A program made the translations under genes and the position numbers. 64,000 bases of DNA, from contig OX637403.1 of NCBI GenBank assembly GCA_951799425.1, positions 25,262,811 to 25,326,810 of the forward strand. The letters run 5' to 3'. Positions within the stretch are counted from its first letter, which is position 1. Each line of letters opens with the position of its first letter. Positions 1-64,000 of this stretch are shown here, piece after piece. The stretch is from Ilex aquifolium (taxonomy: Eukaryota; Streptophyta; Magnoliopsida; Aquifoliales; Aquifoliaceae). The notes under the pieces were generated by a model that searched no databases, was not told where the DNA came from, and saw only the letters and a program-made list of their open reading frames with translations.

Positions 1-242
1 AATGAAGGGAGATCATTGGATGAGTGGGTCCTATCAACTTTTTTAAATAGGACCCACTGATCTAATGGTCTTCCTTGATTTGTGATGGAGATTTGGGTTG
101 AAAATTTGAAATATATAGTATTGGTCTCTAAGTTAATGGATACGCCAAACTTGTACGTGATGATGGTTTAAACACACACCCTCTAATGCAGGACCTGCCA
201 AAATTCAATGCTTTGGCATTGAAGTGAGAGAAGATGGGCATT

Positions 243-430
243 GAATATAAAAAAATATTGGTGTCCAGCAGCTGGATGCATTTGTTGAGTTTGATGCTCC
301 CCTGCCTCAGATGGCTAATCTTTTGTTAGCAGACTTGTCTAGTGCTACCTTTACTAGGAAGTCTATTTAGCTCTTTTGTCTTGTTTTTTTTCCGATGTAC
401 CAAAAAAAAAAAAGAATATAAAATATTGGT
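243..430 (+). mobile_element. 5'-truncated LINE insertion with target duplications
   Basis: A short non-LTR retrotransposon copy (about 263-413) ends in a 12-base poly(A). It is flanked by an imperfect target duplication: 243-262 and 414-430 both begin gaatataaaa and end tattggt, differing by a few A bases. The inserted stretch reads as the last 30 or so codons of a LINE-type ORF2 (ending ...LLLADLSS...FTRKSI, stop), then a short T-rich 3' UTR and the poly(A). The family of this C-terminal tail is inferred from its look; the poly(A) and flanking duplication are seen directly. Confidence 0.6.
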
Positions 431-1759
431 AAAGAACATTAATTGTTGCATCAGGTCGGTTGACGTTGATTTTGATTTTTGTAACGGGCAATGCTACACG
501 AACCTAATGAAATTATTAAATTAGTCGTGAGTATTGAGTGAAACTCATTTATAAACTAATGATTTTAATTGATTAGGTCATTAAATTAAGTCAAATGATT
601 TTTTGTTTTTAATTTTAAAGAATGTCAAGGGTAATTTTGTCCTTAAAAATTATTCATACATACCCATCTCCAAAATAGGCAAATGAGTCCCATTTTCCAT
701 TAATTTGGATGGAAATTTTATCTCTGCATTTTATTTCACAATCACATGAGGTAGGTCTATGTGATTATTTTGAAAGGTGAGGGAGCTTGTGATTTGCAAA
801 AGGATCTAACCAAGTTAAGTTAAAAATGAAAATTTCCCTTGTTATCAAATACTATTTCAAGATTTAATTTGATTGAAATAATTTAATGATTGAAATAATT
901 ATCCCCAAATTAAATAAAAAACATTATTATTACTACAAGTTATAACTTTTAAACGTTATTTGTGCTTGACCATATCATTCTAGTAGCAATCACAACATTT
1001 GTTGTCGATCAAAAATAACTTCAATTATGGTACCGAAAAGAAATCATACCGTCATTATAAATTTTATAATTTTTTAATACAGTTTGGGGGCCACTTATCT
1101 CTTTTGGGATAATTTGTGATCGATCCTAAAATTGTTTGAATTAATTGTAAAATGTTAGGATTGATCCAAATAATTTTAGAATCGATGCAAAGTACCCCAA
1201 AAAAATGTCACTTGACCACATAAAGTTATAATTTCAACTCTTAAAATTGTAATATAATCCAAAAAATTATAAATTTTTTTTTTGTAAATACAAAAGACTT
1301 ATAAAATTTAACAGTACAATATCAATTTTTTTTTTAAATCTTCTCCGTTTTTGTGACATTGTGGTGCATGACTTATATTATCATAAGGTATTTAGTTCCG
1401 GCTATAATCCAACAATTGTCCTTATGACGTTAGTTGATGTACTAGCATGACTCTTAGAATCGATCATTGGTCCGAACACCCCTGACGGCAATACCTAAAA
1501 AAAATAAAAAAATCTCAGAATCAACCTTTTTTAGAGATGGTTCTTGAGGGTCACCAGGGGCCCAGTAGGACTAACCCATTAAGTTGCGCTCTAGAGGCCC
1601 ATTGGGACTAATCATGGTCCGTGCTTTTCTTCACGGACTAGCCCGACTCAGCTGATTGACCAGCCACTCTCCGATTGCCCAGTCTGTCCTTAGCTGAGTA
1701 GGCCGTACCTGTTACCAGGGCCTCGTGATTCTATTGGTTTGCTTTTTATTAAATTTCAG
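431..1759. other. AT-rich non-coding DNA; probably intron or 5' flank of the FAO gene
   Basis: No convincing coding exon is visible. The last 20 or so bases before 1760 form a pyrimidine-rich intron end (tttattaaatttcag), so at least the right part is intron of the alcohol oxidase gene. I looked for the missing N-terminal FAO exon here and did not find it. It should lie upstream of the window, or is lost. Confidence 0.5.
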
Positions 1760-3724
1760 GTGAATGAGAAGGACGAGAACCCATCCTGGAAGGCAATAGA
1801 CTACTGCGGACCTGATCCAGACTTCAAAACTCAGATTAGGAAAATCAAAAGATCAACAGAAATGGAATATCAAAGATCAACATACAATGAACAAGACGAG
1901 GACTTAGATGAAAAAGAGATGCTTGGACCTCTTTACAAAGGAATCATCGATATAAGGAAACCACTACAAGTAGTAGCAGAATCCCTAAAACGATCAGGTT
2001 TCCAGGTCTCAATGTACCATGGGAAAAATAAAAGTTCATATTCATTCAATCCTTCCTTAACTATCAAGTGTGATGCAGTTGTAATTGGTTCAGGCTCTGG
2101 TGGTGGTGTTATTGCCGGAGTTTTAGCAAAAAGTGGATACAAGGTGCTTGTCTTAGAAAAAGGGAACTATTTTGCTAGGAGCAATCTCTCACTTCTTGAA
2201 GGAAAAACTATGGATCAAATGTACCTAGGCCATGGGCTACTAGCTACGGATGATATGGGTGTTGTAATACTTGCAGGTTCCACCGTCGGTGGGGGCTCCA
2301 CCATAAATTGGTCGGCTTCCATTCCGACTCCCCCACATGTAATCAAAGAATGGTGTGAAACCCATGAGCTGGAATTATTCGGCAGTCAATTGTATAAAGA
2401 AGCCATGGATACTGTTTGCCAGAGAATGGGAGTTCAATCACAGGTTGATGATGAAGGATTCAACAATATGGTTTTGAGAACAGGGTGTCATGAAATGGGT
2501 TATCCTGCAAATACTATCCCTCGAAATTCAACCCCTGATCATTATTGTGGATGGTGCAGTCTCGGATGCAAAGATGGAAGAAAGAAAGGTACCTCAGAGA
2601 CATGGCTAGTAGACTTGGTGGATTCGCGCAACGGAGCAATTCTTCCTAGGTGTGAGGCCATAAAGGTCCTACATAAGCACGAAAAAGGAAGAGATCGACC
2701 CATTGCAACTGGAGTTGCTTTTGAATTCCATTGTCAAGGGATGAAAGAAGTTTGTGTGGTGGAGTCGAAGGTGACTGTTGTGGCATGTGGGGCTCTGTGC
2801 ACTCCTACACTCCTAAGAAGAAGTGGCCTGAAGAATCCAAATATTGGCAAAAATCTGCATCTTCATCCAGTAACAATGGCGTGGGGCTACTTTCCAGATG
2901 CACACTTGTCCAATGCATGGCCAACCCCAGAGAAGAAGAGCTATGAAGGGGGCATAATGACAGCAATGTCCACAGTGGTGGGAGATTTCAAAAAATCTGG
3001 CTATGGTGCAATCATACAGACACCAGCATTGCACCCCGGGATGTTCTCAGCTTTGATGCCTTGGGTTTCAGGTACGACTTAACAAATTACCATCCCAACT
3101 ATTTGGAATCAGTTACATGAATCAAGTTTCTTGCTCTATAGAGGGTTATATTTTGTCATTAACCCACAAATGTCTTGAGTTTCAGGTATCGACTTTAAAA
3201 ATCGAATGTGCAAATTTTCGAGGACTGCCCACTTAATTGTATTGGCAAGAGATATAGGGTCGGGAGAGTTGGCCTCACCGAGCTCGATCAGTTACGGGAT
3301 GGACTCTACTGATGAAGACCATCTAAAGAGAGGACTAGAGAAGGGCCTGAGGATATTGGCAGCAGCTGGAGCTGAGGAAATTGGAACTCATCATCGTAAC
3401 GGAAGGACATTAAACGTGAAACAAGTGAGCTCTCATGCATTTGAGAGGTTCGTCAAGGAGGAGAGTTCAAATGCATTAATGAACCTTTCAACTACTATAG
3501 CTTCAGCACATCAGATGGGGAGTTGCCGAATGGGAGTCGATCCAAAGGGCTCTGCCGTGAATCCAATGGGAGAGACATGGGAGGTAGAGGGACTGTATGT
3601 GGCAGATTCAAGTGTCTTTCCAACTGCATTAGGTGTGAATCCAATGGTCACCATTCAGGCAATTTCTTACTGCACTGCACAGTCAGTTCTTGAAGCTCTG
3701 CGGAGAAAGAAGAACGAGTGGTGA
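1760..3724 (+). CDS. FAO: Long-chain fatty alcohol oxidase (FAO), 3' exons only
   Basis: A flavoprotein of the GMC oxidoreductase family that oxidises long-chain fatty alcohols to aldehydes, usually membrane-bound in peroxisomes or ER (family knowledge). Two exons are seen: 1760-3071 and 3186-3724, joined in phase at GT/AG sites and giving 616 residues plus stop. The FAD-binding loop GSGSGGG follows a hydrophobic strand (CDAVVIGSGSGG) near residue 110 of the visible part. The second FAD signature is AGSTVGGGSTINWSASIPTP. The C-terminal GMC domain carries AHQMGSCRMG, VADSSVFPTALGVNPM and the end ALRRKKNEW. Full-length FAO is about 740 residues, so roughly 130 N-terminal residues with the membrane helix are missing from the window. 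No stop or frameshift is seen in these exons. It may be the FAO4A type, judged partly by its neighbours. Confidence 0.9.
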
Positions 3725-4571
3725 ATGAAATTACTGCTTCAAGCTTGGGATTTATTTAAATCTATGGGCATGAACAAGGAATATAAGTATCGTTTTTTTT
3801 TTTTTTTTTGAGTTGAAGATAAGAACATTAAACTAGAAATTAAACTTGGGGAATATGATTCTAACCCCATGGAGCAGTGGTTGTATTACATTTGGAGGTA
3901 CAATTGAATAACTCCAAACATGTATATTCACCTTCTATGTGGGCATCAGGCTTGGCGAGGGATGCTATGCCAGATTTTCTGTCCCACAGTGCAGTCCATT
4001 AAGTCATGAAAGTTGGTTTCTAAGAAAACTCAACAGTTAAGCCAGTGAAGAAGATGTTTCTTTTAAATAGGTCCGCACTAGTAGGCAGCCTAGGTTCAGA
4101 TGCTAGCCATAGGAAGAATTTGATTCATAGGGAAATGGGCATGGTCCATATCCATTTTCTATCAGCCTATTGTTGTGGCAATCAGTGTAAGCAAGATGAC
4201 AGACAAACTTCATGGAGAAAACACCAATAGAAGTGCAAGACTAAGCAACTAGATCAGGTTAAGGGTCATGTGCTTGCAACTTGGCTTAACCTATTTGGCC
4301 ACTTTTAATTGTCCCAAGATTCTCCTAATCAGGAGGTCAAGGGGTTAATTTCCACCAAATAACATTATTGATTCCCATGTCCCCTCTTTGGGTTCAATTG
4401 AGTCCCTCTATCAAGCTTCTCTTTACCCATTTCTAGGTGCTTTATCAAATAGTTGATTACTTCTCATAACAGTGATATATTGATTCCCACTATAAAAAAA
4501 TTGCTAATATATCATTTTGGTGGGATGTTTCGTAATGTTTCTTTCCAATGTTCTGGTTTTAAGCTTATGCC
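3725..4571. other. 3' flank of FAO with a poly(T)-led stretch
   Basis: This holds the FAO 3' UTR and spacer. A run of 17 T at about 3793-3809 followed by sequence such as gagttgaagataagaacatt looks like the 3' end of a poly(A)-tailed retroposon lying on the minus strand. I found no target duplication and no readable domain. Nothing else is recognised. Confidence 0.3.
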
Positions 4572-4679
4572 CATAGTTGTCAAATCGCGTATCGAAAAGT
4601 GTATCGTTTTTCAAAAATAGTGTATCGTATCGTATATCGTGTATCATAAGATACGCGTAATTTTAATTTTTAAATAATT

Positions 4680-4730
<51 letters not shown>

Positions 4731-5173
4731 AAAAAAATCATAGACTCATAATAACATAACATTTCTTTAATATTCCACAAACTATTCAAGTTTCCAACAT
4801 AATTCAGTAATATCAAAATGTAAAGATCTTTAATTCAAACTTCTAATATCAACTGGTTGAATAACCTTAATATTAATTAGGAACTTTAAATTCAATTGAA
4901 CAATATTAACAACAGTTTTTTTTTTTTAACCATAACCACTGAAACGACGTTGTTTCACTGGTTAGTGATTTAAAAATAAGTCTTAGGGTAAAACAATATC
5001 ATTTCAGCACCAAAAAACTAAAAATAAAATAAAAAAACAAAATCGTCACGTATCGTACGAATTGGATGTATCGTATCGTGTATTGTACGTTATGGTGCAA
5101 AAACGATATAGGGATACGACTCGTATTGTTTTTCAGATGTATCGTGACGTATCGTACAATATTAATAACTATG
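4572..5173. mobile_element. MITE, probably hAT-type, with TATCGTATCG-rich ends
   Basis: A 602 bp element with terminal inverted repeats: catagttgtcaa at the left, ttaataactatg at the right, followed inward by many copies of GTATCGTATCG-like sequence. It is flanked by cttatgcc (4564-4571) and tttatgcc (5174-5181), an 8 bp target duplication with one mismatch, the length typical of hAT elements. There is no coding capacity. A long (AT)n tract lies inside. Confidence 0.6.
4685..4729. repeat. (AT)n microsatellite
   Basis: About 45 bases of uninterrupted TA repeat inside the MITE at 4572-5173. Confidence 0.95.
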
Positions 5174-6572
5174 TTTATGCCATAAAAATTAAATCATCTG
5201 CAAAGAACACACGAGACACTCTATATTATTTATGTCCTACTATAAAAGATTTCCAAAACCCTTGGTTAGAAGTCTCTATTTCCATGTTTCTGTCGAAAAA
5301 TGCTGGGTAGAGACTAGAGAGTCGAGACCACCCACTCCTGAGGATTTCCAAAGTCTCGTAGGGACCAAACTGCCCTTTGGGTTTATTTCACTCATATTAG
5401 GTGGCTGACTAATTCAGAGTCAAATGAGTAACATAGTTAAGGAAGGCGATGGGTCGAGTTGGAGTTTTGATTTACCTTTTCCTAAGAGTGGCTTAGGATC
5501 TAGCTTTCGATAATCTCAGGTTCATAGCTCCATTCCCCCATCATTATTTTAAGGGCAGTGATCTTCTTTTTCCTTCTTCTAGTAAGAGAAGCGATTGGGA
5601 AATAGTCATTGTTCCTATCTCCTTTAAGCATCCAATTGACCATAGAATTCGAACCCCAAATCTCCTCTTCTAATCCAAGAATGAGTGCCAAAAAATGGTT
5701 GACTTACAAAACCAAATGGTCTAAAAGTTAAATGGATGGTTTTCAGGGGTTTGGTCTGTGCTAGTGTCGAGCAAAGTTGGAAAATAGTGGACAATGGTCT
5801 CATTGCACATGAGGGGGTGTGGGTGATTCTGGTTTCAGCGTAATGAAGCTTCCATAGCACATCATCTATCCAACCTCTCTCTTATGACCACAAAAAATAT
5901 ACCTATCTTATATGAAAGACCCAGAGAACCTAAATCCATAACATTATAGGATCAGCAAAGTGCATTGATCTGCTCAGGTTGGCGGACAGACCTCCAAAAT
6001 TTGTTTGAGCTGCAAATCAATTCCCTGATTTCTAAGTGTAGAATCAACAGTTTCCAGATTTTTCCAAAAAAAAAAAATATCCTAAATTCAGCCCCCGGAG
6101 GGAAGGAAACGCCGCGGGGGCTAGGGGGTGGGGGTGTTGCATAGTTGAATATAGTAGGAATTATTTACATGGAATTTATAGGGTTTACCTGAACTATGGG
6201 GTTAAATACCTGGTGAGATTCACCAAAATATGCTACGGCTGATGGCCATTTCACTCCACAGCATCCAGATCTTCCTTGAGAAGCCTAGAGGGTCTAGTCT
6301 ACCCCATGGCAGTTGGTGAAGCCCATAGGATCTTTCAGCCTCTCCATTGGTGCATCGTCCCTCCAACTCCAAGGACTTCTCATCTGAGTTGAACGCACCA
6401 CCCTGTTGAAAGGAATGACGAGAGAGATAGAGAGAGAGATGGAAGGTACGCGAGAAAAGGAAAAGAAAGAAAACGAAAAAGTTTCAAGCTCAGCAGGGAG
6501 ATCAAGTGAATGAGGACTGCTCCCTCCCTCCAAAAGTGAGATCCATTTGGATTTGGATTTGGTTTTGGATTT
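5174..6572. other. Spacer with LINE debris
   Basis: Apart from the minus-strand LINE fragment listed separately, this is unassigned spacer. A GC-rich patch lies near 6090-6135 (gccgcgggggctaggggg) and a purine-rich patch (gagagatagagagagagatgg) near 6420-6445. No exon with family resemblance was found. Confidence 0.4.
5490..5870 (-). pseudogene. LINE ORF2 fragment (endonuclease-RT linker region)
   Basis: On the minus strand, 5691-5500 reads EEEIWGSNSMVNWMLKGDRN, then YFPIASLTRRRKKK. This matches the conserved plant LINE stretch between the endonuclease and reverse transcriptase (typically ...WRQKSRVNWLKEGDRNTKFFH...RRRRN...). Upstream on the same strand, in another frame, lies FRPFGFVSQPFF, like the RPFRFE motif that precedes it. 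It is a broken, 5'- and 3'-truncated copy with at least one frameshift between these two parts. Confidence 0.6.
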
Positions 6573-7123
6573 GGGTTAATTACATTAGAGGTCCTTAAAG
6601 TATAAAATTTATTTCATTTTGGTCTCTAATATTTCAATTATATTATTTTGATCCCTGAAGTATTGAATATGTTTCTATATGGTCATTCAAGCAGACAACG
6701 TTCAGATTGCTAACGATTTTTTATCATAAACTTGTAACGTAATCACTAAATATGAACAAAAAATATTTTTGATATTTCTTAAACAAAATTTGGATAGCTC
6801 TTGACAAAAAAATGTGTAATATGAGTTATTTTTTACCAAAATTTAGATAGCTTATAATCAAAACTATGTAATTTAGGTAGGTATTTAAACCAAAATTTGA
6901 ATAGAAATTTTGTTAAGAGTTATTTAAATTATTTTTTTGTACATATTTAAGGATCATGTGACAAGTTTATGATAAAAAATAGTTAGCAATCTGGACACTG
7001 TCTGTTTGAGGGATTATATAAAAACATATTCAATACTTCAAGGACTAAAATAATGCAATTAAAACATTGGAGACCAAAATGAGATAAATTCTATACTTTG
7101 GGGACCTCCAGCGCAATTAACCC
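6573..7123. mobile_element. Non-autonomous MULE-type MITE, gggttaatt family, copy 1
   Basis: A 551 bp element beginning gggttaattacat and ending gcgcaattaaccc, with long imperfect inverted repeats. Each end contains a variant of ...cattttggtctc...aatatttcaattatatt... and ...gcagacaacgttcagattgc.... It has no coding capacity. Related copies lie at 61108-61657 and from 62976 (truncated). The outermost bases gggttaattgc are shared with the coding MULE at 8846-13644. I do not see a clean 9 bp duplication at this copy. Confidence 0.65.
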
Positions 7124-7199
7124 TTTCAAATTTAATATAAAATTGGTTAATTAATCAAATGAATTTTATTCAAACTTAATTTCCAAGTAATTTTAACCA

Positions 7200-7395
7200 A
7201 AAATATGACTGATAATCGAGTCAAGCTATTCAGGCTAAATTCGAATTCGACTTGTATAAAATTCGATTTGAACTCAACTCGTTTTTTAGATGAGTCAAAC
7301 TCGAACATTTTTTTCGACTCGTTTATAAAAAACGAATTCGATAGACTTGATTTGAATTCTCAAAGTTCAACTTGATAATCAATCCTAACTAAAAA
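7200..7395. repeat. Short repeat rich in ACTCG/GAGT motifs (hAT-like MITE remnant)
   Basis: A stretch starting near gactgataatcgagtcaagc and ending near acttgataatcaatcc, with internal motifs such as ctcaactcgtttttta and gactcgtttataaa. Similar sequence occurs at about 17330-17530 and 53390-53695, so it is a dispersed family. The superfamily is inferred only. Confidence 0.4.
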
Positions 7396-7630
7396 TGCCA
7401 CAAAAGTATACATTCTAAATTTAGATTTAAACTCCACCAGAACGTTGATATTTACAGTAATACTACATTGACCAAATTTTGGGACCAAATTTAGAGCTCA
7501 AATGACATGGCAGCTGACTTTGGCTTATTTATTTGGTGCCATGTCATTTGGGCCCCAATAAATATTCCAAATGACATGCTGCCATGTCATTTGGGCTCAA
7601 AATTTGGTCCTAAAATTTGGTCAGTGTAGC

Positions 7631-8293
7631 TAGGGGTGCAACTTGGGTTGGGCAACCCGATTTCAACCCGAGCCCAACCCAAAAAAATTAGGGCTTGGGC
7701 TAGAGTTTTTAATACTTGGGTTGGGCTTGGGTCAAAAAACCTCAACCCGAATTCAATTTGGGCCGGGCTCGGGTTGAGGTATCGGCAACCCGATTTCAAC
7801 TCGAACCCGACAAATTAAAAAATAATTATATATATATAAAGTATTATCACTTTTTTTTCATTTTTACTCCATCATCCTCTGTTTCTTGTTGTTTGATATT
7901 CTGTTATGCGTTATGCGTGATTAGTGGTGATAGTGTGATGTTTTAAGTTTAATGTTTTTATGAGTCTAATTTCTATGTTTTCTGGGATTGTGCTTTGAGA
8001 TCACTAGTTTTTTGGTGTGAAAGTAGATGATCAATAATCGTGCACTGTTATGAATGAAATATATGAATTGTTTTATGAATTTGTAATTATTCTCCCCTCT
8101 CTCTGTCTCTCTTGCAGTGAACTCGAATTCAACCCGAGCCCGCTCGAATTAAACTCGGGCTGGGCTCGGGTTGAGTTCCTGAACCCGAGGTAGGGTTAGG
8201 GTTAGGGTTAGGGTTAGGGTTGAAGATTATATACCTAGGGTTGGGCTAGGGTTGACTGTCTAACCCGCCCAACCCGCCCGAGTTGCACCCCTA
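7631..8293. mobile_element. hAT-type MITE with perfect 8 bp target duplication
   Basis: A 663 bp element with terminal inverted repeats taggggtgcaact / agttgcaccccta, flanked by agtgtagc at 7623-7630 and 8294-8301. Both ends are packed with GGGTTGGGC/AACCCGA-type subterminal repeats, typical of hAT elements. There is no transposase coding. It sits in the right arm of the foldback MITE 7456-8307, so it is the younger of the two. Confidence 0.85.
8191..8221 (+). repeat. Telomere-like (TAGGGT)n inside the hAT MITE
   Basis: Five near-perfect tandem copies of TAGGGT (hexamer TTAGGG, not the usual plant heptamer TTTAGGG) lie in the right subterminal region of the hAT MITE. It probably arose from slippage of the GGGTT-rich subterminal motif. 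Confidence 0.9.
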
Positions 8294-8565
8294 AGTGTAG
8301 CATTACTCTGATCTTTAATAGTTTAATTAGGTGAGTCAAACCAAGTCGAGCTATGCTCAAATTTAAATAAAAATGACATCCGATTTAAGTGTGATGACGA
8401 AGGTCTGACCTCAAGCTATCTGGTCATCCAAGATGGGCTGGGTGCCCGAGTTAGAAAAGTCTAAGCTGAATATCCAAGTTTAACTTTAGACATATTTTGG
8501 ATATCATCAAAGTGTATGAAGGACAAGTTTAACCCATATGGGGGTGGACACTATACATTCTAAAT

Positions 8566-8685
8566 TTCAACACCATGTCTTATGATCCCACCGGTGAGGA
8601 CCTAACGGGGTGGTCGCTGGGCGCTCTTCCTTGCCCTCACCCCTTTTTTAAGTATCAAAAAAAAAAAAAAAAAAATTCAACACCA
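8566..8685 (+). mobile_element. 100 bp poly(A) retroposon with 10 bp target duplication
   Basis: The sequence 8576-8675 ends in 19 A and is flanked on both sides by ttcaacacca (8566-8575, 8676-8685). That is the hallmark of LINE-machinery retroposition. The body (gatcccaccggtgaggacc...) has no clear Pol III A/B boxes, so it may be a truncated SINE or a LINE 3' end. Confidence 0.7.
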
Positions 8686-8845
8686 GAGCCTCCCCTTCCC
8701 GCAGTAGGTGACGGATCGAGCCACATTCCAAAGGATGTATCCCTCTCTTTTAAGTGTTTTCTAGAGAACTACAAATATTATTTAGATTTAATTTAGGAAT
8801 TTAATTTGTACACTTAATTAAATATTCTTGTTGAATTAAAATTAA

Positions 8846-9070
8846 GGGTTAATTGCGGCTATGGTCCCCAAAGTATTCATTTTGTCTCATTTTGGTCCCC
8901 AACCTTCTAATTTCATCAAGTTGGTCCCCAAAGTATTATAAGTGCACTTACCTAGTCCCCGCCGTTGACACCGTCCATAATTCCGTCTGTTCATAGTCAT
9001 GTGCCATCTGCATGACTCAAGTGAGGGGCTTATATGACATTTAGCCTTCTCCCATTACTGGAGGGAAACT
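8846..9070 (+). repeat. MULE left terminal inverted repeat
   Basis: About 225 bp, from gggttaattgcggctatgg to ctggagggaaact. It matches the reverse complement of 13421-13644. It probably carries the promoter of the transposase gene, since the first exon starts 164 bp further in. Confidence 0.9.
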
Positions 9071-9233
9071 GATCAGGAGACTCTTCAATGTCTTCAGTCT
9101 TCACTTGTTCTGCAAACCAGGCAAGATTCTTCAGTTAGGGCAAATCACGATTAAGGAAAAACACGATCACCATTAGGGAAAAACACGATCACCATTAGGG
9201 CAAAGCAGAACACTATTAGGGCAAAGCACAAAG

Positions 9234-12023
9234 ATGGTACATTCCAAACGACGGAAGACTGGGAATCAATATGCAGATGAAGACATTGTGCATATCAGTA
9301 TGTACTCATTCTTATAGATTTGAGTCTAAGGTTCATGGGAAAGATTGATTTTGTAAACCATTTGTTTATGTGATCATCTTTCGGGTATAAATGTTTGTTC
9401 GAAACCATTTGTTTATGCATTGGAAACTCTTTGTTAATAGTTTGTGTAAGTTGCAATATTTTTATAGTTGATGTGGTCCTTGAAAACCATTTGTTTATGC
9501 ATTGGAAACTGTTCAGTAATAGTTAATGTGTTAGTTGCAATATTTTATAGTTGATGTGGTCCTTAAACAGGATCTTATTATACAAGAATGACATTGGAGA
9601 ATCATCAGGTTGATGATGATGTCTTAGTTGATAAAGGGAAAAGGGTAGCATCAGAGTCTGATGCATCAGACGGTGAATACCAACCTGATTGTGAATCTAT
9701 TGAATCTAGTGAGTATGATACGTTGGTGGACAGTGATTATGAAAGTGACTATGATGACATGTTGTATGATAGTTATGTTGATAATGAAGTTGAATGGACT
9801 GGTTTGAATAGTAATAGTCAGAAAGAAACAGCAACAGACAAAAGACAACAGTTAGAACTCAGTGATACAGATGATGATTCTGAGGAGATTTTAAGCTGCT
9901 TCAGTTCATCTGATGGAGAGAATCATGCAAGAAAACATAAAAAATTTGAAGTTTTTAGGGCAGAAAATGATGAGGAAGACCCACATTTTAAACTGGGTAT
10001 GTTATTTAGAACATTTGAGGAGATCAAGGCTGCCATTAGACAACATGCTATCGAACATCAGAGAAATGTGAAATTAGTAAAAAATGATAAGAGGAGGGTG
10101 AGGGCACAATATGAAGGGGGCTGCAGTTGGCTGGTTTATGCTTGTAGAGTGCATGGTGAGAAAACATACCAAATAAAGACATACATTAGTAAGCATACAT
10201 GTGGAAAAACTTATAATAACAGAAATGTCACCTCAAAGATGATAGCATTGAAGTATATGGATGAACTAAGGGCCAACCCTTGTTGGCCTATAAAGGCTTT
10301 TAAAAAGAGGGTTAGGAGAGATTTTCATGTTGATGTATCAAGGAATCAATTGTATAGGGCAAAGAAAAGGGCAATGTTGTTGATACATGGTGATGAAATT
10401 GAACAATATGGTAGATTGTGGGATTACTGTGAGGAACTAAGGAGTACTAACCCTGGTTCCACAATTATTTTGGATGCACCTGGTGATAAGGAAAATGGTG
10501 AACTTATATTTCAGAGGTTTTATGTATGTCTTGCAGCATGTAAGAGGGGATTTCTTCAAGGGTGCAGGAAAGTGATTGGATTAGATGGTTGCCACCTGAA
10601 AGGGGCATATAGTGGACAATTGTTGACTGCTGTTGGAATTGATGCCAATGATTCTATGTTTCCCATTGCCTACTGTATTGTTGAGATTGAGATGAAGGAA
10701 TCATGGGCATGGTTCTTAACAGTACTATGCACTGACTTAGGCATAATTGATCAAAACCATGAGCAGTGGACCTTCATCACTGACAGGCAGAAGGTATGTT
10801 TGCATGTTTATTTCTTTATCAGTTTATATTAACATGTTTGCTACAAGTATAATTATTGTATATGTTGTGCAGGGTTTGCTTCCAACATTGACTGAGATAG
10901 TACCAGCATTTGAGCATAGGCATTGTGCTAGGCACATGCTAAACAATTTGATTAGACAGTTTAAGGGATTGAGTATTAGGAAGAAATTCTGGAAATGTGC
11001 TAGGGCAACTTATATTTCAGAATTTGACTATGAGATGCAAATGGTGAAAGAAGAAGATGAGAAGGCATTTGATTGGTTGGCCAATGAGCCACCAAGGTAT
11101 TGGAGTAGGTCACACTTCAGAGAACAACCTAAGTGTGATATTTTGTTAAACAATCTATATGAGAGCTTTAATGGGGCAATTATAGAGGCAAGGGATAAAC
11201 CCGTCATAGAAATGCTAGAATGGATTAGATGCTACTTAACTCAAAGAATGTTGAAGAGGAGAGAATGGGTTGGGAATTATAATGGTGATATATGCCTTAA
11301 GATTCAAAAGAGATTAGAGAAATGGAAAAGTGGAAAAGTGGTAGCTTTGATTGTATTGTTGAGTGGCATGGTGAGTTGAAGTTTGAGGTAAGGTGTATGA
11401 ATGGAGACCAATACACAGTTGATTTGAATGAGCAGTGTTGCTCATGTAGGAAATGGGACTTGACAGGGATCCCATGCCCACATGCCATTGCTTGCATACA
11501 AAATAGGGGACAACAACCAGAAGATTATGTAATTGGGCAGTACAAGAAGGGGACATTCATGCAGGCTTATGAACCAATTATAAACCCCATTAATGGACAT
11601 AAGACGTGGCCTAAAAGTGGATTGACCCCACCATTGCCTCCATTGATCAGGAGACAACCTGGTAGGCCAAAAAAATTACGGAGGAAGGAACCAAATAAGT
11701 TGATTAATAAAAAACAACCACATAAGTTGAGGAAATGTGGAAATGTATCAGTTAATTGTAGGAGATGTGGTAAAAATGGGCATAACAGGAGGACTTGTAC
11801 TGTTACACTGCCAGAAGGAAACCAAGCTGAAGGAAACCAAGCTGGGGGGAGCCAAGCTGGGGGAAGCCAAGTTGCTGTGAGCCAATCTGATGTGAGTCAA
11901 GGTGGAGGGAGCCAAGCTGCTGTTATCCAAGCTAGAGTGAGTAAAGCTGCTGTGAGCCAATCTGATGTGAGCCAAGGTGGAGGGAGCCAAGCTCCTGTGA
12001 AAGGAATATCTTGCTTTGAATAG
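9234..12023 (+). CDS. MURA-type MULE transposase, frameshifted near 11323-11338
   Basis: Transposase of the Mutator superfamily. Proposed exons are 9234-9297, 9571-10793 and 10873-12023, all GT/AG and in phase; the first exon (MVHSKRRKTGNQYADEDIVH) is the least certain. The protein starts with a long acidic stretch. A MuDR DNA-binding domain follows (FKLGMLFRTFEEIKAAIRQH ... CSWLVYACR ... HTCGKTY). The DDE domain has the first Asp in VIGLDGCHLKGAYSG and the second in FITDRQKG. A SWIM zinc finger (CSCRKWDLTGIPCPHAIACI) and a CCHC zinc knuckle (CRRCGKNGHNRRTC) come after. The tail is a run of five-residue repeats. An 8 bp tandem copy of tggaaaag at 11323-11338 moves the frame between the DDE domain and the SWIM finger. 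Elsewhere the frame is open, so inactivation looks recent. Confidence 0.88.
11816..12000 (+). repeat. 15 bp minisatellite coding for GSQAA/VSQSD-type repeats
   Basis: About twelve degenerate 15-base units of the type gccaagctgggggaa follow the zinc-knuckle codons of the transposase and code for a five-residue repeat (GNQAE, GGSQA, DVSQG and similar). Units such as VSQSDVSQGGGSQA occur twice, showing expansion by block duplication. Confidence 0.85.
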
Positions 12024-12872
12024 GTAATTACTGCTAAGTAATTTCAGGCAATCCATTGAAGTATTAAACAATTTCATTGAACTTTTTGGCTCATATATCT
12101 TACCTTTTTCTCTCTATATATAGCTTCAAGGTTCAACCATTGGTTCACCATCAACAAGCACCCATAACTTCAAGGTTCAACCATTGGTTCGTACTCGAAG
12201 GGACAAAATACCATTCAAGAAGAGCAAATCAACAAGCACCCATAACTGATCTGCAGCTTCTATTTGTCTGTTTTTTTTTTTTGGGAGCCAAGATTATATG
12301 CAATGTAAATGTGTTGCTCTCTTTTGGGTCTGTGATGAGAGTATAAATCCGGCTGGGATGGTAGCAATGTAAATGTGTTGCTCTCTTTTGGGGTTGTGAT
12401 GTAAATGTACTCTTTCTTGCTCTCATTTTGGGTTTGTACTGAGAGACCAACTTGTAATTATGGACATATTTTTGTCACAACTAACAGGTTGTTACCTTAA
12501 TGAAAATCAGCATTATGTACATCTTTGTTTGATGCTAACAGGTTGTTTGTGTAGTCAACAATATTTACAGGGATTTATGGATATGCCATAGCAATGCTGT
12601 GGCTTTTCTGTATTGGTAATACAATGGTAGTAGTCATGATTCATTGAGAATGACATGGGAGCAATAGATTGGAAAATACCTAACATTTTATATTAGTTGG
12701 ACACATTCAAACTCATAAGTTCACGGCTATTGGAAAATACCTAACACTTAAAAGTTTTGATGCAAACAGGTTGTTTTGATGCAAACAGTTTGTTACACTT
12801 CCAATTACATCAAATATAATAATTACATTTACATAAAACAGAGCTCCTACACAACAAAAACAGGACACCCTC
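12024..12872. other. Interval between the two convergent MULE genes
   Basis: Non-coding. It holds two direct repeats: caaggttcaaccattggttc near 12126 and 12171, and atgtaaatgtgttgctctctt near 12304 and 12369. Both genes point into this region, so it should contain their polyadenylation sites. Confidence 0.6.
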
Positions 12873-13345
12873 CTACACAAAAACAGAGCACCCTCCACAG
12901 ACAAACAGGGCACTCCTACTTACAGGAAATGCCACACCCAAGTGAAAATAAAAAAATGTCCAAGAACATAACAGAGCAACCCATAATAATTTTTCCCTAA
13001 CTTTTGCCTTTCGTTGTTGGTTCTTTTGTCTTTGCTTTGATCGCAGCAATCCGGGTATCACTTGCCTCGCTCTATCGCACATTGGCGGGTCATACCAAGC
13101 AAAAAATCCACACCCTCCAGCCTCCTACAAATGCAAGATTTTGTTAAATGCATTCAAAATCGAAAACTCAGTAACAAAATCCAGAACATATGTTTTACCC
13201 CATATCTTTCACATCTAATTAACCTTCTTCCTGGGTTGGTATCGGTCCATGAGGTCCTCATTTTGCCTATTTGTCTACAGAAGCATGGTGTTGCTAGCAT
13301 TCCAGCCGCTGATCCCTTTCCTTTCCTTCCCCTCATTTTCTCCAT
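12873..13345 (-). CDS. GRF zinc-finger protein with C-terminal membrane segment, antisense in the MULE
   Basis: Two minus-strand exons, 13345-13199 and 13124-12873, join in phase 0 at GT/AG sites (gtaaaaca ... catttgtag) to give 132 residues. The N-terminus is basic (MEKMRGRKGKG). The zf-GRF motif follows: Cys21-Phe-Cys23, then MRTSWTDTNPGRR, Cys45, then GGCGFFAWYDPP with Cys54, and QVIPGLLR. A Lys/Arg/Gln-rich segment leads to a hydrophobic stretch at about 95-115 (LLWVALLCSWTFFYFHLGVAF), probably a transmembrane helix. The start used is the first Met giving a compact GRF protein; the frame stays open upstream to 13456, inside the right TIR. GRF fingers bind nucleic acid in other proteins. 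Its role in the transposon is unknown; position and direction match mudrB of MuDR, but the sequence is not of that family. Confidence 0.8.
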
Positions 13346-13420
13346 CTCAGTTCCTATGCTCTGTAACAGACAATGGGTCATAGGGAGGAGGCTAAATGGG
13401 TCATAACTGATGGCGGGAAG

Positions 13421-13644
13421 GTTTCCCTCCAGTAATAGGAGAAGGCTAAATGTCATATAAGCCCCTCACTTGAGTCATGCGGATGGCACATGACTATGAA
13501 CAGACGGAATTATGGACGGTGTCAACGGCGGGGACTAGGTAAGTGCACTTGTAATACTTTGGGGACCAACTTGATGAAATTAGAAAGTTGGAGACCAAAA
13601 TAAGACAAAATGAATACTTTGGGGACCACAGTCGCAATTAACCC
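13421..13644 (-). repeat. MULE right terminal inverted repeat
   Basis: About 224 bp, near-complement of 8846-9070, ending gcaattaaccc. It lies just upstream of the minus-strand GRF gene and probably supplies its promoter. Confidence 0.9.
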
Positions 13645-13759
13645 TAAAATTAAATTATATTTTACATTGAAACTCATGACTAATCAAATGGTTGTATTGA
13701 ATTAAATTTCTAATTACATCTTCAAATTAGGTCACTATAACATTGCTCCTAAAAAAATG

Positions 13760-14110
13760 AATAATGTTATTAAGACTTAAAAATTTGACTAATTTGTTGA
13801 CATAGTAATGTGATTTCATTGTAACTATTAGATTAACACCAAGTTTAATGTTTGATGTGGTCTACAGTCAATCCAAATAAATATTATAGTAAATTAGGTC
13901 AATAAATTAAGTCATAATAACATTGCTCTAAAAAAATTAGCAAAAAAATAATGCTAAGACCTAATTTACTAACCTAATGAATCACCGTAATTGGATTGAC
14001 AATAGGATCCAGTAATAGTTGGGACCCGCAATCAATTCATTCGTGGTGATGATTTAGGTAGATTAGTAAATTACGTCAAAATTGTATTTTTTTTCATTAG
14101 CAAAATAATA
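13760..14110. mobile_element. Two adjacent small MITEs of a dispersed family
   Basis: The first (about 13760-13930) has ends gaataatgttattaagactt and the near-complement aagtcataataacattgctc. The second (about 13945-14085) starts aatgctaagacctaatttac and ends with the matching gtaaattacgtcaaaatt. Related copies lie at about 32728-32880 and 59474-59655. There is no coding; exact tips and target duplications are unclear. Confidence 0.5.
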
Positions 14111-14551
14111 AGATTAGTGTCATTTGCTAATTACACACTAAAATTTTCCTTCAGGCCAACCTTTCAAAAATTTTAAAAAGACACACTAAATGGAATCGAA
14201 GTACACAAAATTGAAAATTCCTTGCAGAAATTTCGGTGAAGGAGGCGATTAAGCATCCAAAGCTGGCATTGATACCTAATTCCCTGTGTTTCTTCTCTCT
14301 CTTTTTCTATGGCTTTATCTGCAAACAAAGTCAACCCCCATCGATTACTGTTTCTTAAATGGAAATAAAAAAAAGGCATACCATACGAGGTTTTCGTTAT
14401 TGTGAAATTTGGAGAGATTTAAATGTACACAGTCTTATCCCTATAAGTACAGAAACTGTTTTTATGACTTAAATCCGTGACCTTCAAGTCACAATTTAGC
14501 TAATAAATAAGACTGACCCTATTTAATATCAGATCAAAACCTCCAAACCCA

Positions 14552-14557
14552 TATAAA
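14552..14557 (+). promoter_or_regulatory. Probable TATA box of the DUF1218 gene
   Basis: tataaa in catataaaccc, followed by a CT-rich leader (cctctctctctc). It lies 339 bp before the chosen ATG, leaving a long 5' UTR that contains upstream ATGs. Confidence 0.5.
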
Positions 14558-14890
14558 CCCAACACCTCTCTCTCTCTTTCTCTCTCAAACACACACATCC
14601 TACCAACTCTCCATTGAGGAAGTTGAAATGTAACATACATTACACAACAACAGTCTATATGTACAATTGGCAAATGTTATCTCTTCTTCTTCTTTTAAGA
14701 AATGAAAGACTCTTCTGTGAAAAAGTATCAACCTCCATTACAAGGCAAGCAAGAGGAGGACCAAGATCAACACCAAGAGGACACCACCAGACCCTTCTTT
14801 CCTTTGAGTAAACTCCAAGGCTCTCCTCTTTCTGTTTATTCTCCACTTTCCAATCCTTGTTGTCCCAAAACACCACAGGCTGAGGCTCAT

Positions 14891-16404
14891 ATGGAAAGAA
14901 ATCAATATGGGTTTGTTCTAATCTTCTCTTTTGTCATTGCCCTTGGCCTTGTCTCCTTCTCACTCTGTTTTGCGGCTGAATTCAAAAGATCAAAGGTATG
15001 CTATGTGTCCATCCGAATCATTCTTGATGCCTGTAGCTGTATCTGTTCATAGGAAAAAATTGCAATTTGACCCCCTTTAATTATGTTTGTTCATAACTAT
15101 ATTTAATTATGGACTCCATTTCATTTTGCCCACTGAACTATTGCAATTTTTGTACCGCTCCCTCAACTACTTGAATTAATTTCAGATTCCCCGAAACTAA
15201 CGTACTCTATTTTTGGACAAAAATTGTCGACGAGTCAGGATAAAGTGAAACAAATACACGTAATTCAAAGGGCAAAACGAAGCAATTTTTTGTCAAATTT
15301 GTAACAGATATTAATCACTCGGACAATTTGAAACTAATAACATAGTTGAAAGTGCAATGTGAGAAATATGATAGTTTAGTGACAATGTGAGAAAAAACTG
15401 ATAATTCAGCCCTTGTTGATAAAAAGATTTCTTGTTTTGGTGTGTTTTGTAGAAGGGTGATCTCAGGATTGATGGAAAGCTATGTTATTTGCCAGAAAGT
15501 GGTGCATTCGTACTTGGGATTGCTGCTCTTATCTGCCTCTTCATAGCTCAAATTCTTGGGAATGTTTTAGTATGCAGAAATCTCTGTTCAGGAAGGCAGA
15601 GAAGTAGTTGCAAGGCTAAAAATCCTACAATTTCCAGCACTTTTCTGGTTCTCTCATGGTAAGGTGATCTATGTATATCCTTCCTAGTTAATTGTGCTTT
15701 AGGATTACTAATTCCCGTCTATAACGAGGTCTAAGAGAGATATAGTTAGCAGTTTTACCCCTTTCTAGAGAAACTGATTTTCGGACTCAAACGAGCACTT
15801 GCTTTATGGGTATTACGACTTTCGATAAATATGGCTCAATTTAAATTTAATCACAGCCCAATGGACAACCAACAATCAGTCACCAAAAGCACCATGTTTT
15901 TCATCAAATCAAACCACCTTCTCTTCACCATTTCCCAATGGCTCAAAATGCCCTGTGGGGCTCTGTAATTGGCACCAAGTTGACAGCTAGAATTGTTTTG
16001 GGGCAAACTTCAAGATAGAAGAACCTTCAAACATGGACAACTGTAGACAAATATAATTTCTTAATATGCTCTGAGATTCAACTCCTAGGAAATAAGAAAT
16101 GAATTAAAAGACAGAAGTAGTCTTGAGACAGTAATGTGAACAAGTTTTGAATTGAATAATATTTTGCAGGATCAGCTTTGGAATTGCTGTTATTTTAATA
16201 GGTGCGGCCACAAGCATGAACCAAAGGCAACCCTTTGGTGAAGGATGGTTAGACAGAGAGTGCTACATTGTTAAAGATGGTGTATATATTGGCTCGGCGA
16301 TACTGGTTCTAATCACCGTAAGTTCATCACTGGTTTCTGCAATCCTAACGAAAACGAAGAGCCAACTTGAGAAGGGCCAGAAGGTGCATGCCCAAGTTGA
16401 ATGA
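14891..16404 (+). CDS. DUF1218 membrane protein (modifying wall lignin-like)
   Basis: Three exons: 14891-14995, 15453-15658 and 16170-16404, GT/AG and in phase, giving 181 residues. The family is plant-specific; Arabidopsis members MWL-1 and MWL-2 affect lignin in secondary walls (family knowledge). Visible features are an N-terminal hydrophobic helix (FVLIFSFVIALGLVSFSLCF) that may be a signal anchor, then FAAEFKRSK and the family motif KLCYLPESGAFVLGIAALIC. Two further helices follow (about 60-80 and 108-125), then a Cys-containing loop (GWLDRECYIVKDGVYIGSA) and a last helix. The start at 14891 is chosen because family members begin just before the first helix. An in-frame ATG at 14702 would add 63 residues of low-complexity sequence and is less likely. 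The two introns are 457 and 511 bp; no damage is seen. Confidence 0.9.
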
Positions 16405-18131
16405 GAGAGAGACAGAGACAGAGAGAGACCAGAAGGAGAACAACCCGAGGCAGTTTGAGACTGCCCCATATGTGAAATGCAACAGTTGAAGCAGGGAAAG
16501 GGCTTCAGCCTCTTCATAAGCAAAAAGGCTGCAAAAAAGTGCAACTATTGTTTCAGGTTGGGTTTTGGGAGAGGGATAAAGAATAGAGCAATGTCATTGA
16601 GATTTGCTTTGGGGAATTAATACGAAGACTTGATTTATTATGATCGTTGGATTAGCAACCGATCCTAATATTACTTGAATAAAGTTCACCATCAATTTAT
16701 TAACCACAATGTATTAAGTTCACAAATTAAATCTCTAAATTAATTATCCATCTCATTTTTCTCGAGTTTTCTCTGTTCATTTGTTGAAATAAAATGCTAC
16801 ATTTGCCTACTAAGATGAGGTAAGTATATTTTACTTATAAGTCATGGTAGGCGATTTGAGTATAATCGAGAGAAAGTATATTAAAGGAGATCCAAATCCC
16901 GTGGATAGAGACTGTGCCTATGGTCCTAACAACAAAAGTATTGCATTTGTCAATTAATCTCATTTTAATATGTCTAATTTTTTTATTTTTCCTATCATAT
17001 TACCAAGAGCATTCATTACATGGACAACAGTTGCTTGGAGCTAAAAAATAAAAAATAAAATAAAATTGAACTTGAGTTTAAAACTTTATTAATGAATTTT
17101 ACATTAATTTAGGAGCTTAAAAATAAAAATAAATTTAACTCAATTTGATCTAAACTCTTTCTATTGAAATTCTAGGGACTCTAAGAATGAATTAGAGCTT
17201 AGTTAAACTTAGATCTAAAAATTCTATTGAAAACATTTGAGGCCCTAAAAATTAGGGGATCTAAACAACGATTTTAATGGCTTAGCTTAAAGGCGGCCTT
17301 GCTTATATACAATAATTTATAATTCAATACTAGTTGATCGGGCTAATAATCGAGCCGAGTTACTCTAAACGAGTCGAATTACAATAATATGTAATCTTTT
17401 TAGGCTCGGTTATTTTATAAGTAAAATATTCGAGTGACTCGGGTTCAGCTTGGGTTCAGGTTTGTCTTGTTTTTTAAACGAGCTGAATTCGAACAATTTT
17501 TTAATCTCGACTTGAATATGAGTCATGTGATTGAAGCAATTGGATTTTGTGAAATATTTATAGAAATGAAACTACTAAAATGACTTATGTTCTCCCCACT
17601 CCCCATTTCAATGTTAGAGGTTTCTGATGTTATGGCTCATCAAATGATCTATCCGAATTACCCTATTCTGTGGGGACATGATAAGTTGGGGGGCACAAAT
17701 AAAATTTCCAATCTCTGGATAGTTCAACATGAAGTGTCATTTGAGTGATAGTACGTTCGGTAACTGTAACATATGGTTTATTGTGTTCTTATTTCGCTTA
17801 TTTAAAATATTAATGTTATTTTTTTTTAAGTTCAATGGTCAAGAATATTCGGGTCAGTTTACATACACCTTAATTAATTACCTGCTCAATCCGCACATAA
17901 TTGGGAATATAATATGAATCCCAATTATGTTCAAGTATTCAGAGAGGAGATTCAAGCTTAAAATAGCTAAAAAAAATAAATTTTTTATATGTCGGAATAT
18001 TTATGAATAGTTTAAAAAAAATAATAGGATTGTAAAAAAAAATTAATTGATTTCTCTTAGCTACCATATTTATAGTAATTTGATGTTATCCTTTACCTTT
18101 ACCCACCCTTCAATGGCCTGATTTTTTTTTG
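16405..18131. other. AT-rich spacer with repeat debris
   Basis: This holds the DUF1218 3' UTR (GA-rich near 16405-16430), a possible MITE fragment near 16610-16745, and a remnant of the ACTCG/GAGT repeat family near 17330-17530. No exon is recognised. Confidence 0.4.
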
Positions 18132-18822
18132 GGGCTAATCAACTTGTATTCTAAAAGATTATTTAATTCCTAATTTATACCTTTAAAATTTAAAAATATT
18201 AATTTATACCCTCAAAGACATAAATTAGTATCAATGTGCACCTGAGATTAACTGCCATCCATTTTGCCGTTAAAAAAAATTTGAACTAATTATAAATTGC
18301 ACCCTTAAAGTTCAAATATTTTATATTTATGATTTAAAAAGATTTTTTTTCATTAATGCTCGTTAAATAGCTTTCAATTATATTGTGTCATAATATTTTC
18401 ATGTCATTTCCGAGTCAATAAAAAAATATTTTTAAAATTTTAAATTTTTTATAAAATACCTATTTTTTGCTTACAATACTTGTTAAATAACTATTTTTTG
18501 TCTATAGTTAGACACGAATCTTTTGACCGTTCGATCAAATTGAAGTTAGATATGAATAACACAATTGTAAACAGAAAATAACAATTTAATGAGTATTGTA
18601 AGCAAAAAATATGTATTTTTATAATTTTAAATATTATTATATAAATTGTCGTAAATGTGAAATATATGACACAACACAATTGATTCAAAATGGATGACAG
18701 TTCACCCTTGGTGCACATTAATACAAATTTATGTTTTTCAGAGTGTAAATTGATATTTTTAAATTTTGAGAGTGCAAATTAAAATTCGAGTGATCTTTCA
18801 GGTTATAAGTTGAAATTAATCC
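18132..18822. mobile_element. Non-autonomous element with about 135 bp inverted repeats
   Basis: The left arm (gggctaatcaacttgtattc ... taactgccatccattttg) pairs with the right arm (caaaatggatgacagttcac ... ataagttgaaattaatcc) over about 135 bp at roughly 80 percent identity by eye. Long arms without a gene suggest a Mutator-type derivative. The target duplication is hidden by T runs. It is 691 bp in total with no coding capacity. Confidence 0.55.
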
Positions 18823-19510
18823 TTTTTTAATCATTTTGTAAATACACTAATAATCACGATACAACTATAGACCTTATAGTTTTTGTTTCTTTAAAATGTT
18901 CTTTGAATTCCCAAGTTAATAATATTTTGCTCCCATTTTAATCCATCAATTGTTTGAGCATTGAATAAGGCACGTCTCACCCAAAAAAGAAAAGAAAAGC
19001 AATAGGATACATTTTATATTAAAAGACAAAAAGCAAAGGAAATAAAGAAACAAGGGTTTTTTGTACTTTCTACCTTGAAAAATTTTAAGATTTTTATTTT
19101 GTATTTTTAGAAGTTAAATTTTTTATATTATATCATTAATGTATCAATAGTATTTCAATGTGACCCTTCTATTAACTTCCGTTATTTTTTTCATCAAAAG
19201 TCAACCTATTTATACTAACAAAAAAACTAACAAAAGAGTTACATTACAACATTTTTGATACATTCAAGATTCAATATAAAAAATTTAATTTTTAAAGGTG
19301 TAAAATGAAAAATTTGAAATCTTTCAAGATACAAAATATAATTTACTCGAGAAACAATAAAGAAACTTAAAAAGTTAAATAACAATATTATTGAAACATA
19401 ATTTAAAAATATAATTTGGAGGTTCAAAGATTGTAATCATTTCATTATCGGTGAGTCTCAACACTCAATATAGTACACTTTACTAATAATCTAAGAGCCA
19501 TAATGTATTA
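18823..19510. other. AT-rich spacer before the Gypsy element
   Basis: No recognisable exon or element. The last five bases (tatta, 19506-19510) are the left target duplication of the Gypsy insertion. Confidence 0.5.
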
Positions 19511-20461
19511 TGACGAGTCCAAATTCAACTGAGCTAAGCCCGATGAAAATAAGTCGAGAAAGGCCCAAATACCAATGGGCCCCGGGATTAATCCAAGTCT
19601 CTAAAACCTATCAAGCCGGGTCACCCATCTAAGGAGAACGGAGAAGAGGCGAAGGAGTCGAGGGACAGTCGAAGCCCTATGGGCGCCGACTATGGCAGCC
19701 CCATGGGCGCCGACCCCTTGGTTGAGCTCCCCACTCATCATCTCAACTCCTCACTTGCCCTCTCCTCATACCATGATATCCCAAGGAAGAATGCACTAGA
19801 AGGTCAAGGCCTAAGAAGACATCAATGGGATGACCACCATTGGGCGCCGACTATGGGCGCCGACCACTGGGCGCCTACCCCCATGGTGCTCCCTTGCCTT
19901 GGTACTCCAGTACTCCTACTCCTATTCCAACTCAGGGTCCAAGCCTAAAGTCCAATCCAAGTCAGGAATCTCCTCCGACTGAATAGGAACACGAGGGAGA
20001 GAATGACGGGATGCGAAGATCTACTCTTACCTTACTTGTGCTTACCAAAGAGGTCTACTCCTACCATGATTGCACTTACCAAAATAGTGAAGACCTCTTC
20101 CTCACGACACCGCCTCACCGCCTCACCATTGTTATATAATGTAAGCCCTCTCAAGGGTAAAGGGACACGGAAAACATCTCCAACATACTTGCTCTCTCCT
20201 TCTCTCTATCTCTCTCTCTCTCTCAAGCTCTGTAACACTTCGTTGAATGTTATTCATCAATAAAGAACACCGGCAAACACTGCCATTCGAAAGAGTGGAC
20301 GTAAGTCACCCGAGACCGAACCATTATAAATCTCTTGTGTTGACCCGTTATTTATTATTTTACTCTTGATTGCCATTAATTACATGCTAATTGCTCATTA
20401 ATCACACCCGTTGATATTCTTGACTGTTGATCTTGCACGAAGACAGTTTTGTGCATCATCA
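19511..20461 (+). repeat. 5' LTR of the Tat-lineage Gypsy element
   Basis: A 951 bp LTR from tgacgagtcc to gtgcatcatca. It contains several short copies of ATGGGCGCCGAC-like sequence and a CT-rich run near 20190-20225. Confidence 0.92.
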
Positions 20462-20464
20462 GTT

Positions 20465-20485
20465 TGGCGCCGTCTGTGGGAACGA
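20465..20485 (+). promoter_or_regulatory. Primer-binding site of the Gypsy element
   Basis: tggcgccgtctgtgggaac begins three bases after the LTR end. It starts with the TGG complement of a tRNA CCA end, in the form usual for plant Tat/Athila elements. The same site occurs in the element at 54144-58584. Confidence 0.75.
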
Positions 20486-20539
20486 CAAAGTTTTTACTAT
20501 CTTTCTATTCTTTCAATCCATTGCAATCACCACGAGATC

Positions 20540-22020
20540 AATGTCTCAACAACCCGGGGACAACAACCCGGCTCACCGGGAGGAGGTTCCGCCTCCCTCC
20601 GCACCTTCAGGACCTTCTGCCACGGCGACCCCCGTCGTCGGACAGCAACAACTCTTGCAGACCATGCAGCTGCTGGTGGAACAGAACCAGCAGATTATCC
20701 AACTTATGCTCACCCAAGGGGGCATCGCCCCTCACCCTGCAGGAGGAGCACCACTCCCTCCAACAGGGGAGGAGCAACAACCCCTTCTTTCTGGGCACCG
20801 GGCAGCCCATCATCATGGGGGCCTCCGCCAGAATGCCCCGAGGCCACAAGGCGCCTCTCGTCCAGTAGCCCCTCCTCAGCGCGCAGGAAACTCACGTGTA
20901 CCCCCTATTTCACACGTACCTGCACAGGAGGACGAAGACGGCGAGAGTCAGTATGGTGATCACCAAAGCCAGTATCGTCATCCGACTGTAGATCCCCCCA
21001 ACCAGTGGGACGAGAAGATTAGAGAGGTGCAGAACCAACTTGGAGATGCCCTCAACGCCATCAAGGCGCAAGCACCTGAAGCCGTAGACTATCTGGTAAG
21101 ACGTACTGATACGCCTTTTACTGCTGATATTGTCAATTATCCTTTGCCTTCAAAGTTCAAGATGCCCAACATCGAGATCTTCGATGGCACCAAAGACCCC
21201 CTCGACCACTTGGATACGTACAAATCTCTCATGCAACTCCACAACGTGCCTGAGGAGATTATGTGCAGAGCTTTCCCTACTACCTTGAAGGGGTCTGCTC
21301 GCCAGTGGTTCTCCAAGATAAAACCTTCCTCCATACACTCCTTTGCAGAGCTGAGTAGGTCCTTCGTCTCCCACTTCATTGGGGGACGCCGCCACCAAAA
21401 GCCAGTGACACACCTGCTCACCATCAAGCAGGACAGGGACGAGAGTCTCAGGGGCTATCTTGCCCGCTTCAACAAGGAAGTCATCCAGGTTGAGGAGCCG
21501 GATGATAGGGTGGCCTTGGCTGCTTTTATCGCTGGGCTCCGCTCATCCAGCTTCATGTTCTCCGTGCTAAAGAAGCCACCCTCTAGTATGCCCGAGCTGC
21601 TGTCCAGGGCTCAGAAATACATGAACGCGGAGGACATCACTAAGGCCCGCCGGGGAGAACCCTCTCGAGGAGGTGAGAAGAGAAAAGAAAGCCGTGAAGA
21701 TAGGAGGGAGACCGAGAACAAGAGAAAGAAAGATGACAGGGTGTCTGTGAAGGACCGTCTCGATCCACTACCCCTAAAAGACCGACAGCCTTTCACACCA
21801 CTCAACGCCTCAGTGGAGCACATCTTGCTCCAAATACAGGATGACCCTGCCATCCGTTGGCCCGGAAAAATGAAATCCGACCCCAAGCGCCGGAATACCA
21901 GTAAGTACTGTCGCTTCCACCGCGACCACGGCCATGAAACAGATGACTGCTTCCAGCTGAAGAAGCAGATTGAAGAGCTTATTCAACGGGGCCATCTGAG
22001 GCAGTACGTGGCTGGTTGAG
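20540..22020 (+). pseudogene. gag region of the Gypsy fossil
   Basis: Codes for a Pro/Gln-rich N-terminus (MSQQPGDNNPAHREEV...), then a capsid-type retrotransposon gag domain (FDGTKDPLDHLDTYKSLM, FPTTLKGSARQWFSKI, RGYLARFNKE). A charged Arg/Glu/Lys segment leads to a Cys/His motif (CRFHRDHGHETDDCFQLK). Clear homology to the gag remnant at 55250-55950. Confidence 0.85.
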
Positions 22021-22249
22021 GACCAGCTCCACCGCATGAAGAGCATGAACACCAGCAACCCCTTGGCGAGATTCAGACCATCGCAGGAGGGTTAGGAGGA
22101 GGAGGTGACTCCAACTCCGCCAGGAAGGCACACGCTAGGAAAGCCAGACAGGCAGAGTCACATGACTCTCGCCCAATGAAGACACCCCGACATGGGGAAG
22201 AGGAGATCATCACTTTCTCAGACAGAGACCTGGAGGGGGTTCAAGCTCC

Positions 22250-25200
22250 ACATGATGACCCTCTAGTCCTAACGTTGATGGTGGCCAACTACCAGGTGAG
22301 GAGAGTACTTATTGATAGTGGCAGCTCCGCCGACATCCTGTTTGCCACAGCCTACGACAGCCTTCACCTTGGTAGAGAGAGACTACAACCTGTCAGGACT
22401 CCCTTGGTTGGCTTCTCAGGAGAGAGAGTCCAACCCCTGGGTTCTATCACCTTGCCTGTCACAGCAGGGACTGCTCCAAGGAGTTCTACTATCATGGTAA
22501 ATTTTCTTGTACTTGATTGCCCTTCTGCGTATAATATAATTCTCGGACGCCCTGCCCTCAATGCTCTAAAGGCAGTGCCATCTACCTACCACCTTCTCAT
22601 CCGTTTCCCAACCTCTAGTGGGATTGGGGAGATAAGATGAGATCAGGTCTCAGCCAGAGAGTGCTATGTGGCCTCGATGAGGGCTACGAGGTCACAGGAG
22701 ACTCTCCAAGTCGAAGTGTATGACCCCAGGGAGGACAGTGCCATAGAAAGGGGTGAACCAGCAGAAGAGCTCCGACCAGTTATGATCAATGATAATCTTC
22801 CAGAAAGGAAGGTCTACATAGGCTCCTCACTTTCACAGGAGCAGGCTTCCGCCTTGGTAGACTTCCTCAGACAGAACGCAGACGTCTTCGCTTGGTCTCA
22901 CAAAGACCTGGAAGGCATCAACCCAAAGGTGGTCACCCATCGACTCAATGTCGACCCGAGATGTAAGCCTATTCGACAGAAATTGAGGAATGTAAGCACT
23001 GAAAGGGGGCAAGCCATGGAAGCAGAGGTAGACAAGTTATTAACTAATGGATCAGTAAGGGAGGTAGCCTACCCAGACTGGCTATCCAATGTGGTGATGG
23101 TAACTAAAACCAATGGGAGATGGCGCCTATGCGTAGACTTCACAGAACTCAACAAAGCCTGTCCAAAAGACAGCTATCCACTCCCACGTATTGACCTCCT
23201 TATTGATGTCACTGCTGGTCATGAACTCTTGAGTTTCCTGGATGCCTACTCCGGTTATAATCAGATCAGCATGTTCCCCCCAGACCAGGAGAAGACCTCT
23301 TTCATCACTCCAAAAGGCACTTACTGTTACAAAGTGATGCCTTTCGGACTCAAGAACGCCGGGGCCACTTACCAGCGCCTCGTCAACAAGATGTTTGAGG
23401 GTCAAATTGGAAAGACCATGGAGGTCTATGTAGATGACATGTTGGTGAAGAGTGTAGTTGCGAATGATCATGCATCGCACCTACAGGAGACCTTTGACGT
23501 ATTAAGAGCCTACAAGATGAAGCTGAACCCTGAAAAGTGTGCCTTCGGGGTCGGCTCAGGAAAATTTCTAGGCTTCATGGTCTACAAGAGAGGCATAGAG
23601 GCCAACCCTGACAAGATCAGGGCCATCATGGAGATGAAGTCCCCCGCCTCGACCAAGGAGGTCCAGCGCCTCAACGGAAGGGTAGCAGCCCTCAACAGGT
23701 TTGTCTCTAAGTCAGCCGATAAATGCCTATCTTTCTTTAAAATCCTACGCAGGTCATTCCAGTGGGAACCAGAGGCTGAGGAAGCCTTTCAGAAGCTTAA
23801 AGCCTACCTCGCCGCATCACCTCTGCTCTCCCATGCACTACCAGGGGAAAAACTGTACTTATACCTCTCCTCTTCACCGTCTGTCGTAAGCTCCGTCCTC
23901 ATCAGAGAGGATGAGGGCACCCAGAAGCCCGTCTACTATGTGAGCAGAGCCTACCGAGGGGCAGAGATAAGGTATTCGGAGTTAGAAAAATTAGTTCTTG
24001 CCCTCGTCACGGTAGCCAGACGTCTGCGCCCCTACTTTCAGGGCCACACCATCGTGGTAGTTACCGATCAACCACTTAAAAGAATTTTGGGGAAGCCTGC
24101 CGTCTCTGGTAGGATGCTCAAATGGGCAGTGGAGTTGAGTGAATTCGACATACAGTACCAGCCTAGGGTTGCCATCAAAGCCCAAGCCCTTGCAGATTTC
24201 GTGGCAGAGTCAACGCCCTTGTGGGAGTCCCAAGGAGAGGCATCAGGCGTCCGTGCGCCCACCTACTCAGTGCACGCTAACTCCGCCCACCAGGAGTCCA
24301 GCCTAGATGTTGCCCAAGAGGGGAACCACTACCCAGAGAAGGAGGGGGAATCAGCTGCGCCGACCACATTACCAGAGGCGCCACTCACTAAGCCCTGGGC
24401 GCCGCCCAGCCTCCCCAAGGCTCCGTCACCTCAGCCCTCATTGCATTCTCCCCCATCACCCCCTACACCATCCTGGAAGCTCTACGTAGATGGGTCTTCC
24501 ACTAGCGAAGGGGGTGGAGTTGGACTAGTACTAATCAGCCCACATGGCACACCCTTGAAGTACGCTGTCTCTTTACACTTCACCACGTCAAACAACCAAG
24601 CAGAGTATGAAGCTCTCATATCAGGCCTAAGGTTAGCTTTGGAGATGGAAGCACTCAGCCTCATGGCCTACAGTGACTCTCAGCTCATAGTCAACCAAGT
24701 GAGGGGAGAGTTTGAAGCCAAGGAAGAAAGGATGCAGGAGTACCTCTCAGTGGTCCAAGCACTGCTCACAAGGTTTGCCTGCTTCGACATCCACCATGTG
24801 CCTCGAGAAGAGAATGTTATGGCAGACGCCCTTGCAAAGTTCGCCTCTGCCAATATTCTCATGGGCCCAGCACTAACGGGTCACCAGTTCCAGCCCAGCA
24901 CCACCAAACCAGAGGAGGAGGTCCACTGTGCATCCTCAGAGTCCAACTGGATGATTCCTATGCGAATGTATCTGCAGGAGGGCACTGGTCCAGACGACCC
25001 GGTAGAGGCCAGAAAAGTGAGGATGAGAGCATCCAGGTATGTCATCCTACAGAACACCCTTTACAAGAAGAGTCACTCTCTCCCTCTACTTCGCTGCCTC
25101 ACCCCCGAAGAAGCCAACTACGCCATGAGGGAGATCCATGAGGGGGTATGTGGGAACCATTCAGGAGGGCGTGCACTGGCCCATAAAGCAATTAGGCAGG

Positions 25201-26183
25201 GATATTATTGGCCTACTATGATCCGAGATGCCAAAGACTTCGTCAAGAGATGTGATAAGTGCCAGCGTTTTGCAACGGTACCCAGACAACCACCCGAAGA
25301 ACTCACCACCGTTCAGAGCCCATGGCCCTTCTCCATGTGGGGGATTGATATCCTAGGTCCCCTACCAATGAGTCGAGGCCAATGCAAGTTTATAGTCGTA
25401 GCCATCAACTACTTTACCAAGTAGGCAGAAGCAGAAGCCTTGGCCAAAATCATAGATCAAAAGATAAAGGATTTAATATGGAGGAATCTAGTCTGCAGGT
25501 TTGGAATACCACATGCCATTGTCAGCGACAACGCCAAGCAGTTTGACAACAAACTCCTCAACGGTTTCTGTGCAGACCTCCAGATCAAGCAACCTCACTC
25601 AAGCCCTGCCCATCCCCAGGCAAATGGTCAAGCAGAGGTCACTGTCAGAACCATACTCCGTAACCTGAAGGCTAGATTGGAGACTGCCAAGGGGAGATGG
25701 GTAGACGAGCTCCCAGGAGTGCTATGGGCATATCGGACCACACCAAGGAGTCCAACGGGTGGAACACCTTTCTCTCTAGCATATGGAACAGAGGCAGTGA
25801 TACCCGTTGAAATCGGGGTACACTCCCTTAGGGTCCAACACTATGACCCTGCCCGTAATGAAGAAGACCTCCGCATCAACCTCGACTTGGTAGAGGGGGA
25901 GAGGGAGATAGCCATGCTCCGGAATGCAGAGTACAAACGTCGCATGACTAAATACTACAACTCCAGGGTGAAGCCTCGGTCTTTCTTACCCGGGGACCTG
26001 GTCTTGAAAAATGTTATCCTGTCTACCAAAGACTCCCGAGAAGGAAAATTAGGACCAAACTGGGAAGGTCCCTATACCGTTATAGAGGTAGTAAGGCCAG
26101 GATCCTACAGAATCCAAAACACCGAAGGAAAGGTCCTAGCCCATCCATGGAATGCGGAGCACTTAAAGAAATACTACCAGTAG
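22250..26183 (+). pseudogene. pol region of the Gypsy fossil (PR-RT-RH-aRH-INT)
   Basis: Parts in order, with approximate positions: aspartic protease with LIDSGSSADIL (about 22250-22560); reverse transcriptase with RLCVDFTELNKACPKDSYPL and YVDDMLVK (about 22950-23560); RNase H (about 23830-24200); a second, archaeal-type RNase H with LYVDGSSTSEGGG, EYEALISGLRLAL and YSDSQLIVNQ (about 24470-24850); and integrase with an HHCC-type zinc motif (about 25130-25280), a catalytic core with GIDILGPLP and VSDNAKQF, and a C-terminal GPYTVIEV module (to about 26180). The family is certain. The region is broken, with few interruptions. Confidence 0.9.
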
Positions 26184-26429
26184 CTGGGGGTAGTGAGTCA
26201 TGAGTCGAGCCCATTACTTGTACTGTTTACTTTTTAGTCGTCTTGCTATTTTTTACTCTCTTAAGTGTTTACTTGGAATTGTAAAATAAAATTTCAAAGT
26301 ACTTTCTCAAAAAGTTGTGCTTCATTAAGACCCATGAGCCTTTTACAAAAAGAAGACATAATCTGTCAACAAAAAAAAGAAAAAAAAAAAAAAGGGTACA
26401 AAGGCATCACTCCTAATGACCCTCACTGC

Positions 26430-28870
26430 TCCCACTCACATAGTCTCCTTCATCGCCGTCTTCATCGGAGTCGGGGGCCTCATCAGGCCGAAAGATAGTA
26501 AAGTCAGTGTAAGGATATTCTGCTGTGGCCTTCCTCCTGAGCTCCTCGTAGCCGTCAATGAAGGCACGGGCCCTGCCCCTCTCAACAGCATCCCTGCCTC
26601 TCTCAGTAGCATCTCTCTGGTAGCTCTCTCAAGTGCTACACGAAGGTCGGCCTCGAGCTGGGTAATCCTCTCCCGCGCCTGCACCAACTCCTCAGCGGCA
26701 CTCTCTCGTGTCTGTCGCTCGAGCCTCAACTGCTTCTCGGCATCCTCTCGTGCCTGCCGTGAAAGCTCTGCAGCATCCTCTCGTGCCTGCTGCACAAGTC
26801 TAAGCTGCTCCTCGGCCGCCTCCCGTGCCTGCCTCTCCATCGCCTGGCTATTGACTGCCTCTCCATCGCCTGAGCTTTAGAGTGTTGTTGAACAAGCAGG
26901 GTAAAGCAGCGGCCACCTGAGAGCATTCAGAGATACAGGAAGAGTCATAAGCAAGACCAAGGTATCACAGAAAGCCACATACAAGGAAAGGGGAGCAAGA
27001 CTTACCAATGCAAAACCCTCCATGGTAGCATCAATTACGCCCTCTGGCCCTCTAGAAGCAATCTCTTGGATCTCGACCCCAGACACAAAGTTTTCCAGCC
27101 TCCCCTTCGCCAATCTCACATCCCTCAACATGGATACTGGGGGAGGACCTGAAACGGGAAAACTGGGCAGACCCTCCGCCCTGTCAGGAGGCAACGTCGG
27201 AGTCTCAGCCCCCGCAGCACTGTAAGAGTGATCTCTCAGGGGCGAAGAAACGTCAAGCGAGGAAGGAGGAGGAGCATCACCCGGGTCAGCCTCTGAGAAA
27301 CTAGCCTGACCAGTAGACTCTGGTCGCGAAGAGCTGGGGGCACTGGATCTTGCCCTCTTGGAACGACAAGGGGGAGATGGCTCCGCCATAGAAGAGAGAA
27401 CCTCCCCCACCAGGGACCTGTCAACAGGAAGACCTGCAGGGCCAATGTAAGCCAAAAAAGCATACCATGTTGTGCTTTCAAAGGAATAACGAAGGGAGTA
27501 AAGTACCTTTCCTCCTCGGCCTCGTAAGAATCGAAGGAATACCGGGCGCCGACATGATCTCTGAAAACTTTCTGGTCGGGTAGTTACGGACCACGTCGAG
27601 CAGCCTCTCTTGCATTGGTGGATCTGCAAAGAGAAGGTAACATCACAAGAGCAAATAGGCAAAAATTAATGCAGAAACAGTAGGTGAAATAGTTACCTTG
27701 GGAACTCCGGGGAACTGTGTCCCATCGGGTGGGCACCACGTCACGATCAGACTCAGAAGCCCACTCTCCACCGACGAAGAAAAATCTCCTCTTCCAATTG
27801 TGAAGGTTGGACGTAAGCCCCTCAATAATCCTGCCCGCACTGGGGGCAAAACGGTACCATCCCTGATGGGGAACCGGGTTCACACGAAGAGCATGAGTAG
27901 CCAAGAACTCTTCGAGCGGCAGGGGGACAGTAGCAGGGTGAACCAATCGCCAAAGAGTAAAGAATGCAATAATCACCCTCCAACCATTGGGGGCCAACCT
28001 CCCCGGGACAAGGGACAAGTACTCCAGAACCCGACATATAGGTCTGGGGATAGGGAACCGCGGACCAGCCTCCAACATACCCTCATAAACGACGATCTCG
28101 CCTAGGGAATCACTGCATGCAGACTCGTCGGCCTTGGGACGGCGGCATGTCACGGAGGGAGGGATACGGTACCAGGTAACTATGTTGGAAATATCTTCGT
28201 CGTATTTAAGAGAGCTAAATATAGAGACTACCTGAGAAGTATTGTTCCCCTCTGCACTTCGACCTTCGCCAAGGTCCCCGGCGGGTTCCCCCTCATCTGA
28301 AAGGATACCCCAGGGGCAGGCTCAGTTCGTTGGTAGGAAAAAATTTGTCATATTGACAAAGGATATAAAAAAAAAAGCAGCGGAACATACCTTGGGAGCC
28401 AGGCCTATCCAAGTCAGCAACTGGCCGTTTTCTAGACTCGAGAGATGAGAGCTGCACCACGCCGGGGGTGTCATCGGATGACCTCTGGGCACCACCCACA
28501 CCGCCTGAAGAGCCCAGGGCGCCGCCTAGACCATGGGTACTGCCCTCAGTTGAAGATTTACTCTGTTGCACAACTATGCCTTGAGCCCTCGCTGACATGC
28601 CGAAGGGGTTGACTGGGGCCTTAGTGCTTGAACCCGACCTCGAACTGATAATCCCAAAGGGCTTTTCTCCACTGGAAGACATCCCCGCAGCGCCGCAACC
28701 ACCAACAGGACGATTAAAGCCAACACGGAGGGGAGGGGAGGACCCATGGGCGCCGACCATGGCAGCTCCTTGGGCGCCGACCATGGCAGCCCCTTGGGCG
28801 CCCCCTCTCCGCTCCTCTCCTTTTTGCTCCTCCCTTCCATCATCTCTTGAGCTCCTTGTCTTCATTTGTT
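26430..28870 (-). pseudogene. Antisense gene region of the Tat element (Transposase_28-like)
   Basis: On the minus strand between pol and the 3' LTR there are open stretches in several blocks, consistent with a spliced antisense gene known for this lineage. From its 5' side: a Gly/Ser/Pro-rich start (MKTRSSRDDGREEQKGEERR...); a block near 28150-27690 with YEGMLEAGPRFPIPRPI, PNGWRVIIAFF and RRFFFVGGEW, matching the plant Putative gypsy type transposon family; a Ser/Pro-rich block near 27400-27050; and a coiled coil near 26840-26440 (repeats of QAREDAAEL). Its function in the element is unknown. The plus-strand readings here are shadows. Confidence 0.7.
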
Positions 28871-29278
28871 TGCTTTGGGAGTATGAGGGGAAGGCTAAAG
28901 AAAAAATGGTGAGAGGCTATGAAGTGTGAAGTAGGATGAACAATGAGCTCTTGGGTGCCTTTAAATAGGGAAGACAAAGCTTCTTGAGGAAGCTTGGTAA
29001 AGCTTCTTATGGAAGCTTGGTGGTTTACCCAAAGAAAAGGCCTTCAGAAATGAGCAACTACGATACAAGGAAGAAGATGGAACAGTAGCCTCAACTCGTA
29101 GACAAAAAAATATATATATATACATAAAATAATAATGTATATATTTTTATTATTTCCTGGAAAAACTCAGCAAACGACCCGATAAAGGGGTACCGTGAAG
29201 AGTAAGGAAAAGCCATGACGAAGCCGAAACACATGCCCTCGACCTCTTTATTTCCGAGAAAATCAGAGCTCGGAGCAT

Positions 29279-29288
29279 GGGGGGCAAA
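29279..29288 (+). promoter_or_regulatory. Polypurine tract of the Gypsy element
   Basis: ggggggcaaa directly before the 3' LTR start (tgacgagtcc). The element at 54144-58584 has the similar tggggggaaa at 57961-57970. Confidence 0.75.
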
Positions 29289-29956
29289 TGACGAGTCCAA
29301 ATTCAACTAGGCTAAGCCCGATGAAAATAAGTCGAGAAAGGCCCAAATACCAATGGGCCCCGGGATTAATCCAAGTCTCCAAAACCTATCAAGTCGGGTC
29401 ACCCATCTAAGGAGAACGGAGAAGAGGCGAAGGAGTCGAGGGACAGTAGAAGCCCTATGGGCGCCGACCCCTTGGTTGAGCTCCCCACTCATCATCTCAA
29501 CTCCTCACTTGCCCTCTCCTCATACCATGATATCCCAAGGAAGAATGCACTAGAAGGTTAAGGCCTAAGAAGACACCAATGGGATGACCACCATTGGGCG
29601 CCGACTATGGGCGCCGACCACTGGGCGCTTACCCCCATGGTGCTCCCTTGCCTTGGTACTCCAATACTCCTACTCCTATTCCAACTCAGGGTCCAAGCCT
29701 AAAGTCCAATCCAAGTCAGGAATCTCCTCCGACTGAATAGGAACACGAGGGAGAGAATGACGGGATGCGAAGATCTACTCTTACCTTACTTGTGCTTACC
29801 AAAGAGGTCTACTCCTACCATGATTGCACTTACCAAAATAGTAAAGACCTCTTCCTCACGACACCGCCTCACCATTGCTATATAATGTAAGCCCTCTCAA
29901 GGGTAAAGGGACACGGAAAACATCTCCAACATACTTGCTCTCTCCTTCTCTCTCTC

Positions 29957-32419
29957 TGTAAAACCCGAGAAATTTAAACTTTTTCCAAAAAAGGGCAAAA
30001 TAGTAATTTGCCACTATAATGCGTATTTAAAATACTCATGTTCTAGACCTCGGATGAGTAAACGGAGTTCGCTATTGAATTCGTATCGCGAAATTTAGTC
30101 ACCTTGTCAAATTTCGTCGAATTTCGAAATAGTCGAATTTTGCACGTCGTTCGAGGCGACTGCGTGGCGATTTACCTTACGAACGTCCCCATAAATAAAT
30201 TTTATAAAATTTCCTTAAAATTAAGTTAAGTTCAAATAAAATTAATTTGAACTTAAACTGGGATCAAACGAATCGTTTCGGGACGAAATCGGACCCGATT
30301 AAGCGAAGGACACGTGGCGCGACGTGGGTCGAGTATTAGAAATATAAATAGAGGCAAATATCTGCATTTTAGGCAGAAAAATTCTGCCATTGTGCTGGTC
30401 TTCAACGTGTGGGAGAAAGAGGGAGAGAAAAGAGAGAAAACATTGATCTTCAAGCTTTCTCCGGCGATTTCCCAGACTTCCGTCGCTCGGAATCCGTCGA
30501 ACCAAGAGTCAAAGTCGATCCTCTCGACGAGGGCTACGCAACCACACCAAGAACGGGGGATTTCACCGAAGATCCAAAAGAGGAGATTTGGGGGAAATCT
30601 AGTCTTGGGCTAGGAAAGTGTTCTTAAAGCTTCCTTCGGGTGATTACGCTTCAAGAGGTAGGGTTCTCCCTACTTTGGTGTAATCTTTCCTTAGATGTTA
30701 GTAGTCTAAAGTTTTGATATGCTATGCCTATGATAGACCTTCATATATAGGTTTATGGTCATAGAAATGGAAAAGTGAACATAGAGATGGTTTAAATCTA
30801 ATTTCTAGCTTAACTTTGGTGTATGAAGTTACATGTGAATTATTATGTAACTTGGGGAAATTTGAGGCATGATTATGAGATTTATAAATTGTGCCTAGAA
30901 GGTGTTTGATTAAATGCCTTGTTTGAATGGAAGTAGTTGTTTTAATTGAATTGAAATAACATGCTTAAGTTTAACTTGTGGAATCATATGCATATGATAT
31001 GATTTGTAATTAAATGTGCTTGTTGATATATGCATATGTTGATATAGTAACATTGAAATGAATATGGTAATTATATGCTTAGGATATAAATTTATCATGG
31101 ATGTGTTGAAATTGTGCATGGGTTGTTCTTGACATATTGAACATCATGTGGTATGCAATGGGACATAGCATTGCATGTGCACGGAAGCATCTCATTACAT
31201 GGGTGTGTGCATGGTTGATGTCAACGCCACATTTGGTAATTGACGAAATGGTTTGGGAAAAGTTAGGTCGAAGACCTAGCTAAGCCCATGATTGCATGAT
31301 AAATTGGGTCGGGATGAGCAAGAAGAGGCATGACGACCTCTCGTGTGAAAGACCCGGTGATTTGGGGGGTGCACTCCATTGGTATAAGAGCCCATAAAGT
31401 GTACGGGTGTGGAAAACCATTGGTATGAGTCCATGAAAAAGTCCGATCCCAAGAAAGACCCTAGCTTTGAAAATGTCATTTGATGAAACATAAATGATGA
31501 AATGAAACACTTTGGCATTGCATCGTGTTGTAGGAGTCGGTGAGGACTCGGGTTGAAATGCATGAGGGAGTGACATCTCATTTCATGGCATGGTAGTATT
31601 GCATTCCAACTTAGGATGCATGTCCTTGTGAGAAATGATTGTTTGCAAATGAATGTTGCATGAGCATGAACATCTAGGGGGAGAGTAGCCCTTGTAGGGT
31701 TTACTTTACTGGGCGTTGGCTCACCCTATACGGGAAACATTTCAGGTGTGGGGTTTGCACCGGCGGATGGCTCACTTGGAGAGCATCAAACATGAAGGGG
31801 GCCGACTTGTGGCCTTAGTTCGAGTTTTTTGTAAAACTTTTGTATAAATTCCATTTTGATGTGTAAATTATGGAATTAATTGTAATGGAACTTGTATAAG
31901 TTGTGTATTATATGGAAATCCTTGTCAAACATGTATTTGATGAATTGGGAAGGGTTTTGAATGGCTTGGAAATGAAAAATAGGTAAAAAGGGGCAATTCT
32001 GGGCCAGGCGTACCGGTACGCGTACCGGTACGGTTAGGTCCAGAAGGCGTAGCGTACCGGTACGCGTACCGGTACGGTTAGGTCTAGAAGGCGTAGCGTA
32101 CCGGTACGGTTAGGTCCAGTAGGCGTAGCGTACCGGTACACTCTCCAAAATTCAGAATTTTTTTATTCTTTTGCCAAGTCTTTGGGCTATGTTTCCCTCC
32201 CTTCTAATGTTACAAATGGATAATAAGGGGATACCAATGGTGGTATATTGGATCTCGGATAGGTCAACCAACCGAAAGAAATTGGACTTGTATTTTTTTT
32301 ATCTCGGTAAAGGGAATGTGGTGCCGCGGTATCGGGTTAAGCGACATCCACGGGTATTTCCGCGGGTTGACGGGTTGTCAACGGTTAATACAGGACCCCC
32401 GGAAAACTGGGGCGTCACA
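29957..32419 (+). mobile_element. Solo LTR of a second Gypsy family (Del/Tekay-like)
   Basis: A 2.46 kb sequence starting TGTAAAACCCGAG and ending GGGGCGTCACA, with the short inverted ends and TG..CA tips of long Del/Tekay-type LTRs. No gag or pol sequence is present, so it is a solo LTR left by recombination. A TATA box (tataaatag, about 30345) is followed by a transcribed-looking leader. It sits in the CT microsatellite of the Tat 3' LTR, which hides the 5 bp duplication. It must be younger than its host element. Confidence 0.8.
32005..32140 (+). repeat. Tandem palindromic repeats (GTACCGGTACGCGTACCGGTAC) in the solo LTR
   Basis: About three units of 40-46 bp, each with the palindrome gtaccggtac once or twice around cgc, joined by ggttaggtccagaaggcgtagc. 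The first two units carry the double palindrome and later ones a single one. Confidence 0.9.
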
Positions 32420-32727
32420 CACACTCTCTCTCTCTCAAGCTCTGTAACACTTCGTTGATTGTTATTCATCAATAAAGAACACCGGCAAACACTGCCATTC
32501 GAAAGAGTGGACGTAGGTCACCCGAGACCGAACCACTATAAATCTCTTGTGTTGACCCGTTATTTATTATTTTACTCTTGATTGTCATTAATTACATGCT
32601 AATTGCTCATTAATCACACCCGTTGATATTCTTGATTGTTGATCTTGCACGAAGACAGTTTTGTGCATCATCATATTAAGTTCTTAGATTACGTCCTAAT
32701 AATATTAGTGCAAAAAGAATGAGTAAT

Positions 32728-32880
32728 ATTATTTAAACTTAATTTATTAATCTAATTTATGATTTAATTATTTATAATCGTTAGATTGATAGTTGGCTCT
32801 AATATTTATTGGAATCTTCAACCAATTCAATAGTTATTATAGAAATTAGGTTACTACATTACATCCGAATAACATTATTA
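32728..32880. mobile_element. Small MITE, family of 13760-14110
   Basis: Ends gagtaatattatttaaactt and acatccgaataacattatta are near-complements. It is about 150 bp with no coding. Confidence 0.5.
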
Positions 32881-32887
32881 AAAATAA

Positions 32888-33964
32888 GGGTTAATTACAA
32901 AATGCCCTCTTCAAGTATAAGTCATGTTGCAAAATCAGCTGCTTGTAGTTTCTATTTAAACAATTTACCCCCTAAAGTTTTGGCAAGATTAAATTGACTC
33001 ACAAAATGGATGAGAGATATAAAACTCCTAAAATAACCTCAACTTTTAATATATTCTCTTTCTTCTCTTCCTACCCAACACATTAAAACACAAAGCCCTA
33101 AAGAATACATAACCCCAACCTCTTTCTCTACTTTGGCGGCCCCTTCCCCTACTCCAGTTGTACCCCAACCCTCATAGCTAACTCCAACAGCCCTTCACCT
33201 CCATCTCCAACGCTGTTAGTAGGCAGTCCCTCACCTCTATCCCCAACAAGGTCTCTTTCAAACCAGCAACACCATTCCCCGACGTCCATTGGCGAGAAAC
33301 ACCAATGCTACCCACCAATTCCTTATCGACATCGCTGCCAGTGGCTCCAAAACACCATCCCCAAACACCAACCAACCAAATAAAAAAAAAATTGTGAGAA
33401 AAAGAGAACAGGTCATTGTGAATGCTCCAAACATTTCTAACCCTCATCATCGCTTCCAATGTAGCACAGTTGCCACTAATTAAGCTTTGATTCCCCTCTT
33501 TAGCACCTAACTTGCATAAGAGCTCTAATTCCATCCAATCCATTTCGATTAGATCAAAATCCCAAAAAAAAGTTGTGAACTACTGGGCGACTGTAGTTAG
33601 GCTCAATGGAAGGGGTGGAAGGGAGCGAAGGTCAGGGAGGGAGATGGGTTATCGAAAGGGTGTTGCCTAAAATGGGTTTTTAGGGGAAATGATCTGGTAC
33701 CTGGAGGGTTGGTGGGAATTGAACAATATTGGTGTTGAGATATTTTTCAATTTTTTTTAGTTAGAAAATAAGGGATCAAAAGGGTAAATATGTCTTTTAA
33801 TGGAATTTAAGCTCACGTCTGTCCATTTTTTATAGTAAAAGTTAATGGCAATGGGTTAATTGATGTAATTACAAACTTGAGGGGGGCAAATTGTTTAAAT
33901 TGAAACCACAAGGAGCTGATTGTAACATGACTTATACTTGGAGGGGGCATTTTGTAATTAATCC
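32888..33964. mobile_element. Non-autonomous MULE 390 bp upstream of AP4E
   Basis: A 1,077 bp element starting gggttaattacaaaatgccc and ending gggcattttgtaattaatcc, flanked by a perfect 9 bp duplication taaaaataa (32879-32887, 33965-33973). The inverted repeats are about 90 bp. The interior (33060-33760) is more GC-rich than the ends and not MULE-like, so it could be captured host sequence, but I recognise no gene in it. Insertion this close to the AP4E start puts it in that gene's promoter. Confidence 0.88.
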
Positions 33965-34353
33965 TAAAAATAATATAGGATAAGAAAGAATAAAGGTGTA
34001 AAAAACAAAAGAAAAAAATCCACCACGTGCAACCACGTGTTACTAGTAAAGCAGATGGTGTCGAATAAGCCACACACCATCCACAGTCCTACTTCTACAC
34101 CAAGTCTGGTGTTTTTCAACCCCACCCACGGGTAACTCTCTCTCTCTCCGTTCCACTGTATATTCTCCCTCTCATGTAGATCTTCGTTTGCTCCGTAGTA
34201 GAGTCCCACTCTGTGTCCCAGTCTCCCAGACCATTATTTCCTACAGTTTCCTACGATCCCCATACGTTATTCACATTCAAACCTTAAACCCAGAAACTCT
34301 ACAGAATTCAAACGCTAAAGACCCAATTTCAAACACTAATCCCAAATAACAAG

Positions 34354-37300
34354 ATGGAGCAATTGAAAACAATCGGTAGGGAGCTCGCAATGGGCTCCCA
34401 AGGGGGGTTCGGACAGTCTAAAGAATTTCTGGACCTCGTAAAATCAATCGGTGAAACTCGTTCCAAAGCCGAAGAGGATCGAATAGTCCTCCATGAGGTC
34501 GAAACCCTAAAACGTCGAATCGCCGAGCCTGAGATCCCTAAAGGAAAGCTCAAAGAGTACATAATTCGCCTCGTTTACATTGAGATGCTAGGCCATGACG
34601 CCTCTTTTGGGTACATACACGCTGTTAAAATGACCCACGACGAGAATTTACACCTAAAACGAACTGGGTATTTGGCGGTGACACTGTTCTTGAACGAGGA
34701 CCATGATTTGATTATATTGATTGTGAATACGATTCAGAAGGACTTGAAATCAGACAATTATTTGGTGGTCTGTGCGGCTTTGAATGCGGTGTGTAAGTTG
34801 ATCAATGAGGAGACTATTCCTGCAGTCTTGCCCCAGGTGGTTGAGCTCTTGAGGCACCAAAAAGAAGCGGTAAGGAAGAAGGCAGTAATGGCGCTTCATC
34901 GGTTTTATCAGCGGTCGTCTTCTTCGGTTACCCATCTTGTCTCCAATTTCCGAAAAGTATGTCCTTTTTGCACAGCCTCTGTGTGTGTGGGGTAGTTGTT
35001 GACAATGTAAGGGATATAATCGTGTCTGCATTGCACAATGAACTTCCAAAGCATATATTTCCATTAAATAACAGTTTAGCGTGATTATTCTTTTTAATTA
35101 TGAGCTGGGCAGTGAAAAGGATTTAACTGCCACATTGGGTATCTTTATAAGGATTTTTTATCAATTTTGTGTGTACTATGCGGTGAAGAGGGATTAGAAG
35201 AACGCAATGGGACCAATTGGAAATTACGGGGTCCGAAATTGAGTATTGATGTCAATAATGACGATTATCTATAATATGGGTCCTTTTTTTAGTGGATTTA
35301 ATGTATGCTTATGATTTAGTACCATAGATTCCATTGTAGACACTGGAGCAATTTAATTTCACTCAATGACAAGACTTGCACCTCTTCACTCTCTGATTGT
35401 CTGGAGGGTATCTTGCTATAAACCAATCATAAGGGATGTTGATGTTCTCTCTGCTAAACTATATACGTAAACTACTTACAGAAGAATTTATTTGTAAGCT
35501 AAAGTTTAGTTGACTTAACTCAGTATATTTGTAAGTAACTTATTCTGTAATATATTCCTAAAAGAGAATTCAAATGTTACTTGCTTTTGAGACTGATAAT
35601 TTTTAAAATCTTAAAAAAATTTATTGTTGCAGATGCTTTGTGATAATGATCCAGGGGTTATGGGTGCGGCACTTTACCCTCTCTTTGATCTTATCACAAT
35701 TGATGTAAATTCTTACAAGGATTTAGTCATCAGCTTTGTTAACATTCTTAAGCAAGTAGCTGAACGTAGATTACCGAAGAGTTATGATTACCATCAGATG
35801 CCTGCTCCATTCATTCAGGTATGCCACGTACATATTCTTTTTCTGTATCTCAGATTCTTTTATCTGTCAAACAATGTTTGTTATAAAGAGTTCTTGCACA
35901 GGAATAATTAAGGAGATGATCACATTCCTTCAGAAAACTTGTCAAAGATTGGTTGACTTGATAAAAAGGATTTTTTTACTTGACTGTCTTAATGCAAAAT
36001 TGTTGCATGAAACACTGCAATTCACCGAAGTTTGTAATTTTTATTGTCTGTTTGCCAGAATTTCTATCTATAGATGGACGTGTGCCTTCTTAAGGGTTGA
36101 TAATGTTGGAAGCATGCATAGGTTATTGTGCTTTTGTTGTTTCATCTTTCTGAATATTTCTTGAGATTGGTATCAAGAATGTTATCTCCTTTTCCTTATT
36201 CTATTTTTTTTTTTCCTTTGGTAAGTAGGCTTTTTAAGGGTAGCAATAAACGAAGAAAAAGAAGTATGTGTAACCAAGAAAAAGAACTAACAACAAGTTG
36301 CTTGGAGCCTAACACAAACAAGGTCTGCATTTTTACACTGCAGTACAGGGAAAAAGGAACAAATGCTTTCATCCCAACCAACACACACAACTCAAGGTTG
36401 AAAAAGAATAGCATGGACATTAGCAGCAAGTGACTTCCAACAAACTAAGGAGCGGATTCTAAAAAAATATTTTAGGAATGAGTAAAAGAAAATAAGCATA
36501 TGTGAAATTATCTTTCAAACTTAAAGGGAACTTTGCCAGAAGTAACGATAATCAGTGATTTATTTTTAGAGGTGCCATAGGGAACTTTAGCAATGGGATT
36601 GTTACTTTGCCCCTCCCTGTTATGCACTTGTTCCTTAATGTGGAAAGAATTACCCGTTTTCCTTGAATTTTCTTCACTTTGAAGGGCAAGCCTTCTGGAT
36701 GTCATTCAAATGAGTGCTGAGCAGAGTTTGAATATTGAGACAATTTTGGGGTTTTAGCTCTTTGATACTGATATTGCATCATGATTACTCGATTTTTTAG
36801 ACAGCTTTTGCAGATATATAAAAACACTTAACTAAAGGTGCCACAGGGGATGCAAAAAGAAGGAACTAAGCGAAACTCACTTAAAGACTCGCGGCTCCTA
36901 AGAAATCAATAATTGAAGGATTTTCCCTTAAAAGGATTTTTGACTGGCAGATCTGATATCAACTCTTGCAAATGCAGTCGATATTGACAGTAGCAGAGTA
37001 GTCTTATAAGAATGGGTTGGGGAAACCTCTCGATTTGTAAATATATCTTTGAAGTAGTTGGAACTTTTTAACAGGTGGGCCATATCATAAAAGGGATGCA
37101 GAGTTTCTAATTACAGGGGAAACTTTTGCTTCTTGGTTTTAATGGCGGCTGAAGTAGTAAAATTGATCTAAGTTAGTTGATATGTTAACTTTTTGAATGT
37201 CGGTTTTGTCTCACAAACATTGTTATGTCCTTATGTTTCTCTTTACATATTTTTCTCGGTGTTAACTGCTAAGGATATGAAAATGCTATGGCAAGGTGAA

Positions 37301-40069
37301 CGTCTCCATCTTGAGGAAAAACTTTACTTCTACTATTGTTATTCGTTAACTGTATTGCTTATTTATTTTTGTATTTGTGGATCTTGATCACATTCATGTG
37401 ACAATTATTCCTTTTTATGCAGATCAAGTTGCTAAAAATTCTGGCCGTACTGGGGAATGGAGACAAGCAGGCTAGCGAAGACATGTATACTGTTGTGGGT
37501 GATACTATGAGAAAGTGTGATTCAACAAGTAATATAGGAAATGCTGTGCTTTATGAGTGCATATGCTGTGTTTCCTCTTTACATCCAAACCCTAAATTAT
37601 TAGAATCTGCAGCTGATGCAATTTCCAAATTTTTGAAGGTTTGTTTTATGCAGCTTATGCATATGTTCGGGTTTTTGTATGCTTTGACTCATTAAATACA
37701 TTCTTATCTGGTGGGCAGAGTGATAGTCATAATCTCAAATATATGGGTATTGATGCTCTTGGTCGATTGATAAAGATAAGTCCAGAAATTGCTGAAAAAC
37801 ATCAACTGGCTGTTATTGATTGCTTAGAGGTAAGAGACAATATTTTTCCTCAAAGGAGTGTTGAATGACTACTACTTGAGTTTATGGGGTTATTGGAGGT
37901 GTCCACTGGCCAATGTTCTTAATCGCACTTGTTTCAGTCTACACTAAGTGATTTGTTTAAATGAGTTCATCGCCTGTGTTTGATGATTTATGATACAGGA
38001 CCCAGATGATACGCTAAAGCGAAAAACCTTTGAGTTGCTGTATAAAATGACGAAGTCCTCCAACGTGGAAGTGATTGTGGACCGTATGATTGACTACATG
38101 ATAAGAATCAATGACAATCATTACAAAACTGAAATAGCATCCAGATGCGTTGAACTTGCGGAGCAATTTGCGCCAAGCAACCAATGGTTTATTCAGGTGC
38201 TTTTTTGTTTTTGGTTGCAATTTTCGCTTCAGATTGTATGCTGATAACTTCATATGTTTGCTTTCTAAAACTACTAATGGTCAGCTTCTCCCAACTTGTT
38301 TACCTTACAGACCATGAATAAAGTCTTCGAGCATTCTGGGGATTTAGTGAATATTAAGGTGGCACATAACTTGATGCGGTTAATTGCAGAGGGATTTGGA
38401 GGGGATGATGGTACTGCAGATAATCAGCTGAGATTGTCTGCTGTATGTTTCCTGATAAATTTTATTTCTTGCTTTTAATCCATATATTTTGGGCCTCTTT
38501 CAGTTATCTATCTATTTTTTTCCCTCTACATTAATGTGGCAGCTCCCACATTTGTAGTTGGCTTGACGTTCATGTAATGATCATCAAGTTCCATTATTGG
38601 GCTATTTTGCTGTGTTTGCAACACTATTCTGATGGACTTATATGTTGGATGCCTATATCCCCCTTTTTGGAGCGTGTAAAGGGTGGTAGCAATGGAATCC
38701 AGGCAACCCCTATGAAAGAAAATGAAAGAGTGTTGTGTCAGCACTTAGTACCTAGAGTTGTATATCCAAGTACAGATGCTATGGAAGCAAGATAGCTAGT
38801 TGGTTTTCCATAACTATTCAGGGTTGCTAGGTTACTCCCTAAATTAGTAGTTTAAAAGCTAAATCAAAGTGACATATTTTTCGGGAACTTTGATGCTTCT
38901 TGAAACAATTTAATAAATAGATTCTTTTTTCTTTTTTTTTGATTTGGTAATGGAGTCTCAATACAGTTGGATAAACCTAAATTATTTTTTGTCAATCATC
39001 CACACTTCGTAGTGTTGTTTGTCTTCCAAATTACATTATGCCATTGCAATATGTGAGCACTGATTTAACTTGATAAAGCCTTTGTTCTTTACTTGATTTT
39101 CATATCATACCTCTAGTCCGGATTGGGTCCTGGTGGTATACAATGCACTAGATCCAGGTGATGGCCTATATCCTGGTGCATTATCCAACACTTATTATTA
39201 TCTGGTTGATTAATTGGCATGTGTACTGGAGACTGGAATCTAGTTTGGACCTTTGCTGTATAATACTGTAGATCAAGATGTTAGCACATGATATGAACCT
39301 CACTGTGTTTTCTCTCTGTACTCCACGATCGGATCCTCTAATTGGAATTGGCCCCAGTTTACATATTGGTATTTTCAAATTGTTGGAAGATGCCCTAGAC
39401 CATGTTCTATGCCGCTTAACCTTCCACTTTCAATCTAGAGTAACAATCAAGAGATTGCAATAAACTCTCTCTCTCTCTTTCTCCATACCTGCGATATCAA
39501 CATTCTCTTCAATTCCTTCTTTCTCAGTTTTCGTTCTCTTCAAGATTTTTAAAACCTTTCGGTTTTTCAGGTTCTCACTCTTGTCTTCTTGTAAGTGTAT
39601 ATGTTCACTTACAATTGCGAGTACATCTGGAAGCTTAAATGAGTTTCAATATAATCTGAATCATTTGTCTTTTCTTTTAAGCTGATTTTCTCAAATTAAT
39701 TTGTTACGAAACTTTCAGGCATTGGAGTACTCGAGGTAAGTCCCCTCCCCTTTCCTTCCCCCTCCCCCAAAAAAAAAAAATAAAGAAAGAAAGAAAGGAA
39801 AAACTTGAGGCCCCTCGCCTTTCTCTCCTGTTTCCTTTGATCATTGTGTACTTTGGGATAGTAATTCCAATTATTGTTCAATCAAAAAACAATATTATAA
39901 CCCTTTCTTGATTCAACTCTGCAATTCTAAATTTGAGTTTCAACTTTCCAGGCCAGACCACCTAAATTTTGAGCATCAAGCATGTGATCCTCTCTCCTTT
40001 TCAGTTTGGAGACATTGTTTGCGTCCTAATATCGTGTTCCACCTCTCGAGATCAACAAGCATTTTATTT

Positions 40070-40114
<45 letters not shown>

Positions 40115-43100
40115 TCTCGCAATAGCTAAAGTTTGAGGACAAATACTTTGGCCTTTTAAAAAAAAAATTTCTTTTATTTGTATGTTACTTAACTCTTGTG
40201 ATCTTTTCTCTCCTACCCAGTCCTCTTCTTTCTCCCTGCCATGGCCTCAGTCTTATTTTGCTTATCGGTGTCATTTATGCAGCTCACAATTGTTACAATT
40301 CTAGTGTGTTTTTTTTTTCCTTGTCTTCCCTTTGGTTAAATACATCAATTAGTGTAGTCCTGGGTGAACATTTTCTGGTTCCAATTTTCTTCTGTTCTAA
40401 TGTGTAATATTTTCTTGGGTCAGGTGGAGTCATATTTGCGCATTGTTGGAGAGCCTAAACTTCCATGCACATTTCTTCAAGTAAGTTCTGTCTTATATAG
40501 GTTTCACCTTTCATATTTGTTCCGTACAACAAAATTTCCGTAAACGCACACTTCTCTAGTTATCTAATGTGATAGTTTTGAGTTTCAGGTCATTTGTTGG
40601 GTCTTAGGGGAATATGGAACCGCTGATGGGAGGTATTCTGCCTCATATATCTCTGGGAAGCTGTGTGATGTGGCAGAGGCACATTCAAGCGATGACACTG
40701 TCAAGGTATCAATGAATTTTTTTCTGTTCCTGAAAATAGGGGACGCATAATTCATTGGCTGACCCAGTGGGGTTTTCTGTTTCTAACGTGAACTTTGTAC
40801 TACTATGGAGATGCATTTGAGCTTCTATTGAGATGGGTAGAATGCTTTGCTTTCAATTCTGCTATCAAAAAGTGTGGGAATTGTTTAAAGGAAATGGGAG
40901 TGTGTGGGAATTGTAAAAGGGCAAATATCCAACTTGAATGTTTGTGCACTTGAGTGTGTTATGATAGTTTGTAGTTGAAGATGTGTTTAAAACAGTAGAT
41001 TTTATAGGTTATTGTTGAATTGAATTTCGCTGCAACTGAAGCTTTTTTTGCTTATTTTTTGAAGGCATATGCAGTAACGGCACTTCTGAAAATTTACTCT
41101 TTTGAAATAGCAGCTGGGAGAAAATTGGAAATGCTGCCTGAGGTAAGTAACCCTTAACCATATTTGGTTTGCCCTGTCATCCAACTCTATTTCTGTACTT
41201 AAGAAGTTGAGTACATGTGGCTATGTGCTGCATTTTAGCTTTGAGTCTAGCCTTTTGTGCTAATTGAAGCTTGTTCACTGTTTTTGGGTCAGAACACATT
41301 TTGATGAGATTGTATCCCATACTATTTAATTTTTTTTTTACAGCTTTATTTCCTTGTAGTAATGATAAATATCTGTCTTCATTTTTTCTCTTTACTGGCT
41401 ATTTCTACGATCCTAATTATCTCCCACTTGGCTGTATTTTTCTACTTAACGTTGGTTGAAGATGGGGATTTGTAGTTCTCATTAATTGGTCTATGAGTGC
41501 AACGGTGCAGTCCAGTTAGTTCAAAACATGTAAGAAGGTATATGCGTTGATGGTTCTTTATTATTATTTTTTTCATAGATTAATATGTGACCTGGGTATT
41601 TTGTCTTTTTGCCTTTTGGGATAGAGTTGGTGTTACTGTTAATACCTTACTATGTTCTTTCCACTTGACGGGATGGTCTGGAAGCAAATGTGTGGTCCCC
41701 AATGTATGTTTTTGTGCATTTTGGATGGATAAAAATGGTCAAAATTTTCTCGACAATGTACTTATTTTTCAAGATGAAGCCCTTGCTGCCAAAGTAACTT
41801 TTTTTTTTGGTGATATCCCCTAGATTTTTTTTAGCTCTTTCTTTGCTTTCTCTAGATTTGCTTTCCTTGTTGCAGGTTTTGAGCATATCTCATGTGTGCT
41901 TGGACTTATGTATTTTGTGATAAGATATAGTTATTTGTCAAAGTGGAAAAACGAGAAAAAGAATTTTTAGGGACTCAATATTCCATAATTAAGAGTTGAT
42001 ATATCACTTTGGTTCGGATAAGCTTTGGACAATGAGTTGCATTTGCATGCAGATTCGAGTTTTTCTTGAAGTTCAGTTTTTTTCTTTTTTAAGGCTGTGA
42101 GTTGGCCATTAACTGGTGAAATGTTTGGTAGTGGAGAATGAGTATTAAAATGATTAGGTAGTGATAAATTGTGAAAATTATAAAGGGCTGAAGGAACCAG
42201 TCCATGACTTGACATCGGTAGAATGCTACCTCCAATTCCCTGTATGTTCGATAGAGCTAGAGCAAGCAAGTCTTAGGGAGGAGACGCCCGCGCAAGGACC
42301 TCCATTCTCATTAGGAGGTCGAATGGGCTGAATAATACTAGAATATTGCTCTCCATCTTCCCACCACCCAATACCCACCAAAAAAAAAAAAAAAAAACAA
42401 AGAAAAAATGACAAATGAACTGGTGTTTCTTGGAATGAAGAATTTTTGAGAATAAAACAAATAGAATGGTAGTGACTGCATCCTTGTTTGTGTGATGGAA
42501 ATTATCAGAAGTTCGTCTCGAGTTGATTGGAGAATTGATGCATGCAATTTCAAGGTGACGAATGGGGAAAAAATTGTTTAAGAAGTTGGTATAAGCGGGT
42601 TTCAGGGATAAACTTCTTATGTGAAAGACATTTGACTCTGCTAAGTAGTATTTTCAACAATTTGAAGTAAGGATTCATTATACTTGGATACCCCAGGGGC
42701 TTATGGGCTGTATATACATACCTATTTAGTAAATTGCACACGAGAGTTGAAGTTTTTCCCTTGGTGGTATGGGTGTTTGCTGATGAAGGTCCAGGAAACT
42801 TGGCACGAATCTGAAATTATTTAAAAATTATGAAAATTTCCTTCTCGTGTTTCAGTAAAATATCTGAGCTGTAATTTATTTGGAGTCTTTTCAGCAGGTA
42901 TGGTGGGGAAATAAGGGAACATTGGTTGTTATTGTTGTGTTCTTAATTCAAAAACTTCTCCTGCAACTAATCTTTTGGGAGCATACTAATTAGTTGTTCT
43001 CGCGTGTGGATCTTTGAGGTATTTCTGAATTCTATTATCTGGACATTTCTTCTGCAACTTTTATGGAAGTACTCTAACTATATATTTGCATGATGTCAAA

Positions 43101-45755
43101 TAGTCAAGTAGCTGTGAGGGTGACGTTTCATGAAAAAAATCCTAGGTGTATAAAGATCTCTCTTGGATGCAAATTTTTAATACGGTGTCTAATCCTTGGG
43201 CCTAGTCAAGGTTGTTATAGAATGTGTTGTGTTACTTCTTTGAGAGTTATTCAGTCGATTGGTTGGTCACGAAAAAATTCTACTTTTATATGCATAGTAT
43301 TATGTATAAATTGTTGCCTTGTTTCTCTTATTCAGTGGGTAATTTTGTTGTTTAAGATAAACATGTTAGGTCCAAATACATATGCATGATTACAAAGATA
43401 TGTTTTCATATTATAAGCAATATGCCTGTCAGTGTGTTTTTTAATTAGCATCATAAGAACCTCACTTGGTTAAGATATTTTGACCAATAAAGAACTTCTC
43501 AAAATTTCTTCCTTTGCTGCAGTGCCAATCCTTGATTGAAGAATTATCCGTGTCCCACTCAACAGATCTGCAGCAACGTGCTTATGAACTTCAAGCAGTC
43601 GTTGGTTTGGATGCTCATGCTATTGAGGATATAATGCCACTGGATGCAAGTTGTGAAGACATTGAGGTCATCTTTATGTCTGAATCAATCTAGTTCTTCT
43701 AAAAATCACTTTCGGGATAATTGTCCCATTGGTATTCTTCCTGCTCAGCTGAAAGAGATATAGTAGTTAGATTACCTTGTTTGAGTTCAGTGACTTCACA
43801 AAATTATTCCGAGTGTTTAATGCTTGAGTTTGTTGTGTTACCATGGGCCTGTTTCCATGCCTTATAGCAGTGGTCTATGTTCCATGTATCAATGAATGCC
43901 ACCCCTGTTATACTTGGCAGATTCTTATACTAGGTCAAACAGAAACTATAGGAAGTCATTTTGAAATGGCATGACCATTAAATATCAGATTGTGTGCATA
44001 TTTATTATAAGATTTTGAATCCAATTGATTGATACTCGTCAACTTAGCTGCTATAAATTGCTGTCCGTTGCAAAGTTTACGAGGACTAGTGGATGAGGTT
44101 TAAGCATGATTTTAAGTTTCAATAGTAATTAGATTGCTAGCTGCGTTAAAACTATTATTTTGAGTATTTTTATATTCAAATTAATCAGGTAGAAAGAACT
44201 GAATATGTGCAGCTCGAATTTGTCAGTTTTGCCCAGGTTACTGAAGCATAACATGCCAACAAATTGCGGGTGCATAGTGTATATTTTCTGGCTTTCACTT
44301 GTCGGCTTTTGTGTCTTCTGTTTTGATTGCTTGGCTATATTTGTCTCTTCTTCCTGTTGATTTGCTGTTCCAAACATTTTCAATAAATCTTTCTCTTCGT
44401 GAAACCTCACTTAAGTTGCACTTGTAATTGAGTATTGTGGATCAATAGATAAATATTATATATAAATGATTTTAGTTATTAATTGTTTTCATTTTTTCTC
44501 GGTGTCTGAAAGATCATGAATAGGTTGATATCTTGATGGATGTATTGATGCAGAGCAAGTGCATGGCATGCATTATGCAGTGAACCTAAAAATTGTGTCC
44601 TTTCACACATGTCTACATATGATTGGAATCGTGTTTTATTTTGTTTGTGTTCAGCTTTGCAAACTTGTAACTATCCGTCTACTTGACTTTCTTGTTATGT
44701 TAGATCGTTCTGGTATTCTGAGAGACATCTATAAATTCTTATTCCAGACCAATAAGAGCCTCCCACTTCTCAACAGTTACGTCCAACAGGCATTGGAAAA
44801 GGGGGCTCAGCCCTATATTCCTGAGAGTGAGCGTTCTGGAATCTTAAATATCAGCAACTTTAGAAGCCAAGACCATAATGAAGCTTCAACACATGCTCTT
44901 AAGTTTGAAGCCTATGAGCGTCCAAAGCCCTCCTTGCCATCAAGGACAACTCCTGTTGCTCTAGCATCCTCAACTGAACTTGTTCCACTACCTGAGATAT
45001 CTTATCCTGGTGAGGTCCACCAAGCTGTATCAATGCCATCTTTGGCTGATACGATGTCATCAGAACTCAAGCTACGACTTGATGGGGTTCAAAGGAAGTG
45101 GGGCAGGTCAGCGTACTCTCCTGCGCCATCTACTTCGAACTCTGATTCCCACAGGACTGTGAATGGAGTGACACATGATGTGGTTGGCAGAGTAAACTCA
45201 ACATCACGTGAGATTTCTTATGGTTCAAGAAGGCCGCAAGTTGAGATTTCTCCCGAAAAGCAGAAGCTTGCTGCTTCACTCTTTGGGGGTGCTTCAAAAT
45301 CGGAGAAAAGGCAATCTTCTAGTAGCCATAAGGTTTCAAAGACAAATAGTCATGCAGTGGACAAGTCTCATGGAGCCGAGGTAGCAATTTCTTCTGAAAC
45401 TGCTTCAGTGCAGACAACTCCTCTGCAGCCACCTCCAGACTTGCTTGATTTGGGCGAACCAATTCTTAATAGTAGTGCCGCAGCTGTGGATCCATTCAAG
45501 CAATTGGAAGGTCTTCTTGACCTATCCCAAGATACTTCATCTCTAGACTCTGGTGCAGCTGGTGCTAGCAAAGGGCCTGATATAATGTCACTGTATACAG
45601 GGATGCCTACAAGCGGAGAGAATGATAGTGTTGCAAATGCTCTTTCAAACACCATCGATGATGCTTATATAATTTCTGGGTTCTCAAATGCTGCCAACAG
45701 AATTGCTCATGGAGGAAATATAATCAGTCAACCGAAGCATTTGAGGACGGGCTAA
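34354..45755 (+). CDS. AP4E: AP-4 complex subunit epsilon, with premature stop before the conserved C-terminus
   Basis: Large subunit of the AP-4 adaptor, which sorts cargo at the trans-Golgi network (family knowledge). Eleven exons, all GT/AG: 34354-34956, 35633-35818, 37423-37638, 37719-37829, 37999-38196, 38311-38442, 40424-40480, 40589-40705, 41065-41142, 43523-43666, 44748-45755. All internal joins are phase 0. They give 949 residues; Arabidopsis has about 940. The N-terminus MEQLKTIGRELAMGSQGGFG and the adaptin trunk repeats (EYIIRLVYIEMLGHDASFGY, VICWVLGEYGTADGRYSASY) are diagnostic. The Ser/Pro-rich hinge (with WGRSAYSPAPST) follows. The usual end (...EKDALVRQMGV...NPNLFRDLLG) is present in frame but after a TAA at 45753-45755. 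Introns of 1,981, 2,380 and 1,604 bp hold CT microsatellites and A-runs but no recognised gene. The promoter side has a CT-rich leader near 34138. Confidence 0.93.
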
Positions 45756-45854
45756 AATCCTGAAGATTCTTTGGAAAAGGATGCACTTGTGAGGCAGATG
45801 GGCGTGAATCCTTCAAGTCGGAATCCCAACTTGTTCAGAGACTTGCTTGGCTAA
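45756..45854 (+). other. Conserved AP4E C-terminal codons beyond the in-frame TAA
   Basis: Continuing in the AP4E frame after the TAA are 32 codons ending NPSSRNPNLFRDLLG, then a second TAA at 45852-45854. This matches the conserved plant AP4E terminus (EKDALVRQMGV...NPNLF.DLLG), so it is old coding sequence. A single A-to-T change (AAA to TAA) would explain the stop; an assembly error or unseen splicing is also possible. Confidence 0.85.
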
Positions 45855-47410
45855 AATAAATGGAGTTTCTTTATTTGGTGTGAAGTATGAATTGCATTCT
45901 TTGAGAATATTGGTGTCTGATCCAGGCACAGGTTCTCCATCCACATGGTTGGTTAATCTAAGAGAACATGTGATGAAGAAAAAACTAAACTCAGAGGTAG
46001 AATATGCAGAAGCACCCAGAATGGAGAGGTTCAAACCTCCATCAGTCGCGTTAAAACCGGGTATAGATTTGAATCTGTTGCAGGACAATATAATTTTTGT
46101 ATAAATAGGATCAGAGCTGGTGATGGGAGAGGGTTGGGGGCCTTTAGACTTTGAAGCACTCCAGGGACTATAGAATTGAGTGCGTCCCTTCTTAAAATAA
46201 TGTTGTACCTTTTCCCTTGTCCGAGAACCAGTTCTTGTTCATTGAATTTGAGGCAACAAGCTATATGGTTGTGCAAGGGATGGTGAATGATTTTCATACG
46301 GTTCCAACTAGTTTTACTCTTTTTTTGCCATTTTGCCATCAGCAAGAGAGAACTATTGGAAACCATATGTCACTTGATGGTACAGTTGTGTAAATGCTGT
46401 CTTTTATACGTTAGAATAATGATTGTAGAGTCTGTTACATATCCAAATATGTGTTTTGAGAGATATTTATTTTTCATTTTTTTTTACTCTTGAGGGTAGA
46501 AGATGGATAAATTGTAAATACAGATGTTCTGAGTTTAAATTTTGACAATTTTTTGAGGCTATGTGTGATTTATCTCTCACGAATATCTAGTTTCATCGTG
46601 GATATCTGTCTTTAACCGAACAAGAAGATTAGTTGAGGTGCGCACAAACACAAACTAGTCTGAATACTCCCGATTGATGAATCAAAAAAAAAAAAAAAAT
46701 TGCTATGTGTAAAGTTCTATTATTTTACTCTAACATGCTAATGATAATGATTCAAGGTTGGCAAGTTTGATTTAACCAGTTGGTAAGGTTCGGTTAGGCT
46801 TTCTTGTTGAGGTATGTGGGGCATTTGTTTTGTTTTTTTAATTCAATGATAAGGAGTGTTTGGATTATTTTACGCACACTTCGACCATTTTACGATCCAG
46901 TAAAAGACAGACCATAGTTTTATATTGCTGGGTGTCCACGTCGAGTAAGTCACATTAGTTTTAGCTAGACAAATTTTATATAGTCATGTTCGTGTTGTGT
47001 ACAATTAAGATTCATGTTGACCTTTTGATTAAGTGAGTTAAGCGTATAAACCGGTTATGACTCAAACCTATTAAGTTAAACCTATACCCGCAACATTCTA
47101 TCAATTTGGTGTCAAATTAACGGATTAAAGTAATAACCTTCCTAATTTTGAGTGAGAACATATCGAAAATGATAATTTATTTCAATGTTTTTGATTAACA
47201 TTGTCCTGGACATAACAAATGATACTTAATCAACACCAGAGGAGAGATCTACTAGAAGTCTCGCTCTACAACTTTATTTCACACAGGTGAACTAGCCTCC
47301 CATGTGAGTATGATAAGAACAAACACATCCAACGTAGCAGCAACGAGCAAAAGAAGAAGAAGAAGTAGAAGAAATGGGTCGACACGAAACCGAGTAAATA
47401 AAATTAATAT
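45855..47410. other. AP4E 3' UTR and intergenic spacer
   Basis: The open frame at 45847-46104 has no family resemblance and is read as 3' UTR. The spacer 46500-47280 is AT-rich and holds nothing I can name. Confidence 0.5.
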
Positions 47411-47801
47411 CTAAGGGCACTTGGACTTTCCTTTGGAGTTGAGTTTGTTCATGTAGCAAGGGCATTCTGACTTGTTCCCATATGTACCCGAAGGAACGCA
47501 ATTGCATGCTGCACAGCAGATTCCACAGTACTTCATGCAGCGTTTCTTCAAGCCTGCTTTTGAGCACCTCACCGAACACTTTGGATTGCAGAAACCTGTA
47601 AGTAATTACCAAATAACATGGAAATGAAGAGAACTAATTAATCAACATAAAATGCTCCTAGTTTGAAGATACAATTTAGGCAAAAAGAAGTGGTGACAAG
47701 AGTAGAAAATCTTAATTACTTGAATAAGCCATGGTGGTTTGAAGGAAAGAGAAGCTCAGAAGCAGTGAAACAATCAACAAAGTAGCAATGGCAGGCTTCA
47801 T
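47411..47801 (-). CDS. GASA/snakin-1-like cysteine-rich peptide
   Basis: Two exons, 47801-47720 and 47595-47411, joined in phase 1 (tcaa|gtaatt ... ttacag|gtttc), 88 residues. The precursor has a signal peptide ([20 protein letters not shown]) and a mature domain with the 12 cysteines of the family: [42 protein letters not shown] and the end KSKCP. GASA/snakin peptides are secreted, often gibberellin-responsive, and include antimicrobial snakins (family knowledge). The closest type by eye is snakin-1/peamaclein. The 124 bp intron sits just before the first cysteine. A second member lies 12.4 kb away on the same strand. Confidence 0.93.
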
Positions 47802-47928
47802 TCTTTTCTGCTTTTAATTGAAGAGAAGTCAATGGTTAGAATGGAAAAATAGAAAGGGAAATGGAACAGAAGTATTCGAAGAGGCTAACAATAGATTGAA
47901 GTGAAGAATTTAGGAGAGTTTACGTGGA

Positions 47929-47936
47929 TATTTATA
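47929..47936 (-). promoter_or_regulatory. TATA box of the first GASA gene
   Basis: Minus-strand tataaata, about 130 bp before the ATG. The second GASA gene has the same octamer at nearly the same distance. Confidence 0.65.
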
Positions 47937-47939
47937 GTT

Positions 47940-50092
47940 GCTGTAGAAGGTGGTGGATTATCTGCCATGGCCATGCAGGCATATATGTTTATTGTGTCCA
48001 AATGGGGAAGGTGGGTTTGGTGTGGGGGTGGGGAATAGCATCATACAGATGTATATGGTGGCTTTAGTGGTTCCAGTCTCTTGTTTATCTAAGGAATTCT
48101 TTGAAGGTTGGTAGCTTCTTTTGTAGTTTTGCCCAGTTTTTTTTTTGAGAAACAAGTTAGCGGTTTACTTTATGTGGATCGAATACTTGTTCAAAATTAA
48201 TGCAGGTGTATACCTACTACTGCATGGTAGATTACAGGCTGTCTGACTTTTTTACTAAAGTTGAAAGTTTGACACTTTAAGCACAAGCATGGAGTAAAGC
48301 ACAGATAATGGTTTTGATTATTTGTGGGTCTGTTATTATTGCTGGTTTTTTCTTCTTATTTGTTTATCTTTTAGCCTAACAGGAGGAGGTTCTATTTGTG
48401 TATGTCTATCTGTATCACTATGTATGTGTTCCATATATATATATAGTAGTCTTATAAAAAACTATCCTAAAGCTAATTATATATGTACTCTTTACTCAAG
48501 CAAGCATGTAATATAAGTTTATGATAATGAAAAAGAAAGTACAAAAAGGATAAAATTATTTTTTCCAAATTTGTTTATCAAATGTTGTATCTCAAATGAT
48601 GTATCAAAATCAAGTGCATTGAATATTTGGTGGAAGTTAATGGACCTTACTGATTCAATCACCCACACTGATTTAAGATACAAAACTTGATAAATATAAC
48701 ATTGCTCATATAAAAATAGAACAGTGCTATTAAAACCTAGAAAAATCTAATTCATTGGCCTGATAATGTATCATTGACATGAGTCAATAATAATGAGACC
48801 GCATCACTTAATTTTTTTTTGGTTATAGGATATCTAAATTTGCGCCGACTACTTCCTCGGGCTCAACGGCTGGTTACTGTGACTTGAATTGATCTAGAGC
48901 ATGTCCCCAAAGGGACACAAGGGTGGCTAGCCCTTAGTGGTGGTCCAGTAGTTGAGCATGTCCTTTGGTAATTCAGAAGTCTCAAATTCAAACATTTTCC
49001 AAAGCACCATGGAAAATAGGTAATTTTGGAGAGTCCGTGACCTTTTTTAGGTTCACTAATTAGGATTCTTATAGGTTGGAATTTCCATTTATCTTGGTAG
49101 ATATGGAAGTTTTATTTTCTGTACATCCTAATTTTAAACTAAACCCATTTTGACCTCGATCATTCTTCTATGAAATATCGATTCTATCAATTGTTACATT
49201 TCATAATCAAGTCCACCCTGAATATGAGTCCCTGAATAGAAGGTGGATTGCTGCTTCCTGGTTTGTTTCGAGTAATGCCTTTCTTCTTCATCATGCATTT
49301 TGAGATACATTAATGCTGCACAGGCTGTCTCCGAGTGGATATTTTGAAACTCGGAACATGAACGTACCCGGCCTAATTGTGGATGGTGCTTTTGATACTT
49401 CAACGTTTTAAAATTACCACTTGTTTTGGTTAGACCACAACGAGCTTACACTGAAGGTTCCTTCAGCTGTGAGAGAGAGAGAGTTGGTATAGTAACTGTC
49501 CCAGATCTATACTACTTCCTTCGAGCTGATGGCAAGGCAATCTTTTTTCCTCCGGCAGCCACTCCGAGGTTCTTACATAAGCAACCATTTTTATATTTAA
49601 TAAAGTCTTATTCCAATTAGCCGAGATGGTTATCTGAATTTTACTTTGCTATTGTGCTCTACCAATCACGGATAATAGTGGATCGGAGAAAAATGAGTAT
49701 TCGTTTAAACCCGTCCCGTTTAAATTGGAGATTGACCGTACGTATTGAACGATGAACATATACGAAAATACTCATATAAACTCGTATGAGGTTGGATTGA
49801 AACTCATCCCCACCCTACTAAACTCATAACATATATATATTTTGAAGCAGATATGGGGTGGAGACTACTCCCCATGCGCCCGCCTCATTCCACTTCCATC
49901 CCTACTATCAATAGTTACATGCATCGGTTCAGGATTTTGTCACGAGGAGGGGAATAATAAGACCCGATCAAAAAAGTGCAATGTTTAAAATTAAATTAAA
50001 TGGTATCACTCAACAAATTTTTACTATTAATGTCACACTTCAATTGTATAGAACCTATCCAATCAATTTTATATGGTAAGTTTAGGTCATAG
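47940..50092. other. Promoter flank and AT-rich spacer
   Basis: Upstream flank of the GASA gene, then spacer. A short TATATATATATA run lies at about 48435. The stretch 49670-49910 has low-complexity repeat-like sequence. Open frames here are short and without resemblance to known proteins. Confidence 0.4.
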
Positions 50093-51617
50093 CACTACAA
50101 GAATAAGGAGTTTTTGTGACAAATCTTTTACGGCGGATGTATTCGCCGTCACAAAAGACGTATTTGAGACAATTTTTTGTGGCGACTGTGTTTGCCGTCA
50201 CGAAAAACGTGTTTGTGTTATTAATATTTGTGGCAGTTATTTTTTCTGCCGTAAATAATGTCATAAACTAAAAAAAAAATTTGTATTTGAGACAACTGTT
50301 TTTCCTGCCTCAAATAATATTTATAAATTCAAAAGAATTTTTTATATTTATGGCAGATATTTTTCCCGTCATATATAATATTTCATAAAACATTAAAATG
50401 TTGTTTTAGATTAAAAAATAGTTTATAGTTTAAAAAAGAAAAACTCTAAAAAAAAAATTTATTGGCAACAACTATTTTTCATGTTACAAGTAATATTTTA
50501 TAAAATTACGTAGTTTAACATCAAAAGACAATTTCTAGTTCAAAGAAAAAAAAAATTAAACTCTACAAAGTCAAGTTTTTATATCAAAATTAGGAGTGCC
50601 AAAATATGACACGACCCGTTAACACGACATAAAATTAGTGGGTTTGAGTCTTCCTTAAACCACCTGTTTAGTAAACGAGTGGACTCGTCACGATACGATT
50701 ATAAACGAATTAGGTATTGGTGAAATCAATTATAAGAAATGTATACGATGACTCGTTTATATGTCATTTACATAATCTGACAAGCCGTTCAGAGAAATAA
50801 TGTGTGACCCTCTGTTGATGTATATTCTAACTTCTTTTAGTTCTTTATTGTATATATGTATATAAATATTATTTCAGTATAGTAACAATAATTTTATATT
50901 TTTTTTCAGATGTCACTGAGAGAGTAGATGGTTCGGGAATGATGTTCAATTTTTTGCATTAATTTCTTGTACTCATAGATTGTTATATTTTATAAAAGTG
51001 CATACTTTACATTTTGTTTAATTCGTGGGATTGTTTTTTTTTGATATGAAAATATTTCTATGTTTTTGGAAATGTTGATTATATTTACTTTTGTATTTAT
51101 CTATATATTAAATTGGGTAGTTGTATGGATACCAATGAGTCTTTGGTCTAATTGTATTCCTTACATTGTGAAAGCTTTGCTTTCTTGAGGTCAAGTGTTC
51201 AAGCTCTCTTCCTCCCTCCCCCACCCAAAAAAAAAAAAGTTGTATGAAGTGTATAGATGCATAGGGTATATAACATTAGTTACCAACGGTCTATAATAAT
51301 TAAATTTTTTTTTTGTGGCGGCATCGTTGCCGTCATAAATATATCTTATATTTTTTTACGACAACCAAATATGGTATTTAGGCAGCACTTTTGCCGCCGT
51401 GATAAAAACAAAAGTGTCGAATTTTTTGTGACAACTTATTTACGACAGGGTCTTGTTGCTGTAAATACTATTTGAGACGGACTGTTGTTGCCGTAAAAAC
51501 CTTTTGAGATCACACTTATTATGGCGAGGCAATGCCGCCACAAAAAGTATTTGTGACGGCAAATAGACCTTTTATGACAGCACTTTACTGCCGTAAAAAC
51601 CTTTTTTTCTTGTAGTG
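50093..51617. mobile_element. Non-autonomous CACTA element
   Basis: A 1,525 bp element with ends CACTACAAGAA and TTCTTGTAGTG, flanked by the 3 bp duplication tag (50090-50092, 51618-51620). Subterminal regions hold many GACGGCA/TGCCGTCACAAA-type motifs in both orientations, the usual transposase-binding pattern. No transposase is seen. A SINE is nested inside, and 50590-50810 looks like a fragment of another repeat. Confidence 0.9.
51128..51237 (+). mobile_element. SINE nested in the CACTA element
   Basis: A 110 bp insert starting gataccaatgagtctttgg and ending ccacccaaaaaaaaaaa, flanked by a perfect 9 bp duplication agttgtatg (51119-51127, 51238-51246). ttggtctaattgta resembles a Pol III A box and aagtgttcaagctct a B box, as in tRNA-derived plant SINEs. 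Confidence 0.75.
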
Positions 51618-51620
51618 TAG

Positions 51621-52645
51621 AATTTAAAATTAATTTGTACTTATTGTGTGACGGTTAATTTGAGATATTACGATTTATTTCTTCCATCGTTTATGACATA
51701 ATGTACTAATTACGTATTATATAATGTCACAAATATTAGTTTCACTCAATATCATCATAAAAATTAGTTGTGAGTGTGCATTATTAATGATATTAGTTAG
51801 GTTTCTAATCTAATTTTGCAGCACCTTTAATTTTTTTTTTTCTTTTAGTCATCAAGTTCATCTAATAAGTACTCTTCTTCGTGGATAAAAAAAGCAATCT
51901 TTCGATTAATATCTTCTTTTTGGTTATCAAAGTTAGGTCTTTAAGGTCTTTGAATAAACTAAAAAAATATGTATACTACATATGAACATTTTTTAAAATA
52001 TAAAACATAGACATAGGATTTTCAAATACTTAAAGGGGTATAGGTAATTTTATAAATAGGAGGGGTGGTCTCCATATAGTTTCGTCCCTAGTCACATGAT
52101 TAGTCATATTTTTTCACCTTCTCATTCAACGTTAATTTCATCTTAACACTACAACAAAAAGCATGTTTTACTCCTTCCTTGAAGGTCTAAATGGGTTCTT
52201 GATCTAATTGCTAACTTATGAGTTTTCTCTTTCATGGGATGTAACTTAGTTTTTTTCTTAGCATATTTAATAGGCCTTGCATCATAATCAAATGTAAGAA
52301 CTCTTACTATTATTAATTGTGAAATTAAGTATTTTAAATGTACCATGCTCCATCTATTCCAGATCAAACCAAAATAAATGACAACTTATTTCTTTCAAAT
52401 GAAATGGCATTAATTTATTCTTGTTGTGTATAAATTTGCTCTAACTCACACCCGATTCAAAATAAAATTTTCTGAATTTTAACTGTGAAATTTCATGAGC
52501 CTTAGTTCATGGAATGGTGGGTTACTTTGACAATGGACCCTATTCAACATAGGAACTTAGTGCTAATTTACCGGCTGCAATAAGTTAGACTTTGAGCCAA
52601 ATCATGTCACCTTGTTTATTTCAGACATAAAGTTTTTATGCAGAA
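51621..52645. other. AT-rich spacer
   Basis: No gene or clear element seen. Confidence 0.4.
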
Positions 52646-52722
52646 TGTTGGTACAAATTCTTGCACAACTCAAGGATTTTGGCTGACCTGGCGCTCAGAG
52701 CCCAGTAGCCTTTTACCTCCCA

Positions 52723-52764
52723 TCCCACATCGGATGGGAGTCGTCTCCCCCACCTCCATATAAG
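52723..52764 (+). promoter_or_regulatory. USE + TATA promoter, unit 1
   Basis: TCCCACATCG at 52723-52732 matches the plant upstream sequence element (RTCCCACATCG) of snRNA genes, with TATAAG at 52759. The 26 bp gap fits Pol III (U6/U3-type) better than the wider Pol II (U1/U2-type) spacing. A TTTT at about 52806 would end a Pol III transcript after only about 20 bases. Confidence 0.65.
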
Positions 52765-52930
52765 TCCTGAACCGTCATGGAGTGGGTACCCATCAAAAAG
52801 GCGCCTTTTGGTGGACAGGATTAGCCTCCCTCCGAAAGGATTCTGGCTGACCTGGCGTGTGCCGAAGCGTGTACACCCAGTAGCCTTTACCTCTCTTCCT
52901 GCCTGAGCGAAATGTGGGGGAACGCATCCG

Positions 52931-52972
52931 TCCCACATCGGAAGAGAGTCGTCTCCCCACCCCGCATATAAG
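52931..52972 (+). promoter_or_regulatory. USE + TATA promoter, unit 2
   Basis: TCCCACATCG at 52931-52940 and TATAAG at 52967-52972, again 26 bp apart. The predicted transcript would start near 52995 and run into the central hairpin. No TTTT run occurs before the end of the right arm. Confidence 0.65.
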
Positions 52973-53051
52973 CCCTTGCACTCAAAGGATGTGGTACCCA
53001 TCAGCCATCTGATCAGATGCTGATGGGTACCCACTCCATGACGGTTCAAGA

Positions 53052-53093
53052 CTTATATGGAGGTGGGGGAGACGACTCCCATCCGATGTGGGA
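53052..53093 (-). promoter_or_regulatory. USE + TATA promoter, unit 3 (minus strand)
   Basis: Mirror copy of unit 1 in the right arm: USE complement at 53084-53093 and TATA complement at 53052-53057. It points toward units 1 and 2. Confidence 0.65.
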
Positions 53094-53389
53094 TGGGAGG
53101 TAAAAGGCTACTGGGCTCTGAGCGCCAGGTCAGCCAAAATCCTTGAGTTGTGCAAAAATTTGTACCAACACAGAAGTTAAGGAATTATTGAGTGCAATGG
53201 TAACAACTCAGAAACCTTACATGAGGAGCTAAGTAGTGCATATAAATAAGAAAAGTGGGGACAAAACCATTTGAAGAAGCAATATTCAGCTAAGAAATGA
53301 AACATACATACCATTTAAAACGGAGGAGTTAAGGAGTAGAGCACTGCCCTTATGATAGGCAGCTTTTGTTAGGGTTCATAATTGAGTAG

Positions 53390-53695
53390 AGCTACTTGTG
53401 TTCGACTCGAATAAGACTCGATTCAAGTTCGACTTGTGTTCTAAACGAGCGAATTTGAGCAATTTTTTTAAGCTCGTTTAAATAATGAGCCTAAAAGACT
53501 CAGCTCAAGCCCACACTTGTTTATATGTAAAATAGTCGAGCTATTCGGGCTCGGTTCATTTTGGACTTGGGTCGGACTTGACTCATTTTTTAAACGAACC
53601 GAGTTTCAACAATTTTTTAATTTCGTTTAAAAAAATGAGTTTGACAAACTCGACTCAAGCTCGCAAAGCTCGGCTCAATTATCAGTCCTACCTCT
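53390..53695. repeat. ACTCG/GAGC repeat, family of 7200-7395
   Basis: Repeated motifs such as gttctaaacgagcgaatttg, gactcagctcaagcc and cgcaaagctcggctcaatt. It is a probable hAT-like MITE with imperfect arms; boundaries are approximate. Confidence 0.45.
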
Positions 53696-54143
53696 GACAA
53701 CTCTTTAATGATAGACAAAAGCTATGAACTCATACGTACCATGTAAAAGAAAGGAGTTTACGGGAAATCAGATACTGCCAAACTAGCTCATGGAATTGGC
53801 AAAAGCAAAAGCTTCTTATATCAAGAGAAATATTCGGATCACCTCATGTTCATGTCATAGGCATTGAGGGAGAAAAAGGGCTTAATGATTAAAATGGAAT
53901 CAAGAATTCATTACTCTAGGGTTGTCCAAGGAGGCAAAAGTCAGCAGCATCGTTGTCAACAAGCAGTGAACTTGGCCTAATGTTATCTCTTCCATAATTG
54001 GTAGAAATCTCAAGTTCTATTCCTGCATACCTTCCAAGAGCTAATTGAAAATTCTATACTAACTTTGCCTGGGAGATTGTGGAATGTATTATGTATCACC
54101 AACTATATCATGGTATTACTTGTCCAGTTTAGTCAATCAACAT
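53696..54143. other. Spacer
   Basis: No exon or element recognised. Confidence 0.4.
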
Positions 54144-54790
54144 TGATGGGCCCGACCCAAGACTCAATTCGGATAGTGGGCCCGGCCTAGCCAAGGCCTA
54201 ACTCGGGTTGTGGGCCCCGCCCAAATAAGGTCCAACTAGGATAGTGGGCCCGGTCCAGACGAAGCCCAGTGGATCCGGCCCAAAAGAGACCCAGATCAAG
54301 TAAGGCTCATCGAAGCCCCAATAGTCACGCCATCTTTGAGTGAAGGAGTCAACGATGTCATCTTAGAGCCTCATTCACGCCATCCTAGAGTGAGGAGGTC
54401 TGCCACGCCATCCTGGGACCTGGTCTTGAGGAGATCTCCACGCCCTCTTAGCAACTGCCTCACCAGTTGCGAGAATGGTGCCCACTCCACCAAATCAGCA
54501 TTTCTGTTACTGACAAGGTGTCTCAATTTGTTATGAGGCATCTATAAATTGTAAGTCCCACCTACACATGGGGGGCATCTCTTACATCTTGTATCTCACC
54601 AATTACTCACACTTGAGCACCCAACACTCCTTGAAGCAATAAAACACTTAGGCCATTCTAGCCCTTCGTAGTGGAGTAGGTCATCTTGACTGAACCACTT
54701 AAATTGTGTTTTGCTTGTGTTGATTCTCTTTATTATTTACTGCATTAATTACTTGACAGGTGGTGCAAAAAATTAATTTGTGCATCATCA
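54144..54790 (+). repeat. 5' LTR of the non-autonomous element
   Basis: A 647 bp LTR from tgatgggcccgacccaag to ttgtgcatcatca. Its start repeats a GGCCCA/GGGCCC-rich motif several times. The last 10 or so bases are identical to those of the other Tat element. Confidence 0.88.
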
Positions 54791-54841
54791 GTTTGGCGCC
54801 GTCTGTGTGAACTGATTAAGTTTCCACCCAATCACCATCTT

Positions 54842-55970
54842 TTGGTATTTATGGCAATTACCACTAGATCCATGAATCAACCTGAGGATGATCCACCACT
54901 TGCCTCCGCCAACCAATCCCATTCCCGACTCGCAACAAATGTTACTAGAGACAATGCAGCAGCTGGTGAGCCAAAACCAGCAGATCCTCCAGCTGATGCT
55001 TGTTGGACAAGGAGGTGCGCACCAAGGAGGAGAGCACCTAGCCAGGGGAGCACCTATGAAAACTTGGTCAGGGCGCCAAGGAGGCCCTTAGCTGGGCGCC
55101 CACCGCTAGGCCGCTCGCCAGGGGGCCCCCTTGCAGCACTAAGGAGCCCCTCCTTAGTGCCAAGACGTGGCCCCTCATCCTCCACCACCAGTTCCGTCAT
55201 TCCACGCTGGTGACCCTCCCCTCCAAGAAGACAAAAGGGAAACCAGAGTTTGGACCACAAGAGCCACTTCAATGACCTTTCCAAAGGAGTCCCCAATCAC
55301 CGAGACAAGAAAATCAAGGAAGTGCAGAACCAACTTGGTGACATCTTCAACGCCATGACGATGCAAGGACCTGAAACGGTTGAGTACCTCGTAAGTCACA
55401 CTGACACGCCCTTTGTAGCCGACGTGGCCAACTACCCTCTCCCCACAAAGTTTAAGATGTCAACCGTGGAAGCTTTTGATGGCTCCAAAGATCCATTGGA
55501 CCACTTTGACACCTACAAATCCTTGATGCAGCTTTACAACATACTAGACGAGATCATGTGGAGGGCTTTCCCGACCACCCTCAAGGGATATTTACCCAAT
55601 GGTTTCCCAAGCTTACCCCGACTTTTATTGACTTTTCGCTGAACTAAGCAAGTCCTTTATCTCACATTTCATTGGAGGACGCCGACACCAGAAACCTACC
55701 ACTCACCTGCTCAGCATCAAGCAGGATCGGGATGAAAGTCTAAGGAGTTACCTCACTCGTTTTAACGAGAAAGTCCTCCAGATTGAATAACCATATGACA
55801 AAGTCGTCATGGCGGCCTTCACAGAAGAATTGCGCTAATCTAGTCTTATGTTTTCAGTTTTGAAGCCCCCATCAAAGAACATGCTAAAATTACTATCAAA
55901 AGCCCAAAAATACATGAACGCTGAAAATGTCATCAAAGTTAGACGAGATGAGTCCTCACGTAGAGGGGAG
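54842..55970 (+). pseudogene. gag remnant of the non-autonomous element
   Basis: Blocks such as VQNQLGDIFNAMTMQGPE, NYPLPTKFKM and DGSKDPLDHFDTYKSLMQLY align by eye with the gag of the upstream Gypsy element. The region carries several breaks. Confidence 0.8.
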
Positions 55971-55974
55971 TGCG

Positions 55975-56530
55975 AAAAATAGAAACCACCAACCACCAGC
56001 TAGGCGCATAGCCAGGTGCCAACAACTAACGCCCAACGTCCCAACGCTTGCAGTGCCCACGCTTATGGTGCCCAGCGCCGTCACCCCCAGCGCCCAGCAC
56101 CTTAATCTGCAGTTCCCAACGCCACTGCCCACGTGCCCAGCGCTTGCGTTTGTGTGCCTACACCCATACGTTTGCGTATGGCACACGCTTGTGTTCCTGT
56201 GCATGCTTGCACCCGTGGGCCTACACATGCGTGTGCCCAGCATCTGCGCATGCGTGTGGCCTGCACCTACGCATGCATGTGCCCAGCGTCTGTGTCGCCC
56301 ATTGCATCGCGCTTGCCCAACTCTTCAAGCAGTTCCCTTGGCACCTGTCTCCTCTCATCTGGAGCCTTCTCCTCAAGCGCCCTCGCTTCTCGCGACCGAT
56401 GCCTGGCTCTGCTGGCTTTGTGTCTCACGCATAGTGCCTCATTGCCCGCATCGGCGTGGGTCCCCTACCGTTGGCGCCCTCTGGCTACCCTCATTGCCTT
56501 CTCCCTCCTCTTCTCCATCTCTTGAGAGAG
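55975..56530 (+). repeat. GC-rich low-complexity filler
   Basis: Repeated short motifs (gcccagcgcc, gcgcatgcgtgtg, gtgcccagc) replace the expected pol region. Long open frames here are by-products of base composition, not genes. Confidence 0.6.
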
Positions 56531-56589
56531 AAGTTCTCGAGTTACCAAAAGCTCGGCCTAACGCTGCTTATGCTCTCGTGCAAGCAGCC

Positions 56590-57160
56590 TGAATCTCCAA
56601 CTTAGCGACTCTCTTGGAAGTCACTAGAAGCTTGACCTCACTCTACCTTTGCTCTCACGCAAGTAGCCTCAATCTCCAGCTTAGCGACTCTCTTGCGGGT
56701 CGCCAAAAGCTCAGTCTCAAAAGATGCAGCTTTCTCACAGGCAACCTTCAAATTCTACCTCTGCTCTCGTGCGGGCAGCCTCACAGTCAGTCTACCTTCA
56801 GCTTAGCGACTCTCTCGTGGGTCGCCAAAAACTCGATCTCAAGAGGTGCAGCTCTCTCACAAGAAACCCTTAAACTTTGTCTCTACTCTCGTGCGGGCAG
56901 CCTCACAGTCAGCCTACCTCCATCTTAGCAACTCTCTCACGAGTCGCCAAAATCTCGGTCTCAAAAGGTGCAGTTCTCCCACGAGCAACCCTCAAACTCT
57001 GCCTTTACTATGGTGTAGGCGCCCTCACAGTCAGCCTACCTCCAACTTAGCGGCTCTTTCGCGGGTTGCCAAAAGTTCGGTCTTAAGAAGTGCAACTCTA
57101 CCATGTCCAGCTCTCAAACTCTGCCTCTGCTCTCATGCAAGCAGTCTCCCTCCAGCTTAA
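56590..57160 (-). repeat. About five tandem copies of a ~120-130 bp unit (antisense coiled-coil part)
   Basis: Units contain gcttagcgactctctcg, ggtcgccaaaa, ctcgatctcaagaggtgcag and gtgcgggcagcctcacag. On the minus strand they would read as Glu/Arg/Ala-rich coiled coil, like the antisense coiled coil of the complete element at 26440-26840. Confidence 0.75.
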
Positions 57161-57970
57161 CAACTATTTGTCTATAGCCTGATATGTCAGCCTTTCTCAT
57201 CAGGTAATCATGTTGGATATTTTGATGCTGGAGTAACATTGTTTTTGCCATCTCTAGGCACGCCCGTGGAACTCAAGTTGTCTACAACCAAGCACCCTAC
57301 TTTTGGAGCCCCTCTTGTGCCTGCTCTTGTACCTGCACCTGTCCATGTACTCGCCCTCGCCTGCGCTCCTACTTGCGCCCCTGCCTGCACTCGCTGTCAC
57401 TGTTTGCGGCCTCCACCACGGTCCCTATGCTCCCGACTCCCTCACCCGAACCGCCCGGACCAACGCCCGTAGTGCCCGCGGGGCCCACGCCCGTAGTGCG
57501 TGCGCCAACGGCACCCACGCCAACAGCGTCTGCACCCGCCTTGCCCGCGGCGCTCGTGCCATCCGCGTCAACTGTCGCTGCCACCTTGGCTCCCCCCGCC
57601 TCGGCGCCAGCTGCATAGGCAGTCTGCCTCCTCGCTGACGTCCCTTTGGCGCCCGTTACATAGGTGCAGGCTCAGGCTGCCTGCCTCCTCACCAATTCCG
57701 AAAGCCTCTCACAATTTCCTTTTCCCTGCTGTGCCACCCCCCATCGACCTCTGTCTGCTTGCCACCACTCCTTAACATCTCTTCAAAGATTTCTTTCTCA
57801 AGTGATAGGTTGGGATGAAGGTTTCCTAATCAAAGGGGGATGACTTAGAGGGACAAGCCATATCAAAAAGGAAAAGGTCATCAGTCAAGAAGAGTCATCG
57901 TCAACCAGAATTCAAGCTTAGCTAATGCCCTCTCCTCCAAATCTTATTGGAGTTGACACATGGGGGGAAA

Positions 57971-58584
57971 TGATGGGCCCGACCCAAGGCCCAACTCGGA
58001 TAGTGGGCCCAACCCAAACAAGGCCCAACTCGGATAATGGGCCCGGTCCAGACGAAGCCTAGTAGATTTGGCCCAGAAGAGACCCAGATCAAGTCAGGCT
58101 CACTGAAGCCCCGACAGTCACGTCATCCTGGAGTGAAGGAGTTGGCGACGCCAGCTTAGAGCCTCATCCACGCCATCCTGGAGTGAGGAGGTCTGCCACG
58201 CCGTCCTAGGACCTGGTCTTGAGGAGATCTCCATGCCCTCTTAGCAACTGCCTCACCTGTTGCGAGGATAGCGCCCACTCCACCAAATCAGTCTTTCTGT
58301 TACTGATAAGGCGCCTCAATTTGTTAGAAGGCGCCTATAAATTGTAAGCCCCGCCTACACATGAGGGGCATCTCTCACATCTTATATCTCGCCTATTACT
58401 CACACTTGAGCACCCAACACTCCTTGAAGTAATAAAACACTCATGCCATCCTAACCCTTCGTAGTGGAGTAGGTCACATTGACCGAACCACTTAAATTGT
58501 GTTTTGCTTGTGTTGACTCTCCTTATTTATTTACTGCATTAATTACTTGACAGGTGGTGCATAAAATCAATTTGTGCATCATCA
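57971..58584 (+). repeat. 3' LTR of the non-autonomous element
   Basis: A 614 bp near-copy of 54144-54790, shorter by one internal motif unit near the start. It directly follows the polypurine tract tggggggaaa. Confidence 0.88.
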
Positions 58585-60187
58585 AATACTTCAAATGGGG
58601 TTATCCTCTTGCTTGCAACAAGATGAAGGGTAAGTACCAAGTATATGATTCAATCATCTCATGCTCATATGGGGTTAGACTGCATATTATGTAGAGAGGC
58701 AACTAAATCACACGCTCACTATTATTTGAGTGCCTTTATACTGCCTACATCACTTAGATGAGCCCTAGAAAGCCACGTAGGGAAGAGTTAAATTTATGTG
58801 AAAAAAAAAACGGATTAGATTGGATTTGTCGTAGATATGAAGTGAATCCTGTCTATTCCTATCCCAAAACCCCTATAGACTAGAATTATGGGTCTTTCAA
58901 AGCATTCACTTTAGATATATATGGAGTATGGTAATTTTTTTTTTACCAATAGGAGCATTGTCTTGAAAGAGAGAAAGCGTGGTTTTATGTTAGATAGATG
59001 TAGCTGGCCCGCAGTCTCCTTGCACATATTCACAAAGGATTTGGAAGCAGCTCATGCAACTCGGTGCTCAACAATGGGAAAGGGGAAACACCTTATTAGC
59101 AGTATTGGAGACTGAGTTTGTTCTACTCGGTGGAGAAAAAGAGTTGTAGAGTCTTCAGCAACCAATGCAGGGACTACATAACCACACTAAGCCTAATTTG
59201 GCAACCATTAGAGATAGAATGTCATCTCTAAAAAAAGGATATCCGACTTTATAGGTTAATGAACTCTTTATAAAAAAATAATAATATCCAGCTTTTGCGG
59301 TAATTAATTATTAAATATCAGGAAATATTTAATAATTATTTTTGAGTTACAAGAGCAATCTCTCTCGTTTTTTATGAATTTTTGCTTTTTCTTATGGTAA
59401 TGCAATACAAGAGGTTGGCAAATCTGTGTTGGGTACTCTCATTCCTTGAGCACCCCTCACACTGATTTAAAATTAGAGTAATGTTATTTAGACATAAAAA
59501 TCTGATATAATTTATTAACCTAATGATGTGGCTTCATTGGAACTATTTGATCAACACTAAGTTCTAATGTTTGATGGAACCCACAATCAATCTAAAGGTT
59601 ATAGTGAATTAAGTTAGCAAATTAAGTCAATAAATTAGATCCCAATAGCATTGCCCAATTAACCAGTCTAATGTGGCTATGATTTACTTTTGTTTTGACT
59701 GGGGTTATCAGTTACTTGTACATTGATATCAATTGCTACAGTGTAATGAAACTTTAACTCCCGATAGAAATAGCAAACAAAGAGGCAATGCTTTGTAAAT
59801 TGGAAGAAAATGAACTACTGAACCAAGATCACTATGATCAGACACTACAACACATCTAAAAACAGGACGACTTCCCACTAATTTCAACTTTAGTAGCCTC
59901 TGAATGCTACCTTTATTTGTGAACTATGCCTCTCAACGACATATTGAAATGACTAAAAAAAGAAAGTGGGACTGACAACCACAGACACATGTACGGACTG
60001 AGTTCTAGTTCAGTAGACTTTTCCTTGACTTTTCTTAATGATAGATCACCCTCGACAACAGATTCAAGTAAGATCCAAAAGTGCATCTCTCAGTGAAACG
60101 TGGTGAGGGATCTACCGTTAAGAAAAGTTTAAGAAAGTGTGTATTGAACAAAATCTAAATCCGCATGTTTGCATGCATGGGCTTCAT
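58585..60187. other. Spacer between LTR element and second GASA gene
   Basis: Contains a small MITE at about 59474-59655 (ends agtaatgttatttagac and gatcccaatagcattgcc), related to those at 13760 and 32728. The open frame 58921-59115 has no recognisable domain. The part nearest 60187 is probably the GASA 3' UTR. Confidence 0.45.
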
Positions 60188-60695
60188 TCAAGGGCACCTT
60201 GGCTCGCCCCTTTTGTTCTTTTCGTCTCTGTAGCATGGGCACTCATGTGTGTTCCCAGACGTCCCCGAAGGCACACAGTGGCATTTCTTGCAGCAGTGCT
60301 CGCAGTCCTTCAAGCAATGCTTCTTTTTAGCTTCAGAGCACCTCAATTTGCACTTGTGTTTACAAGAGCCTGACCAGGGTATACACAACCACAAAAACCC
60401 ATGGTAAGAAATAAAACAATCTAAAAATTAAAAAAGTTTTTGAACCCGTATCGTACAATATTATTTGTTTTAGAGTACACCACGCATATAGGGTGAGTTG
60501 ATAGTGCCAAGTCCATGCACACTGACCCACATCTCGAGTGGCCTAACATAAAATTGATAATATTGTACAATGTGAATTTGAGCGGTAAGAAAAGCATAGG
60601 TGTTGACTCTTACCTGAGTCAGCCACGGTGACATCCATGAAAGTGGAGCTCAGAAGGAGTGTGACAAGTAGCAAAGTGGTAAAGATAAGCTTCAT
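60188..60695 (-). CDS. GASA/snakin-like cysteine-rich peptide, second copy
   Basis: Exons 60695-60614 and 60369-60188 join in phase 1 (gactcag|gtaaga ... ggtcag|gctct), 87 residues. Signal peptide [20 protein letters not shown]; mature domain [47 protein letters not shown] and the end EPRCP, with all 12 family cysteines. Exon structure (82-base first exon, intron just before the first cysteine) is the same as in the gene at 47411-47801, so they are tandem duplicates. The mature part is much more basic (KKKH, KK) and well diverged, so the duplication is old. Both frames are intact. It is a secreted peptide by family. Confidence 0.92.
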
Positions 60696-60810
60696 CTTTT
60701 TCTCGTCTTAAAATGAACTTACAGTGAGAGAAAGAAATAGAAGGATCACAAATGCCTGCTTAATTAAGAGTGATTATGAGTGGATGTAAGTCTAGATGCA
60801 TAAACCTTTA

Positions 60811-60818
60811 TATTTATA
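60811..60818 (-). promoter_or_regulatory. TATA box of the second GASA gene
   Basis: Minus-strand tataaata, about 115 bp before the ATG, as in the sister gene. Confidence 0.65.
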
Positions 60819-61107
60819 GAGAAGATAAGGGGAGGGACCATCTACCATGGATGCATTCTTTCTATTTTTAAAATGTCAAAGGCTTTGTTAGTGCAGTAGA
60901 GAGCTGAGGAAGGAGATTTAAACAATTTTCACCACTGCATAGCACTCCACAAGTTGTGTACTGATAATTTAGGACTTGCGATTTCAAGGAAGGTCACATT
61001 ATTCGCCTTGATTCCGAAGTATCGAGGTCATCGGTAGGTATAAGTTGGTTACAAACTTAACATAGAAGTCCCCATTTATTATTATTATTTGTGTTGACTA
61101 AAATTTA

Positions 61108-61657
61108 GGGTTAATTGTACTAGAAGTCCACAAAGTGTAGAGTTTGTCTCATTTTAGTCTTCATTATTTCAATTGCATCATTTTGGTTCCTGAAGTATTG
61201 AATATATTACTATGTGGTCCCTCAAGCAGACAACATCTAGATTGCTAACAATTTTTTATTATAAATTTATCACTTAATACCTAAATATAGGCAAAACAAT
61301 AATTTGGATAACTCTTGACCAAATTTTTACCCAAATTTTGGTCAAAGAGCTACCCAAATTACACAGTTTTGATCATGAGCTATCTAAATTTTAGCAAAAA
61401 ACTATCCTATTTTATACATTTTTGGTTAAGAGCTACCAAAATTTTGATCAAGAGCTACCCAAATTATTTTTTACCCATATTTAGGTATTACGTGACAAAT
61501 TTATGATAAAAAATCGTTAGGAATTTGGATGTTGTCTGCTTGAAGAACCATATAGAAACATATTCAATACGTCATTGACTAAAATGATGCAATTGAAATA
61601 TTGAAAACCAAAATGAGACAAACCCCATACTTTAAGGACCGCCAGTGCAATTAACCC
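61108..61657. mobile_element. Non-autonomous MULE-type MITE, gggttaatt family, copy 2
   Basis: 550 bp from gggttaattgtactagaag to gccagtgcaattaaccc, flanked by taaaattta (61099-61107) and taaaatata (61658-61666), a 9 bp duplication with one mismatch. Its ends and internal blocks match the copy at 6573-7123. Confidence 0.75.
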
Positions 61658-62690
61658 TAAAATATAATTTAAGCTCTTAATGTCCTAGTTATCAACTCGA
61701 CACTTCTATCGGTGCAGTGTTTGCACAAGATCCTTCTACTTGGGGTGTTTCTAGAAGATGCAAATAATAGATTTTTAATAAAAGCAATAATGACAGTATG
61801 AATTGAAGCGATTGAGAGTTGAGGCTCGAAGCTACACAACGTAGCTAATATCTTATTATATGAAGTTGTGGAAGATTATGCTAACTTCCAATGAAGCCAC
61901 ACCCTATGAATACAGCTGGGTGGCTTCGGATTTCAATGCAAATTTTTTAGGCATCGACTGTAAATATAATATTCATAATTTCATCTAAAACTACGTATAT
62001 TGTAAATCATAAGCATTTGGTGTTCAATGCAACCAAAAGAGACCCAACAATCCAAGAGTCCAGATTCTTTGTTGTAATGTGTTGTTCATCAAAACGATGC
62101 TATTTTACAAACAAAATGGCGCCGTTTTCACGTGCAAAATGATGTTGTTTTGAGGAACAGTACCTCTGCTGTATAGCAAAGGATTTATTCCCACAATCCA
62201 AGGTGTCATCTAAGTAGTAGAATAATACTACACAATTTAACTGAAACCCAAAAATTACAATTCAAATGTATATCATCTTTTTGATGAGTGGGACTCATCA
62301 ACTTTTTCAGTGGGACCTATTCATTCAATACTCATCTAATGAATGCAGAGTTTCATTTGAATTGTATATTATTTTCCTAAATAGTATTGACATACCCTAT
62401 TGGCAAATAATTTCATGCATGAGATATTGTTCTACAAGTTGAGTTGATGAATAACTAAGTGCACGAGCTTTCAAGTCCTGCAAGAACTGTGACATAAACT
62501 TGTAATATTCAGCTTACAATGAAATAATTTTTTAATTGAAAAATGGAAAAAAAACATAGAATAAAGTAGCTAAAAATGGGAACAAAAGAAAGTCGAATAA
62601 TATTACTTATACTGTATCAACTATATTAATGCGACACTCATGTATTGATTTGTCTCAATCGCTTCAATTCATACTGTACCATTAAAAGTG
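61658..62690. other. AT-rich spacer
   Basis: No exon or clear element recognised. Confidence 0.4.
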
Positions 62691-62883
62691 GAGCAATGCT
62701 ATTGGGACATAATTTATGGACATAATTTAGGGACATAATGAGTTGTTACCAATGATATGATAATGAATTCATTTAATGCTACAATGTGACTCATCATTAA
62801 ATACATTTCAGTATCATTTCATTGGTGACAACTCATTATGTCCCTAAATTATGTCCTTCAATTATGTCACAATAGCATTAGTG
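62691..62883. mobile_element. 193 bp MULE-type MITE with 9 bp duplication
   Basis: Inverted arms of about 55 bp (aatgctattgggacataatt ... acataatgagttgt and its complement acaactcattatgtcc ... gtcacaatagcatt) are flanked by a perfect 9 bp duplication ttaaaagtg (62682-62690, 62884-62892). Confidence 0.8.
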
Positions 62884-62975
62884 TTAAAAGTGTCGACACT
62901 CATCTTGTTCAATCACTGCACTGATAAAAGTGTCGAGTAGATAACTACGACATTAAGAGCTAAAATTAAATTTTA

Positions 62976-63450
62976 GGATTAATTGCACTTGCGGTCCTTA
63001 AAGAATGAGATTTGTCTCATTTTGATATCAAATATTTCAATTGTATCATTTTAGTTCCTAACGTATTGAATATGTTTTTATGTGGTCACTCAAGTAAGCA
63101 ACATTTAAATTGCTAATGATTTTTTATTATAAATTTGTAACGAAATACTTAAATATGGACAAAAAATAATTTGGGTAGCTTTTGATCGAAATTTTGGTAG
63201 CTCTTAACCAAAAATGTATAATATGAGTAATTTTTGACTAAAATTTGGATAGCTCGTGATCAAAACTGTGTAATTTAGGTAGTTCTTTGATCAAAACTGT
63301 TTTGCCTATATTTATGTATCACGTGATAAGTTTATAATAAAAAAATTGTTAGCAATCTGGATGTTGTCTGCTTGAGAGACCACATAGAAATATATTCAAT
63401 ACTTCAGTCTTCAGGAACCAAAATGATGCAATTAAAATAGTGAAAATTGG
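62976..63450. mobile_element. MULE-type MITE, gggttaatt family, copy 3 (right end lost)
   Basis: Starts ggattaattgcacttgcgg and follows copies 1 and 2 through the gcaatctggatgttgtctgc block. The similarity stops after gatgcaattaaaatagtg, so the outer right arm is missing. Confidence 0.65.
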
Positions 63451-63695
63451 AAGTGAGTCACCCTAGATGTACTTGTTTGGAGATAAATCCTGTAAGGAAA
63501 CTTATAAGGGGCTAAGTCCATGTTTAAAATTATATGTAATAACTTAAGTCCACTTTTTTTTTTATCTCAAAAATACCCTTCATTGAAAGGAAGTTAAATT
63601 AATTTCCTATTTTGGAAATTGTTATCCCTTAATTCAAGGTCAATTAAAATATGCTAATAAAATCTTCATCATAAATTTAAAATTCAAATTCAAAG

Positions 63696-63749
<54 letters not shown>
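63696..63749. repeat. (CT)n-(TA)n compound microsatellite
   Basis: About 20 bases of CT repeat followed by about 35 bases of TA repeat. The open frame starting at 63748 runs into low-complexity GTGGTGG sequence and is not called as a gene. Confidence 0.9.
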
Positions 63750-63752
<3 letters not shown>

Positions 63753-64000
63753 TGTGTGTACGCTGAGTTGTTATGGAGATTATGCAAATATAGTGGTGGC
63801 GGTGGTGTGGAGTAAAAATGAGCTATCGAAGTGGAACTTGAATGGACTTTTGTGTGGTGGTAATGGTGGTGAGCGTTGTTGTGGAGGTAATGACAACGTG
63901 ATGGTTGGCGTTGCTCGAGAGGTGACGATGGTGCGATGGTGGCAGTGTTATGGTGAGGAAAGTGGTAGACGAATATATATATGGTAACATGCTCAAAAAT

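Follow-up and report, generated by a model that had tools for sequence, protein, structure and literature searches.

Mu insertion in maize requires mudrB. The inverted repeats of maize MuDR, about 200 bp long, are the promoters of two genes, one of which encodes a transposase, and the mudrB product has been described as a novel protein (PMC8224964). Transcription of mudrB runs opposite to that of the transposase gene (PMC9168764). Type II Abermu MULEs carry MURA together with ORFR, an antisense gene without an assigned function that separates the transposase gene from the 3' repeat, and their target duplications are mostly 9 bp and AT-rich (PMC9168764). A convergent two-gene layout is thus already known, from maize mudrB and Abermu ORFR. 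The ORFRs vary with host and position, which according to the authors might reflect independent acquisition, and rice Abermu elements without ORFR have apparently been mobile recently (PMC9168764). Therefore, antisense second genes may be dispensable.

In some other plant MULEs the second gene, sometimes or often antisense, encodes ULP1 or PMD (PMC2528002, PMC6446971). VANDAL21 has additional genes (VANB and VANC) and tandem repeats in its noncoding DNA; VANC carries DUF1985, and VANC21 binds the motif YAGTATTAY, its target motifs lying in tandemly repeated intron and upstream sequence of VANDAL21 (PMC5735166). A GRF gene has also been found inside a MULE: GLU-U7 of Oryza lies in a TNR12/MuDR element, and the authors took it for a gene fragment that a Pack-MULE had captured (PMC3503983). 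The association of GRF with MULEs is therefore not unique to the element described here. No description of GRF as a MULE accessory gene was found in the available passages of the open-licence literature (PMC6446971, PMC3503983, PMC9168764, PMC8224964, PMC9266487, PMC5735166, and PMC2528002), and the term "grf" has no occurrence in the main text of either the Abermu paper (PMC9168764) or PMC6446971.

The Ilex element occupies positions 8846 to 13644 of the window, the whole stretch of 64,000 nucleotides that was analysed and to which all coordinates refer (Table 1). Its long inverted repeats, target duplication of about 9 bp, and MURA-type domains identify it as a TIR-type MULE. Both ends are present. 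The terminal repeats are 224 bp each and align without gaps at 96.43% identity, and the 9-bp duplications on either side are identical. An earlier note on this DNA had called the duplication perfect, which is correct, and had given the length of the inverted repeats as 225 bp, one more than is found. Its description of a complete MULE applies to the ends but not to the coding content, in which the MURA frame is broken. Both repeats contain the same TTATAT box, the left one 204 bp 5' of the start codon of MURA, the right one 115 bp 5' of that of the GRF gene.

Table 1. Features of the Ilex MULE and its flanks, as positions in the 64,000-nucleotide window
Feature	Position	Strand	Basis
Left target-site duplication, TAAAATTAA	8837-8845	.	
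Left terminal inverted repeat, 224 bp, TTATAT box at 9030	8846-9069	+	
MURA leader: four tandem copies of a 22-bp repeat	9144-9229	+	
MURA predicted exon 1 (MVHSKRRKTGNQYADEDIVHI...)	9234-9297	+	GT-AG and open frame only
MURA predicted intron 1	9298-9570	+	
82-bp tandem repeat, 2 copies, within predicted MURA intron 1	9402-9564	+	
MURA exon 2, encoding DBD_Tnp_Mut and the greater part of the MULE transposase domain	9571-10793	+	
MURA exon 3, ending at premature stop 11377-11379	10873-11379	+	
C-terminal part of MURA, in another frame than exon 3, with SWIM, a zinc knuckle below threshold, and a tail of 15-bp repeats	11304-12023	+	
Exact 8-bp tandem repeat where the MURA frame breaks	11324-11339	+	
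Repeat-rich noncoding stretch separating the convergent genes	12024-12872	.	
GRF exon 2: residues 50-132 (83 codons, 13124-12876), with Cys 54, GGCGFFAWYDPP, a run of basic residues, and a borderline hydrophobic segment at 95-113; stop 12875-12873	13124-12873	-	
GRF intron, 74 bp, GT-AG	13198-13125	-	
GRF exon 1: 49 codons, residues 1-49, Cys 21, 23, 45	13345-13199	-	
Right terminal inverted repeat, matching TTATAT box at 13460	13421-13644	-	
Right target-site duplication, TAAAATTAA	13645-13653	.	

The proposal that a MURA transposase reads in from the left end was borne out by the Pfam searches, which found three transposase domains on the plus strand. DBD_Tnp_Mut (E = 8.8e-11), the MULE transposase domain (1.6e-11), and SWIM (4.8e-9) all scored above the cut-off, the last in a different frame. 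The reading-frame break sits 5' of the SWIM region. This copy is probably not autonomous, because the MURA frame breaks at the exact 8-bp tandem repeat before SWIM. Full-length MURA is probably not made by this copy, and in that case the copy would be mobile only with MURA supplied by another copy.

The second gene starts at 13345, 75 bp inside the right repeat (inner edge 13421), and its start codon, stop codon, and GT-AG intron were all found where a two-exon gene had been proposed to read in from the right end. Its frame is intact while that of MURA is broken. The predicted product of this two-exon model has 132 residues. Residues 20 to 61 match Pfam family PF06839 (E = 5.7e-6) at 26.8 bits, a narrow margin over the curated cut-off of 25.9, which supports the zf-GRF motif claimed for this protein, and its cysteines are at 21, 23, 45, and 54. 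These four cysteines fit the four zinc ligands of the GRF finger. A Pfam search of the protein at E values up to 1 returned no family except PF06839. Residues 1 to 94 are basic, with 23 K/R versus 7 D/E. The best 19-residue Kyte-Doolittle mean is 1.68 (residues 95 to 113), which is marginal for the membrane helix predicted in the earlier note or for a C-terminal tail anchor, and a possible membrane helix would fit poorly with a nuclear DNA-binding role. When the protein was searched against sequences of solved structures, the GRF part of NEIL3 was the best match, at a nonsignificant E value of 0.13, and a protein kinase was second with a near-equal score (E = 0.16).

The layout is MuDR-like, as had been suggested, with the GRF gene convergent on MURA and starting just inside the opposite repeat. 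The Ilex element and maize MuDR are alike in having two inward genes of which the second, by the published description of mudrB, is antisense; the second protein of the Ilex element, however, is a GRF zinc-finger protein, and that of MuDR is described as novel. The GRF gene also has a place and antisense orientation like those of Abermu ORFR, a likeness of layout. The MULEs with ULP1 or PMD share a second gene, sometimes or often antisense, but their extra domain is ULP1 or PMD rather than GRF.

We assign a probability of roughly 0.5 to the reading that the element is one MuDR-type copy of a family that carries the GRF gene as a resident accessory gene, and the GRF protein may be a helper of transposition. 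The ends of the element (long repeats, 9-bp duplication, and a TTATAT box in both repeats), the MURA domains, and the open GRF frame are consistent with this reading. The GRF gene has a start, a stop, four finger cysteines, one conventional intron, and an ORFR-like position. The basic character of residues 1 to 94, the occurrence of a GRF gene in an Oryza MULE (PMC3503983), and the nonsignificant NEIL3 match point in the same direction. Counted against a resident gene are the single copy in the window, the capture interpretation of the Oryza gene, the possible dispensability of ORFR in Abermu, the possible membrane helix, and the kinase match that nearly equals that of NEIL3. If the GRF gene is resident, promoters that we infer in both inverted repeats would drive the two genes inward, and binding of the repeats, as well as cutting and joining of the ends, would fall to MURA. 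By analogy, the small basic GRF zinc-ribbon protein could be an accessory factor with the role that mudrB has in maize. Judging from other GRF fingers, its finger might bind single-stranded or broken transposon ends, and the protein might help hold, protect, or join those ends at the new site. The GRF gene would then be a lasting part of the MULE family.

The main rival to a resident accessory gene is capture, in which the MULE took up a host GRF gene in the manner of a Pack-MULE, kept its transposase, and the GRF protein has no role in transposition. We consider this possible but less likely. Gene uptake by MULEs is frequent, and the retained GRF intron fits genomic DNA as the source. However, the gene looks whole rather than like a fragment, and it is in the position and orientation of ORFR, just inside the repeat. 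By definition, a Pack-MULE has no transposase of its own, whereas transposase domains are present here, though in a broken frame. Pack-MULEs are also usually small and nonautonomous (PMC9168764). The Oryza gene interpreted as captured resembles the present case in being a GRF-domain gene in a MULE, but it is described as a fragment and no transposase gene is mentioned in the available passages (PMC3503983). The differences among Abermu ORFRs across hosts and positions, perhaps the result of independent acquisition, would also be in keeping with capture (PMC9168764).

Short direct repeats were abundant in three of the four noncoding stretches tested, covering 55%, 68%, and 41% of bases, whereas controls averaged about 3 to 5%. 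Among control stretches from the window, 1 of 147, 1 of 147, and 0 of 68, respectively, had coverage this high, and none of 60 shuffles did in any of the three cases. The fourth stretch, the GRF intron, had no direct repeats. No word was shared across the repeat families above chance: the top 6-mer occurred 10 times, compared with a mean of 8.6 and a maximum of 11 for the top words of shuffles, and 7-mers and 8-mers behaved alike. None of the five VANC21 motif sites in the window is inside the element. It is improbable that the GRF protein acts like VANC in anti-silencing, binding the noncoding repeats of its own element and removing methylation, because, although the repeat-rich stretches recall VANDAL21, where an extra gene also accompanies noncoding tandem repeats that hold the VANC21 motifs (PMC5735166), the repeat families have no common word, the GRF intron is repeat free, and both DUF1985 and YAGTATTAY are missing.

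A broader but less likely proposal is that plant MULEs widely carry a gene for a small GRF zinc-finger protein as an accessory, with a function equivalent to that of mudrB in elements other than maize-type MuDR, and that a large part of the annotated plant GRF genes are transposon genes, some of them since adopted by the host. An accessory role for GRF and a transposon origin of many plant GRF genes are compatible with the evidence. If true, a recognisable nucleic-acid-binding finger would offer a concrete biochemical handle on the problem of second genes such as mudrB and ORFR, and the annotation of GRF genes across plant genomes would change. If the gene was a one-off capture, it is ordinary.

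The window holds one two-gene copy; tblastn found no second MURA or GRF gene in it, only two chance-level MURA matches (E = 0.76 and 0.61). Three shorter elements (6573 to 7123, 61108 to 61657, and from 62976 onward, the last with one end found) have outer 74 to 92 bp like the MULE repeat (68 to 78%), and no perfect 9-bp duplication was seen in the flanks inspected. They have no match to MURA or GRF sequence and are uninformative on whether the family generally carries the GRF gene. Scans of viral contigs with the GRF protein and two MURA pieces gave 20, 7, and 6 pattern matches, and a scan of prokaryote contigs with MURA exon 2 residues gave 10; none was confirmed, and these scans have little bearing on plants. 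Neither set of contigs had a match to a degenerate version of the stretch CGFF..W.D..MC. No tRNA genes were found in the window by scan.

A match to MHC_I in MURA exon 3 (E = 0.04, below the cut-off) was set aside as chance. The short predicted 5' exon of MURA is absent from the earlier note. Among the junctions listed for exon 1 and exon 2, there was one alternative, 9301/9587.

The Mutator-like element (MULE) has 224-bp terminal inverted repeats that align without gaps at 96.43% identity, flanked by identical 9-bp target duplications (TAAAATTAA). Such ends mark a Mutator-like element of the TIR type. Together with the domains of its transposase gene (MURA) and a convergent gene for a GRF zinc finger, they bear out the MuDR-like anatomy proposed in the earlier note.

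Features of the MULE and related elements (window positions)
Feature	Position	Strand	Details
MULE	8846-13644		
Left inverted repeat	8846-9069		224 bp
Right inverted repeat	13421-13644		224 bp
MURA exon 1 (predicted)	9234-9297	+	
MURA intron 1 (predicted)	between 9297 and 9571		273 bp
MURA exon 2	9571-10793	+	
MURA intron 2	between exons 2 and 3		79 bp
MURA exon 3	from 10873	+	
GRF exon 1	13345-13199	minus	ATG at 13345
GRF intron		minus	74 bp, GT-AG
GRF exon 2	13124-12876	minus	stop 12875-12873
Shorter related elements	6573-7123; 61108-61657; 62976 onward		match outermost 74-92 bp of MULE repeat, 68-78% identity
Tandem arrays	9144-9229; 9402-9564; 12754-12794; 12835-12913		Tandem Repeats Finder

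The first MURA junction could also be 9301/9587; the one preferred has a GTATGT donor. In Pfam, the residues that exon 2 encodes from 9588 on matched DBD_Tnp_Mut (8.8e-11) as well as the greater part of the MULE domain (1.6e-11). SWIM (4.8e-9) and a zinc knuckle, the latter below the Pfam cut-off, fall in a downstream frame that overlaps the exon 3 frame, which stops prematurely at 11377-11379. The break coincides with an exact 8-base tandem repeat (11324-11339), for which the simplest explanations are an assembly error or a small duplication that arose in this copy. Going by the DDE positions, the catalytic residues are presumably upstream of the break; the SWIM region is downstream. Thus, the MULE, previously called complete, is complete in its ends but not in its coding capacity. 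A tandem array of 10.9 copies of a 15-bp (5-codon) unit codes for the MURA tail (11837-12000).

For the GRF gene, two donors (13180-13199) were tried with three acceptors (13110-13144). Four of the six pairs gave products longer than 70 residues (73, 74, 131, and 132), and the 132-residue model was adopted. Residues 20 to 61 matched the GRF zinc finger PF06839 narrowly above its cut-off (26.8 versus 25.9 bits; E=5.7e-6), and cysteines 21, 23, 45, and 54 are consistent with the ligand pattern of the finger. When solved structures were searched by sequence at E up to 10, there were two hits, neither of them reaching significance: the GRF portion of NEIL3 (E=0.13) and a protein kinase (E=0.16). 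Residues 1 to 94 include 23 basic and 7 acidic residues. Of the membrane helix suggested earlier, the hydrophobic C-terminal stretch is present, but the helix is marginal (peak hydropathy, 1.68).

The MURA and GRF start codons lie 165 and 76 bp from the inner edges of the left and right repeats, and a TTATAT box is found in both repeats, at 9030 and 13460, although these count as non-independent observations because the repeats are nearly identical. This arrangement suggests putative inward promoters like those described for maize MuDR, whose two genes, mudrA and mudrB, are driven from its repeats (PMC8224964).

The convergent two-gene layout is already known from maize mudrB, which is required for insertion (PMC8224964), and from type II Abermu elements of 13 plants, in which antisense ORFR lies between MURA and the 3' repeat (PMC9168764). 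Other second genes in MULEs are PMD (PMC6446971), ULP1 (PMC2528002), and VANC (PMC5735166). A rice element without ORFR is reported to have been recently active, and ORFR-type genes may therefore be dispensable (PMC9168764). We put the probability that the GRF gene is a resident accessory gene of the MULE family at about one-half, chiefly because it looks whole, occupies the ORFR/mudrB position, and has an open frame despite the broken MURA frame. That it is instead a captured host gene is a tentative, less probable reading; GLU-U7, a GRF-domain gene that sits within a TNR12/MuDR element of Oryza, was termed a captured fragment (PMC3503983). It was the only other GRF-in-MULE case found in the examined passages of open-licence papers, where GRF as a MULE accessory factor was not presented. 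As a resident accessory protein, the GRF protein might bind single-stranded or broken ends and so help insertion, by analogy with the GRF fingers of NEIL3 (PMC9266487) and the role of mudrB.

The three shorter elements, without a match to MURA or GRF sequence, are best read as probably non-autonomous relatives, and are neutral on whether the GRF gene is a family trait. Viral and prokaryote contigs, a set without plant genomes, yielded no relative in four protein and two pattern scans. Plant genomes are rich in small GRF proteins with a hydrophobic C terminus; if truly so, this would favor the transposon-gene reading.

Short repeats, tandem and direct and built from several units, cover non-coding parts of the MULE (9144-9229, 9402-9564, and 12024-12872) much more densely than is usual elsewhere in the window. 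We measured the fraction of bases in 20-base stretches recurring 12 to 400 bp away at 17/20 identity or better, against same-length window stretches outside the MULE, coding and non-coding alike, and 60 shuffles per stretch; the four stretches scored were the MURA leader, MURA intron 1, the DNA between the two genes, and the GRF intron. The fraction was 0.549 in the MURA leader (9070-9233; control mean, 0.026), 0.678 in MURA intron 1 (0.038), and 0.405 between the genes (12024-12872; 0.048). Values as high occurred in 1/147, 1/147, and 0/68 controls, respectively, and in 0/60 shuffles each time. The GRF intron had zero coverage. VANDAL21 likewise has non-coding tandem repeats, but these hold VANC-binding motifs (PMC5735166), whereas the MULE has 0 VANC21 sites and no word stands out as common to its repeat-rich stretches. 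We leave these repeats as an observation.

An LTR retrotransposon at 19510-32673 is Gypsy-type by the order of its domains (gag, RT, RNase H, integrase zinc domain). Between 29957 and 32424, an insert of ~2.5 kb seems to interrupt the 3' LTR. The retrotransposon is another mobile element with antisense extra reading frames. Three lie on the minus strand between pol and the 3' LTR (26877-28916); the outer two had no domain match, and the middle one resembled Transposase_28 below the cut-off (24.5 versus 26.2 bits). Host genes at 1694-3724 and 34288-34995 encode a GMC oxidoreductase, presumably of the long-chain alcohol oxidase type, and an adaptin N-terminal protein.
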